Origin: Chloroflexota bacterium
Lineage (GTDB): Bacteria; Chloroflexota; Anaerolineae; Anaerolineales; Villigracilaceae
Direction: 5' to 3'
Length of the DNA stretch: 44,503 bases
Assembly: GCA_021824575.1 (NCBI GenBank)
Contig: JAKAKJ010000034.1
Coordinates: forward strand, 1-44,503
Of the stretch, positions 1 through 44,503 are shown one piece after another; position 1 is the first letter of the stretch; each line of letters opens with the position of its first letter. Under the pieces are notes generated by a model. The model did not search any database, had not been told where the DNA came from, and worked only from the letters and a program-made list of their open reading frames with translations. Position numbers and translations under genes: made by a program.

Positions 1-1
1 C

Positions 2-568
2 AGCGAAACTGCGGAAATTTCATTGGTGGACGCACGCGTGCCGTTCGATCACATTCTTGGAAGTCCAACCGTCGAGAAGACGACAACCGGCTTCAAAGGC
101 GCGATGGCGACCTTCGACGCGACGAGGCCGCTTGTGGCCGCGTCCGGTTTGGGCGTTGCGCGAGCTGCTCTCGAATTCCTGAAGGAGAAGCTCAAAGAAA
201 ATGGAGTCGAGATCCGTTACGGCTTGCCGCGTCAGAAGCTGACCAATATCGAGCGCGAAGTGATTGACATGGATGTGATGCTCAAGTCCGCGTGGCTGAT
301 GGTAATGAAAGCGGTTTGGATGGCGGACAATAAAAAACCGAACGCGCTTGAGTCTTCGATGAGCAAGGTAAAAGCTGGTGATGTGACGACGAAGATCACG
401 CAAAAAGTTGTGGAGATTTTGGGCCCGCTCGGCTACAGCCGCGAATTCCTGGCGGAGAAATGGTTCCGCGATGCGAAGATCACTGACATTTACGAAGGCA
501 CAGGGCAGATCAATCGTCTCGTGGTCGCGCGGCAGATTCTTGGTTATTCGGGTTCCGAGTTGAGATGA
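2..568 (+). CDS. Acyl-CoA dehydrogenase, C-terminal part (5' end outside window)
   Basis: This is the C-terminal 188 residues of a flavin-dependent acyl-CoA dehydrogenase, which makes the trans-2-enoyl-CoA in the first step of beta-oxidation. The frame is open from base 2, so the start lies before the window. The segment holds the C-terminal helical domain, including GLGVARAALEF and the IYEGTGQI motif near the end. In the family the Glu of that motif (codon 494-496) is the catalytic base that removes the alpha proton. The next gene is a FadB-type fusion on the same strand, followed by a thiolase, so this is probably the first enzyme of a fad operon. The chain-length preference cannot be read from this part. 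Confidence 0.93.
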   Translation, partial: SETAEISLVDARVPFDHILGSPTVEKTTTGFKGAMATFDATRPLVAASGLGVARAALEFLKEKLKENGVEIRYGLPRQKLTNIEREVIDMDVMLKSAWLMVMKAVWMADNKKPNALESSMSKVKAGDVTTKITQKVVEILGPLGYSREFLAEKWFRDAKITDIYEGTGQINRLVVARQILGYSGSELR

Positions 569-572
569 TTTT

Positions 573-601
573 GTAGGGGCACAGCGACGCTGTGCCCCTA
601 C
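573..601. repeat. REP-like 29-bp palindrome
   Basis: Two perfect 14-base arms (573-586 and 588-601, beginning GTAGGGGCACAGCG) surround one central base. It fills the gap between the acyl-CoA dehydrogenase and the fadB-type gene and ends right before the AGGAGG ribosome site of the latter. A related palindrome with the core AGGGACACAGCG lies near 41312-41336, so this looks like a dispersed repeat family. In RNA it would form a strong hairpin that could affect translation of the next gene. Confidence 0.8.
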
Positions 602-612
602 AGGAGGAATCA

Positions 613-3000
613 ATGATGGCATATCAAATACATAAAGCTGTTGTGATCGGCTCGGGCACGATGGGTGCGGCGATTGCGGCGCATCTGGCAAATGCTGGTG
701 TGCCTGTGACCTTGCTGGATATTGTTCCAAAAGACGCGCCCGCTGGAAATAGAGAAGCGCGCAATAAAATTGTCAACGAGGGTTGGGATCGCTGCGTCAA
801 AGCCAGGCCCGCCAATTTGATGTCGTCGGATCTGAAGACGCTGGTCAAACTTGGAAATCTCGAAGATGATTTTGGCGTCGTTGCGGAAGCCGATTGGATT
901 TGCGAGGTGATCGTCGAAGATTTGAAGATCAAGCAATCGCTGATGGCGCGCATTGATGAAGTCCGCAAGCCGAATTCGATTATTACAACGAATACATCGG
1001 GCATTCCCATCCAAGCCATTGCCGAGGGCCGCTCGAAGGATTTCAAAAGGCACTTTCTCGGCACACATTTCTTCAATCCGCCGCGCTATTTGAAACTGCT
1101 GGAGATCATCCCGACCGCCGACACAGACAAGGAAGCGGTCAAGTTTATGTCATGGTTTGGCGAATATAAGCTTGGCAAAGGTGTTGTGCTTTGCAAGGAT
1201 ACACCGAACTTCATCGGCAACCGCGTCTTCTTTGGCACAGCCACGTTTGGGATGAATTTCATTTTGGAGAACGGCTACACCGTTGACGAAGTTGATTCCA
1301 TCACGGGACCGTTGATGGGCCGCCCGAAGACCGCGACGTTTCGACTTGCCGATCTCGTGGGGATTGATGTGTGGGAGCACGTTGGCAACAACCTTGGACC
1401 GATGATTCCGCACGATAAGCTCGCGCAGGAATATCTCAAGGCCGAAGCGCCAACGAAATTGATCTCGGCGCTTGTCCAGCGCAAATGGCTCGGCAACAAA
1501 ACGAAAATTGGATTCTACAAAGAAGTCCGCAAGGAAGATGGCTCGAAGGAATTTTGGTCGCTCGATCTCAAAACGCTCGAACATGTCCCGCCAACCAAGC
1601 CGCGCTTCGATTCGGTCAAGAAGGCAAAAGATGTCCCAGAGCTTGGTGAACGGTTGAAAGTGCTGCTTGGCGAAGAAGATAAAGCCGCAAAACTCGTTCA
1701 GGCGTTGACCTATCAAAGTTTCCAGTATTCCGCATCACTCCTGCCGGAAGTTGGCGATTCGCCAAAACCAATTGATGACGCGATCTGCTGGGGATTTGGC
1801 CATGATGCAGGTCCGTTCGAGACTTGGGATATGCTCGGCGTCAAGGAAACTGTTAAACGGATGAAGGCCGCAGGCTTCCCCGCGCCAAAATGGGTGGACG
1901 CCATGCTCAAGTCGGGGGTCGAGTCGTTCTATCAGTATAAGAATGGCGATAAAGTCGGCGTCTATGATGTCAGCAAAGAAAAGTATGTTCGCATTGCGAA
2001 ACCTGAAGGCGCGATCCTGCTCAAAGGCCGGAAGGTCGTCAGTGAAAACGCGGGTGCGACGTTATATGACATCGGCGATGGTGTAGCGTGCGTGGATTTC
2101 CATACCAAGATGAACGCACTCGATGACGATATTTTTGCAATCGTCAACGACGCATTCGAGCGGCTCGAAAAAGATTTCGATGGATTAGTTGTCAGCACAC
2201 AAGCCGATAATTTCAGCGCGGGCGCGAATTTGTTTATGGTTGTTGTCGGAGCGCAGCAGGGCATGTGGGATAACCTTGACCAAGCCATTCGCAAATTACA
2301 GGGCTTGAACATGCGCATGCGTTATTCGCCGAAGCCAATTGTGGTCGCGCCGATGGGACTTGCGCTCGGCGGCGGATGCGAGATCACGATGCACGCCTCG
2401 CGCGTGGTCGCTTCGTCCGAAACATATATCGGACTCGTTGAACTCGGCGCAGGCGTCATCCCGGCGGGCGGCGGTACGAAAGAGATCATGCGACGCATCG
2501 TCAACCCACCGATGAGAACCGAAAACGCCGAAGTGCTTTCCCACTTGCAGCGCGCCTTCCTGCAAATTGGCCAGGCCAAAGTTGCCACGTCTGCTGAGGA
2601 AGCGCGGCAGATGGCAATTCTCAACCCACAAGATCGCATCGTGATGAATCGCGATATGTTACTCGCGGAAGCCAAACGCGAGGTCTTGCACATGGTTGCC
2701 GCTGGTTATCATCCGCCCGCGCCAGAGCCTATTTACGCCGCGGGCCGCGACATGCTTGGCGCTCTGCGCGTCGGCACGTGGATGTTCGCGGAAGGCAAGT
2801 ACATCACCGAATATGATCTGCATATTGCCAAGAAGCTGGCTTATGTGATGTGCGGCGGCGAATTGACTCGTCCGCAGTGGGTGAGTGAGCAATACATTCT
2901 TGACCTCGAGCGCGAAGCGTTTTTATCATTATGCGGCGAGGAAAAGACTCAAGCGCGCATGTGGTCGTTATTGCAAACGGGCAAGCCGTTGAGGAACTAA
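613..3000 (+). CDS. 3-hydroxyacyl-CoA dehydrogenase / enoyl-CoA hydratase fusion (FadB/FadN type)
   Basis: A 795-residue bifunctional beta-oxidation enzyme that hydrates enoyl-CoA and oxidises the 3-hydroxyacyl-CoA with NAD+. The N-terminal half is the dehydrogenase: a Rossmann fold with GSGTMGAAIAAHLA near residue 12, and the GTHFFNPPRYLKLLEIIP segment with the catalytic His. The C-terminal half (about 470-700) is a crotonase domain with LALGGGCEI forming the oxyanion hole and a Glu in VELGAGVIPAGGGT. The dehydrogenase-first order matches FadN-like proteins rather than E. coli FadB, where the hydratase comes first. I chose the ATG at 613 because AGGAGG lies at 602-607; an in-frame start at 592 falls inside the palindrome. 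The thiolase follows about 90 bases later. Confidence 0.93.
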   Translation: MMAYQIHKAVVIGSGTMGAAIAAHLANAGVPVTLLDIVPKDAPAGNREARNKIVNEGWDRCVKARPANLMSSDLKTLVKLGNLEDDFGVVAEADWICEVIVEDLKIKQSLMARIDEVRKPNSIITTNTSGIPIQAIAEGRSKDFKRHFLGTHFFNPPRYLKLLEIIPTADTDKEAVKFMSWFGEYKLGKGVVLCKDTPNFIGNRVFFGTATFGMNFILENGYTVDEVDSITGPLMGRPKTATFRLADLVGIDVWEHVGNNLGPMIPHDKLAQEYLKAEAPTKLISALVQRKWLGNKTKIGFYKEVRKEDGSKEFWSLDLKTLEHVPPTKPRFDSVKKAKDVPELGERLKVLLGEEDKAAKLVQALTYQSFQYSASLLPEVGDSPKPIDDAICWGFGHDAGPFETWDMLGVKETVKRMKAAGFPAPKWVDAMLKSGVESFYQYKNGDKVGVYDVSKEKYVRIAKPEGAILLKGRKVVSENAGATLYDIGDGVACVDFHTKMNALDDDIFAIVNDAFERLEKDFDGLVVSTQADNFSAGANLFMVVVGAQQGMWDNLDQAIRKLQGLNMRMRYSPKPIVVAPMGLALGGGCEITMHASRVVASSETYIGLVELGAGVIPAGGGTKEIMRRIVNPPMRTENAEVLSHLQRAFLQIGQAKVATSAEEARQMAILNPQDRIVMNRDMLLAEAKREVLHMVAAGYHPPAPEPIYAAGRDMLGALRVGTWMFAEGKYITEYDLHIAKKLAYVMCGGELTRPQWVSEQYILDLEREAFLSLCGEEKTQARMWSLLQTGKPLRN

Positions 3001-3003
3001 TGT

Positions 3004-3077
3004 TTTCAAGTTGGAAAGTTGGCAGGTCTGCAAGTTAACTTTCAAACTTGTCAACGTGTAAACCTTTCAACTTGAAA
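3004..3077. repeat. Intergenic inverted repeat upstream of the thiolase gene
   Basis: The 92-base gap between the fadB-type gene and the thiolase holds nested inverted repeats. TTTCAAGTTG (3004-3013) pairs with CAACTTGAAA (3068-3077), and inside it CAAGTT (3031-3036) pairs with AACTTG (3045-3050). The sequence has the look of a dispersed palindromic repeat. It sits in an operon, so it could act as an RNA hairpin between genes. No T-run follows, so it is not a standard terminator. Confidence 0.6.
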
Positions 3078-3092
3078 CAAGGAGAGAAGACT

Positions 3093-4274
3093 ATGAAAGA
3101 TGCAGTAATAGTATCCGCAGCTCGAACTCCTGTTGGTAAAGCAAAAAGAGGAGGACTTGCCACGGCTCGTCCCGACGAAATGGCGGCCGCCGTTATCCAA
3201 GCCTTGCTCAAGCGGACGCCGAATCTCGACCCCGCCGAAGTCGAAGATGTGATCATTGGCTGCGCGTTCCCTGAAGGCGAGCAGGGCATGAATATGGCGC
3301 GCATGATTGCACTGCGCGCGGGATTGCCTGAGTCTGTTCCGGGTGAGACCATCAATCGTTTTTGTTCATCGGGTGTGCAAGCCATCGCCCATGCCGCGTA
3401 CGCGATCCAAAGCGGACAGCTTGACATTGCCATCGCGGGCGGAGCGGAATCCATGACGATGGTTCCGATGACAGGTTATAAGTTTTCGCCCAATCCATAC
3501 TTCGCGCAGGACTTGCCTCATTACTTTACGAACATGGGTTTGACCGCCGAAAACGTTTCAGTGAAATACAACGTCAGCCGCGAGGATCAGGATGCGTTTT
3601 CGCTGAAGAGCAACCAGAAGGCTGCGAAGGCCGTTGAATCCGGACTCTTCGACCCAGAGCTTGTTCCCGTGGATGTTGAAATCACAGAACTCGGAGCGGA
3701 CGAGAAGCCAGTCAAAAAGAAATTCACGGTTAAGCGTGATGAGGGTCCGCGCGCAGATTCGACTCTCGAAGCGCTTGCCAAACTAAAGCCGGCTTTCAAA
3801 GAAGGCGGCGTTGTGACGGCGGGCAACTCCTCGCAAATGTCGGATGGCGCGGCGGCAGTTGTTGTTATGTCTGCGGAAAAAGCCGCGGCCTTGGGCCTCA
3901 AGCCGCTGGCTCGATTCGTTTCGTTCGCAGTTGGAGGTGTTCCGCCCGAATTGATGGGCATCGGTCCAATCGTCGCCATTCCCAAGGTGCTGAAAATCGC
4001 AGGGCTTTCTCTCAACGAGATTGACCTGATAGAATTGAACGAGGCCTTTGCCGCACAGTCACTGGCGGTGATCCGCACACTTGAACTTGACGAGAGCAAG
4101 GTCAACGTCAATGGCGGAGCGATTGCCCTTGGCCATCCGCTTGGGTGCACGGGCGCGAAACTGACCACGCAGTTGGTTTACGAGATGGGCCGCCGTAAAT
4201 CCAAATACGGCATGGTAACGATGTGCATCGGCGGAGGTATGGGCGCTGCAGCGATCTTTGAGAATCTACAGTAA
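3093..4274 (+). CDS. fadA: Acetyl-CoA acyltransferase (thiolase, FadA type)
   Basis: A 393-residue thiolase that cleaves 3-ketoacyl-CoA with CoA, the last step of beta-oxidation, and could also run as an acetyl-CoA acetyltransferase. The nucleophilic Cys is C91 in [10 protein letters not shown]. The other catalytic motifs are [16 protein letters not shown], with the His, and [10 protein letters not shown], with the second Cys. NEAFA is also present. The length is normal for the family. I use the ATG at 3093, which follows GGAGA at 3081-3085; an upstream in-frame start would lie in the inverted repeat. Its place after the FadB-type gene supports a degradative role. Confidence 0.94.
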
Positions 4275-4281
4275 TCTCTCA

Positions 4282-4359
4282 CCACAGAGACACGAAGAAC
4301 ACAGGGTCTTTTTCTTTGTGCTCGCAAAGTGAATCTCTGTGAACTTTGTGCCTTTGTGT
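4282..4359. repeat. Degenerate inverted repeat (CACAGAG/CACAAAG type)
   Basis: In the 109-base gap after the thiolase, bases 4282-4304 and the reverse complement of 4337-4359 match at about 17 of 23 positions. The arms are built of short CACAGAG/CACGAAG/CACAAAG units. This resembles a small non-autonomous mobile repeat. The murE insertion near 30050-30125 has the same style of arms, which suggests one repeat family. Confidence 0.55.
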
Positions 4360-4383
4360 TGAAAACCAAAAAGGAGAATCAAA

Positions 4384-4710
4384 ATGCCCCTCACGATTTC
4401 TGACCTGATGTCCAAAATGCCCGGCGCGTTTTTGCCGGAGAAAGCCGTGGGATTGGATGCGGTCATCCAATTCAAATTCACCGGCTCCGAACCCGGCGAT
4501 TGGTACGCCACCATCAAAGATGGAAAATGCGCGGTCGCTCAGGGTGATGCGCCTTCGCCAAAGATGACTTTGACTGCCGATTCCGCTGACTATGTCAAAA
4601 TCTTCACCGGTGAGTTGGATGGAATGAAGGCTTTCATGGAAGGCAAGATCAAGCTTGGCGGTGATTTGAATCTTGCGATGAAGTTAATGCAGATGTTCAA
4701 GATTCGTTGA
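4384..4710 (+). CDS. SCP2 sterol-binding domain protein
   Basis: A 108-residue protein made of a single SCP2 domain, a hydrophobic-tunnel fold that binds lipids such as fatty acyl-CoA or sterols. The signs are the central TIKDGKCAVAQG strand turn, the MTLTADSADYVKIFTGELDGM stretch and the C-terminal GKIKLGGDLNLAMKL helix, which together are typical of small bacterial SCP2 proteins. No signal peptide is present, so it is cytoplasmic. The start has AAGGAG just upstream (about 4371-4376). As the last gene of the beta-oxidation operon, it may carry acyl-CoA substrates between the enzymes; this role is inferred from context. Confidence 0.88.
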   Translation: MPLTISDLMSKMPGAFLPEKAVGLDAVIQFKFTGSEPGDWYATIKDGKCAVAQGDAPSPKMTLTADSADYVKIFTGELDGMKAFMEGKIKLGGDLNLAMKLMQMFKIR

Positions 4711-4725
4711 TTTGATAATAATGAG

Positions 4726-4756
4726 AAAAGACGCCTTTCAAGCAGAGGCGTCTTTT
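4726..4756 (+). terminator. Rho-independent terminator of the fad operon
   Basis: AAAAGACGCCT (4726-4736) pairs perfectly with AGGCGTCTTTT (4746-4756) over a 9-base loop, and T-rich sequence follows. It starts 15 bases after the SCP2 stop. The symmetrical A and T tracts mean it may also stop transcription of the convergent SDR gene, which ends at 4779. Confidence 0.85.
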
Positions 4757-4778
4757 TGTTTTGGCAATTTGACAAGTT

Positions 4779-5546
4779 TTATCGTCTCGCCATATTTTCT
4801 TCAAAGGCTTGGACATCTGCGTAATATCGCGCGACCATTTCGGCCTGGCCGGGATTGGTGTAAAGCTCGGCGCGCGGATGATCTATCAAATCAACAATGG
4901 CCGCGGCAACTTGTTCGGCAGTCTGGGCATTTGCGGCAGAATAGCTGCCGCCGGGCGTTCCGTATAGTGCGTTCTTCGCAAAATCGGTTTTGACCACGGG
5001 CGGCATGACCACAGAAACGTAAATGCCTGGATATTCTGCGCGCAGATCCATTCGCAGGTTGGCAGTCAGACTATTTAGCGCGGCCTTCGACGCGCTGTAA
5101 ATGGAGCGATAACTGGCGAAGGGAATTCGTCCGAGCGCCGAAGAAACATTGATCACGTGACCGGATTTGCATTCCTTGAAATGCGGGACGATGGCTTGCA
5201 TCCCATACAGCGCGGACTTGAAGTTGACAGCCAGCATTTGATCCACATCATCATTGGTCAAGTCCAACACCTGGCGTCCGATGCCGCGGCCGGCGTTGTT
5301 GACCCAAACGTCAATGTGACCGAATTTTTGGATGGCGGAATCCCGCAGGCGTTCCACGTCCGAACGGCGTGTTACGTCTGTGACGACAGCCATCGCGTCG
5401 CCTCCGCATTCTTTGGCGGCTGCTTTGAGTTCCGCCTCGCGCCGCGCGGCCAGCACGACCTTGTCTCCACGCGCGGCCAGTTGTTTTGCAAGAGCCGCAC
5501 CGATGCCGCTGCTTGCGCCGGTAATGACAATTACTTTTGAAGTCAT
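4779..5546 (-). CDS. Short-chain dehydrogenase/reductase (classical SDR)
   Basis: A 255-residue NAD(P)-dependent oxidoreductase. The TGASSGIGAAL cofactor loop lies near residues 8-18, NNAGRGIG follows the fourth strand, and the catalytic Ser (INVSSALG) and Tyr-Lys pair (YSASKAAL) are in place. An Arg pair at the end of strand 2 (AARRE) suggests NADP(H). The substrate cannot be inferred. I prefer the start MTSKVIV at 5546, because GGAGA lies 7 bases upstream of it; an earlier ATG at 5558 overlaps that site. It reads in the same direction as the D-2-hydroxyacid dehydrogenase gene upstream, 36 bases away, so the two may be co-transcribed. Confidence 0.9.
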   Translation of the reverse strand: MTSKVIVITGASSGIGAALAKQLAARGDKVVLAARREAELKAAAKECGGDAMAVVTDVTRRSDVERLRDSAIQKFGHIDVWVNNAGRGIGRQVLDLTNDDVDQMLAVNFKSALYGMQAIVPHFKECKSGHVINVSSALGRIPFASYRSIYSASKAALNSLTANLRMDLRAEYPGIYVSVVMPPVVKTDFAKNALYGTPGGSYSAANAQTAEQVAAAIVDLIDHPRAELYTNPGQAEMVARYYADVQAFEENMARR

Positions 5547-5582
5547 GATTTTCTCCATTCGTTTTGACTGGCAATTATCAGC

Positions 5583-6497
5583 TTAATAACCGCGTCGAAA
5601 ATCAACCTGACATTTGAGCGGCTTGCCTCGAAGAAATAAATCGTAATTTTCTGCGAACAGGCGCATGATATCTTCGGGGATGCTTGGGGCGGAGGTGTGG
5701 AACGTCATCCATAAATTTTTAGTGTGCCAGAAGAAATGATCTTTGGGAAGCGGCTCCTGCTCGAAAACATCCAGGATTGCCAAAGCGATCTTCCCAGCGT
5801 TGAGCGCTTCCGCCAATGCAGCCTCATCCACTGCGCTGCCGCGTCCCACATTGATGAAAACTGCATGCGGCGGCAGCGCATTTAGCAGAGCCATATCCAC
5901 AATGTGATTCGTCTCCTTCGTATTCGGCAAAACGCTGACCAGATAATCCAGCCCTTTGGCAAACTCCAACAATTGATCGTTGTGGAAATACTGGTCAACA
6001 TCCGGACAGGATTTACTGTCGCGCGTATATCCGCGTGTGTTCATCTGAAAATGTTTTGCTGTCCCCGCCAGATGCGCGCCAATTGAACCGACACCGAGTA
6101 GACCAATGGTCTTGCCGCGCAGTTGCCCGGTAACTTTCGTTTCCCAGCGATTTTCCTGTTGAGCCTTTGATCGTTCGAAGATGTGACGCTCATGCGCCAG
6201 CAAATATCCGAACACGTACTCCGACATCAGCGCGCCGAACACGCCGCGCGCATTCGTCAAAACATAATCTCTCTGCAAAGACGGATCCAGCAATTGCTCG
6301 ACTCCGGCAAAAATGGATTGCACCCATTGAACGGACGGCAGGTTCGGCAGGGCATCACGGATTAATTTTGGTTCGCCCAAAATTATGCTGCAATCTTTGT
6401 CCGGGCCGCTGGCGATTTTCAAGCCGGGGAGATTGGCGGCTTCGACCAGCCGCCGGTAATCTGCCTCGAATCGCGAAAGGATGAGCAGCTTATTCAT
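5583..6497 (-). CDS. D-2-hydroxyacid dehydrogenase (GhrA-like)
   Basis: A 304-residue NAD(P)-dependent 2-hydroxyacid dehydrogenase, possibly a glyoxylate/hydroxypyruvate reductase. The Rossmann fingerprint GLLGVGSIG lies near residues 133-141. The catalytic set is visible: Arg in INVGRGSAVDEAAL, Glu in DVFEQEPLP, and His in TFHTSAPS. The short, divergent substrate domain (LPSVQWVQSIFAGVEQL) fits the GhrA branch better than D-lactate or phosphoglycerate dehydrogenases. The start is preceded at 8 bases by TATAAT (6506-6511 on the minus strand) with no ribosome site, so the mRNA may be leaderless. It is divergent from the membrane protein gene at 6571. Confidence 0.88.
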   Translation of the reverse strand: MNKLLILSRFEADYRRLVEAANLPGLKIASGPDKDCSIILGEPKLIRDALPNLPSVQWVQSIFAGVEQLLDPSLQRDYVLTNARGVFGALMSEYVFGYLLAHERHIFERSKAQQENRWETKVTGQLRGKTIGLLGVGSIGAHLAGTAKHFQMNTRGYTRDSKSCPDVDQYFHNDQLLEFAKGLDYLVSVLPNTKETNHIVDMALLNALPPHAVFINVGRGSAVDEAALAEALNAGKIALAILDVFEQEPLPKDHFFWHTKNLWMTFHTSAPSIPEDIMRLFAENYDLFLRGKPLKCQVDFRRGY

Positions 6498-6505
6498 GGG
6501 CGGGG

Positions 6506-6511
6506 ATTATA
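6506..6511 (-). promoter_or_regulatory. -10 element abutting the hydroxyacid dehydrogenase start
   Basis: TATAAT on the minus strand ends 8 bases before the ATG at 6497, and no Shine-Dalgarno lies between them. No clear -35 is seen. The geometry predicts a transcript beginning at or next to the start codon. It is one of six such arrangements in the window. Confidence 0.5.
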
Positions 6512-6557
6512 CTCATTTGAGAGAACTCTGGCAGTCCCGAACTTTTGCTGCATTTGT

Positions 6558-6563
6558 TAGAAT
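6558..6563 (+). promoter_or_regulatory. -10 element abutting the membrane protein start at 6571
   Basis: TAGAAT ends 7 bases before the ATG at 6571. There is no Shine-Dalgarno and no good -35. It points away from the hydroxyacid dehydrogenase promoter, so both divergent promoters share the 73-base gap. Confidence 0.45.
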
Positions 6564-6570
6564 AGCAGCC

Positions 6571-6987
6571 ATGCCAACTCCGACTCGCTGGTTCATAAAG
6601 ACATCTTTTGTCTATCTTGCTTTGGCGTTGATCGCAGGCCTGCTTTTGGCAGCCCGGTCCCTCTTCGGCCTCACCGCGCTTGGCGGACTCTTTCCCGTCT
6701 ATATTCATCTTCTTGTCTTCGGCTGGCTGACCCAATTGGTCTTCGGTGTTGTGTACTGGATGTTCCCGAAATATTCGGCAGAAAAACCGCGCGGCAGTGA
6801 GACACTTGGCTGGTGGACGTATGCGCTGCTGAACGTTGGATTGGCTCTGCGGGCGATTGCCGAGCCGGTTCAATCCGTTCACCCCAATCCATTCGCCGGC
6901 TGGACTTTGGTTGTCTCGGCGGCGATTCAATTTTGCGCGGGACTGACGTTTGTTCTTAACAGCTGGAATCGCGTGCGGGAAAAATGA
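6571..6987 (+). CDS. Small four-helix membrane protein, heme-copper oxidase subunit I-like
   Basis: A 138-residue integral membrane protein with four predicted helices. The second helix region, with IHLLVFGW, a following GVVYW and then FPKY, has the spacing of a His-containing helix of cbb3-type oxidase or NO reductase large subunits. It is far too short to be an oxidase on its own. The next gene encodes a paralog of the same size and layout and overlaps it by 4 bases (ATGA), so the two are probably translated together and may form a heterodimer. I use the ATG at 6571 because upstream in-frame codons overlap the divergent gene. Heme binding is only a guess from the conserved His. Confidence 0.7.
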   Translation: MPTPTRWFIKTSFVYLALALIAGLLLAARSLFGLTALGGLFPVYIHLLVFGWLTQLVFGVVYWMFPKYSAEKPRGSETLGWWTYALLNVGLALRAIAEPVQSVHPNPFAGWTLVVSAAIQFCAGLTFVLNSWNRVREK

Positions 6988-7385
6988 TGCCGCGCTTATC
7001 CGTTTGGTTTGTTCGAGCTTCGATGATCTATCTGCTGGCCGGTTTCACGCTCGGCGCGTTGATGCTGGCCCAGGACGGGATCTCGTATGCCCCCGCGGTC
7101 ATGGCTGTCCTTCCTGTTCACATGGAATTTCTGCTGGTCGGCTGGCTGGTGCAGTTGGCAATGGGCGTTGCTTTTTGGATCTTTCCGCGTTTCGGATTGC
7201 CGCACTCACGCGGGAATGAGACTTTGATTTGGGCTTCGTGCCTGTTGTTGAATGCGGGTATCTTGGTCGTTGCGCTCGAACTTTGGATTCCCGCCGTCTT
7301 TTTGATCGGGCGCATCCTTGAAACCGGCGCGGTGATTATCTATGCCGCGGGGCTGTGGCGGCGAGTCAAACCACATGGCACGTAA
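6984..7385 (+). CDS. Small four-helix membrane protein, paralog of the preceding gene
   Basis: A 133-residue membrane protein with four predicted helices. Helix 2 reads PVHMEFLLVGW, then MGVAFWIFPRFG, then a SRGNETLIW loop, matching segment for segment IHLLVFGW, FGVVYWMFPKY and PRGSETLGW in the upstream gene. A His is kept at the start of helix 2 but shifted by one or two places. Its ATG overlaps the previous stop in ATGA, which suggests translational coupling. The pair looks like a tandem duplication of one half-size oxidase-like module. The function is unknown. Confidence 0.7.
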   Translation: MMPRLSVWFVRASMIYLLAGFTLGALMLAQDGISYAPAVMAVLPVHMEFLLVGWLVQLAMGVAFWIFPRFGLPHSRGNETLIWASCLLLNAGILVVALELWIPAVFLIGRILETGAVIIYAAGLWRRVKPHGT

Positions 7386-7422
7386 AAAAGCTTGGAAGTC
7401 TTGGATGCTTCCGAGCTTTTTT
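7384..7422. terminator. Bidirectional Rho-independent terminator
   Basis: A 15-pair stem (AAAAAAGCTTGGAAG at 7384-7398 with CTTCCGAGCTTTTTT at 7408-7422, one G-U pair) has a 9-base loop and A/T tracts on both sides. It begins inside the stop codon of the small membrane protein gene. The convergent tryptophanase gene ends at 7471, so it can serve both strands. Confidence 0.85.
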
Positions 7423-7470
7423 AGTTTAACTTCAATCCTGACGGCGGATTTTCCTGCCCGTTGCGGAAAA

Positions 7471-8847
7471 TTATAACGGCTCGAAGCGCGCAGTGAAGTG
7501 CCGCAATAATTCCGGCGCGTATGTAAATTTGAATCCGCGAATGGATGATGCACGCGATTTGATTTTTGCGAGTGTGTCCGCGACATAATCCATGTGAGTT
7601 TGTGTGTAGGTTCGGCGCGGAATGGCAAGGCGCAATAATTCAAGTTTTGGATAAATCATCTTGCCTGAGTCAGGATCGGGATACGCAAACATGACGGAAC
7701 CGATTTCCACACCGCGGATGGCGCCCTCGCGATAAAGCTCAACAGCCAACGCCTGACCGGGAAATTCGCTTTGCGGGATATGCGGCAGCACGGCGTGTGC
7801 GTCAAGGTAAACGGCGTGTCCGCCCGCGGGTTGGATGGTTGGAATGCCCGCATCATTTAATCGGCTTGCGAGATACGCGGTCTGTGCGAGACGATACGAA
7901 AGATATGCTTCATCGAGACCTTCATATAAGCCGACTGCCATCGCATCGAGATCGCGTCCTGCGAGGCCGCCGTAAGTGGGGAAGCCTTCACGCAGAATCA
8001 ATTCATTCTTCACATTTTGAAAGAGCGACTCATCATTCATGCACAGCAATCCGCCAATGTTGACGATGGCATCTTTCTTCGCAGACATCGTCATGCCGTC
8101 GGCGAGAGAAAACATTTCGTGTGCGATCTCTTTGACGGACTTCGACTCGTAGCCGGATTCGCGTTCCTTGATGAAGAAGCAGTTTTCGGCATAGCGCGCC
8201 GCGTCGATGAAGAACGGAATTTTGTACGAGTGATAAACATCCGCAATGGCTTTGATGTTTTCCATCGAGACAGGTTGTCCGCCGCCCGCGTTGTTGGTCA
8301 CGGTCACCATGCCAAACGGAATTTTGTCCGCGCCGGTTTTTTCGATGAAGGCTTCAAGCTTGGCGATGTCCATGTTGCCTTTGAATGGGTGCGGATTGGC
8401 GGGGTCGAACGCTTCATCAATCACGAGATTCGTCGGGCGACCGCCGCGGGCGCGGATGTTGGCGTCAGTGGTGTCGAAGTGCATGTTGCTCGGAACATAG
8501 TTGCCGGGCTTGACCAAACACGCCGACAAAATATTTTCGGCAGCGCGCCCCTGGTGCGCGGGGACGAAATATTTGAATCCAAAAATATCTTCCACCGCGG
8601 CTTTGAGACGATGGAACGAACGCGCGCCCGCGTAGGATTCATCGCCGCGCATGACCGCCGCCCATTGATCCTGACTCATCGCGCCCGTGCCCGAGTCGGT
8701 GAGCAGGTCAATGAAAATGTCCTCGGCTTTGACGGCAAACAGGTTGTAACCGGCCCCCTTAAGTGCAGCTTCGCGCTCCTTTGGCGAAATGAGGCGAATC
8801 GGTTCTGTCATTTTGATGCGAAATGGTTCAGGTGGGTATGTTTGCAT
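7471..8847 (-). CDS. tnaA: Tryptophanase (beta-eliminating lyase)
   Basis: A 458-residue PLP enzyme of the tryptophanase / tyrosine phenol-lyase family. It should split L-tryptophan into indole, pyruvate and ammonia in the cytoplasm. SAKKDA holds the PLP lysine (K258), and IDLLTDSGTG and AHQGR are family motifs. Two positions separate the enzymes: the Asp in NMHFDTT (D125) matches the tryptophanase Asp where tyrosine phenol-lyases have Thr, and VEIGS lacks the phenol-lyase Arg. The start at 8847 has AGAAGGA 5 bases upstream, and the N-terminus PPEPFRIK aligns with known family members. No TnaC-like leader peptide is visible in the 64 bases before it. Confidence 0.9.
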   Translation of the reverse strand: MQTYPPEPFRIKMTEPIRLISPKEREAALKGAGYNLFAVKAEDIFIDLLTDSGTGAMSQDQWAAVMRGDESYAGARSFHRLKAAVEDIFGFKYFVPAHQGRAAENILSACLVKPGNYVPSNMHFDTTDANIRARGGRPTNLVIDEAFDPANPHPFKGNMDIAKLEAFIEKTGADKIPFGMVTVTNNAGGGQPVSMENIKAIADVYHSYKIPFFIDAARYAENCFFIKERESGYESKSVKEIAHEMFSLADGMTMSAKKDAIVNIGGLLCMNDESLFQNVKNELILREGFPTYGGLAGRDLDAMAVGLYEGLDEAYLSYRLAQTAYLASRLNDAGIPTIQPAGGHAVYLDAHAVLPHIPQSEFPGQALAVELYREGAIRGVEIGSVMFAYPDPDSGKMIYPKLELLRLAIPRRTYTQTHMDYVADTLAKIKSRASSIRGFKFTYAPELLRHFTARFEPL

Positions 8848-8869
8848 TTTTCCTTCTTGTTCTGAAATG

Positions 8870-8904
8870 AAGACTTCGGAAGCCTAACAGACTTCCGAAG
8901 TCTT
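8870..8904. terminator. Hairpin between the PAP2 and tryptophanase genes
   Basis: AAGACTTCGGAAG (8870-8882) pairs perfectly with CTTCCGAAGTCTT (8892-8904). The PAP2 gene ends at 8912 on the minus strand, so the hairpin lies just after its stop and before the tryptophanase gene. The T-tract is weak in that direction, so it may terminate transcription only in part. Confidence 0.65.
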
Positions 8905-8911
8905 TTGTGAT

Positions 8912-9883
8912 TCAATCTAGTTGTAATTTTGAGAACACCCAGATTGCGCCGCCTGTGACCCAAAATCCAACGAGTGCATAGCGAATGTAGCGGAAGACAT
9001 AGGGGACAAGCGCATCGCCATCTGGAAAAATAGACTTCAAGCCGATGTACAGGATTCCGACTCCGATCAAGCCGACGATGAATCGTAAAACCCGCTTCAC
9101 GACCGGACCCGAAGCGGAGAAGCCGCCTCGAGGCGTGATCCAGCTGAGACCAACGCACAGACCGAACAGCGTTGCGGACGCGGTGATCAATCCGCTCAAC
9201 GAAAGTGGATTTGGCGCCGCACCGCCATCGCGTGTCGCGTTTGCATTCCATTCAGCGGGCATTGTCCAGCCGCGCAAGAGATAAACGAAGAACCCGCCGA
9301 TCAGAATCATGATCAATGAAACTGCAAACGCCAATCCGATTTGATTCCAAAACGTCATCGCTTTCACGCGCGCCGCGACCGGATCCCAAAGTTTTACGAA
9401 AGCCCACAGCGTGAGAAGTCCAAATATCCAGGCGGCCAAAACATCATGCGGAAAGTGAACGCCAAGATAAAGCCGCGAGAGGCCGATCAAGAGAACCAGC
9501 AATAAAGCCAAAATCCAAGCCCAGACTTTGCGAACGTAGGACGCGAGCATGCCCCAAAAACCGGCGCTGACTTGCGCGTGCCCCGACGGTATGCCGAAGC
9601 TTGTTTCCGATGCCAGCGGGCGGATGTTTGTGCTCACCCAATAAGGACGCGGTCCATGAAAAGGCAACTTGAATAATTCATTCAAGCTCGTGCCGAATAG
9701 CAGGATGAAGCCAAGACGCAAGCCCAGCGCCGCGTCAATGGACCAATAGACCAGTGGGAGGATGATGATGAAAAAATTCTCCGTGCCGAGGAAGGTGAAG
9801 AATTTCATCGGCGCTTCCAGCCATGTGCCGAGAGATTGAAATGCGACAATGAAAGAGATGCCAAACGAGATCAGAGTATCCAT
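8912..9883 (-). CDS. PAP2-family membrane phosphatase
   Basis: A 323-residue membrane protein with about eight helices. It carries the three-part phosphatase signature of the PAP2 family: KLPFHGPRPYW (first motif, with the conserved Lys and Arg-Pro), PSGHAQ (second, with the catalytic-acid His), and SRLYLGVHFPHDVLAAW (third, with the nucleophilic His and its Asp). Such enzymes remove phosphate from phosphatidate or undecaprenyl pyrophosphate; the actual substrate is not clear. The C-terminal third adds several helices beyond the minimal domain. AAGGA lies 6 bases before the ATG. Confidence 0.9.
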   Translation of the reverse strand: MDTLISFGISFIVAFQSLGTWLEAPMKFFTFLGTENFFIIILPLVYWSIDAALGLRLGFILLFGTSLNELFKLPFHGPRPYWVSTNIRPLASETSFGIPSGHAQVSAGFWGMLASYVRKVWAWILALLLVLLIGLSRLYLGVHFPHDVLAAWIFGLLTLWAFVKLWDPVAARVKAMTFWNQIGLAFAVSLIMILIGGFFVYLLRGWTMPAEWNANATRDGGAAPNPLSLSGLITASATLFGLCVGLSWITPRGGFSASGPVVKRVLRFIVGLIGVGILYIGLKSIFPDGDALVPYVFRYIRYALVGFWVTGGAIWVFSKLQLD

Positions 9884-9907
9884 GAATGATCCTTGGACGG
9901 GTTTATA

Positions 9908-10018
9908 TCATTGCAAGCGGGCCGCGGCGAGCGAAGCAATCCCAAATAATGAGGAGATTGCTTCGCCATCGGTCTCGATATGGGTTTCTTCCTGCTTGAC
10001 CATCGGCTCTTGCAATGA
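9908..10018. repeat. MITE-like element with terminal and internal inverted repeats
   Basis: The 169-base gap between the PAP2 and phosphate transporter genes holds a compact 111-base element. Perfect 10-base ends (TCATTGCAAG at 9908-9917 and CTTGCAATGA at 10009-10018) enclose a second perfect pair, GCGAAGCAATC (9931-9941) with GATTGCTTCGC (9956-9966). The layout fits a miniature inverted-repeat element or palindromic intergenic repeat. It has no coding capacity. Confidence 0.7.
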
Positions 10019-10052
10019 CATTTCGTTTGTATTGTGTTAAAAGACAACACTA

Positions 10053-11039
10053 TCAGAATGTAACCTTTAACAACAACCAATAAATTCCCGCCGCCAGTCC
10101 AATCGTGGCGGGGATGGTCAATATCCATGAAACCAGAATGTCGTTTGCGACACTCCAGCGGATTTTGCCAAGGCGCTCCGATGAGCCAACGCCGAGAATG
10201 GACGAGCTGACCAACTGTGTCGTACTAACAGGCAAGCCAAAATAGGAGGACGCGATCATCAGGAACAACGAAGAAGTCTGCGCGGAGAATCCATGCACGG
10301 GACGGATCTTGTAGAACTTTCCGCCTAGTGTGCGGATCAGACGTGCCCCAGCCAAAACAGTTCCCAACATCATGCCGGCGGCGCTTACCGCGATGACCCA
10401 CAGCGGAACACTAAAACCCGGCAGTGTGCCCTCGATGATCAAACCCAGAACGATGACGCCCATCGCCTTTTGTGCATCGTTCGATCCCTGACTCAACGCC
10501 AGGAAGACGGCTGTCAACAACTGGCTCCGCTTAAAGAAGTCATTGATGCGCGGCGACGCGTTTCGCGCCGCGAAAAAAACCAGTTTGGTAAAGATAAAGC
10601 CAGCCACAAAACTCAAGACTGGCGTGACAAATAGAGCGATCAAGACTTTGATCAACCCGGCAACATGGAGCGCACTCAAACCAACTCCGAGCCATGTGGC
10701 GCCGATCAACCCCCCAACCAGTCCGTGCGAGGGGCTGCTCGGCAATCCCAGAAACCACGTCATGAAATTCCATAACACGCAGCTGACCAAGGACGCGATC
10801 AGGATTTTGAGTGTGACGATGTCGGTGTTCACGATCTGCGCGCCGACCGTCTTCGCCACCGCCACGCCGAACAAAAATGGCCCGACGAATTCCGCGAGGC
10901 CGATGATTGTCAGCGCGACCCAGGACCGGAACGCGCGCGAAGAAACCATGGTGGCTACGATATTGCTCGAGCCATGCACTCCATTTAGAAAGTCGAATAC
11001 CAGTGCAAGAATAATAACGATAATGAGCTGCAAGGACAT
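10053..11039 (-). CDS. pit: Inorganic phosphate transporter, PiT family
   Basis: A 328-residue membrane protein with about ten helices that should import inorganic phosphate with H+ or a metal ion. The two family repeats are visible: FDFLNGVHGSSNIVATMV at the N-terminus and ALSQGSNDAQKAMG in the second half, both variants of the PiT signature. PSSPSHGLVGGLIGA is also typical. It begins 4 bases after a DUF47 gene on the same strand. This DUF47-pit pairing is a common bacterial arrangement in which the PhoU-like partner is thought to control the transporter. Confidence 0.93.
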   Translation of the reverse strand: MSLQLIIVIILALVFDFLNGVHGSSNIVATMVSSRAFRSWVALTIIGLAEFVGPFLFGVAVAKTVGAQIVNTDIVTLKILIASLVSCVLWNFMTWFLGLPSSPSHGLVGGLIGATWLGVGLSALHVAGLIKVLIALFVTPVLSFVAGFIFTKLVFFAARNASPRINDFFKRSQLLTAVFLALSQGSNDAQKAMGVIVLGLIIEGTLPGFSVPLWVIAVSAAGMMLGTVLAGARLIRTLGGKFYKIRPVHGFSAQTSSLFLMIASSYFGLPVSTTQLVSSSILGVGSSERLGKIRWSVANDILVSWILTIPATIGLAAGIYWLLLKVTF

Positions 11040-11043
11040 ATTT

Positions 11044-11664
11044 CTAGGTGCGTTTTACGACGATATCGGCGATCACATTCGCGGCTTCGTCCCCTCGATC
11101 CGCTGCGTTGCTCAAGTGGCGGTAGACCTCGCGCATCTTCAACATTTCCACAACGTGTTCGATGTTTTCCGGCCCGCTGAACAAGTCCGCGATGGCTTCG
11201 CGGTAAACCTGTTCGACGCGGTTTTCAAGGGCCTTTGCCCGCTGGGCATGATCGGTTGCAACGCTGGGATGATTTTTCAGCCGAAGGACGGCCTGTTGGA
11301 TCTCGTACGCCGCTTCCTGCAATAACGAAGCAATGCGCTGAATATATTTGGTCGGCTTGACATTCAGGATTTCCATTTCGTTGACGGTGCTGTACGCATA
11401 GTCGAGTACATCGTCAATGGTGCGCGACAAGGTGAAGATGTCTTCGCGGTCGAAGGGTGTGATGAAGGTACGGTTCAACTCGTCTATCAGGATGCGGCGC
11501 ACTTCATCCGCCTCCTTTTCCTTGACCGAGAGTTCCTCTGCCACCTCGGGGCTTTGAACATTCACATATTTGCACAATAACGCCAATCCTTCGACGGTGA
11601 GCGAAGCCTGTTGCCCGATGAGATTATGAAATATATCTTCCCTGCGCTTGAAAAGTCCGAACAT
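11044..11664 (-). CDS. DUF47 / PhoU-like regulator of phosphate transport
   Basis: A 206-residue, all-helical cytoplasmic protein of the DUF47 family, structurally related to PhoU. It opens with MFGLFKRREDIFHNLIGQQA and continues with acidic helices such as EKEADEVRRILIDELNRTFITPFDREDIF, shown here only in part: the ITPFDREDI piece is a hallmark of DUF47 proteins. It probably binds metal and modulates the PiT transporter encoded right after it. I chose the ATG at 11664, preceded by AAGAGGT; the longer in-frame start at 11703 would overlap the promoter-like TATGAT. Confidence 0.9.
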   Translation of the reverse strand: MFGLFKRREDIFHNLIGQQASLTVEGLALLCKYVNVQSPEVAEELSVKEKEADEVRRILIDELNRTFITPFDREDIFTLSRTIDDVLDYAYSTVNEMEILNVKPTKYIQRIASLLQEAAYEIQQAVLRLKNHPSVATDHAQRAKALENRVEQVYREAIADLFSGPENIEHVVEMLKMREVYRHLSNAADRGDEAANVIADIVVKRT

Positions 11665-11698
11665 AATTACCTCTTGACCGGTTTCAATATGACGGGCA

Positions 11699-11704
11699 AT
11701 CATA
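11699..11704 (-). promoter_or_regulatory. Extended -10 of the DUF47-pit operon
   Basis: On the minus strand TGGTATGAT gives an extended -10, placed about 35 bases before the DUF47 ATG with its AAGAGGT ribosome site in the leader. No good -35 is seen, which an extended -10 can tolerate. Confidence 0.4.
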
Positions 11705-11779
11705 CCATAAAGGTGATGACCCGCCTCACTGCAGCGATGAAAGTGATTCTGATTTCAGAGCACCTTTCGACATCTGGAT

Positions 11780-11808
11780 TTTACAACAATTTGCTTTTAG
11801 TATATAAT
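11780..11808 (+). promoter_or_regulatory. Sigma-70-type promoter abutting a start codon
   Basis: TTTACA (11780-11785), a 17-base spacer and TATAAT (11803-11808) form a near-consensus promoter. The predicted +1 falls at the ATG at 11815, so the transcript would be leaderless. Confidence 0.65.
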
Positions 11809-11814
11809 CCCCCA

Positions 11815-11994
11815 ATGCAAAAGTTGAGATTGGTTTTGAGCATACTTTTTCTCACAATCTCTATCATCTTGTTGCTTTGGGGGATATGGCCTGCTTCACG
11901 CGCCCAGCGCATTTTACAAATAGCTCCATCCCAAATGACTTTGCCAACCCCCTCTTCGCTGCTTCTCAATTCCCCCATACAACTCCCAAGTTGA
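11815..11994 (+). CDS. Small single-helix membrane protein, possibly truncated
   Basis: A 59-residue open frame starting MQKLRLVLSILFLTISIILLLWG. It has a short basic N-terminus, one strong membrane helix ending at WGIWP, then a hydrophilic tail with TLPTPSS. It follows a near-consensus promoter with the ATG at the expected +1, which supports real expression. The N-terminus looks like the signal anchor of a longer exported protein, so the gene may be a truncated remnant. I do not recognise a family. It is followed by the substrate-binding protein gene, 115 bases away. Confidence 0.45.
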   Translation: MQKLRLVLSILFLTISIILLLWGIWPASRAQRILQIAPSQMTLPTPSSLLLNSPIQLPS

Positions 11995-12041
11995 TTTGGT
12001 TAACATCTTTTGAACATCCGATTGATTCTTTGTGGAGCGTT

Positions 12042-12047
12042 TATAAT
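12042..12047 (+). promoter_or_regulatory. Possible -10 of the ABC transporter operon
   Basis: TATAAT lies 62 bases before the substrate-binding protein ATG. No convincing -35 is present at the right distance (TTGATT at 12022 is too close). It is listed because no better promoter exists in this gap. Confidence 0.3.
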
Positions 12048-12109
12048 TTTGGTATAGGAAGAGCGCCCTGCTCTTGCTAAATTTTTCAAAGAAGGAGAAA
12101 AGGAGAAAC

Positions 12110-13252
12110 ATGTACAGAAAGACTTTGCCCGTCGTTCTCACCATGCTTGTGGTTGGTGCGCTACTCGCTTCGTGCGGACCGCAGGCCACTGCAACGACCG
12201 CCGCGAGTGGCGGGTCAGGCATGGACGCGCTGGTGGCGGCCGCCAAGCAGGAGGGCCAACTCACTGTGATCGCACTGCCGGATACCTGGTGCGACTATGG
12301 TGACATGATGAAGCAGTTTACGGCCAAGTATGGGATCAAGATCAATGATCTTAACCCTAACGGTTCGTCCGCCGAGGAACTCCAGGCCATCGTTGCGAAC
12401 AAAGACAACAAGGGACCTCAGGCCCCAGACGTGGTTGATGTTGGCCTGAGTTTTGGCCCGCAAGCTGTTCAGCAGGGACTGCTGGCTCCGTACAAAGTAT
12501 CAACCTGGAGTGAGATCCCAGATGCCGCAAAAGACTCCAATGGTTACTGGTACGGCGACTACTATGGCGTGATGGCATTTGAAGTCAACGCCGACATTGT
12601 TAAGAATCCGCCGCAGGATTGGTCCGATCTTTTGAAGCCGGAATACAAGAATAGCGTTGCATTATCTGGCGATCCTCGCCAGGCAGCACAGGCCATTCAG
12701 GGCGTATTTGCGGCTGGTCTCTCTGCTGATGGAGGCGATATCAGCAAAGCCGGTCAGGCCGGACTCGACTTCTTTGCGCAACTTAACAAAGCGGGGAACT
12801 TTGTTCCTGTTGTTGGCTTGACCGGGACCGTTGCTAAAGGCGAGACGCCCATCAACATCCAATGGGACTATTTGTCCCTCGCAGATAATGACACATTGGC
12901 TGGTAATCCGAAGATTCTAACCATTGTGCCCAAGACCGGTGTCGTTGCTGGTATCTATATTCAAGGGATCAGCGCGTACGCGCCTCATCCTAATGCAGCG
13001 AAATTGTGGGAAGAATATTTGTATTCGGATGAAGGCCAATTGACCTGGCTCAAGGGCTATTGCCATCCTATTCGCTTCAATGCAATGGCAAAAGCGAACA
13101 AACTTCCTGCAGATCTGATGGCAAAATTGCCTCCCGCTGAAAACTATGCCAATGCCGTCTTCCCGACACTGGATCAGCAGTCAGCCTATACAGACGTTAT
13201 CACCAAGAACTGGGATAGCGTTGTCGGCGCGAACGTTCAGAAGGCTCCGTAA
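12110..13252 (+). CDS. ABC transporter substrate-binding lipoprotein
   Basis: A 380-residue periplasmic-type binding protein anchored by lipid. The signal peptide ends in the lipobox LLASC near residue 23. The mature part has the two-lobe type of the iron / polyamine / phosphonate binding-protein class, with TVIALPDTWCDYGDMM at its start, the WSDLLKPEYKNSVAL hinge region typical of that class, and an ANKLPADLMAKLP tail. Two permeases and an ATPase follow, making a full importer. The ligand cannot be told from sequence; Fe(III), a polyamine, a sugar phosphate or an organic acid are all possible. AGGAG lies 4 bases before the chosen ATG. Confidence 0.9.
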   Translation: MYRKTLPVVLTMLVVGALLASCGPQATATTAASGGSGMDALVAAAKQEGQLTVIALPDTWCDYGDMMKQFTAKYGIKINDLNPNGSSAEELQAIVANKDNKGPQAPDVVDVGLSFGPQAVQQGLLAPYKVSTWSEIPDAAKDSNGYWYGDYYGVMAFEVNADIVKNPPQDWSDLLKPEYKNSVALSGDPRQAAQAIQGVFAAGLSADGGDISKAGQAGLDFFAQLNKAGNFVPVVGLTGTVAKGETPINIQWDYLSLADNDTLAGNPKILTIVPKTGVVAGIYIQGISAYAPHPNAAKLWEEYLYSDEGQLTWLKGYCHPIRFNAMAKANKLPADLMAKLPPAENYANAVFPTLDQQSAYTDVITKNWDSVVGANVQKAP

Positions 13253-13269
13253 CTTTTGTTTGTTTTCAC

Positions 13270-13297
13270 CTCCTCCCCTTCGCCAGAAGGGGAGGAG
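13270..13297 (+). promoter_or_regulatory. Intercistronic hairpin after the binding-protein gene
   Basis: CTCCTCCCCTTC (13270-13281) pairs perfectly with GAAGGGGAGGAG (13286-13297) over a GCCA loop. No T-run follows. In this place such stems usually protect the upstream mRNA and give more binding protein than permease, as known for malE-malF. That role is inferred here. Confidence 0.65.
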
Positions 13298-13325
13298 AAA
13301 TAATAGCGATTGGAGTAATTCGGAG

Positions 13326-14225
13326 ATGGCACAAGCAACTCAGAACCCAATACGAGTGAACTCTTCACGGCGTTCTTCGGTTATCCGGAATCTTGTTGCC
13401 TGGGCGGGGATTGTCCCTTTTCTCATTTTTGTAATTCTTTTCCTTTTCTGGCCAGCGAGTTCCCTCATCACCGGCAGTTTCCAGAATCAGGCCGGCGCTT
13501 TTACCCTGCAAAACATCATTGATCTCTTCACGCCAAGCATAATGGACGCGTATATGCTTAGCATTCAGATCAGCCTCGTTACCGCCATCGGCGGCGGCAT
13601 TTTTGGCTTCATGCTTGCCTATGCTGTGATCCAGGGCGGATTGCCTCGCTGGGTTCGAACGGCCTTAACCACGTTTTCAGGCGTCGCTTCGAACTTCGCC
13701 GGAGTTCCGCTGGCGTTTGCATTTATAGCAACGCTTGGTCACACGGGCTTTCTGACAGCTCTCTTTGCCGATAAGTTAGGGATTGATATCTACAACCTGG
13801 GTTTTAATCTCTACAATTTTTGGGGGCTGGCTCTCACTTATATGTACTTTCAATTTCCGCTGATGGTTCTGATTATGGCGCCGGCCCTGGATGGCTTGAA
13901 AAGAGAATGGCGCGAAGCATCTGAGAATCTGGGGGCAGGCTCCTATCAATACTGGCGTTATATTGCTTTGCCGATTCTTTGGCCGTCTCTGCTTGGTTCG
14001 ACGATCCTGCTCTTCGGGAACGCCTTTGGCGCGTACGCAACCGCTTATGCGCTCACCCGTACTTTTAACATTGTCACCGTTCTGATCGGCGACCAGATAA
14101 GCGGGAATGTGCTCTTCAATCCCAACCTTGGGTATGCGCTCGCTTTCGGGATGATCGTCATCATGGCGATTTCCATAGGTTTATATACATGGCTCCAACG
14201 TCGAACAGCGAGGTGGCTGCAATGA
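13326..14225 (+). CDS. ABC transporter permease (first)
   Basis: A 299-residue inner-membrane permease with six predicted helices and a long basic N-terminus. The EAA loop that contacts the ATPase reads EWREASENLGAGSYQYWRYI. The family is the same as the spermidine/iron/phosphonate-type permeases, in agreement with the binding protein. I start it at the ATG at 13326, with TGGAG upstream at 13310-13314; the frame extends further back into the binding-protein gene only by chance. Its stop overlaps the next ATG (ATGA), so the two permeases are translationally coupled and probably form a heterodimer. Confidence 0.9.
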   Translation: MAQATQNPIRVNSSRRSSVIRNLVAWAGIVPFLIFVILFLFWPASSLITGSFQNQAGAFTLQNIIDLFTPSIMDAYMLSIQISLVTAIGGGIFGFMLAYAVIQGGLPRWVRTALTTFSGVASNFAGVPLAFAFIATLGHTGFLTALFADKLGIDIYNLGFNLYNFWGLALTYMYFQFPLMVLIMAPALDGLKREWREASENLGAGSYQYWRYIALPILWPSLLGSTILLFGNAFGAYATAYALTRTFNIVTVLIGDQISGNVLFNPNLGYALAFGMIVIMAISIGLYTWLQRRTARWLQ

Positions 14226-15019
14226 AGAAAAAGATCAATCTCTGGGCCTGGTTCTGGATTGTTCTTGGCGCTCTCTATTTTTTGGTGCCTTTGTATGGGA
14301 CATTCGATTTTTCGCTGCGCGAAAAACGCGGAGTCTTGAGTCTGCTTGCTTATCAAAATGTGCTGGCTGATCCCCGCTTCCGGGATTCGTTCACATATTC
14401 CACCCTCATGGCATTGGCGACAATTGTTGTTGGGCTTCTGCTCATTGTGCCGACGGCGTATTGGGTGCATCTGCGGTTACCCCAGGTTCGGCCACTAATC
14501 GAGTTCATCACGCTCATGCCATTCGTGGTCCCTGCGATTGTGCTGGTTTTTGGATTGATTCGAATCTACAGCGGGCCGCCGCTTGCCCTCACCAACAGTG
14601 ATCAACTGACGAATTTCCTTTTGATGTGCGGATACGTCATCATCTCCATGCCTTATACCTATCGCTCCGTGGATACAGGCTTGCGCGCAATTGATGTGCG
14701 GACGCTTACCGAAGCGGCTCAAAGTTTGGGGGCGGGCTGGTTTACGATCCTGTTCCGCATCATTTTCCCGAACATACGCGCGGCGCTGTTGAGCGGTGCT
14801 TTCCTGACGTTCGCCATTGTCATTGGTGAATTCACATTGGCCAGCTTGTTGGGGCGTCCGGCGTTTGGTCCTTATCTTGTGTACATGGGAAATAATCGCG
14901 CATACGAGCCGGCTGCATTGGCAATCATCAGCCTTGCACTCACTTGGGCCGCCATTGGCTTGATCCAGCTTCTCAGCCATGGACGGCCCGGGCAGGAACA
15001 AGTGGGTGGGGTACATTAA
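14222..15019 (+). CDS. ABC transporter permease (second)
   Basis: A 265-residue permease with six predicted helices. Its EAA loop reads TLTEAAQSLGAGWFTILFRI. The N-terminus starts MKKKINLWAWFW, with a GAGGTGG ribosome site inside the end of the upstream gene. A 4-base overlap couples it to the first permease. It ends 17 bases before the ATPase gene. Together the two permeases form the membrane channel of the importer. Confidence 0.9.
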   Translation: MKKKINLWAWFWIVLGALYFLVPLYGTFDFSLREKRGVLSLLAYQNVLADPRFRDSFTYSTLMALATIVVGLLLIVPTAYWVHLRLPQVRPLIEFITLMPFVVPAIVLVFGLIRIYSGPPLALTNSDQLTNFLLMCGYVIISMPYTYRSVDTGLRAIDVRTLTEAAQSLGAGWFTILFRIIFPNIRAALLSGAFLTFAIVIGEFTLASLLGRPAFGPYLVYMGNNRAYEPAALAIISLALTWAAIGLIQLLSHGRPGQEQVGGVH

Positions 15020-15036
15020 CCCATAAGGGAGATACG

Positions 15037-16098
15037 ATGGCATTCCTTGAACTTACCGATATTCGCAAACAATTTGGGCAGGCAGTTGCTGTTGAAGATT
15101 TCAACTTGAAAGTGGATCGCGGCGAGTTTGTTTCGTTTCTGGGCCCGAGTGGCTGCGGCAAAACCACAACACTTCGCATGATCGCGGGTTTCGAGATTCC
15201 AACCGAAGGCAGCGTTACTATTGACGGCGCGGACATTACGAATAAGGCTCCGAATCAGCGCAATGTAGGCATGGTCTTTCAATCCTATGCCCTATTCCCG
15301 AACATGACGGTGGCTCAAAATATAGGTTTTGGACTCCGCATCCGCAAGGAATCCGAGTCTGCCATCAAAGAGCGCGTGGATGAAATGCTGGCTCTCATTC
15401 ACCTCGAACAAAAGGGCCACAGTTATCCCAGCCAGCTTTCCGGCGGACAGCAGCAACGTGTGGCGTTGGCGCGTGCATTGGCGATCCGCCCCCAGGTGCT
15501 CCTCCTCGACGAACCGCTCTCGGCCCTGGACGCAAAAATCCGCGTCTCGCTGCGCGCCGAGATTCGGGCAATCCAGCGGAAGCTGGGGATCACGGCGATC
15601 TATGTCACTCACGATCAGGAAGAGGCTCTTTCGATTTCCGACCGGATTGTTGTGATGAGTCAGGGACACATGGAACAAGTGGGGACCCCGTTCGAGATTT
15701 ATAACTTCCCGCAAACGGCTTTTGTCGCCAGTTTCGTCGGGACGCTGAACACCACGACCGCCGAAGTTGTGGACTCTGCAAAAGGCATATTGCAGATTGA
15801 CGGGGCGCGCCTCGCGACAGCCGAAAAGTTGGACGGCAGGCAGAAGGGTGACAAAGTCACGATCGCGATCCGGCCTGAGCGCTTTAGTTTTGCGTCCGAG
15901 CAGAAGAAGGCGAATGTGGTTGATTGCAGGATCGAGAACATCACCTTCCTTGGCTCCATTGTTCGCATTCAAGTATCCATTGGCAGCGGCAAATACTTTA
16001 TGGATACGTTTAACAATCCGTTCCTCGAACTTCCAAAAGTTGGCGACAAGGATCAAGTCACTTGCTCGCGTGAAGCCGTGCTGGTGTTGAAGGATTAG
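15037..16098 (+). CDS. ABC transporter ATP-binding protein (PotA/FbpC type)
   Basis: A 353-residue ATPase that powers the importer. Walker A is GPSGCGKTT near residue 37, the signature is LSGGQQQRVALARAL, Walker B is VLLLDEPLSALD, and the switch His lies in VTHDQEEAL. The Q-loop is in VFQSYALFP. After about residue 240 comes a TOBE-type regulatory domain, recognisable from AIRPERFSF and the later small beta segments. This arrangement is typical of polyamine, iron, sugar and phosphonate importers. AAGGGAGA lies 4 bases before the ATG. A terminator follows. Confidence 0.93.
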   Translation: MAFLELTDIRKQFGQAVAVEDFNLKVDRGEFVSFLGPSGCGKTTTLRMIAGFEIPTEGSVTIDGADITNKAPNQRNVGMVFQSYALFPNMTVAQNIGFGLRIRKESESAIKERVDEMLALIHLEQKGHSYPSQLSGGQQQRVALARALAIRPQVLLLDEPLSALDAKIRVSLRAEIRAIQRKLGITAIYVTHDQEEALSISDRIVVMSQGHMEQVGTPFEIYNFPQTAFVASFVGTLNTTTAEVVDSAKGILQIDGARLATAEKLDGRQKGDKVTIAIRPERFSFASEQKKANVVDCRIENITFLGSIVRIQVSIGSGKYFMDTFNNPFLELPKVGDKDQVTCSREAVLVLKD

Positions 16099-16112
16099 TC
16101 TCCTAGGAATCC

Positions 16113-16149
16113 AAATTCGGAAATCTCCAAACAAGATTTCCGAATTTTT
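16113..16149 (+). terminator. Terminator of the ABC transporter operon
   Basis: AAATTCGGAAATCT (16113-16126) pairs perfectly with AGATTTCCGAATTT (16134-16147) over a 7-base loop and is followed by T residues. It lies 14 bases after the ATPase stop. Confidence 0.85.
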
Positions 16150-16215
16150 GTTTAATCCGGAGAGCAAGTTTACAGCATAGCGGGCAAAGTTTTTATCAGT
16201 ATAATGGAGTAAACG

Positions 16216-17010
16216 ATGCGGAAGATGTTATCCACTCGCCAGCGGTTGACTTTCTTTATTGCGGGGCTTGTTTTGATTGCCATCAGTCTGGCTTGCGGAT
16301 TTGGCGCCTCGGCGCCCGGGAATCAAAGCGCCGCGCCGGCACCGACTTTTGCTCAGCCATCTAGCGGACTCTCGACATCAACACCCGTCCCTTCCATTGA
16401 GAAATTGATGCCTGAAGCTACTCAGTCGGCGGCTGCCATTCCAGTTGCGCCGCCTGCGATTCCGGAATACCGGCGATTGACACTGGAATTCCCGCCGCAA
16501 ATTCGTGTCGGCGATTCGGATATCATTCGTTTGACTCTGGAAGTGAATACACTTGGCAACGTCACGCCGACCGCGGTGATCGAGGGCAATAAAGTCACAG
16601 GCGGCGTTGTTCAGATTCCAAATCTCTATGATACGCATAATGTGATTGCCGAGGCGCGCCTTGATCTGGCCGGACCGGATGTCAGGCCCACCGACGCGAT
16701 TGACGAACCGCTTTTGCCGGGACAATCTGTTACGTTTTTCTGGAGCGTTCACCCAGTCAGCGCGGGGACGTATCGCGGAACGGTCTGGTTGTCCCTGATC
16801 TTTGTGGATAAAGTCAGCGAAGCCGAAAGCCGTTTGGCGGTAGCCGCCCAGCCGATCGCGATCGAAGCGACGAATTTCTTCGGCTTGAGCGGAGGTGCGG
16901 CGCGAACGTTCGGCGGAATCGGGTCTGCAATTGGCGCCATCCTTGGTTTCCCGTTTGCAACCGATATTTTGAAGTGGTTGTGGGATCGAGTCAGGCATAA
17001 GGAAAGTTGA
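16216..17010 (+). CDS. Lipoprotein of unknown function with C-terminal membrane helix
   Basis: A 264-residue exported protein. The signal peptide has a hydrophobic core FFIAGLVLIAIS and the lipobox SLAC near residue 27, then a low-complexity Ala/Pro/Ser/Thr linker to about residue 80. The middle (about 85-215) is predicted beta-rich, with segments such as RRLTLEFPPQIRVGDSD and TFFWSVHPVSAGTYRG. The C-terminus has a Gly-rich hydrophobic stretch ending KWLWDRVRHKES, which may be a second membrane anchor. No family is recognised. GGAG lies 6 bases before the ATG, and TATAAT at 16200-16205 ends 10 bases before it. It sits alone between two operons. Confidence 0.75.
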   Translation: MRKMLSTRQRLTFFIAGLVLIAISLACGFGASAPGNQSAAPAPTFAQPSSGLSTSTPVPSIEKLMPEATQSAAAIPVAPPAIPEYRRLTLEFPPQIRVGDSDIIRLTLEVNTLGNVTPTAVIEGNKVTGGVVQIPNLYDTHNVIAEARLDLAGPDVRPTDAIDEPLLPGQSVTFFWSVHPVSAGTYRGTVWLSLIFVDKVSEAESRLAVAAQPIAIEATNFFGLSGGAARTFGGIGSAIGAILGFPFATDILKWLWDRVRHKES

Positions 17011-17101
17011 TTATATTCGCATGAACAAATATATGACAAAAATCACCCCATAAATTGACACGGATTAGTATGGATTACTTGTTATTAATGGTACAATTTT
17101 G

Positions 17102-17136
17102 CCCGTGCTGTTCCCGGCACGGGTGAATTTTTTTTT
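17102..17136 (+). terminator. Terminator-like hairpin directly before nuoA
   Basis: CCCGTGC (17102-17108) pairs with GCACGGG (17117-17123), and a run of nine T (17128-17136) follows after four bases. It lies 92 bases after the lipoprotein stop and 12 before nuoA. It could terminate the lipoprotein gene or act as an attenuator in the nuo leader. A -10-like TACAAT at 17092-17097 just upstream makes the second option worth testing. Confidence 0.7.
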
Positions 17137-17148
17137 ACTGGAGTGAGC

Positions 17149-17505
17149 ATGCAAAATGATTGGCTGTACATTGGTCTGTTCCTTGTGGTGGGAGCGTTGA
17201 TTCCAACCTCAGCGCTTGTAGCTTCATGGATCGTTTCGCCGAAGAAACCCAACCCAATCAAGCAAAGCACCTATGAATGCGGCATGGAAACGGTTGGGGA
17301 GAATTGGGTACAGTTCAAGGCCCAATATTATATTTTTGCCCTCGTGTTTTTGGTGTTCGATGTGGAAACCGTTTTCCTGTTTCCGTGGGCAGTGTCGCTT
17401 GGACAGTTGTCTTTGTTCGCGGTCGTCGAAGGAATTGTTTTTATCCTCATCCTCATTGCCGGACTCGTTTACGCTTGGCGTAAAGGCATGTTGGAGTGGG
17501 TTTAA
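17149..17505 (+). CDS. nuoA: NADH-quinone oxidoreductase subunit A
   Basis: A 118-residue subunit with three membrane helices that sits near the quinone site of complex I. Key signs are KQSTYECGMETVG, with the conserved Cys in the loop after helix 1, and FALVFLVFDVETVFLFPWA, with the conserved Asp and Glu in helix 2. I use the ATG at 17149, 5 bases after GGAG; a GTG two codons upstream overlaps that site. In most genomes nuoB, C and D follow; here nuoH follows, and those genes are absent from the window. Confidence 0.94.
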   Translation: MQNDWLYIGLFLVVGALIPTSALVASWIVSPKKPNPIKQSTYECGMETVGENWVQFKAQYYIFALVFLVFDVETVFLFPWAVSLGQLSLFAVVEGIVFILILIAGLVYAWRKGMLEWV

Positions 17506-17520
17506 ATATACTTGCATTTT

Positions 17521-17551
17521 GAAAGGCTGAAAGGCTCAAACCTTCCAGCCT
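17521..17551 (+). terminator. Terminator-like hairpin between nuoA and nuoH
   Basis: GAAAGGCTGAAAGG (17521-17534) pairs with CCTTCCAGCCTTTTC (17541-17555) with one mismatch, followed by T-rich sequence. It lies inside the nuo cluster, 15 bases after nuoA, so it would reduce read-through into nuoH unless bypassed. Confidence 0.6.
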
Positions 17552-17569
17552 TTTCTTTGTGTAATTTCT

Positions 17570-17638
17570 CCCTCACCCCTTTCCCCTCTCCCAACGCTTT
17601 GTGACCTTTCAGCACTGGGAGAGGGGGTGGGGTGAGGG
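17570..17638. repeat. 69-base palindromic repeat between nuoA and nuoH
   Basis: CCCTCACCCC (17570-17579) pairs with GGGGTGAGGG (17629-17638), and CCCCTCTCCCA (17583-17593) pairs with TGGGAGAGGGG (17616-17626). The stem is 21 pairs with a small internal loop and a 22-base apical loop. It is typical of dispersed palindromic repeats, and the next ribosome site begins 7 bases after it. Confidence 0.75.
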
Positions 17639-17655
17639 GATGATTAGGAGTGCCC

Positions 17656-18846
17656 ATGAATTTTTGGACGGACCCTGTTAATTTTGTTGCCCAATGGTTG
17701 TTGGGATTGCTGACCGGCTGGGGAATGCCGGGCTGGCTTGCCAGCCTTTTGGTCCAGTTGATCGGCGTTGTTGTGCTTGTGTCCATGATGATGGTGATTG
17801 ACATCTTCCTGGTCTGGATCGAGCGAAAAGTGGTGGCGCGTTTTCAGGACCGCCTCGGCCCGAATCGTGTTGGACCATTCGGAATCATCCAGCCGTTTGC
17901 TGACATCATCAAGCTGATCATCAAGGAAGATATCACGCCGAACGGCGCGGACAAATTGATCTATAACCTTGCGCCAATATTGTCGTTGATGTCGGTGTTA
18001 TTGCTGTGGGCAATTGTCCCACTGGCTCCGGTCATCCTTGGCGTGGATTTGAATGTCGGCGCGTTGTATATCATTGCCGCCGGTGCGATTGGGACCCTTT
18101 CCATCATTATGGCGGCGTGGGCCTCGAACAACAAATTTGCCCTGCTTGGCGCATTTCGTCAGGTGGCTGTGCTGGTTTCGTTCGAAGTGCCAATGCTCGC
18201 AACCATGCTGATCCCAACCATCCTGGCGGGTTCGATGGGCATGAATGAAATCATTCAGAGTCAAAACGTGTGGTATATCGTCCTCGCACCTCTTGCCGGC
18301 CTGATTTTCATGATCGCGGCGATTGCAGAGCTTGGCCGCGCCCCGTTCGATTTGAATGAAGCAGAGTCTGAAATTGTGGCGGGCTACCATATCGAATATA
18401 CCGGCATGAAGTTCGGCCTCTTCTACGCAGGTGAACTTTTACACGCGTTCACGTTCGGCGGCTTTTGGGCCATATTATTCCTCGGCGGTTATCGGTTTTT
18501 TGGGCTTGAGAATTTGGGTCCGATTGTCGCGGCAGCAATCCTGATGGCAAAAGCGTTGTTTGGCTACTGGCTGATCATGTGGGTCAGATACACCGTGATG
18601 CGTATCCGCATTGATCACATGCTGGCGTTCAACTGGAAATTCCTGACGCCGCTGGCATTCACCCTGCTGATTTTGACGGCTTTGATGAATGCGCTTCTGC
18701 GCGGGACTTCAAGCGGAGTCTACATTCTGGGCATGCTCCTGACAAACGTCATTCTCGGCTGGATCATCGTCGAGATTTTGCGCGGATTCAGCCGGCGCGA
18801 GCGTGAGCGAGTCGAGGGCCCTCAGCAGGCTGTGGCCCATCAATAG
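17656..18846 (+). CDS. nuoH: NADH-quinone oxidoreductase subunit H
   Basis: A 396-residue, eight-helix subunit that links the quinone cavity to the proton channels of complex I. The conserved segment with IERKVVARFQDRLGPNRVGP, followed by FADIIKLIIKEDITP, is near residue 55. The acidic loop ELGRAPFDLNEAESEIV is at about 235. Both are hallmarks of the family. The C-terminal tail has a charged RRERERVEGP stretch. The ATG at 17656 has TAGGAG 5 bases upstream. It is close to nuoJ (11-base gap). Confidence 0.95.
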   Translation: MNFWTDPVNFVAQWLLGLLTGWGMPGWLASLLVQLIGVVVLVSMMMVIDIFLVWIERKVVARFQDRLGPNRVGPFGIIQPFADIIKLIIKEDITPNGADKLIYNLAPILSLMSVLLLWAIVPLAPVILGVDLNVGALYIIAAGAIGTLSIIMAAWASNNKFALLGAFRQVAVLVSFEVPMLATMLIPTILAGSMGMNEIIQSQNVWYIVLAPLAGLIFMIAAIAELGRAPFDLNEAESEIVAGYHIEYTGMKFGLFYAGELLHAFTFGGFWAILFLGGYRFFGLENLGPIVAAAILMAKALFGYWLIMWVRYTVMRIRIDHMLAFNWKFLTPLAFTLLILTALMNALLRGTSSGVYILGMLLTNVILGWIIVEILRGFSRRERERVEGPQQAVAHQ

Positions 18847-18857
18847 GAGGAGATGAC

Positions 18858-19367
18858 ATGACTTTTACGCAAATCATATTTCTGATTACCGCGGCCGTCA
18901 TCCTTGGCTCCGCATTGATGGTGGTGTCGACGCGTAATCTGGTTCATGCCGCGTTGTGGCTGATCGTGACGCTGTTCGGTGTGGCTGTCTTGTATGCGAT
19001 TCTCAACGCGAGTTTTCTGGCAGTTGTGCAGGTGGTTGTTTATATCGGTGCGATTGCCATCCTGTTTATCTTTGCCATCATGTTGACGCGCAGAGAGATG
19101 CTTGATCGCGGCCCGCAGTTGAACCGCGGCTGGTGGTTGAACGCAATCATTGCTGTGTTGACGTTCGGCGGGCTGTTCTGGATGCTTCAGGGTTGGAGCG
19201 GTTTCTCGAAGGCCGCAGCCGATTTCCCATCCGGGTACGACGCGGTGGGACAGTTGGGCAAAGCTCTCGTTTCGCCAACCGGATTTGTCCTGCCGTTCGA
19301 AGTCGCGTCCGTTTTATTATTGGCGGCTTTGGTTGGCGCGGTTTACGTCGCATTCACTCGGAAATAG
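18858..19367 (+). CDS. nuoJ: NADH-quinone oxidoreductase subunit J
   Basis: A 169-residue, five-helix subunit of the complex I membrane arm. The conserved third-helix region reads VQVVVYIGAIAILFIFAIML, with the Tyr and Gly of the pi-bulge helix that shifts during coupling. The start has AGGAGG 7 bases upstream. It lies between nuoH and nuoK as in most bacteria, but nuoI, which normally stands between H and J, is missing. Confidence 0.94.
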   Translation: MTFTQIIFLITAAVILGSALMVVSTRNLVHAALWLIVTLFGVAVLYAILNASFLAVVQVVVYIGAIAILFIFAIMLTRREMLDRGPQLNRGWWLNAIIAVLTFGGLFWMLQGWSGFSKAAADFPSGYDAVGQLGKALVSPTGFVLPFEVASVLLLAALVGAVYVAFTRK

Positions 19368-19375
19368 GAGTTCTG

Positions 19376-19684
19376 ATGATCCCGCTTTCCTGGTATCTCA
19401 TTCTTTCAGCGGCTTTGTTCAGCATTGGCTTGTTCGGCGTTCTTTCGCGCAGGAACGCGGTCGCGATTTTGCTTGGCATCGAGTTGATGCTCAACGCGGT
19501 GAATATCAATTTGGTTTCGTTCTGGCGTTACGGCGATGTTTCGATGATGGCTGGACAAGTCTTTGCAATCATTGTCTTCGCGGTGGCGGCATCGGAGGTG
19601 GCTGTCGGCCTGGCGTTGGTCATCTCTGTGTATCGCCGCCGCAATACGGTCATCGCTGATGAAATTGATTTGATGAAGTGGTAG
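19376..19684 (+). CDS. nuoK: NADH-quinone oxidoreductase subunit K
   Basis: A 102-residue subunit with three helices. The two buried glutamates of the proton path are in place: one in LLGIELMLNAVN and one in AASEVAVGLAL. The ATG at 19376 has ATAGGAG 5 bases upstream, and the frame is open further upstream without meaning. nuoL starts 7 bases later. Confidence 0.95.
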   Translation: MIPLSWYLILSAALFSIGLFGVLSRRNAVAILLGIELMLNAVNINLVSFWRYGDVSMMAGQVFAIIVFAVAASEVAVGLALVISVYRRRNTVIADEIDLMKW

Positions 19685-19691
19685 GAGCAAT

Positions 19692-21830
19692 ATGACGACT
19701 GAAACATTGATTTGGTTAATTCCTCTTCCACCCATACTTGCATTTTTCCTGATCGTTTTATTTACGAATCGGAACAAGGCGCTCAGCCATACAATCGCGG
19801 TCGGCGCGGCATTTCTATCGTGGCTTGGCGGGATGATCGTTTTCGCACGCGCGATCGGCGTCCCAGAACTCGGCAAGGAACCTTTTGCATCCTCGATCAA
19901 TTGGATTCCAACTGCAGATACCTGGCTCAAGATCGGCGTTTTGATTGATCCACTTTCCGCCGCGGTCTTGTTCTTTGTGGCTTGGACGATTCTGATGATC
20001 TTCCTTTACAGCGTTGGCTATAGCAATTTCGGCCAGCCCAAAGGTGATCATGACATTGCGGGCCTGCCGCCTCATGGCGCAACGATCGAGGAACATGGGC
20101 ATAAACACATGGTTCCTTCTATTGAACCGATGTACTCGCGCTTCTTCGCCTTTATTTCCTTGTTCGCTTTTGGCATGTTCACGCTGGTGGTTTCTGATAA
20201 CCTGCTCACGCTCTTCGTTGGCTGGGAGATCATGGGCTTGTGTTCTTATTTATTGATCGGTTTCTGGTATGGAAAAGAATCAGCGCGCAATGCGGCCATC
20301 AAAGCTTTCATGACCACACGTATTGGTGATGTGTTCATGCTGTTGGGCATCGCCTTCATTTATAGCGCGACCGGTTCACTTTCCTATCACGATATTTTTC
20401 AGCCGCAGGTTTTGCACACCTTGGCAACGGTGCCGACCCCGATCTTTGGACTTTCAGCGGCTGGCCTGATGGGACTCCTGCTCTTCATCGGCACAGTTGG
20501 CAAATCGGCGCAGTTCCCGCTTCACGTCTGGCTGCCGGACGCGATGGAAGGCCCAACACCGGTCAGCGCGATGATCCATGCCGCGACGATGGTGTCCGCA
20601 GGCGTGTACATGGTCATCCGCATGTTCCCGCTCATCAGCCTTGATCCGCATACGATGACAGTGATTGCCGTCATTGGTTCGTTCACAGCTTTGTTTGCCG
20701 CGACGATTGCGGTGGCACAAAACGATATTAAACGCGTGCTGGCTTATTCGACGATTTCACAGCTTGGTTATATGATCGCGGCGCTCGGCGTTGGTGCGTA
20801 TGTGGCCGCCGCGTTTCATCTGATTACGCACGCATTTTTCAAGGCTTTGCTTTTCCTTGGTTCCGGCTCGGTTATTCACGGAATGGAACACGGTGTTTTG
20901 CATACCGGCGATCACGGCGTCGATCCGCAGAACATGTTCAATATGGGCGGCCTGCGTAAGAAGATGCCCATTACGTTCTGGACTTTCTTGATCGGTGGTT
21001 TTGCGCTTTCGGGTTTTCCGCTCATAACTGCAGGCTTCTGGTCGAAGGATGAAATTTTCACGGAAGCATTCGGCAGTGGAAACACTGTGGTCTTTGTTGT
21101 CCTCGCTCTGGCTGCGTTCCTGACCGCTTTCTATACCATGCGCCAGATCACATTGACCTTCCTCGGTAAGCCTCGTACACCTGCGGCGGAACACGCGCAG
21201 GAAACCCCGTGGACGATGACCGTTCCGCTGATTGTCCTCTCGGTTTTCGCGATCGGTTATGGATGGGTTGGCATCCCGGAAGATTTCCTGGGACTCCATC
21301 TTAATCCCAGCTGGTTCCATGAATTTGTTGGCAGCACACTGGCTGTCATGCCTGAAGCAGTTCCGTTCAGTTGGATCGTGCTTGGGACTTCCCTGGTTGT
21401 TGCGCTTGGCGGATTATTTGTCGGTTGGCTGGTGTATCGCAATGTCCAATCGGCCGCAGAAGATAAACTGCAAATTCCTGTGCTCAAAAACAAATACTAC
21501 TTTGACGAAATTTACGATTTTCTTTTCGTCAAGCCTTCCTATTGGTTTGCGGAAACTTTTGTATATCAATGGATGGACAAAGGTTTGATTGATGGCATTC
21601 TCCATTCGTTCGGCAAAGTAACCACTGCCATTGGTTCAGCCGTCCGCAATTATATTGACCTGCTTATCATCAATCGCACCGTTGGCGATGGCACGGCTCA
21701 TATTACACAATGGGCTGGCCGCAACCTGCGCCCAATTCAATCGGGCCGCATCCAACAGTACATGCTGGTCTCGCTGATCATTCTGTTGGCAATTGCCGGT
21801 CTGCTCTTTTATGTTCTGGTGAGAGTCTAG
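19692..21830 (+). CDS. nuoL: NADH-quinone oxidoreductase subunit L, with extended lateral helix
   Basis: A 712-residue antiporter-like proton-pumping subunit, long for the family (about 610 in E. coli). The pump residues are present: Glu179 (WEIMGLCSYLL) and Lys271 (GTVGKSAQFPLHVWLPDA). Two additions explain the length. Residues 112-145 form a His-rich loop between helices, containing PPHGATIEEHGHKHM. The C-terminal lateral-helix region, from KGLIDGILHSFG to RPIQSG, is longer by roughly 28 residues than I recall for the Thermus subunit, with extra IDLLIINRTVGDG and HITQWAGRN pieces. This is what a complex with an added antiporter subunit would need. AGGAG lies 4-5 bases before the ATG. Confidence 0.95.
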   Translation: MTTETLIWLIPLPPILAFFLIVLFTNRNKALSHTIAVGAAFLSWLGGMIVFARAIGVPELGKEPFASSINWIPTADTWLKIGVLIDPLSAAVLFFVAWTILMIFLYSVGYSNFGQPKGDHDIAGLPPHGATIEEHGHKHMVPSIEPMYSRFFAFISLFAFGMFTLVVSDNLLTLFVGWEIMGLCSYLLIGFWYGKESARNAAIKAFMTTRIGDVFMLLGIAFIYSATGSLSYHDIFQPQVLHTLATVPTPIFGLSAAGLMGLLLFIGTVGKSAQFPLHVWLPDAMEGPTPVSAMIHAATMVSAGVYMVIRMFPLISLDPHTMTVIAVIGSFTALFAATIAVAQNDIKRVLAYSTISQLGYMIAALGVGAYVAAAFHLITHAFFKALLFLGSGSVIHGMEHGVLHTGDHGVDPQNMFNMGGLRKKMPITFWTFLIGGFALSGFPLITAGFWSKDEIFTEAFGSGNTVVFVVLALAAFLTAFYTMRQITLTFLGKPRTPAAEHAQETPWTMTVPLIVLSVFAIGYGWVGIPEDFLGLHLNPSWFHEFVGSTLAVMPEAVPFSWIVLGTSLVVALGGLFVGWLVYRNVQSAAEDKLQIPVLKNKYYFDEIYDFLFVKPSYWFAETFVYQWMDKGLIDGILHSFGKVTTAIGSAVRNYIDLLIINRTVGDGTAHITQWAGRNLRPIQSGRIQQYMLVSLIILLAIAGLLFYVLVRV

Positions 21831-21843
21831 CGGGTAGGAGTGC

Positions 21844-23364
21844 ATGATGGACTTTCTCAACACTCATCTTCTTAGTTTGATTTTGTTCTTCCCGGCTGTT
21901 TCGGCAGTGGTAATGCTCTTCCTGCCGAAAGATGAAGCCAAACTTTTGCGCTGGTTTGCGCTCGTCGCCAGCCTGATTCCGTTTGCCCTTTCGCTTGCGC
22001 TGTGGTTTGGCTTCAATCCAAGTGCGGCTGGCTACCAGTTTGAAGAGAAATACATTTGGTATGCTGCGATTGGTTCTTCGCTTCATCTTGGCGTGGACGG
22101 TCTTTCACTGACGATGGTTCTGTTGACCACACTGTTGACGCCGCTTGCCATTCTTGCGTCATTCAGCGTGACCGACCGCGTCAAGCCGTACATGATGCTG
22201 TTCCTGTTCCTTGAAACCGGAATGCTCGGCGTCTTCATGGCGGTTGACCTGCTGATCTTCTTTGTTTTCTGGGAAATCGGACTTGTCCCGATGTACTTCC
22301 TCATCAATCAGTGGGGCAGTGCCAACAAGGATTATGCGTCGCTTAAGTTCATGATCTATACCATGGGCGGATCGCTCGGACTCCTGCTCGGCATTCAATT
22401 GCTTGGCGCTCTCTTCGGGACTTTCGATCTGGCTACCATTACGGCAAAGTGGACTTCGGCTCAGGGCTTTTTGCTTGGCTTCCCGATCTCGACGGTGAAG
22501 ACTGTTATTTTCTGGGCGTTTGTGATTGCGTTCGCGATCAAAGTCCCGATTTGGCCATTCCACACATGGCTGCCCGACGCGCACACTGAAGCGCCGACGG
22601 CGGGTTCGATGTTGCTGGCTGGCGTTCTGCTCAAACTCGGCGCGTACGGATTTTTGCGACTCGTCCTGCCACTTTATCCGGAGCAGGCAAAATCATTCGC
22701 CTGGGCTTTGGCCCTGCTTGCAACCGCCGCGATTATCTTCGGCGCGTTTGCCGCTTATGGGCAAACGGACTTCAAGCGGCTGGTCGCGTATTCATCGGTC
22801 AACCACATGGGCTTTGTCGTGCTCGGTATCGCCGCGGCCGCTTTGGCGGCAGGAACGGCTGACGCGAGAATCGCGATGAACGGCGCAATTCTTCAAATGT
22901 TCAATCATGGATTATCTGCAGCTGGAATGTTTTTCCTCGTCGGTGTCATCTATGAACGGACTCACACTCGCAATCTCAACGAGTTTGGCGGCCTGTTCCC
23001 TCTGGTCCCGATCTATGGCGGCATCCTGATCTTCACATCCATGGCGTCGCTTGGTTTGCCCGGCTTGAATGGGTTTGTGTCTGAGTTCCTCGTAGTCCGA
23101 GGTTCATATCCGATCCTGACTCCGTACACGGCAATCTCCATGCTCGGATTGCTCTTTACCGGCGCGTATATTTTGAAGGGAATCAAACAGGTCCTCCATG
23201 GCCCGATGAACGAACAATGGGCGCACGGCGAACATAAACTGACGGAGATCAACACGCGCGAAATTATCGTGATGGCTCCTCTGATGGCTTTGATCCTGGT
23301 CATCGGCATCTGGCCGGCGTGGATCTTGAACGTTATCAATAACGCCGTGATGCACTTGTTCTAA
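21844..23364 (+). CDS. nuoM: NADH-quinone oxidoreductase subunit M (canonical copy)
   Basis: A 506-residue antiporter-like subunit with 14 helices. The pump residues are present: Glu144 in FFVFWEIGLVPMYFL, Lys233 in AFAIKVPIWPFHTWLPDAH, a Lys in AGVLLKLGAYGF and the late Glu in GLPGLNGFVSEFLV. It is therefore expected to translocate one proton per cycle. GTAGGAG lies just before the ATG (an alternative ATG is one codon later). A second, different NuoM follows 7 bases downstream. Confidence 0.95.
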   Translation: MMDFLNTHLLSLILFFPAVSAVVMLFLPKDEAKLLRWFALVASLIPFALSLALWFGFNPSAAGYQFEEKYIWYAAIGSSLHLGVDGLSLTMVLLTTLLTPLAILASFSVTDRVKPYMMLFLFLETGMLGVFMAVDLLIFFVFWEIGLVPMYFLINQWGSANKDYASLKFMIYTMGGSLGLLLGIQLLGALFGTFDLATITAKWTSAQGFLLGFPISTVKTVIFWAFVIAFAIKVPIWPFHTWLPDAHTEAPTAGSMLLAGVLLKLGAYGFLRLVLPLYPEQAKSFAWALALLATAAIIFGAFAAYGQTDFKRLVAYSSVNHMGFVVLGIAAAALAAGTADARIAMNGAILQMFNHGLSAAGMFFLVGVIYERTHTRNLNEFGGLFPLVPIYGGILIFTSMASLGLPGLNGFVSEFLVVRGSYPILTPYTAISMLGLLFTGAYILKGIKQVLHGPMNEQWAHGEHKLTEINTREIIVMAPLMALILVIGIWPAWILNVINNAVMHLF

Positions 23365-23371
23365 GAGGTGG

Positions 23372-24889
23372 ATGATGACTTTTCCTGTATTGAGTGTGAT
23401 TGTCTTTACTCCGCTTGTCGCGGCGTTGATCATCCTGATGATCCCTGCTCAGCGGAAAACAGAAGTGCGCGGTGTGGCCTTGGCTGCCGCGACCTTCGCC
23501 TTGCTGCTTTCGCTGTGGGTCTATATTCAATATTTGACTCAGCATTTGACAGGTTATCAATTCGTTGAAAAATATGATTGGCTGCCCATGCTCGGCATCA
23601 GCCTGCACTTTGGCGTGGATGGAATCAGCGCTCCGTTGGTTCTTTTGACCGGCGTGGTGATGTTTACGGGCGTGCTGATATCGTGGGGCGATAATAACCC
23701 ACATGTGATGGCTGGCATTCAGGATCGGCCGCGTGAGTTCTTTGCCTTCCTGTTCATCCTCGCCAGCGGCGTGTTCGGCGTTTTTGCCTCGCTCGACCTG
23801 TTCATGTTGTTCTTTTTCTATGAGATCGCCGTGTTCCCGATGTATTTGCTGATCGTCATCTGGGGCTGGATACAGACGCGCGAATATGCGGCAATGAAGT
23901 TGACTCTTTATCTGTTCATCGGTTCGGTTGTTGCATTGGTCGGTGCGTTGGCGATGTACTGGGTTGCGGGTCAGAACACCGGCATTTATACCTTTGACAT
24001 GCTCCAGCTTGAAAAAGCCGGTTTCTCCGCTTCATTCCAAAACTTATGGTTCCTGCCGGTGTTTTTTGGCTTTGCAGTGTTAGGCGGCATTTGGCCGTTC
24101 CATAACTGGTCGCCAGATGGACACGTTGCCGCACCGACCGCGGTCTCCATGTTCCATGCAGGCGTGTTAATGAAGTTGGGTGCGTTTGCGGCATTGCGCG
24201 TTGGAATTATGTTGTTGCCCGAAGGTGCGAAGCATTGGTCGTGGGTCATCATGCTCTGTGCGGGTGTGGCGGTTGTGTATGGCGCTTTCATCGCTTTCGT
24301 TCAAACGGACCTGAAATATATGATTGGCTTCTCGTCTGTTTCACACATGGGATTAGTGATGCTCGGCTTATCCACGCTGGATAAGAATGGCTTGACGGGC
24401 GCGGGCGTTCAAATGTTCTCGCATGGTGTGATGACGGCTCTCTTCTTTGCTGTCACCGGTATGATCTATGATCGTTCGCACACGCGTCAAATTCCTGAGC
24501 TTGGCGGCATGAACAAAGTCATGCCGTTTGCCGCGATTGGTTTCATAATCGGCGGCCTGGTTTCGATGGGCATGCCGGGCTTTTCCGGTTTCATTGCCGA
24601 GTTCCCGATCTTCCTCGGTGTTTGGCAATCACAATGGCTTGTGGCTGTGATTGCAAGCATTTCCATTATTATCACGGCGGCCTACATCATGATGAACATC
24701 CGCAAAGTTTTCTTTGGCAAGATGCCGGAGAAACTCGAAGGACACATGACGGATGTTACAGTGCTGGATAAGGTTGCCATCACCACGCTTTGTGTTTTGA
24801 TGATTGGTATCGGCATCTTCCCGTCAGTAATGGTTCCGATGGTGCAAACGGGCGTGCAGCATATCCTGACCTTGCTGGGAGGCGCATAA
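23372..24889 (+). CDS. Second NuoM-like subunit, lacking the TM7 lysine
   Basis: A 505-residue antiporter-like subunit of the NuoM family. Glu151 (FFFYEIAVFPMYLL), Lys268 (GVLMKLGAFAAL) and the late Glu (GFSGFIAEFPIF) match pump residues. However the segment before WPFHNW reads FAVLGGI, where the neighbouring NuoM has FAIKVPI, so the conserved lysine is replaced by Leu237. Also WSPDGHVAAPTAVS replaces WLPDAHTEAPTAGS. It belongs to the nuo cluster, with AGAGGTG upstream and nuoN starting inside its stop codon. It is the fourth antiporter-like subunit beside L, M and N. Whether it pumps is open, because the missing lysine is essential in the known subunits. Confidence 0.92.
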   Translation: MMTFPVLSVIVFTPLVAALIILMIPAQRKTEVRGVALAAATFALLLSLWVYIQYLTQHLTGYQFVEKYDWLPMLGISLHFGVDGISAPLVLLTGVVMFTGVLISWGDNNPHVMAGIQDRPREFFAFLFILASGVFGVFASLDLFMLFFFYEIAVFPMYLLIVIWGWIQTREYAAMKLTLYLFIGSVVALVGALAMYWVAGQNTGIYTFDMLQLEKAGFSASFQNLWFLPVFFGFAVLGGIWPFHNWSPDGHVAAPTAVSMFHAGVLMKLGAFAALRVGIMLLPEGAKHWSWVIMLCAGVAVVYGAFIAFVQTDLKYMIGFSSVSHMGLVMLGLSTLDKNGLTGAGVQMFSHGVMTALFFAVTGMIYDRSHTRQIPELGGMNKVMPFAAIGFIIGGLVSMGMPGFSGFIAEFPIFLGVWQSQWLVAVIASISIIITAAYIMMNIRKVFFGKMPEKLEGHMTDVTVLDKVAITTLCVLMIGIGIFPSVMVPMVQTGVQHILTLLGGA

Positions 24890-26361
24890 TGTTTACATCT
24901 ACCGCTTTTCTTTCGATCCTCCCCGAAACGCTCATTCTGATTCTCGGTGTGATTTTGCTGGTTGTTGAGCCATTCTGGAAGGTTAAAGACCCGGCGTCTG
25001 GGGGGGATGAGCAACGCCGGAATGCAGGCTGGCTGACGGCTGGCGGTTTACTTGCTGTTTTGGTCGTTAGTATTTTGGTTGGCCGCCCCGGTGACCCCAC
25101 TTCGACATTCGGCGGTTCCATCCGTTTCGATTGGCTCGGTTTTTTCTTCAAGATGCTCTTCGTCTTCGGCGCAGGCATCACAGCTCTGCTTTTGATGGAT
25201 CATGAAAAAGTCGGGCGCCGCGGTGAAGCATACGTGTTGCTGCTGGCTTCCACCATCGGCATGTGCCTGATGGCCTCCGCTGCTGACCTCGTCATGCTCT
25301 ATCTTGCCATTGAAACGACCTCCATTCCGCTTTACGTTTTGGCGGGTTTCATGCTGACCGATGAACGCTCGACCGAAGCAGGCTTCAAATATTTGTTGTT
25401 CGGTGCGATGGTCTCGGCCATCATGCTGTACGGTTTTAGCCTGCTGTATGGGTTCACCGGGACGACGAATCTTTACGCTCTGGCTGATGCGTTCAAAGCC
25501 GGACAGTTGGCGGCTCCCGTTTTATTTGGCTTGATCATCCTCGTCGTGGTTGGACTCGGCTTCAAGGTCTCGGTGGTTCCGTTCCACTTTTGGGCGCCGG
25601 ATGTGTACGAAGGCGCTCCGACCCCAATCTCCGGTTTTCTTTCAACCGCATCCAAAGCCGCGGGCTTTGCTGTGATTGCCCGACTGTTCCTTGTAGTCTT
25701 TCACGGTGTGACTGTTGATTGGGCCACGGTCTTTGCCATTTTGTCTGCGGTTACGATGACGGTAGGCAACCTGCTTGCATTGCCGCAGAAAAACCTAAAG
25801 CGAATGCTGGCCTATTCGTCCATTGCCCACGCTGGTTATGCCATGATTGGGATCGTAGCGGTATCCAAATTGGGAATTGCCAGCGTAGTCTTTTATCTGC
25901 TGGCTTATATCGTGACTAACCTGGCTGCCTTCGGAATCGTCATGACGGTTGGCCGCGTCACTGGCTCGGATGAATACGATGCGTATCGCGGGCTAAGCCG
26001 ACGCTCACCGTGGCTGGCTTTGGTCATGCTGGCCGCGTTCCTGTCGCTGGCGGGAATGCCGCCCTTTGGCGGATTCATTGCAAAGGTCCTGGTCTTTGCC
26101 GCAGGCATCCAGGCCAATTACATTTGGCTGGTTATCATCGGCATCCTGAATTCCATTGTGGGACTCTACTACTACTTGAACGTGTTGAAGTATGTGTACC
26201 TGTTCCGCATGGAGAAGGAAGACGAAGAGGCGCATCCCATTGCGGTTACGCGTCCGTATGTGATTGCGTTGGTGGTGCTGGTACTCGGTATCATCCTGCT
26301 TGGGACGGTCTTTGCCCCGTGGTTCGGCTTCTCGAACGCGGCCGCAATGAACCTGTTTTGA
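24889..26361 (+). CDS. nuoN: NADH-quinone oxidoreductase subunit N
   Basis: A 490-residue antiporter-like subunit that lies closest to the quinone module. Its Glu142 (YLAIETTSIPLYVL) and Lys226 (LGFKVSVVPFHFWAPD) are conserved, followed by VYEGAPTPISGFLSTASKAA. Its ATG overlaps the stop of the previous gene by one base (TAATG), with GGGAGG 6 bases before, so translation is coupled. It is the last nuo gene here, and the F0 operon follows with its own promoter. Confidence 0.95.
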   Translation: MFTSTAFLSILPETLILILGVILLVVEPFWKVKDPASGGDEQRRNAGWLTAGGLLAVLVVSILVGRPGDPTSTFGGSIRFDWLGFFFKMLFVFGAGITALLLMDHEKVGRRGEAYVLLLASTIGMCLMASAADLVMLYLAIETTSIPLYVLAGFMLTDERSTEAGFKYLLFGAMVSAIMLYGFSLLYGFTGTTNLYALADAFKAGQLAAPVLFGLIILVVVGLGFKVSVVPFHFWAPDVYEGAPTPISGFLSTASKAAGFAVIARLFLVVFHGVTVDWATVFAILSAVTMTVGNLLALPQKNLKRMLAYSSIAHAGYAMIGIVAVSKLGIASVVFYLLAYIVTNLAAFGIVMTVGRVTGSDEYDAYRGLSRRSPWLALVMLAAFLSLAGMPPFGGFIAKVLVFAAGIQANYIWLVIIGILNSIVGLYYYLNVLKYVYLFRMEKEDEEAHPIAVTRPYVIALVVLVLGIILLGTVFAPWFGFSNAAAMNLF

Positions 26362-26370
26362 CGCCGTTTA

Positions 26371-26400
26371 TTGACACTGATTTGGCCTGTTTGTTATAAT
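26371..26400 (+). promoter_or_regulatory. Near-consensus promoter of the F0 operon
   Basis: TTGACA (26371-26376), an 18-base spacer and TATAAT (26395-26400) match the consensus exactly at both boxes. The predicted +1 (about 26407) is only 2 bases before the ATG at 26409, and there is no Shine-Dalgarno, so the mRNA is probably leaderless. Confidence 0.8.
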
Positions 26401-26408
26401 CGTGCGAC

Positions 26409-26687
26409 ATGGCGCAATCGAACGAAGAACGCAAGAACATTATCAACACAGTATTGATTGTAATGGTAGGGCAGGTCGGATGCCTGACTCTCATTATTGT
26501 TCTGGCATCCTTGTTCGGTGGGTTGTGGCTCGATAGAACTTTCAATACGAAACCGTTGTTCACATTGATCCTGCTTTTTGCAGGCATCCCTCTCTCGGTC
26601 ATTCTGATGCTGGTTATTGCGCGTCGGACGATTGCGAGATTGAAATCTAAACCCGACACAGAAGAGAAGAAAGATCTCTCTGCATAG
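26409..26687 (+). CDS. AtpZ/AtpI-like ATP synthase accessory protein
   Basis: A 92-residue protein with two membrane helices. The first holds LIIVLASLFGGLWLDRTF, where GLWLD is a common AtpZ/AtpI-type piece, and the second is PLFTLILLFAGIPLSVILML; a charged C-terminus follows. Such proteins lead many bacterial atp operons and are linked to c-ring assembly or to Mg/Ca uptake. It starts at the first base region of its transcript (see the promoter just upstream). atpB begins 8 bases after its stop. Confidence 0.8.
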   Translation: MAQSNEERKNIINTVLIVMVGQVGCLTLIIVLASLFGGLWLDRTFNTKPLFTLILLFAGIPLSVILMLVIARRTIARLKSKPDTEEKKDLSA

Positions 26688-26695
26688 GAGGCAGC

Positions 26696-27703
26696 TTGGA
26701 AACTCAGAAACGCAGACCCTGGCGGCGTTGGGTCGTATTGGCGCTGATGATCGTTGGATTCGTTGTTGGCGGGATGACCTATTTTGCTCCCGTTCAACCG
26801 GAGATCACCTTCGCAGCTGAACGGCTGGTCGAGGAGCCTCTATTCACCTTGCCGGTCATTGGCCCGTTCTATCTGGTGAATACAATCCCGCCATTGATAT
26901 TCACGGTGCTTTTGGTGCTTGTCCTCGCGTTCTATACAAACCGCTCCATGAAGAAAAGCGCTCAGACCGACCTGGTCCCGCGTGGAATTGGGAATTTGAT
27001 GGAAGCGTTTTTTGAATTGCTTTATAACATGACCGAAGGTGCGACGGGCGCAAAATGGGCGCCCGTGATCTTCCCGTGGTTTGCCACGATCATGTTTTAT
27101 GTGTTATTCGCTAACCTTCTCAAACTGATTCCGGGCTTCGAATCAATCGGTATCTTGCGCCAGGTAGCTCAGGGACACCCTGTCACAGGAGGCATCTTGC
27201 AACCGGGTGAGGTGCCTAATGGTTATGTGCTTGTACCGTTCCTGCGCGGTGTCTCCATAGACCTGAATTTCACTTTAGCCATCGCCTTGATTTCTGTCTT
27301 TATGACGCAGGTCATCGGCATACAGACGCAGGGATTTGGTTACTTCTCAAAATTTTTCAATGTGCGCAATATGTTCAAAGTTCCGTTCTTCGGTGCGATG
27401 GACTTTCTAGTTGGCCTGCTTGAGATCATCTCGGAAATCTCCAAGATCATTTCGTTTGCCTTCCGTCTTTTTGGCAATATGTTTGCGGGCTTGGTGTTGG
27501 TGGCGATTGTTTCTTCATTGTTGGGCAAGATCAGTATTCTGCCCTCGATGATTCTGCTGTTCGAGCTCTTTGTCGGTGTCATCCAGGCATTTGTGTTCGG
27601 CATGTTGACGATGGTCTTCATGGCGCAGGCTACGCAGGGTCACGGTCACGAAGAAGAGCATGAGGAAACTCATGTGGAACCTGCGGAAGCTCACGCATTA
27701 TAA
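26696..27703 (+). CDS. atpB: ATP synthase F0 subunit a
   Basis: A 335-residue membrane subunit that forms the proton half-channels of ATP synthase. The essential Arg is R257 in SFAFRLFGNMFAG. The C-terminus carries an unusual acidic, His-rich tail (HGHEEEHEETHVEP). No ATG fits the N-terminus; I use TTG at 26696, preceded by AGGAGG at 26686-26691 with a 4-base gap. A segment near residues 150-185 (GHPVTGGILQPGE) is a periplasmic loop insertion. It lies between the AtpZ/I-like gene and atpE. Confidence 0.93.
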   Translation: METQKRRPWRRWVVLALMIVGFVVGGMTYFAPVQPEITFAAERLVEEPLFTLPVIGPFYLVNTIPPLIFTVLLVLVLAFYTNRSMKKSAQTDLVPRGIGNLMEAFFELLYNMTEGATGAKWAPVIFPWFATIMFYVLFANLLKLIPGFESIGILRQVAQGHPVTGGILQPGEVPNGYVLVPFLRGVSIDLNFTLAIALISVFMTQVIGIQTQGFGYFSKFFNVRNMFKVPFFGAMDFLVGLLEIISEISKIISFAFRLFGNMFAGLVLVAIVSSLLGKISILPSMILLFELFVGVIQAFVFGMLTMVFMAQATQGHGHEEEHEETHVEPAEAHAL

Positions 27704-27735
27704 AAACTCAAGGAAATAATCAGGAGGCTTATACA

Positions 27736-27975
27736 ATGGAAGGTAATATTTTGGATGCTGCCCGATTCGTGGGCGCTGGCTTGGCGATGATCGGCGCGGC
27801 GGGTGCGGGTGTGGGGATCGGTCTCAGCGTGCAAGGCGCTCTTACCGGTATGGCTCGGAATCCGGATACTTATGGTAATCTGCTGACGAACATGATCCTG
27901 GGCATCGCCTTTTCGGAAGCGATCGCGATCTATTGTATGGTGATCGCGTTCCTCATGCTCTTCAAAGTTGTGTAA
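27736..27975 (+). CDS. atpE: ATP synthase F0 subunit c
   Basis: A 79-residue hairpin of two helices, the proton-carrying rotor subunit. The ion-binding acid is Glu61 (AFSEAIAIY). The loop ARNP links to the F1 stalk. Helix 1 has GVGIGLSVQ; the Gln expected for sodium binding in the GVGQG position is replaced by Ile, and the residues after Glu61 are Ala and Ile, so I predict H+ rather than Na+ coupling. AGGAGG lies 7 bases upstream of the ATG. Confidence 0.95.
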   Translation: MEGNILDAARFVGAGLAMIGAAGAGVGIGLSVQGALTGMARNPDTYGNLLTNMILGIAFSEAIAIYCMVIAFLMLFKVV

Positions 27976-27992
27976 TTGGATAGGAGCATCAA

Positions 27993-28727
27993 ATGGAAGC
28001 GCTTGGTATTAATCTCGGTCTTCTTGTTGTTCAAATCATCGCTTTTATCATTGTCTTCCTGACCCTTCAGGCATGGGTCTATAAGCCGATGCTGAACATG
28101 ATGGAGTCCCGCAAGAAGAAGATCGCTCAGGGCATGGAAGATGCTCGTATCGCGGCGGATGCTCGCGCAGCGGCGGAGAAGGACGCGGCGAAGATCGTAG
28201 CGGACGCCCAGGCTCAGGCCGCTCGCGTCGTGAACGAAGCAACGGCTCGCGCGGAAAAAGCGGCGGCTCAAGTCAAGGCAGACGCGGACAAGGAAATCGT
28301 CAAATTGCGCGAAGGTGCGGCAAACGAAGCGGCGGTGGAACGCGACCGCATTCTCGGCGACCTGCGCGGACAGGTTGCGGCGCTGGCAATTGCCGCGGCT
28401 CAAAAGTTGATTGGCGATGCCATTGATGAAAAGCGCCAGCACGCGTTGATTGACGAGTTTTTCTCCGGCGTCAAATCCGGAAAGGTGGTTGTGCTGGATG
28501 GGACGGATTTCAAGGGCAGTTCGGCTGAAGTTACCAGCGCATTGCCATTGAGTCAGACCGAACAGGACGCGGTTAAAAAAGATGTGCTTGCCAAAGTCGG
28601 CGCACAGGCTGTAACGTTCCGTGTTGATCCATCCATTCTCGGCGGCATTGTCATTAAAGTCGGTGACAAAGTCGTGGATGGTTCTGTCTCTGGAAAACTC
28701 GAGGGCCTGCGGCAAAGTCTGAAATAG
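27993..28727 (+). CDS. atpF: ATP synthase F0 subunit b fused to the delta C-terminal domain
   Basis: A 244-residue fusion. Residues 1-30 are a membrane helix (LLVVQIIAFIIVFLTLQAWV), then a long Ala-rich coiled coil runs to about 145 as in subunit b. From about residue 180 the sequence changes to a delta-type ending, with LSQTEQDAVKKDV followed by GGIVIKVGDKVVDGSVSGKL, which matches the delta C-terminal domain. The delta N-terminal helical bundle, about 105 residues that bind the top of F1, is absent. Other b/delta fusions known to me, as in mycobacteria, keep a full delta. No F1 genes follow; a terminator does. Confidence 0.88.
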   Translation: MEALGINLGLLVVQIIAFIIVFLTLQAWVYKPMLNMMESRKKKIAQGMEDARIAADARAAAEKDAAKIVADAQAQAARVVNEATARAEKAAAQVKADADKEIVKLREGAANEAAVERDRILGDLRGQVAALAIAAAQKLIGDAIDEKRQHALIDEFFSGVKSGKVVVLDGTDFKGSSAEVTSALPLSQTEQDAVKKDVLAKVGAQAVTFRVDPSILGGIVIKVGDKVVDGSVSGKLEGLRQSLK

Positions 28728-28744
28728 GATTTTTTCGACAGATG

Positions 28745-28781
28745 AGGGTTTTGGCGATAGAATTGCCGAAACCCTTTTTTG
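28745..28781 (+). terminator. Terminator of the F0 operon
   Basis: AGGGTTTTGGC (28745-28755) pairs with GCCGAAACCCT (28765-28775) with one G-U pair, then a T-tract follows. It lies 17 bases after the b/delta gene and 129 before murE. The rest of the 182-base gap holds a perfect palindrome next to murE and no gene. Confidence 0.8.
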
Positions 28782-28891
28782 TTTAATAGCATCCATCCGA
28801 GATGGATCAAGAATTTCCTGGATACGAGCAACACGGATTTTAATAGCCCTCGTATTTTTCCCTGCGACATCCATGTTCTCAAATCAATTAC

Positions 28892-28903
28892 CCTGAATTC
28901 AGG
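28892..28903. promoter_or_regulatory. 12-base perfect palindrome before murE
   Basis: CCTGAATTCAGG lies 6 bases before the murE ATG. It may be an operator for a dimeric regulator, or simply chance. No clear ribosome site other than its final CAGG is visible. Confidence 0.35.
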
Positions 28904-28909
28904 TCTGAC

Positions 28910-30580
28910 ATGAATTTAAAAACACTAAAACAGATCTTCGCCGAGCTTTCGTTCGACCATTCTCCCGCGCAATTACCCGATGTTCCAATCAGCGGTATCG
29001 CCATTGACAGCCGCGCAGTCAAGCCTGGCTATCTCTTTGTTGCAATGAAAGGCGGTTCTGCGGATGGACATGATTATATTCAAAGTGCGATTCAAAACGG
29101 CGCGGCGGCGATTGTGGGAGAGAATGAATTAAGCGGACTTGCGGTTCCTTATGTTCGACTCGAAAATTCGCGCCAGGCCCTGACCTGGATCGCGGGCGCG
29201 TTTTACGATTGGCCTGGCCGCAAGCTGACGATGATCGGCGTCACTGGCACGGACGGTAAAACCACAACGACAAATTTGATCTATCAAATACTGCTTGCTG
29301 CAAATATCAAAGCAGGGATGATTTCAACCGTCAACGCGGTGATCGGCGGCGAAGTTTTGGATACCGGCCTTCACGTCACAACGCCGGACGCGCATGATGT
29401 TCAATATTATCTGGCGAAGATGGTCGAGGCCGGATTAACTCATGTTGTGCTGGAGACAACCTCGCATGGCTGGGCGCAGTATCGCACGGACGCCTGCGAA
29501 TTTGATGTCGGCGTGATTACCAACATCACGCATGAGCACCTTGATCAGCACGGTTCCTATGAAAACTATCGCGCGGCGAAAGGAAGGCTGTTTGCAAGCC
29601 TTGAGACGACTCTGCCGAAGAAGCAAGGTAATCCGCGGCTGGCTGTTTTGAATCGCGATGACCGCTCTTATGAATATCTTGACGCGATCACAAAAGTAAA
29701 AAAGGTAAGCTATGGATTGGGAGGAAACGCGGATGTGCATGCCGAGAGAATCGAATACAGCCCGTCCGGGCTTCAATTTGAAGCGGCGCTTAATTCTCTG
29801 CGCGTAGCCATAAAGAGTAAACTGATCGGTGAATACAATATCTCAAATTGCCTCGCGGCGCTGACTGCGACCGTCATTGGTTTGGGTATCGAACCCGAAA
29901 TCGCGGCGCAAGGTATCGCCTCATTGGAAGGTGTCCCGGGCCGTATGGAGCGAATTGATATGGGGCAAAGCTTTACCGCCATCGTTGATTTCGCTCATAC
30001 GCCCAATGCGTTGAAGGTTACATTGGAAGCCGCACGTGAAATGCTTTCCTCGTCAACTGCAAAGAGTGCGAAGGCCGCGAAGAAAGAGCCAAATCTTGGT
30101 GTTCTTGACGAGCTTCGCGGTTCAGAAAAACAAAGCGAGACATCGCGCGTCATTGTGGTATTCGGTTCGGCGGGATTACGCGATAAAGAGAAACGCCGCA
30201 TGATGGCAGAGACGTCCACAGAGCTGGCCGATCTAACGGTATTGACTGCCGAGGACCCGCGCACAGAATCGCTGGATGGAATCCTCAAGGAAATGGCAGC
30301 CGGCGCGAGGTCCCGCGGCGGACGCGAGGGCGAGACGTTTTGGCGCGTCGCAGATCGCGGCGAAGCCATCAAGTTCGCGTTGAGTCTGGCGCATCCCGGC
30401 GACATCGTTCTGTCATGTGGAAAGGGCCATGAACAATCCATGTGTTTTGGAAAGATCGAATATGCGTGGGATGACCGCGTTGCGATGCGCGCCGCGCTGG
30501 CAGAGTTGTTACACGTCGAGGGGCCGAAAATGCCTTATCTGCCGACTCAGGATAAAACGGAAGTAGAGTGGTTGAAATGA
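28910..30580 (+). CDS. murE: UDP-MurNAc-tripeptide synthetase (MurE) with a repeat-derived insertion
   Basis: A 556-residue Mur ligase, about 50 longer than usual. It adds the third amino acid to UDP-MurNAc-dipeptide in peptidoglycan synthesis. The N-terminal domain has IDSRAVKPGYLFVAMKG, the ATP loop is GVTGTDGKTTTT near residue 116, and NITHEHLDQHGS is typical of MurE. The amino-acid motif is EDPR rather than DNPR, so the third residue cannot be assumed to be diaminopimelate. Residues about 380-412, from SSSTAKSAK to GSEKQSE, form an insertion between a helix and the strand VIVVFG. The DNA there resembles an intergenic inverted repeat. The gene overlaps the GNAT gene (ATGA). Confidence 0.9.
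   Translation: MNLKTLKQIFAELSFDHSPAQLPDVPISGIAIDSRAVKPGYLFVAMKGGSADGHDYIQSAIQNGAAAIVGENELSGLAVPYVRLENSRQALTWIAGAFYDWPGRKLTMIGVTGTDGKTTTTNLIYQILLAANIKAGMISTVNAVIGGEVLDTGLHVTTPDAHDVQYYLAKMVEAGLTHVVLETTSHGWAQYRTDACEFDVGVITNITHEHLDQHGSYENYRAAKGRLFASLETTLPKKQGNPRLAVLNRDDRSYEYLDAITKVKKVSYGLGGNADVHAERIEYSPSGLQFEAALNSLRVAIKSKLIGEYNISNCLAALTATVIGLGIEPEIAAQGIASLEGVPGRMERIDMGQSFTAIVDFAHTPNALKVTLEAAREMLSSSTAKSAKAAKKEPNLGVLDELRGSEKQSETSRVIVVFGSAGLRDKEKRRMMAETSTELADLTVLTAEDPRTESLDGILKEMAAGARSRGGREGETFWRVADRGEAIKFALSLAHPGDIVLSCGKGHEQSMCFGKIEYAWDDRVAMRAALAELLHVEGPKMPYLPTQDKTEVEWLK
30050..30125. repeat. Inverted-repeat element inside murE
   Basis: AACTGCAAAG on the left and CTTCGCGGTT on the right (its complement AACCGCGAAG matches 8 of 10) border a stretch of GCGAAGG/CGCGAAG units. 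The style resembles the degenerate repeat at 4282-4359. The length (about 76-98 bases) keeps the murE frame open. Confidence 0.55.
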
Positions 30581-31167
30581 TCGAGGTGAAGCCGGTGGTG
30601 TTGACGGGGCGTTATGTGCGTCTTGAACCGTTGAGCGAAGCGCATGTGCCTGGATTGGCAGAGATTGGCGTCGGCCAGCCGTTCTGGGATTTTATGGTTT
30701 ATGGGAAAATGGAAGGCGCGGATGATATGTTGAACTGGGTCAAAGACTTGTTGGGCCGCGCCGCAAAAGGCACAGACTTGCCGTTCGTCGTGATTCATCT
30801 CGCATCTGGACGTGTGGCAGGCGCGACGCGCTATCTCAACATCGCGCCAGAGAACCATGGCCTGGAAGTGGGCGGCACGTGGTACGGACTCGAATTTCAA
30901 CGCACGGCGGTGAATACGGAATGCAAATATTTGTTGATTAAACATGCTTTCGAAGATTTGGGATGCATCCGTGTGCAACTGAAAACTGATTCGAGAAATG
31001 TTCGCTCGCAAAAGGCGATTGAACGCATTGGCGCGGTGAAGGAAGGCACGCTTCGCAATCACATGATCCTGCCGGATGGATATATTCGCGATTCGGTGTT
31101 CTACAGCATTACAGATTCGGAGTGGCCAAAGGTAAAAGCGCGGCTGGAAAAGATGTTGGAGAAATAA
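30577..31167 (+). CDS. GNAT acetyltransferase (RimJ/RimL type)
   Basis: A 196-residue N-acetyltransferase. It starts with VVLTGRYVRLEPLSEAHV, typical of the RimJ/RimL group. The acetyl-CoA site is less obvious than usual but AFEDLGCIRVQLKTDSRN and RSQKAIERIGAVKEG, the classic helix-turn with the Asn for cofactor contact, are clear. The substrate may be a protein N-terminus or a small amine. The ATG at 30577 overlaps the murE stop by 4 bases, so translation is coupled to murE, although a functional link is not obvious. Confidence 0.88.
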   Translation: MIEVKPVVLTGRYVRLEPLSEAHVPGLAEIGVGQPFWDFMVYGKMEGADDMLNWVKDLLGRAAKGTDLPFVVIHLASGRVAGATRYLNIAPENHGLEVGGTWYGLEFQRTAVNTECKYLLIKHAFEDLGCIRVQLKTDSRNVRSQKAIERIGAVKEGTLRNHMILPDGYIRDSVFYSITDSEWPKVKARLEKMLEK

Positions 31168-31265
31168 AGGTTTTCATCTGTATGTCTGCCAGATTTAAGC
31201 TTGTGGCGAAGAGATCGAGCGCAGGTATGCGATGATGCGCCCGGATTGGAGTGCAGGCGAGGTAA

Positions 31266-31290
31266 AGGCGTCCTCCTTGTGAGGACGCCT
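31266..31290. terminator. Terminator-like hairpin after the GNAT gene
   Basis: AGGCGTCCTC (31266-31275) pairs perfectly with GAGGACGCCT (31281-31290). The T-tract after it is broken (GGTTTGCGTTT), so I rate it as likely but weak. It lies about 100 bases after the GNAT stop and 113 before the end of the convergent P-type ATPase gene. The rest of the gap has no gene. Confidence 0.6.
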
Positions 31291-31402
31291 GGTTTGCGTT
31301 TAATCATTTTCAGAATTTTGTTGAATTTTCGAGCTAAATTTTTCAGCCTTCAAGTGTCGGCATCGTAGTGGGAGTAAACAGATCGGCGTGGGCTACATGG
31401 GG

Positions 31403-33766
31403 TTAATATGCCTGAGTGTGTCGTTCGGTTCCCAAAATACCTGTAACTTTGTAGTACCAGATCTTCAGGCTGTCCAATATCAACATGGCAAGAACCGTGA
31501 TAATAGCCAATACAACAATATGTTGCAAAGAAACTGACGCCATCACCAAACCAAAGATAGCCATCAGTATGGCAAGAACGATATTGATAGCCACCATGCC
31601 GGCTACCCACTTGCTCGGCCAAAATGACCAGAATGCGTCACGAGTACGCGTCATAAGAATGGTTTCCATAGCAGAGAAGATCAAGTAGAGAAACATTAAG
31701 GAACTGATTTGGCCGGCACTTAACCCTTGAATTTCAAGGTAGAACCAGATAAGTCCCAGCCCAAGAGCCAGCCAGCCAATGGTGAATATGGCGGATATCT
31801 TGGCAAGTTGAGGCATATTCCATTTTTCGGGGACTTTTGTAGGCCACGCTTTGTCGGTTCCCAGCGTTAGGGTAACCATATCATTCATCACGACAATAAA
31901 CACAATTAGACTCAATGAAACCGGGAAAAATCCGGTAAAGATAAATCCAAAGGTCAGAAGCGCCGCCAATTCGGCTGTACGCGCTAACTTGGTTATTGTC
32001 CACGTCATCATTCTACGATAAACACGGTGGCCGCTATCGATTACTTTGGTGATGTCAGATAATTGGGGTTTGGTTAGAACGACCTTGGCAGCCGATTTTG
32101 CAACATCGGTGGCGGTGCTGACGGCAATACCCACATCCGCCTGTTTCAGCGCAGGCGCATCGTTGATGCCATCCCCGGTCATTCCAACTACCATTCCTAA
32201 TTTCTGTATCGCTTGAACAATCTTGTACTTGTCTTCAGGGTAAACATTCGCAAACCCGTCGAAACCCAACGGATCCGATAGTGCATCCTCCAAGGTTCCG
32301 ATTCTGCTGCCAATGCCCACTTGCTCAGCAATCGCCTTGGCGGTGCTTACTGTATCACCCGTCAGCATGATCACGCGGATGCCTAATTCTTTGATTTTTG
32401 CAACTGATTCCTTGGCGTCATTTCGCGGTGAATCAGCCAACGCAATTAATCCTCTGCAAACCAGTTTCTCGTCTTCGCCAGAAGCGACCGCCAAAACCCT
32501 GGAACCTTTCGAACTTAGCGCATTGACCTGATCTATAAATTGATCCGGTATCTTTGCAATATCAGCAATGACTGTGGGGGACCCAAGAACCACATCCAGC
32601 TGGCTGCCATTCTGGTTAATACGAGACCTGGATAGTTTGTGAACCGGATCGAATGCCGTAAAAGATATTCTCTCGGGCATGGTTAGTTTTTGGCCTTTCA
32701 AAGCTCCGAGTATTGCGGTGCTGATGGAGTCATTGGATGTGTCATCACTTGCGGCGGCCGCCAACCTTAGCAATTCGGCATCTGACTGTCCATCAAATGG
32801 ACTAAGTTCGGCCACTTCCGGGCGATTGTTCGTTAGTGTCCCCGTCTTGTCAACAAGGATTATTTCGAGGCTGGCAGCTTCCTGGATTCCAGTCAGCCCC
32901 GTTACCAACACATGCTCTTTCGCTAAATTTTTGGCCTCCAATGAATTGGCCACAACAAAGCTTGATGGCATCGAGATTGGAATGGTCGCAATAAACAAAA
33001 TAACCAGGAACGGCAATAGTTCCTGCCAGGGAGTACCTTTCATGAATGCAGTGATAACCAGGATAACAGCGAGGGCAACATCCAAATACGCCAGATACCG
33101 GACGATGTTAAATAGCAATGATTGCAAACGACCCGGCGCTTCAGCGGTGCGAACCAACTCGGCAGTCTTGCCATACGAGCTTTTTATCCCAGTTGCAGTT
33201 ACCCTCGCAATGACTTCACCATGACTAATCGTTGATGCAGAAAAAATTGTTGCGCCAGTTTCTTTGTTTACATCAATCGATTCGCCGGTCAATGCAGACT
33301 CATCCACGCTCACGGTTCCGTTAATGATTTCCATGTCCGCCGGCACAATATCGCCAACTCGAGCGTGTACGATGTCTCCGGGAACCAGTTCACGGGATAA
33401 TATCGTCTGCCATATTCCGTTTCTCAACGTTCTGGCGCTGATTTGAAGCTGCTGATGCAAATATCCAATCGCGTTTTTTGCGCGCTTCTCTTGGATTTCG
33501 CCAATTACAGCGGAAAAAATAAGCAGCAGAAAAATAACACCAGCCTGAACGCCTTTACCCAGTATTAATTCAAATATCATAGCTGCCTCAAGCAGCCAAG
33601 GGATTGGCCCCCACATCCGTTTTAGGGTGCCCATAACCGGGCCAACATGCTTTTCCGGAATTTCATTGTAACCATATTGCGTTCGTTTGGCCTGAATATC
33701 GGCTTCGTTTAGCCCGGTACCTTGATATGAATTTTCAATGCCCGCCGTATCTTTACTTTGAGTCAT
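31403..33766 (-). CDS. Plasma-membrane H+-ATPase (P3A-type P-type ATPase)
   Basis: A 787-residue ATP-driven proton pump. The phosphorylated Asp is D306 in VDKTGTLT, the actuator loop is SALTGES, and the nucleotide-site motifs are MLTGDT and GMTGDGINDAP. In the sixth helix region, VVMNDMVTLTLGTDKA has Asp629 at the place of the proton-acceptor Asp of plant and fungal H+-ATPases, which supports H+ as the ion. Helix 4 reads IPISMPSS, a variant of the usual P-x-x-P. The base composition looks AT-richer than the flanks. AAGGAG lies 6 bases before the ATG. It may have been acquired with the adjoining IS110 region. Confidence 0.9.
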   Translation of the reverse strand: MTQSKDTAGIENSYQGTGLNEADIQAKRTQYGYNEIPEKHVGPVMGTLKRMWGPIPWLLEAAMIFELILGKGVQAGVIFLLLIFSAVIGEIQEKRAKNAIGYLHQQLQISARTLRNGIWQTILSRELVPGDIVHARVGDIVPADMEIINGTVSVDESALTGESIDVNKETGATIFSASTISHGEVIARVTATGIKSSYGKTAELVRTAEAPGRLQSLLFNIVRYLAYLDVALAVILVITAFMKGTPWQELLPFLVILFIATIPISMPSSFVVANSLEAKNLAKEHVLVTGLTGIQEAASLEIILVDKTGTLTNNRPEVAELSPFDGQSDAELLRLAAAASDDTSNDSISTAILGALKGQKLTMPERISFTAFDPVHKLSRSRINQNGSQLDVVLGSPTVIADIAKIPDQFIDQVNALSSKGSRVLAVASGEDEKLVCRGLIALADSPRNDAKESVAKIKELGIRVIMLTGDTVSTAKAIAEQVGIGSRIGTLEDALSDPLGFDGFANVYPEDKYKIVQAIQKLGMVVGMTGDGINDAPALKQADVGIAVSTATDVAKSAAKVVLTKPQLSDITKVIDSGHRVYRRMMTWTITKLARTAELAALLTFGFIFTGFFPVSLSLIVFIVVMNDMVTLTLGTDKAWPTKVPEKWNMPQLAKISAIFTIGWLALGLGLIWFYLEIQGLSAGQISSLMFLYLIFSAMETILMTRTRDAFWSFWPSKWVAGMVAINIVLAILMAIFGLVMASVSLQHIVVLAIITVLAMLILDSLKIWYYKVTGILGTERHTQAY

Positions 33767-33905
33767 AACAACTCCTTCTTATTATTTATTTATGCTTTTT
33801 TGCAGAAATGAATTACCCATTGGAATTCTACTATAACTCAGGTCGCCACCCTGCAGTTGTACGAGCGCCCAGCTGTCAGTCAGCGAGAAACAACTAACAA
33901 AGGCG

Positions 33906-34067
33906 AATCCCACTTGTCGGCTGTGCGCTGTGTGAGAAGCATGAAAAGGTGTATGGGCGGGACGAGAGAATGCTGTTTTGGCGAAACCAAATTCGAGCCA
34001 ACAAAACTGCCTGAAAACGCGCAGAATCCCACTTCATCTGTGCACGCTGTGTTATTAGAATGAAGTG
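33906..34067. repeat. Imperfect 40-base direct repeat with a hairpin in the second copy
   Basis: Copies at 33906-33945 and 34025-34064 match at 28 of 40 positions, with exact blocks AATCCCACTT and CGCTGTGT. The second copy contains CACTTCAT (34030-34037) pairing with ATGAAGTG (34060-34067). They occupy the gap between the ATPase and the IS110 element. No gene is supported in this stretch (33767-34080). Confidence 0.55.
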
Positions 34068-34079
34068 GCAAATTGAGGT

Positions 34080-34320
34080 GCGGCAGGCATTATTCTTGGG
34101 GAGATGAACGCCGGGGACGTGTCTGGGGCTGGAGCGTTCGGGTCAGCCGATTGCGGCCTTGGGATACTCGATCAGGAAGGGAGTAAGCCCGTCGTGTTAT
34201 TTGGCTGCCCGGCGGATTTCAAATCTGGGATCTCGCTGATGGAAAGCGAGAGAACCCGGATCGGTAGGTGCAACTCGAGACCCAAAAATCCGCGCCTCAA
34301 TTTCATAAAAGGAGTCTAGC
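34080..34320 (+). ncRNA. Candidate bridge-RNA region of the IS110 element
   Basis: About 240 bases of non-coding sequence precede the IS110 transposase, where elements of this group carry a bridge RNA that guides recombination. A stable stem is visible: TCTCGCT (34231-34237) with AGCGAGA (34245-34251), extended by TCTGGG (34224-34229) with CCCGGA (34255-34260). GGCTG (34127-34131) can pair with CAGCC (34144-34148). The guide loops are not assigned, and the exact RNA ends are unknown. Confidence 0.35.
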
Positions 34321-35575
34321 ATGAAACGGAAAGGAAAGGCAAGTAGCAGCGGACGATACATTGGCTTGGATGTGCATAAACACTATATCACCGTGGGAGG
34401 GATGAATGTCCAGCAGGAGATAGTGCTCAGGCCGCGTAACGTGGAGATGGAACGCTTCAAGGCGTGGGCAGAGCAGAACCTGCAAGCGATGGATGAAGTG
34501 GTGTTGGAAGCGACGACCAACACTTGGGAGATCTACGACATGATCGCACCGTGGGTAAAGCGGGTGGTAGTAGCACACCCGGCAGAAGTCAAACAAATTG
34601 TGAATTCACGAGTGAAGACAGACAACCAGGATGTGGTACGACTGATCCGCCTATGGATCGGAGATCTTGTACCGGACGTGTGGGTGCCGCCGCTGGAAGT
34701 GAGGGAGTTGCGAGCGATGATCTCGTATCGTTGGCGGCTGGTGAAGATGGCAACTGCCATTCAGAATCGACTGCATAGTCTTCTGCATCGGCATAATATT
34801 CAAGCGCCAGAGGGCAAGATCGACACGGGCGAAAATCGCGAATGGTGGGAGCGATTGAAACTGAGTGAGATGGAGACATTGCGTTTGAAGCAGGAGCTCA
34901 AGACGCTGCGCTTGGTCCGGGAACACATCATCGAAATGGAGACAGAACTGGGGCGGTTGAGCACGGGTGAACGTTGGGGCCAGCAGGCTGTGTATCTGAT
35001 GCAAATTCCTGGAGTAGGTGTGATTGTTACGATGACAATTCTTTCGGCTATTGGGGATATTCAGAGATTTGAGAGTCCGAAGAAGCGGGTAGGATATGCC
35101 GGGCTGGGTGCGGGGGTGCATGACAGCGGCCAGACCCATCGGGACAAAGCCATCACTAAATTTGGACGCAAGGAACTACGCTGGGCGTTGGTGGAAGCCG
35201 CTTGGCAGGGGATTCGTGCTACCCTGTCAGTGGCGAGCCAATTATGATGCCTTGTGCAAACGCAAACATCCCAACCAGGCGATGGTGTCCATCGCACGCA
35301 AGTTGCTGGTGACCTTGTGGTATCTGCTTCATCGCCAGGAAGCTTACAATCGTTCGAGTGATGAAGACTTGGCCTACAAGATGCTGACCTGGTCGTGGCA
35401 CATTGATCGGACTGCACTCAACGGCATGACCCATCAACAGTTTGCCAAATATGGATTGTTGCAATTAGGTAGAGGCGAGCAGCTCACACGCATCGTGCGC
35501 GGTGGCCGACCGCGCCGGATTGCTTCCACGGAGGAAGGGCTGGCGTTGAAGCCAGAGCTGCATTTGAAGCAGTAG
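34321..35575 (+). pseudogene. IS110 transposase with a +1 frameshift
   Basis: The first frame (34321-35247, 308 residues) has the whole RuvC-like DEDD domain: Asp17 (YIGLDVHK), Glu63 (VVLEATTN), Asp101 and Asp104 (KTDNQDV). It also has the second-domain serine, Ser269 (VHDSGQTHR). It stops after IRATLSVASQL. The normal C-terminus, with YDALCKRKHPNQAM, SIARKLLVTLWYLL and QFAKYGLLQLG, continues in the next frame to 35575. The switch needs one extra base between about 35215 and 35240. The enzyme is probably not functional, unless this is a sequencing error. AAGGAG lies before the ATG. Confidence 0.85.
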
Positions 35576-35694
35576 CTGTACAAAAGACTTCTTCGTAAGC
35601 AGTGCGAGAACCATCGCACCCAACTCAGCAGGGATCCTGGTGGGGCAGCGAAGCGTTGCCTTTTTCAGAAAACAACCTATCCACGTGCAAACCA

Positions 35695-35730
35695 AAAGGC
35701 TTTGGAACGTCTCACTTTTCCAAAGCCTTT
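35695..35730. terminator. Hairpin downstream of the IS110 transposase
   Basis: AAAGGCTTTGGAA (35695-35707) pairs perfectly with TTCCAAAGCCTTT (35718-35730). It lies 120 bases after the transposase frame end. The short direct repeat CAGAAAACA stands on each side (35656 and 35735). The rest of this 350-base gap (35576-35926) shows no gene. Confidence 0.6.
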
Positions 35731-35926
35731 ATCTCAGAAAACATCTTTCCAGCCCTTGACAAGTGCTACTCATCGGTGGGCGGCTGATAGTGCAACTGAC
35801 CATGGTTTCGTTATCAGTTGCCGCACAAATGTAATTTTTCGCAATCTAACTCCCTCCAGATACTTCTTTCGTGAACGGACTTCACAGAATTCGTAGTGGC
35901 TCAAAGGAATAAGCGCATGCAGTCCT

Positions 35927-36307
35927 TTATACCGCTTTCTTTTGCGGTATCAGGAAGTACCCAAATCCTATTGCGAAGAAGAGGTAGATCACCACCGCGA
36001 GCCATCCCAGGGGGCCCAACACGCCAGTGAGTTGAGCACTCAGTGTGATTACAAAACCGATCGCATCATAAACGCACAGAGCCAAGATTATCGCCCGTCG
36101 GGACTCTGATTCGATTGCGTTTCTTGCGAACCAGGTTAGCAATAGATTGCCGATTAACGATGCGCCATATTCTCTGGCTGCAAAAACGCCCCCCGGATTT
36201 AGGGAAGCCCCGAACAGGGAATAAGTGAAAGTCGTTGCGAGCAGAATGGGCACTCCAAGGCTTAAGCATACAACAGCCTTGATGACCATCAACGTTTGGA
36301 ATTTCAT
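35927..36307 (-). CDS. Small four-helix membrane protein
   Basis: A 126-residue membrane protein with four predicted helices: an N-terminal VIKAVVCLSLGVPILL, a second around SLIGNLLLTWFA, a third around AIILALCVYDAIGFVITL and a C-terminal LAVVIYLFFAIGFGYFLIP. The layout resembles small DUF-type proteins of four helices. No catalytic motif is visible and the function is unknown. The ATG at 36307 has GGAGG 6 bases upstream and a promoter about 80 bases upstream. It lies next to the IS110 element, but its own expression signals look intact. Confidence 0.75.
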   Translation of the reverse strand: MKFQTLMVIKAVVCLSLGVPILLATTFTYSLFGASLNPGGVFAAREYGASLIGNLLLTWFARNAIESESRRAIILALCVYDAIGFVITLSAQLTGVLGPLGWLAVVIYLFFAIGFGYFLIPQKKAV

Positions 36308-36387
36308 CACAAGCCTCCTTTCAGACTGTGAACGAACGATTGAAAACCAAACAACTATGCATACCCTCGCTTATTATTTGCAGCCTC

Positions 36388-36416
36388 ATAATACAACGAG
36401 GCGAACCTCATTTCAA
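36388..36416 (-). promoter_or_regulatory. Promoter of the small membrane protein gene
   Basis: On the minus strand TTGAAA (36416-36411), a 17-base spacer and TATTAT (36393-36388) form a good sigma-70-type promoter. It lies about 80 bases before the ATG at 36307. GCCTC and GAGGC flank the -10 as a short inverted repeat (36383-36402), a possible operator. Confidence 0.65.
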
Positions 36417-36478
36417 GGTTGAGGCAAAAACGGCAAGTTTAGTCTTTTAACCTTCATATATAACTCTTGGTACAAGCC

Positions 36479-36587
36479 GCCCAACGATTTAAGGATTGAT
36501 GCGGCGGAAGGGACAACGATGATTTACACGGACTCATGCCGTCAAATGTCCCTGTGCGAGATGTTATACAGAGTCGTTCTGTATAAC
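36479..36587. other. Structured intergenic stretch with nested inverted repeats
   Basis: Three inverted repeats are found in the 337-base gap before degV: CCGCC with GGCGG (36477-36507), AGGGACA with TGTCCCT (36511-36554), and GTTATACAGA (36563-36572) with TCTGTATAAC (36578-36587), a perfect 10-base stem. No gene is supported. An integron attC reading was considered and rejected. It may be a regulatory site or a repeat remnant at the island's edge. Confidence 0.4.
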
Positions 36588-36644
36588 TGCCTTTGTGCAG
36601 ATTATACAATCTTTTACTTGAGAGTCCCTGTTTTATGTTTTAAT

Positions 36645-37511
36645 TCATTCTTCGCTATATCCACACAACGCCAGCGCACCAGGGCCGGTATTGATCCCAA
36701 GCACGGGACCGGTGATGTTGATCAGTAGTTCGTGCGGCGAAAATTCCTTGTGTATCCGCTCGGCGATTTGCTGAGCTTCATCCAATGCATTGCCGTGCAA
36801 AACGGCAACATGTAATAACTTGCCGGGTTGGATTTGCTCGAAGAATCGTTGAATGAGCATCTCGATGGATTTTTTGCGTGTCCGTGCCCGGCCCGAAGAT
36901 TCGACGATTCCCGTCTCATGATTGATCTGAACCAGCGGCTTCAGATCCAACAAGCTGCCGACCAAACGCGTCGCGCTGCCGATACGCCCGCCGCGATACA
37001 GAAATTCCAGTGTATCAAGACAAACAATTTGTACGAGCCGCTTTCGGACTTTGTCCGCGGCTTCGATGATTTGGTCCGCGTTGGCTCCGCCCAAGCGGGC
37101 GCGCGCTGCGGCTAAAACCTGCCAACCGAGGCTCATCGTCGGCCCTTTTGAATCAACAACGCGAACAGGAATATTTATTTGCTCTGCAACTTGTTTCGCC
37201 AGCTGAAAAGTTCCGCTCATGGCGCTGCTGACCGTCAGCATGATGATTTCTTTTGAGCCATTTTCAATCGCCGAACGATACGCGTTTTCAAAGTCGGCCG
37301 GAGCGGGGAGCGTCGTTGTCGGCATCTTGGGATCGGTCTTGATACGCTCATAAAATTGCTGCGGCGTGATGTCAATTCGGTCGCGCAGAATCTCATCGCC
37401 CCACACAACCGTTTGTGGGATGATGGCGATTTTGTATTGTTCGGTCAACTCCTGCGGAATGTCACATGTACTATCAGTGATCAGTGTAATGTTTTGATCT
37501 TGTGCGGTCAT
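36645..37511 (-). CDS. DegV family fatty-acid-binding protein
   Basis: A 288-residue protein of the DegV/FakB family, which binds a fatty acid for phosphorylation by a FakA kinase. The N-terminal LITDSTCDIP and the lipid-site pieces PTTTLPAPADF and VSSAMSGTFQLA, with Ser, are present. The C-terminal motif that usually reads THxGPGA is LGINTGPGALAL here, with Asn in the His position. No FakA gene lies in the window. GAGGAG lies 5 bases before the ATG. It follows the MFS gene by 51 bases on the same strand. Confidence 0.9.
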   Translation of the reverse strand: MTAQDQNITLITDSTCDIPQELTEQYKIAIIPQTVVWGDEILRDRIDITPQQFYERIKTDPKMPTTTLPAPADFENAYRSAIENGSKEIIMLTVSSAMSGTFQLAKQVAEQINIPVRVVDSKGPTMSLGWQVLAAARARLGGANADQIIEAADKVRKRLVQIVCLDTLEFLYRGGRIGSATRLVGSLLDLKPLVQINHETGIVESSGRARTRKKSIEMLIQRFFEQIQPGKLLHVAVLHGNALDEAQQIAERIHKEFSPHELLINITGPVLGINTGPGALALCGYSEE

Positions 37512-37562
37512 ATTATCTCCTCGTTGACTTTTGCCCTTCGTGTCTTTTGCGTAAGTCCTGAT

Positions 37563-38801
37563 TTACGCTGCTTCTGTTTCGATAACTGATCTTGATTCTG
37601 TTTGCCGTCTTGATAAAAATAATAGCACGAGTCCGCTGGTTGCGCCGATGATCAAACCGGCGATCCAAATGGCGCGCGGCGCGATCTGATCGTTGATGTA
37701 CCCGCCGAGAACCGGCGCGATGGCGCGCGACGCGCCCCATCCAAACCAGTAAATGCTCATATATCGTCCGCGCAAATTGGACGGGGCCAGATCGGCGACA
37801 TATTTGGTGGCAGTGGGAACGAGAGTCAATTCGCCAAAAGTCAGGATGACCATGCTTAACCAGAATCCCCAGAATCCGCTCATCAACGCCACACTGCCAA
37901 CGCCGAGGGAGTAGATCAACAATCCGATTGCCACAACAGGCAGGGCCGGGAATCGACGCGTCACGCGCGTCACTGAATATTGAACGAAGACGCACATCAA
38001 CGCGTTGGTGGTGGGAATCCATCCGTAGAGATTTTCCGGTAATCCGAAATTGGTTTTGGTATAAACGGCAAGCAAGACCCAAAGCATGGACGGTGCGATC
38101 AATCCGGTGGCGATCAACGATATGACGCCGACATAATGTTTGTTCTGGAAGACTTCGCGATAGCCGCCGTCCGCTTCTGCCGGTACAGGTTTTTTATCAG
38201 AATATATCTTGTTTTTAACAAGCGTCTCGCGCGCCAAAAAGAAAAGCAGCGCGCTGTAGATCAAAAAGCCTGCGGTTGCCGCGTAGAATGCCAGCGCATA
38301 AGACCTCGACGCGACGAATCCGCCGATGGCCGGGCCAAGGGCGAAACCTGCGTTGTTGATCATGCGGTTGATGGCGTACGCGTCCACGCGCTTTTCAGAT
38401 GGGACCAGATCTGCCAGCATCGCGTCGGCCCCGACCTGGTACAGCGGATTCGACATCCCGATCAGGAACATCAACACTGCGAACTGGACGTAATTATTTG
38501 CCTGCAAAAGAAAAAAATAGACAAGGCCGTTCGCCGTCAGGCTGATGTTCATCACCAGCTTGCGCCCAGCTTTGTCGGCCAATGTTCCGGCGAGGAAGGA
38601 GGAAAGCAGTCCGGTGCCGGCGTTGATGGAAAGCAACGCGGCAACCGTACTGAGCGGCAGTTGCAGTTTGTTGCTGGCATAGATCATCATAAAGGGCATG
38701 ATCATGCTGCTGCCTGCGGTGCTGATGAAAAGCCCGATCACCATCAGCCAGAATTGGCCGGGGAATTCGTTGTACGTAGCTTTGATGCGCTGAAAAAGCA
38801 T
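37563..38801 (-). CDS. MFS transporter (multidrug-efflux-like)
   Basis: A 412-residue transporter with 12 predicted helices. The loop 2-3 signature reads GTLADKAGRKLVM, a good MFS motif A, and the halves are related, with GWGASRAIAPVLGG in the second. It resembles DHA1 drug/H+ antiporters, but the substrate is unknown. The start is 6 bases after TAGAAT on the minus strand, without a ribosome site. The degV gene follows, probably in the same transcript. Confidence 0.88.
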   Translation of the reverse strand: MLFQRIKATYNEFPGQFWLMVIGLFISTAGSSMIMPFMMIYASNKLQLPLSTVAALLSINAGTGLLSSFLAGTLADKAGRKLVMNISLTANGLVYFFLLQANNYVQFAVLMFLIGMSNPLYQVGADAMLADLVPSEKRVDAYAINRMINNAGFALGPAIGGFVASRSYALAFYAATAGFLIYSALLFFLARETLVKNKIYSDKKPVPAEADGGYREVFQNKHYVGVISLIATGLIAPSMLWVLLAVYTKTNFGLPENLYGWIPTTNALMCVFVQYSVTRVTRRFPALPVVAIGLLIYSLGVGSVALMSGFWGFWLSMVILTFGELTLVPTATKYVADLAPSNLRGRYMSIYWFGWGASRAIAPVLGGYINDQIAPRAIWIAGLIIGATSGLVLLFLSRRQTESRSVIETEAA

Positions 38802-38807
38802 ATTGGG

Positions 38808-38813
38808 ATTCTA
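38808..38813 (-). promoter_or_regulatory. -10 element abutting the MFS start
   Basis: TAGAAT on the minus strand ends 6 bases before the ATG at 38801. There is no ribosome site between them, and only a poor -35. A leaderless mRNA is predicted. Confidence 0.45.
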
Positions 38814-38894
38814 CTTTTCCGATTTAAAAACCTGAATGGACATTCCTACCTAATTGTGGTGACAAAGTTTATGTGCCGCCGCAGTTCAGCCAAA

Positions 38895-38927
38895 AAAGAA
38901 CCCGGCTTTGTGGAAACCGGGTTCTTT
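38895..38927 (-). terminator. Terminator of the rpsO-pnp operon
   Basis: AAAGAACCCGG (38895-38905) pairs with CCGGGTTCTTT (38917-38927). Read on the minus strand the stem is followed by a run of six T. It lies 24 bases after the pnp stop at 38952. Confidence 0.88.
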
Positions 38928-38951
38928 GGTGATTTTTACTTACGGATAAGA

Positions 38952-41189
38952 CTACCGCCTGCGGTCGCCGCCTCGACGATCACGATCTCCGCTGCGACTG
39001 CGGTCTCCGCCCCGGCTTCCGCTTCTGCTCCCGCCGCCCGGCCGTGGTCCATTCTTGCGCTGATCCTTCCCGCGGGCTTCTTCGGCAGTCCAGCCTTCCA
39101 GCACAGCCTGCCGCGACAATCGAATCTTTCCCTGTGGATCAATGTCCGTGACCATCACGGTAATCTCATCGCCCATGCTCACAACATCTTCCACTTTATT
39201 GGTGCGTTCGGTATCGAGCTGTGAGATGTGAACCATGCCGTCCACGCCGGGCAGGATTTCGACGAACGCGCCGAAGTCCGCGATGCGCACGACTTTGCCT
39301 GTATAAATATTTCCAACCACTGCGGACTCGCCAAGCGACTCGACCCGCTCCTGCGCTTCCTTTGCGCCGACGCCTTCGGTCGAGGCAATGTAAACTGTGC
39401 CATCTTCCTGCACATCAATTTTGGTGCCGGTCTCCTCCTGCAGTGAACGGATATTCTTTCCGCCGGGACCGATCAACGCGCCGATTTTTTCCACCGGAAT
39501 CTTCACCGTGATGATGCGCGGCGCGTGCGGTTTCAATTCGGGCCGCGATTGCGGCAATACTTCGAGCATCTTTCCCATGATGAACATGCGCGCATCATGC
39601 GCCTGTTCGAGCGCTTCCTTCATCATCTGCGCACTCAAACCAGAAATCTTGATATCCATTTGCAGAGCCGTGATGCCTTGAGCCGTGCCGGCCACCTTGA
39701 AATCCATGTCGCCGAGATGATCTTCCGTGCCCTGGATATCGGTCAGGATTTTGTAACGACCGGTGTCGTCTGTGATCAATCCCATTGCCACACCAGCGAC
39801 CGGAGCTTTGATTGGGACGCCTGCATCCATCAATGCCAGCGTCGAGCCGCAGACTGATCCCATCGAGGTTGAACCATTCGATGATAAAACTTCGGATACA
39901 ACGCGGATGGTGTACGGGAATGTTTCTTCTGCGGGGATGACCGGTTCGAGCGCGCGTTCAGCCAGCGCGCCATGCCCGACCTCGCGGCGGCTCTGGCCTC
40001 GAAGCGGCTTGACTTCGCCCGTGGAAAACGGCGGGAAGTTGTAGTGGTGCATGTAGCGTTTGGTATCGGTGGGTGTCAGCGAATCCAATTCCTGTGCTTC
40101 GCCCAGCGTTCCAAGCGTTGCGAGCGAGAGGACTTGAGTCTCGCCGCGTGTAAACAAGCCTGATCCGTGCGCGCGCGGCGACAAACCGACTTCGCACCAT
40201 ATCGGGCGGATCTCCGTCGGCGTGCGGCCGTCGGGCCGCTTGCCCATACTCAGGATTCGTTCGCGCACGATCTTGTGTTCGGCTTCGCCGAATGCGGAGA
40301 TCACATCTTTTTCAGCGGGCGCGTTTTCGCCGCCGGCCGCGCACATTTCAGCAACAACCGCGGCCTGCAATTCATCCATACCGCCATAAAACTCAACTTT
40401 GCTCAACGGCTTGTCGAGCAATTCGTTCATTGGGGTGTTGACGCGTTCAAAGACTTTCTTTTGCAGCTCCTCGTTGGCAATGGCAATCGTCGGCTCGCGC
40501 TTCGGCTTGCCAATCTCGGCCTGCATCTTGAGTTGGATGTCAATCAGCGGCTGGATGGACTTGTGGCCGAAATCAAGCGCGGCAGCCATCACATCTTCGG
40601 GGATTTCGTTCGCGCCGCATTCGACCATCAGGATCGCGTCTTTGGTCCCGGCAATCCGCAAGTCAAGGTCAGACGCGTCCATCTCTGCGAAGGTTGGGTT
40701 GATGACAAATTCGCCGTTCACGCGCCCCACGCGCACCGCGCCAACGGGTCCGCCCCAGGGAATATCTGAGATCATGATGGCGGCGGATGCGGCGTTGATG
40801 GCAAGAATGTCGAGCGGATTTTCGCTGTCGGCGGAAAGCGAGAACATCATGACTTGCACTTCGTTCCGCATTCCGTGCTGGAATAACGGGCGCAGAGGTC
40901 GGTCGGTGAGGCGCGCGGTGAGAATCGCTTCTGTTGACGGCCGCCCTTCGCGGCGGAAGAACGAGCCGGGAATTTTCCCGCCGGCGTAGAGCCGTTCTTC
41001 GTATTCGACCGAGAGCGGGAAAAAGTCAATGCCTTCGCGCACACCGCCCATTGTGGCGGCCGCGAAGATGATCGCATCGTTGATGCCAACCGTGACTGCA
41101 CCGCCAGCTTGGGCAGCCAGTTTGCCGGTTTCAAAGGTAACGGTGCGCGTCCCAACGGTCGTTGAGTAGCGTTTTGATTCGGGTTTCAT
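38952..41189 (-). CDS. pnp: Polynucleotide phosphorylase
   Basis: A 745-residue 3'-5' phosphorolytic exoribonuclease. Two RNase PH domains fill most of the first 550 residues, with a helical linker between them. A KH domain follows (VEKIGALIGPGGKNIRSLQEE), then an S1 domain (VGNIYTGKVVRIADFGAFVEI). The last 35 residues are a basic, Gly/Arg/Ser-rich tail, GGGSRSGSRGGDRSRSG, which probably binds RNA or protein partners. CAGGAG lies 6 bases before the ATG. rpsO lies directly upstream, the order seen in many bacteria, and the two are likely co-transcribed. Confidence 0.96.
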   Translation of the reverse strand: MKPESKRYSTTVGTRTVTFETGKLAAQAGGAVTVGINDAIIFAAATMGGVREGIDFFPLSVEYEERLYAGGKIPGSFFRREGRPSTEAILTARLTDRPLRPLFQHGMRNEVQVMMFSLSADSENPLDILAINAASAAIMISDIPWGGPVGAVRVGRVNGEFVINPTFAEMDASDLDLRIAGTKDAILMVECGANEIPEDVMAAALDFGHKSIQPLIDIQLKMQAEIGKPKREPTIAIANEELQKKVFERVNTPMNELLDKPLSKVEFYGGMDELQAAVVAEMCAAGGENAPAEKDVISAFGEAEHKIVRERILSMGKRPDGRTPTEIRPIWCEVGLSPRAHGSGLFTRGETQVLSLATLGTLGEAQELDSLTPTDTKRYMHHYNFPPFSTGEVKPLRGQSRREVGHGALAERALEPVIPAEETFPYTIRVVSEVLSSNGSTSMGSVCGSTLALMDAGVPIKAPVAGVAMGLITDDTGRYKILTDIQGTEDHLGDMDFKVAGTAQGITALQMDIKISGLSAQMMKEALEQAHDARMFIMGKMLEVLPQSRPELKPHAPRIITVKIPVEKIGALIGPGGKNIRSLQEETGTKIDVQEDGTVYIASTEGVGAKEAQERVESLGESAVVGNIYTGKVVRIADFGAFVEILPGVDGMVHISQLDTERTNKVEDVVSMGDEITVMVTDIDPQGKIRLSRQAVLEGWTAEEARGKDQRKNGPRPGGGSRSGSRGGDRSRSGDRDRRGGDRRR

Positions 41190-41311
41190 TTGGTCTCCTG
41201 TTGAGGGATGAACTCATCCTCCCTCATGAATTGTCCGCCTGGTCAGGGACTGAAGAGCGGCGACAACGTCTGTTGTCAACACTATTCAATTCCTGACAGC
41301 GGATATACGGT

Positions 41312-41336
41312 AGGGACACAGCGTCGCTGTGTCCCT
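41312..41336. repeat. REP-like palindrome between rpsO and pnp
   Basis: AGGGACACAGCG (41312-41323) pairs perfectly with CGCTGTGTCCCT (41325-41336) over one base. The core is nearly the same as the palindrome at 573-601. It lies 15 bases after the rpsO stop. In E. coli the stretch between these two genes is an RNase III cleavage site, so a stem here may be processed. Confidence 0.75.
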
Positions 41337-41350
41337 GTGGAACGTGCTGT

Positions 41351-41623
41351 TTATTTGTGACGCAAATTCAAACTTTCGGTGATCGCCAGGTAACGCGGGT
41401 AATCTGATTTTCGCAGATAAGCCAGCATCCGGCGGCGCTGACCGACCAGCTTGAGCAGACCACGTCGGCAGGACTCATCGTGTTTGTTGGCCCGCAGATG
41501 CTCTGTCAATTGCTGAATGCGGCCTGTCATAATGGCAACCTGTACTTCAGGCGAGCCGGTGTCTGAATCGTGGCGATGATAGTCTGTGATGAGTTTGGTC
41601 TTTGCTTCCTTTGCAAGTGGCAT
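41351..41623 (-). CDS. rpsO: 30S ribosomal protein S15
   Basis: A 90-residue primary binder of 16S rRNA. The sequence matches S15 throughout, including [22 protein letters not shown] and [21 protein letters not shown] lies before the ATG. An 80-base leader separates it from a -10-like element and has G/C-rich sequence that may fold, as expected for an autoregulated S15 mRNA. pnp follows. Confidence 0.96.
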
Positions 41624-41703
41624 GACGTATGCTTCCTTTCTTTAGATTTGCAGGTCTCCATGTTCGCAGCCGGGACCGCGGGCAGGACCAGTCACGAGCG
41701 CTG

Positions 41704-41709
41704 ATTATA
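41704..41709 (-). promoter_or_regulatory. Extended -10 of the rpsO-pnp operon
   Basis: On the minus strand TGGTATAAT forms an extended -10 about 80 bases before rpsO. No good -35 is seen. The leader between it and rpsO is G/C-rich in its middle (41660-41690), a possible S15 autoregulatory site. Confidence 0.55.
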
Positions 41710-41826
41710 CCAGAAAAGGTAGTGGAAAAAGTGTAGGGAGTGACTAAAAACGTGGGCTCATTTCCTTTTTCCCCACAGAGTCTCGGAGAATTCAGATATT
41801 TTCTCTGATTGTACGAAGATCAGTTG

Positions 41827-42726
41827 CTATTCCCCGATTGTGACGAGATTTCGACCACCTTGCTTGCTTTTGTACATCAATTTATCTGCGCGTTCGATCA
41901 GGGATTGGAGTGTATCCTCCGGGCGGGCCAGGGTGGCCCCGATGGAAATGGTTACGTTCAAACTGAGCTGATCGTCTTTGACCCGGGTCTGCAATATGGT
42001 GGTCCGAAGTTTCTCTGCCACCGTCCACAGGCCATCCATGTCGAGGCCGAGAACCAGTGCCAGAAATTCCTCGCCGCCCCAGCGTCCGCATGAATCGGTC
42101 ACGCGCAGATTCTGTCGGAGCGTATTTGCCACAATACGCAATATTTTGTCGCCGACCAGATGACCGTGGGCATCGTTGAAGTCTTTGAAATGATCTATAT
42201 CCACGAAAAGAATCCCAAAGCGGATATTTTTTTGGCGGAGGTCGTCAAGCGCGGATCGGATTTTTGTTTCGATATGCGGACGGTTTCCGATGCCCGTCAG
42301 CGGGTCCAGCAGAACCGTTTCATCTGTCCTCCGCGCGGATTGGAATGCAGCGATGGTTGCTTTATTATCATTGAAGATTTGGATCGCGCCCGTGATCCTT
42401 CCGCTTTTCTCCAGAATGGGCAGCGTCCGCGCGACGACCGATACACGGAAGCCGTCGGCGTGTTTCAGATGCAGGAGGACTTCCCGCTGGGTTCCGTCAT
42501 TGAGCGTTTGCAAAATTGGCTTGCACTCATCGGGCAGATGATTTCCGCTTTCGTTGTAATGGACGATCTGTTTTTGGTAGAATTTTCCAATCAACCGACT
42601 GGCTGACAAACCCGTGATCCGTTCTGCCCCATGGTTCCATAAAGTGATTCGGCCCACACTATCAATTTGAACAACGCCATCGAACAGACTGTCCGCCAGT
42701 TGTCTGATTTCTTCGGCTTCTGTCAT
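41827..42726 (-). CDS. PAS-GGDEF diguanylate cyclase
   Basis: A 299-residue c-di-GMP synthase. An N-terminal PAS sensor domain (about 1-120, with VVQIDSVGRITLWNHGAERITG) is followed by a GGDEF domain from about 135. The active site reads RWGGEEFLAL, and the product-inhibition site RVTD stands exactly 5 residues before it, so the enzyme should be active and feedback-controlled. No membrane helix is predicted, so it is cytoplasmic. The PAS ligand is unknown. The start follows TACCAT by 7 bases on the minus strand with no ribosome site. Confidence 0.92.
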   Translation of the reverse strand: MTEAEEIRQLADSLFDGVVQIDSVGRITLWNHGAERITGLSASRLIGKFYQKQIVHYNESGNHLPDECKPILQTLNDGTQREVLLHLKHADGFRVSVVARTLPILEKSGRITGAIQIFNDNKATIAAFQSARRTDETVLLDPLTGIGNRPHIETKIRSALDDLRQKNIRFGILFVDIDHFKDFNDAHGHLVGDKILRIVANTLRQNLRVTDSCGRWGGEEFLALVLGLDMDGLWTVAEKLRTTILQTRVKDDQLSLNVTISIGATLARPEDTLQSLIERADKLMYKSKQGGRNLVTIGE

Positions 42727-42733
42727 ATCGTGA

Positions 42734-42739
42734 ATGGTA
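42734..42739 (-). promoter_or_regulatory. Extended -10 abutting the diguanylate cyclase start
   Basis: TGCTACCAT on the minus strand is an extended -10 ending 7 bases before the ATG at 42726. No Shine-Dalgarno is present, so a leaderless mRNA is predicted. Confidence 0.4.
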
Positions 42740-42843
42740 GCACGTGATTTATTCTGTTGAACTTACAAACCATTTGCACTTGAGCATGAATGCAGAGCTT
42801 GATAATACAATAAAATTCACTTTTGGGCACTGGAGAGGCGATC

Positions 42844-43518
42844 ATGAAAAAAATCTATCTCATCCCCGTTTTCAGCCTTTTGCTTTCGGCATGTTCATAT
42901 ACGATTTTGATTCCAACAACGCCGACTGTATCAGCGCCGGTGATTTTGCCAACCAATACGGGATATGTGACTTCCACGTGGACGCCGTCTGCGACGCCTA
43001 CACAGCCCACGCCGACATTTACCAGCACGCCAACGTTCGTATATTCCGGCCCCACGCCGACTTCAACTGGCACGCCTCAACCCACCGGGACAATTAGCCT
43101 CCTTGTAACCGATCAGGCTACTGCTTCGTTCCTGCTTCAGCCCACATCGGAAAGCCCTGTGTTCGACAACATTTTAATTTCAGGAAACCAACTCATCTGG
43201 GGAGCATCCTGTCAGGCAAATTCCATCAAAATCTCAGCTCACATTGCAGGCGGTTATAGCGTGACACAAGTGACGTTGTTTACGCGTCTTAGGGATCAAG
43301 TCACTGGCGCCACCACAGATTGGAATAACGGCGCGGTCATGGACGCGAATGAAAATGATACTTTTACTTATGAATTATCCGCAGCAGTAATTAAATATTA
43401 CAAGGATTTCAAAACTGCATGGGTTCAGTATCAATTGGTTGCGACAAATGCGCGGCATCAAGTTGTTGGCCGGACGCAGTTGTATTTGAACAACATTGCG
43501 ATTGGACAGTGCCCGTAA
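42844..43518 (+). CDS. Lipoprotein with Thr/Pro linker and beta-rich domain
   Basis: A 224-residue exported protein. The signal peptide MKKIYLIPVFSLLLSAC ends in a lipobox at Cys17. A Thr/Pro/Ser-rich linker (about 20-80) leads to a beta-rich domain with LIWGASCQANSIKI and, later, NIAIGQCP, where two Cys could form a disulfide. This domain resembles the one in the convergent gene downstream, which has IYYGQTCPSISTV. The function is unknown; surface binding is a guess. GGAGAGG lies before the ATG at 42844. Confidence 0.75.
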   Translation: MKKIYLIPVFSLLLSACSYTILIPTTPTVSAPVILPTNTGYVTSTWTPSATPTQPTPTFTSTPTFVYSGPTPTSTGTPQPTGTISLLVTDQATASFLLQPTSESPVFDNILISGNQLIWGASCQANSIKISAHIAGGYSVTQVTLFTRLRDQVTGATTDWNNGAVMDANENDTFTYELSAAVIKYYKDFKTAWVQYQLVATNARHQVVGRTQLYLNNIAIGQCP

Positions 43519-43526
43519 CTTAAAAG

Positions 43527-43559
43527 ATGATGGATCCGATCCAGGATCGGATCCATCAT
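43527..43559. terminator. Perfect 16-bp hairpin between convergent genes
   Basis: ATGATGGATCCGATCC (43527-43542) and its exact complement (43544-43559) surround one base. The two flanking genes end at 43518 (+) and 43576 (-). There is no T-run, so it is a barrier-type hairpin or repeat rather than a classic terminator. Confidence 0.6.
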
Positions 43560-43575
43560 TGATCTCATAATTTGG

Positions 43576-44436
43576 TTATGGATTTACAGCACAGGATGAG
43601 TTCTGTGGATTCCAGGAGCAGCCTCCCAGATTACAGCTGGTCTGGTTTGTATACTGGGCACAACCAGTGACCGTCGTCCCATTTCCATTGTTTGAATTGT
43701 GTGGTGGATTGTGCCCGCTGGCAGGGCAGGGAGCGAGGCTGAGTACCTGATTCGGGCTTGTGTCCAGCAGTGTCTGGGTTTGATAGGATGGATCATGACT
43801 GGAAGCATCCACATACCAGAGGAGTGCGCCCGAATTTCCTCCCAAAGAGGCCGGGTCGAAATGATTGAGAGCGTCGTTATAGGTATGTGTCAGGGCAACT
43901 GTGCCAAGGAACACCTGACCACCGGAGGAAGAATCCCATGTGCCATTGGATTGTAGTGGCACGGTCAGGCTGCCGGAGTTTGTCTCGCTGGGTCCTACGA
44001 TCACCCTGACGTGTGCCTGAGCATCAACTAAGTCGGGAGTAATTCCATTTGGAAGAGTTAGGGCTGCGCGGAACGTAACTGTTGATATGGATGGGCAGGT
44101 CTGGCCGTAATAAATCGGGTTGGGATAGGCTTGTACGGAATCAATGACGGGAATCGGCGTTGGCGTGGAAGTCGGAAATGGTGTGGGAGTACCTGTCATC
44201 ACCACCAGGGGCTGGGCGATGGTGCGCGTGCTGCAGAAATCACTTGGCGCGTTTGGCCCAATATAGAAGCAGACCTCATTTGAATTTATCCAATCACTAT
44301 ATACCTTATGTGGATTGTTTGGCAGATCGGCAAAGTCGGGATCGGGCCGCGCGAGCCTTCCTTGTACCGAAATATAATGTGGCCCCGCGGTGGACGCGCT
44401 AAGGGACTGTGCAAAAATAACATTCGAGTCTTTCAC
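43576..44436 (-). CDS. Secreted-type beta-domain protein with a Cys-rich tail, 5' end uncertain
   Basis: A 286-residue frame with a GTG start at 44436 but no signal peptide. A beta-rich piece (YISVQGRLARP, NSNEVCFYIGP) comes first, then a TPTPFPTSTPTP linker near residue 85, then a second beta-rich domain starting IYYGQTCPSISTV. The C-terminus has a Cys-rich motif, GCAQYTNQTSCNLGGCSW. The layout indicates an exported protein, so the missing signal suggests the true start is further upstream. An in-frame TAA at 44443-44445 blocks this, while another frame reads MAEVNLQEH then PQWNYTIKP up to that point. A frameshift is likely. Confidence 0.6.
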   Translation of the reverse strand: MKDSNVIFAQSLSASTAGPHYISVQGRLARPDPDFADLPNNPHKVYSDWINSNEVCFYIGPNAPSDFCSTRTIAQPLVVMTGTPTPFPTSTPTPIPVIDSVQAYPNPIYYGQTCPSISTVTFRAALTLPNGITPDLVDAQAHVRVIVGPSETNSGSLTVPLQSNGTWDSSSGGQVFLGTVALTHTYNDALNHFDPASLGGNSGALLWYVDASSHDPSYQTQTLLDTSPNQVLSLAPCPASGHNPPHNSNNGNGTTVTGCAQYTNQTSCNLGGCSWNPQNSSCAVNP

Positions 44437-44503
44437 GAAGGTTTAATGGTGTAATTCCATTGGGGCAGGACGGCATGTTCTTGGAGATTGACTTCCGCCA
44501 TTT

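Follow-up and report, generated by a model that had tools for sequence, protein, structure and literature searches.

Complex I with a second NuoM, the 2M complex I, has already been published (Chadwick et al. 2018) and is described in PMC7117926, PMC9040806, PMC6606698 and PMC8004040 (papers given by PMC number, here and below, are cited from the sections consulted). It has a second nuoM between nuoM1 and nuoN, a longer NuoL helix and a separate nuoBCDI group with a fused nuoCD, and the nuoM2 of Anaerolinea thermophila is named in the published description; the sections consulted mention neither a missing TM7 lysine nor a Lys-less sole NuoM. In the leading models of how electron transfer is coupled to distant proton pumping, the TM7 Lys–TM5 Glu pair serves as the switch. 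In E. coli NuoM, K234–E144 is an ion-pair switch (PMC13324432), and the TM7/TM5 pair is likewise described in PMC10212512, with TM8 as the central link.

The second NuoM and its TM7 site

The window, i.e., the whole stretch of 44,503 nucleotides analysed here from a Chloroflexota bacterium, carries a gene cluster in the order nuoA-H-J-K-L-M1-M2-N that shares these traits with the published complex. Its second nuoM lies between nuoM1 and nuoN, the lateral helix of NuoL contains an insertion, and likely partner genes, a second nuoB, a fused nuoCD and nuoI, stand on another contig of the same genome (C64).

17143..17505, + strand: nuoA (profile match)
17650..18846, + strand: nuoH (profile match)
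18858..19367, + strand: nuoJ (profile match)
19376..19684, + strand: nuoK (approximate start; ORF listed as 19133-19684, family match from its residue 82 on)
19692..21830, + strand: nuoL with a lengthened C-terminal helix, 91 aa versus 66 in E. coli (profile match, alignment)
21594..21671, + strand: approximate place of the nuoL helix insertion (read off the alignment by eye)
21844..23364, + strand: nuoM1, the first NuoM, of Lys type with Lys233 (profile match, alignment)
23372..24889, + strand: nuoM2, for the Lys-less second NuoM (505 aa; TIGR01972) in a complex I of 2M type
24889..26361, + strand: nuoN (start overlaps the nuoM2 stop by one base, TAATG)

The nuoM2 product (M2) scores 444.1 bits against the NuoM family TIGR01972, over the curated cut-off of 263.8, and its nearest named relatives come from a Chloroflexi MAG (99%) and an Anaerolineae MAG (89%). 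Its AlphaFold model (pLDDT 84, pTM 0.88) has the NuoM/ND4 fold over the full length, with Z 50.7 and an rmsd of 1.9 over 492 aligned residues to the best PDB chain, 8e9g_M; the model is weak at residues 241-260 (block pLDDT 51-55).

24080..24082, + strand: codon 237 of nuoM2, TTA (Leu), at the TM7 lysine site (Lys234 of E. coli NuoM)
23822..23824, + strand: codon of Glu151, the TM5 Glu and former partner of the TM7 Lys (Glu in 212/214 distinct Lys-less cores)
24173..24175, + strand: codon of Lys268, the central Lys of TM8 (Lys at 268 or 267 in 214/214 Lys-less cores)
24599..24601, + strand: codon of Glu410, the TM12 Glu (kept in 214/214 distinct Lys-less cores)

Leu237 aligns with the TM7 Lys of 8qby_M and with that of E. 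coli NuoM, NuoN and NuoL; within the window its partners are Lys233 of NuoM1, Lys271 of NuoL and the TM7 Lys of NuoN, which is Lys226 counted from the ATG at 24889 and Lys228 counted from 24883. The preliminary description of this DNA had reported exactly this, i.e., a second NuoM with Leu237 in place of the TM7 Lys, the lysine kept in NuoL, NuoM1 and NuoN with the same numbering, and Glu151, Lys268 and a late Glu (Glu410) retained, and the alignment bears it out in each respect. M2 thus has Leu237 together with Glu151 where the canonical TM7 Lys/TM5 Glu pair is expected, and it does have the canonical combination of a TM8 Lys (or His) with a TM12 Lys or Glu, here Lys268 and Glu410. The same description had called the TM7 Lys central to proton transfer. 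The residue is indeed absent, but current models treat it as part of an ion-pair switch and assign the role of central carrier in NuoM to the TM8 Lys.

In an initial set of NuoM sequences, all 126 distinct M2 lack the lysine (118 Leu, 8 Thr), and the other NuoM carry it in 135/135 cases. We then sampled NuoM-type ORFs across Chloroflexota, 358 at first (among them both window proteins and E. coli NuoM; some genomes count twice) and, with 60 loci fetched later, 418 in the final set, which comprises 381 distinct cores. Residue 237 is Lys in 182, Leu in 167 and Thr in 9 of the 358 ORFs. The distinct cores of the final set divide into 214 Lys-less and 167 with Lys. Gene position predicts the TM7 state: a NuoM encoded after another NuoM is always Lys-less (146/146), a NuoM preceding another always has the Lys (139/139), and at the position between nuoL and nuoN both states occur, with 37 loci of Lys type and 17 Lys-less (counts that leave out 19 of the 358 ORFs, those with an unseen or other neighbour and the two window rows). 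Leu or Thr is fixed at 237 throughout the Lys-less sequences, and in columns 222-242 of 176 of them K, R or H occurs only at 224-225, the start of TM7, with no Lys one turn away. A sequencing error or isolated mutation at 237 is ruled out by 214 distinct Lys-less cores that belong to one clade. The loss of the lysine is real, and it is wider than previously stated. No report of a missing TM7 lysine in NuoM2 was found in the literature searched, a body of work outside which the original 2M paper (Chadwick et al. 2018) lies.

Phylogeny and genome setting of the Lys-less NuoM

In a NuoM tree of 96 representatives with columns 222-275 removed (quick search; SH-aLRT supports, no bootstrap), the 37 Lys-less sequences form one clade (support 100) of two sister parts, a sole type (14 rows, 98) and a second-NuoM type (23 rows, 97); nuoL was not seen for one sole-type row (L201), nor was the preceding gene for two second-type rows (L133, L159). 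Next to this clade stand the Lys-type sole NuoM proteins of other Chloroflexota (99). The sister group of M2 itself consists of sole NuoM subunits in complex I clusters of other Chloroflexota, with ordinary NuoL helices. M2 is neither simply an additional M1 nor a recent duplicate of it: one clade of M1 and the 2M-type M2 alone is rejected (AU p 8.2e-5, dlnL 150). M1 joined with all Lys-less sequences in one clade is not rejected (p 0.156), nor is one clade of 2M and sole Lys-less loci in the NuoL and NuoN trees (p 0.589 and 0.367, respectively).

The NuoL helix segment measures 91-99 aa across the 37 2M loci compared (the window has 91, E. coli 66), 68 aa in 17 sole Lys-less loci and a median of 68 aa (range 27-98) in 36 Lys-type sole loci. 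Because NuoL of the sole Lys-less loci bears no trace of the insertion, these lengths suggest that a Lys-less NuoM was at work alone before the 2M complex existed.

Two further observations concern M1. In six 2M clusters (L181, L183, L185 and L234-L236) M1 is strongly diverged, with about 270-330 bits to the window M1, and keeps its Lys. One locus (L148, genome G116, about 3560-10814) has a tandem nuoL-nuoM-nuoL-nuoM. Its first NuoM groups with M1 and its first NuoL with those of 2M loci, but up to the contig end it shows no M2 of the Lys-less kind.

Within the window, nuoN is followed by what we take, by ORF look, to be ATP synthase genes (26409-28727 and 28910-30580), which seem to end after a b-like subunit; the next ORF is presumably MurE-like, and an ORF at 31403-33766 on the - strand, close to both of these gene groups, presumably encodes a P-type proton ATPase. 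A BLAST search with the E. coli proteins, which may miss distant ones, found no nuoEFG in the window cluster, nor any E/F/G match within the initial 19.9 kb of C64. A full 14-gene set lies on a further contig (C81) of the same genome. Another over-cutoff NuoM is present in 21/22 2M genomes, with Lys at the TM7 site in the two that were read (the window genome and G010), and likewise in 17/18 sole-type Lys-less genomes, with Lys in all 17; the one that lacks it has a completeness of 87%. In Chloroflexus aggregans, the 2M cluster and the 14-gene cluster are both transcribed (PMC8004040).

This setting would fit a Lys-less arm adapted to another electron donor or to electron flow in reverse, with the driving force rather than the proton route being tuned. 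Apart from the missing E/F/G matches and the further NuoM in nearly every genome, this reading can draw on the reverse flow to ferredoxin that has been proposed for the Nitrospira 2M complex (PMC6606698); however, E/F/G-like genes do occur in one Lys-less cluster (L272), some 3 kb past nuoA, and only short flanks were read for the other clusters. We regard it as improbable as the main explanation, yet it is compatible with the one preferred below, in which proton transfer is kept and the base of the switch has moved.

Conserved path residues and a candidate replacement base

Besides Lys268 and Glu410, the distinct Lys-less cores keep Lys315 (214/214), His325 (214/214) and His351 (202/214), and the kept M2 residues match the path residues of E. 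coli NuoM (PMC13324432). There are exceptions: in some families His351 is Gly (12 cores) or the TM8 Lys is shifted by one (19 cores), and residue 151 is Asp in L198 and Gly in L201. In one family (f53; L178/L179, L238 and L240) M2 also gains a Glu at residue 266 on TM8 (GVEMK), adjoining the central Lys. In pairwise comparison (1081 pairs, from 47 of the 94 full 2M loci), M2, M1 and NuoL each average an identity of 0.536, and NuoN one of 0.455.

The preliminary description had left two options, a subunit conducting by another route or a spacer that does not pump. A structural spacer, which would lengthen the arm and move no protons, could account for the absence of the canonical TM7 Lys from every M2 read, and HycC of E. 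coli formate hydrogenlyase, which also has Leu at this site, has a structure in which no route to the P-side is clear (PMC9474812). However, an idle spacer is disfavoured by the conserved path residues and by a rate of evolution as low in M2 as in M1 and NuoL, and the Lys-less type is the only NuoM in 17 loci; we give the spacer little credence. The other route is favoured by the same conservation and slow evolution, and by a base at one of two other sites.

24155..24157, + strand: codon of His262 on TM8, candidate replacement base (His in 162/176 Lys-less ORFs, 0/182 Lys-type)
23840..23842, + strand: codon of Met157, a TM5 residue (its place is taken by Lys in all 13 Lys-less ORFs with Leu262; aligns with Ser150 of E. 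coli NuoL)

Site 262 is Leu in 181 Lys-type ORFs and Val in 1; in the Lys-less ORFs it is His in 162, Leu in 13 and Ala in 1. All 13 Lys-less ORFs with Leu262 have Lys157, and of 485 positions it is site 157 that ranks first for carrying a base when His262 is absent. None of the 162 His262 ORFs has K, R or H there, and none of the 182 Lys-type ORFs has Lys. Of sites 237, 262 and 157, exactly one is basic in 357 of the 358 ORFs and in all 60 later loci, so that the final 418 ORFs comprise 417 with one base, one with none and none with two; the sole exception, L198, lacks a base at every one of these sites and has Asp at 151. The later loci (59 Leu plus His, 1 Lys plus Leu) held no new His-less family, and the Lys157 part of the pattern is therefore not retested by them. 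The 13 Lys157 ORFs come from two families, one in the window's order (f53) and one outside it (f11). Two separate gains of Lys157 are not shown, a single origin being compatible with the tree (p 0.597).

From these sequences, the TM7 base seems to have moved to His262 on TM8 or to Lys157 on TM5. Since all Lys-less sequences form one clade, the Lys/His swap counts as a single event and may be coincidence; the one-base pattern suggests that a base is still required at this place. In E. coli NuoL, the TM8 residue His254 hydrogen-bonds Ser150, which connects to the TM7 Lys229 (PMC13358369). Ser150 aligns with site 157, and His254 and site 262 each lie 25 residues past the TM7 site, although the alignment sets them one column apart. 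Given these contacts and the shared spacing, sites 237, 262 and 157 probably line one cavity. Proton transfer from Lys229 to His254 is unfavourable in NuoL simulations (PMC13358369), which weighs against a simple hop.

An M2 with a working vertical path but no gate would be loosely coupled to its neighbours and would only relay charge, or slip. The vertical path is conserved, and the residue lost belongs to the switch rather than being the central carrier (PMC13324432, PMC10212512); in NuoN, not NuoM, replacing the same Lys (K217A) leaves 46-56% NADH oxidase activity and, in two different assays, 68% or 109% of pumping, K247A and K395A being severe (PMC13073174). Nevertheless, the one-base pattern speaks for a base that is still needed, and in 17 loci the Lys-less protein is the sole NuoM between NuoN and NuoL, where lacking a gate would be costly. 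An ungated M2 is thus unlikely in our judgment, if better placed than the spacer.

We favour, at slightly better than even, an explanation in which M2 belongs to an old, conserved NuoM clade that lost the TM7 lysine once. The residues of the path from Lys315 to Lys268 on TM8, and through His325/His351 to Glu410 on TM12, are kept, and the base that pairs with or gates against Glu151 on TM5 would now be His262 on TM8, in a way similar to NuoL, or Lys157 on TM5 in two families. M2 would still take part in proton transfer, with the TM5–TM7 switch rewired onto the TM8 His; we infer that His262 may have taken over the switch role, that M2 may share one complex with M1 and that it may move protons. 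The more specific proposal, that the clade runs without the NuoM Lys–Glu switch on a NuoL-like TM8 His or a TM5 Lys and served first as sole NuoM before being joined to a Lys-type NuoM in the 2M complex, is tentative and falls short of an even chance.

Should M2 indeed pump, any model that requires each antiporter-like subunit to have a TM7 Lys is either wrong or incomplete. A natural, conserved subunit that lacks the switch, the sole NuoM in some lineages, offers a direct test of those models, and the one-base pattern names the exact point mutants whose outcome the hypothesis predicts. The Lys-less M2 is also relevant to the question of whether a fifth proton is really pumped by the 2M complex.

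Comparison with other antiporter-like subunits

HycC, a published precedent for Leu in place of the TM7 Lys, resembles M2 in having Leu208 at that site with the TM5 Glu (Glu135) kept, as its authors noted (PMC9474812), in retaining the TM8 Lys and TM12 Glu, and in a similar L-A-G turn after the TM7 site. Mutants of HycC Glu135 or Lys239 do not significantly lower H2 production (PMC9474812), and kept residues thus need not be active. Unlike M2, which has His262, HycC has no base at sites 157, 237 and 262 (Ala, Leu and Phe), and its input Lys is replaced by Gln285. It also carries an ND3-like extension and is not part of complex I proper (PMC9474812). MbsH of the MBS complex has a non-Lys TM7 site too, but the residue is a charged one, Glu219, rather than Leu (PMC7684303). 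A parallel for the proposed base is the TM8 histidine switch of NuoL and MrpA, with a His on TM8 25 residues past the TM7 site, and the difference is that NuoL keeps its TM7 Lys whereas M2 does without it (PMC13358369).
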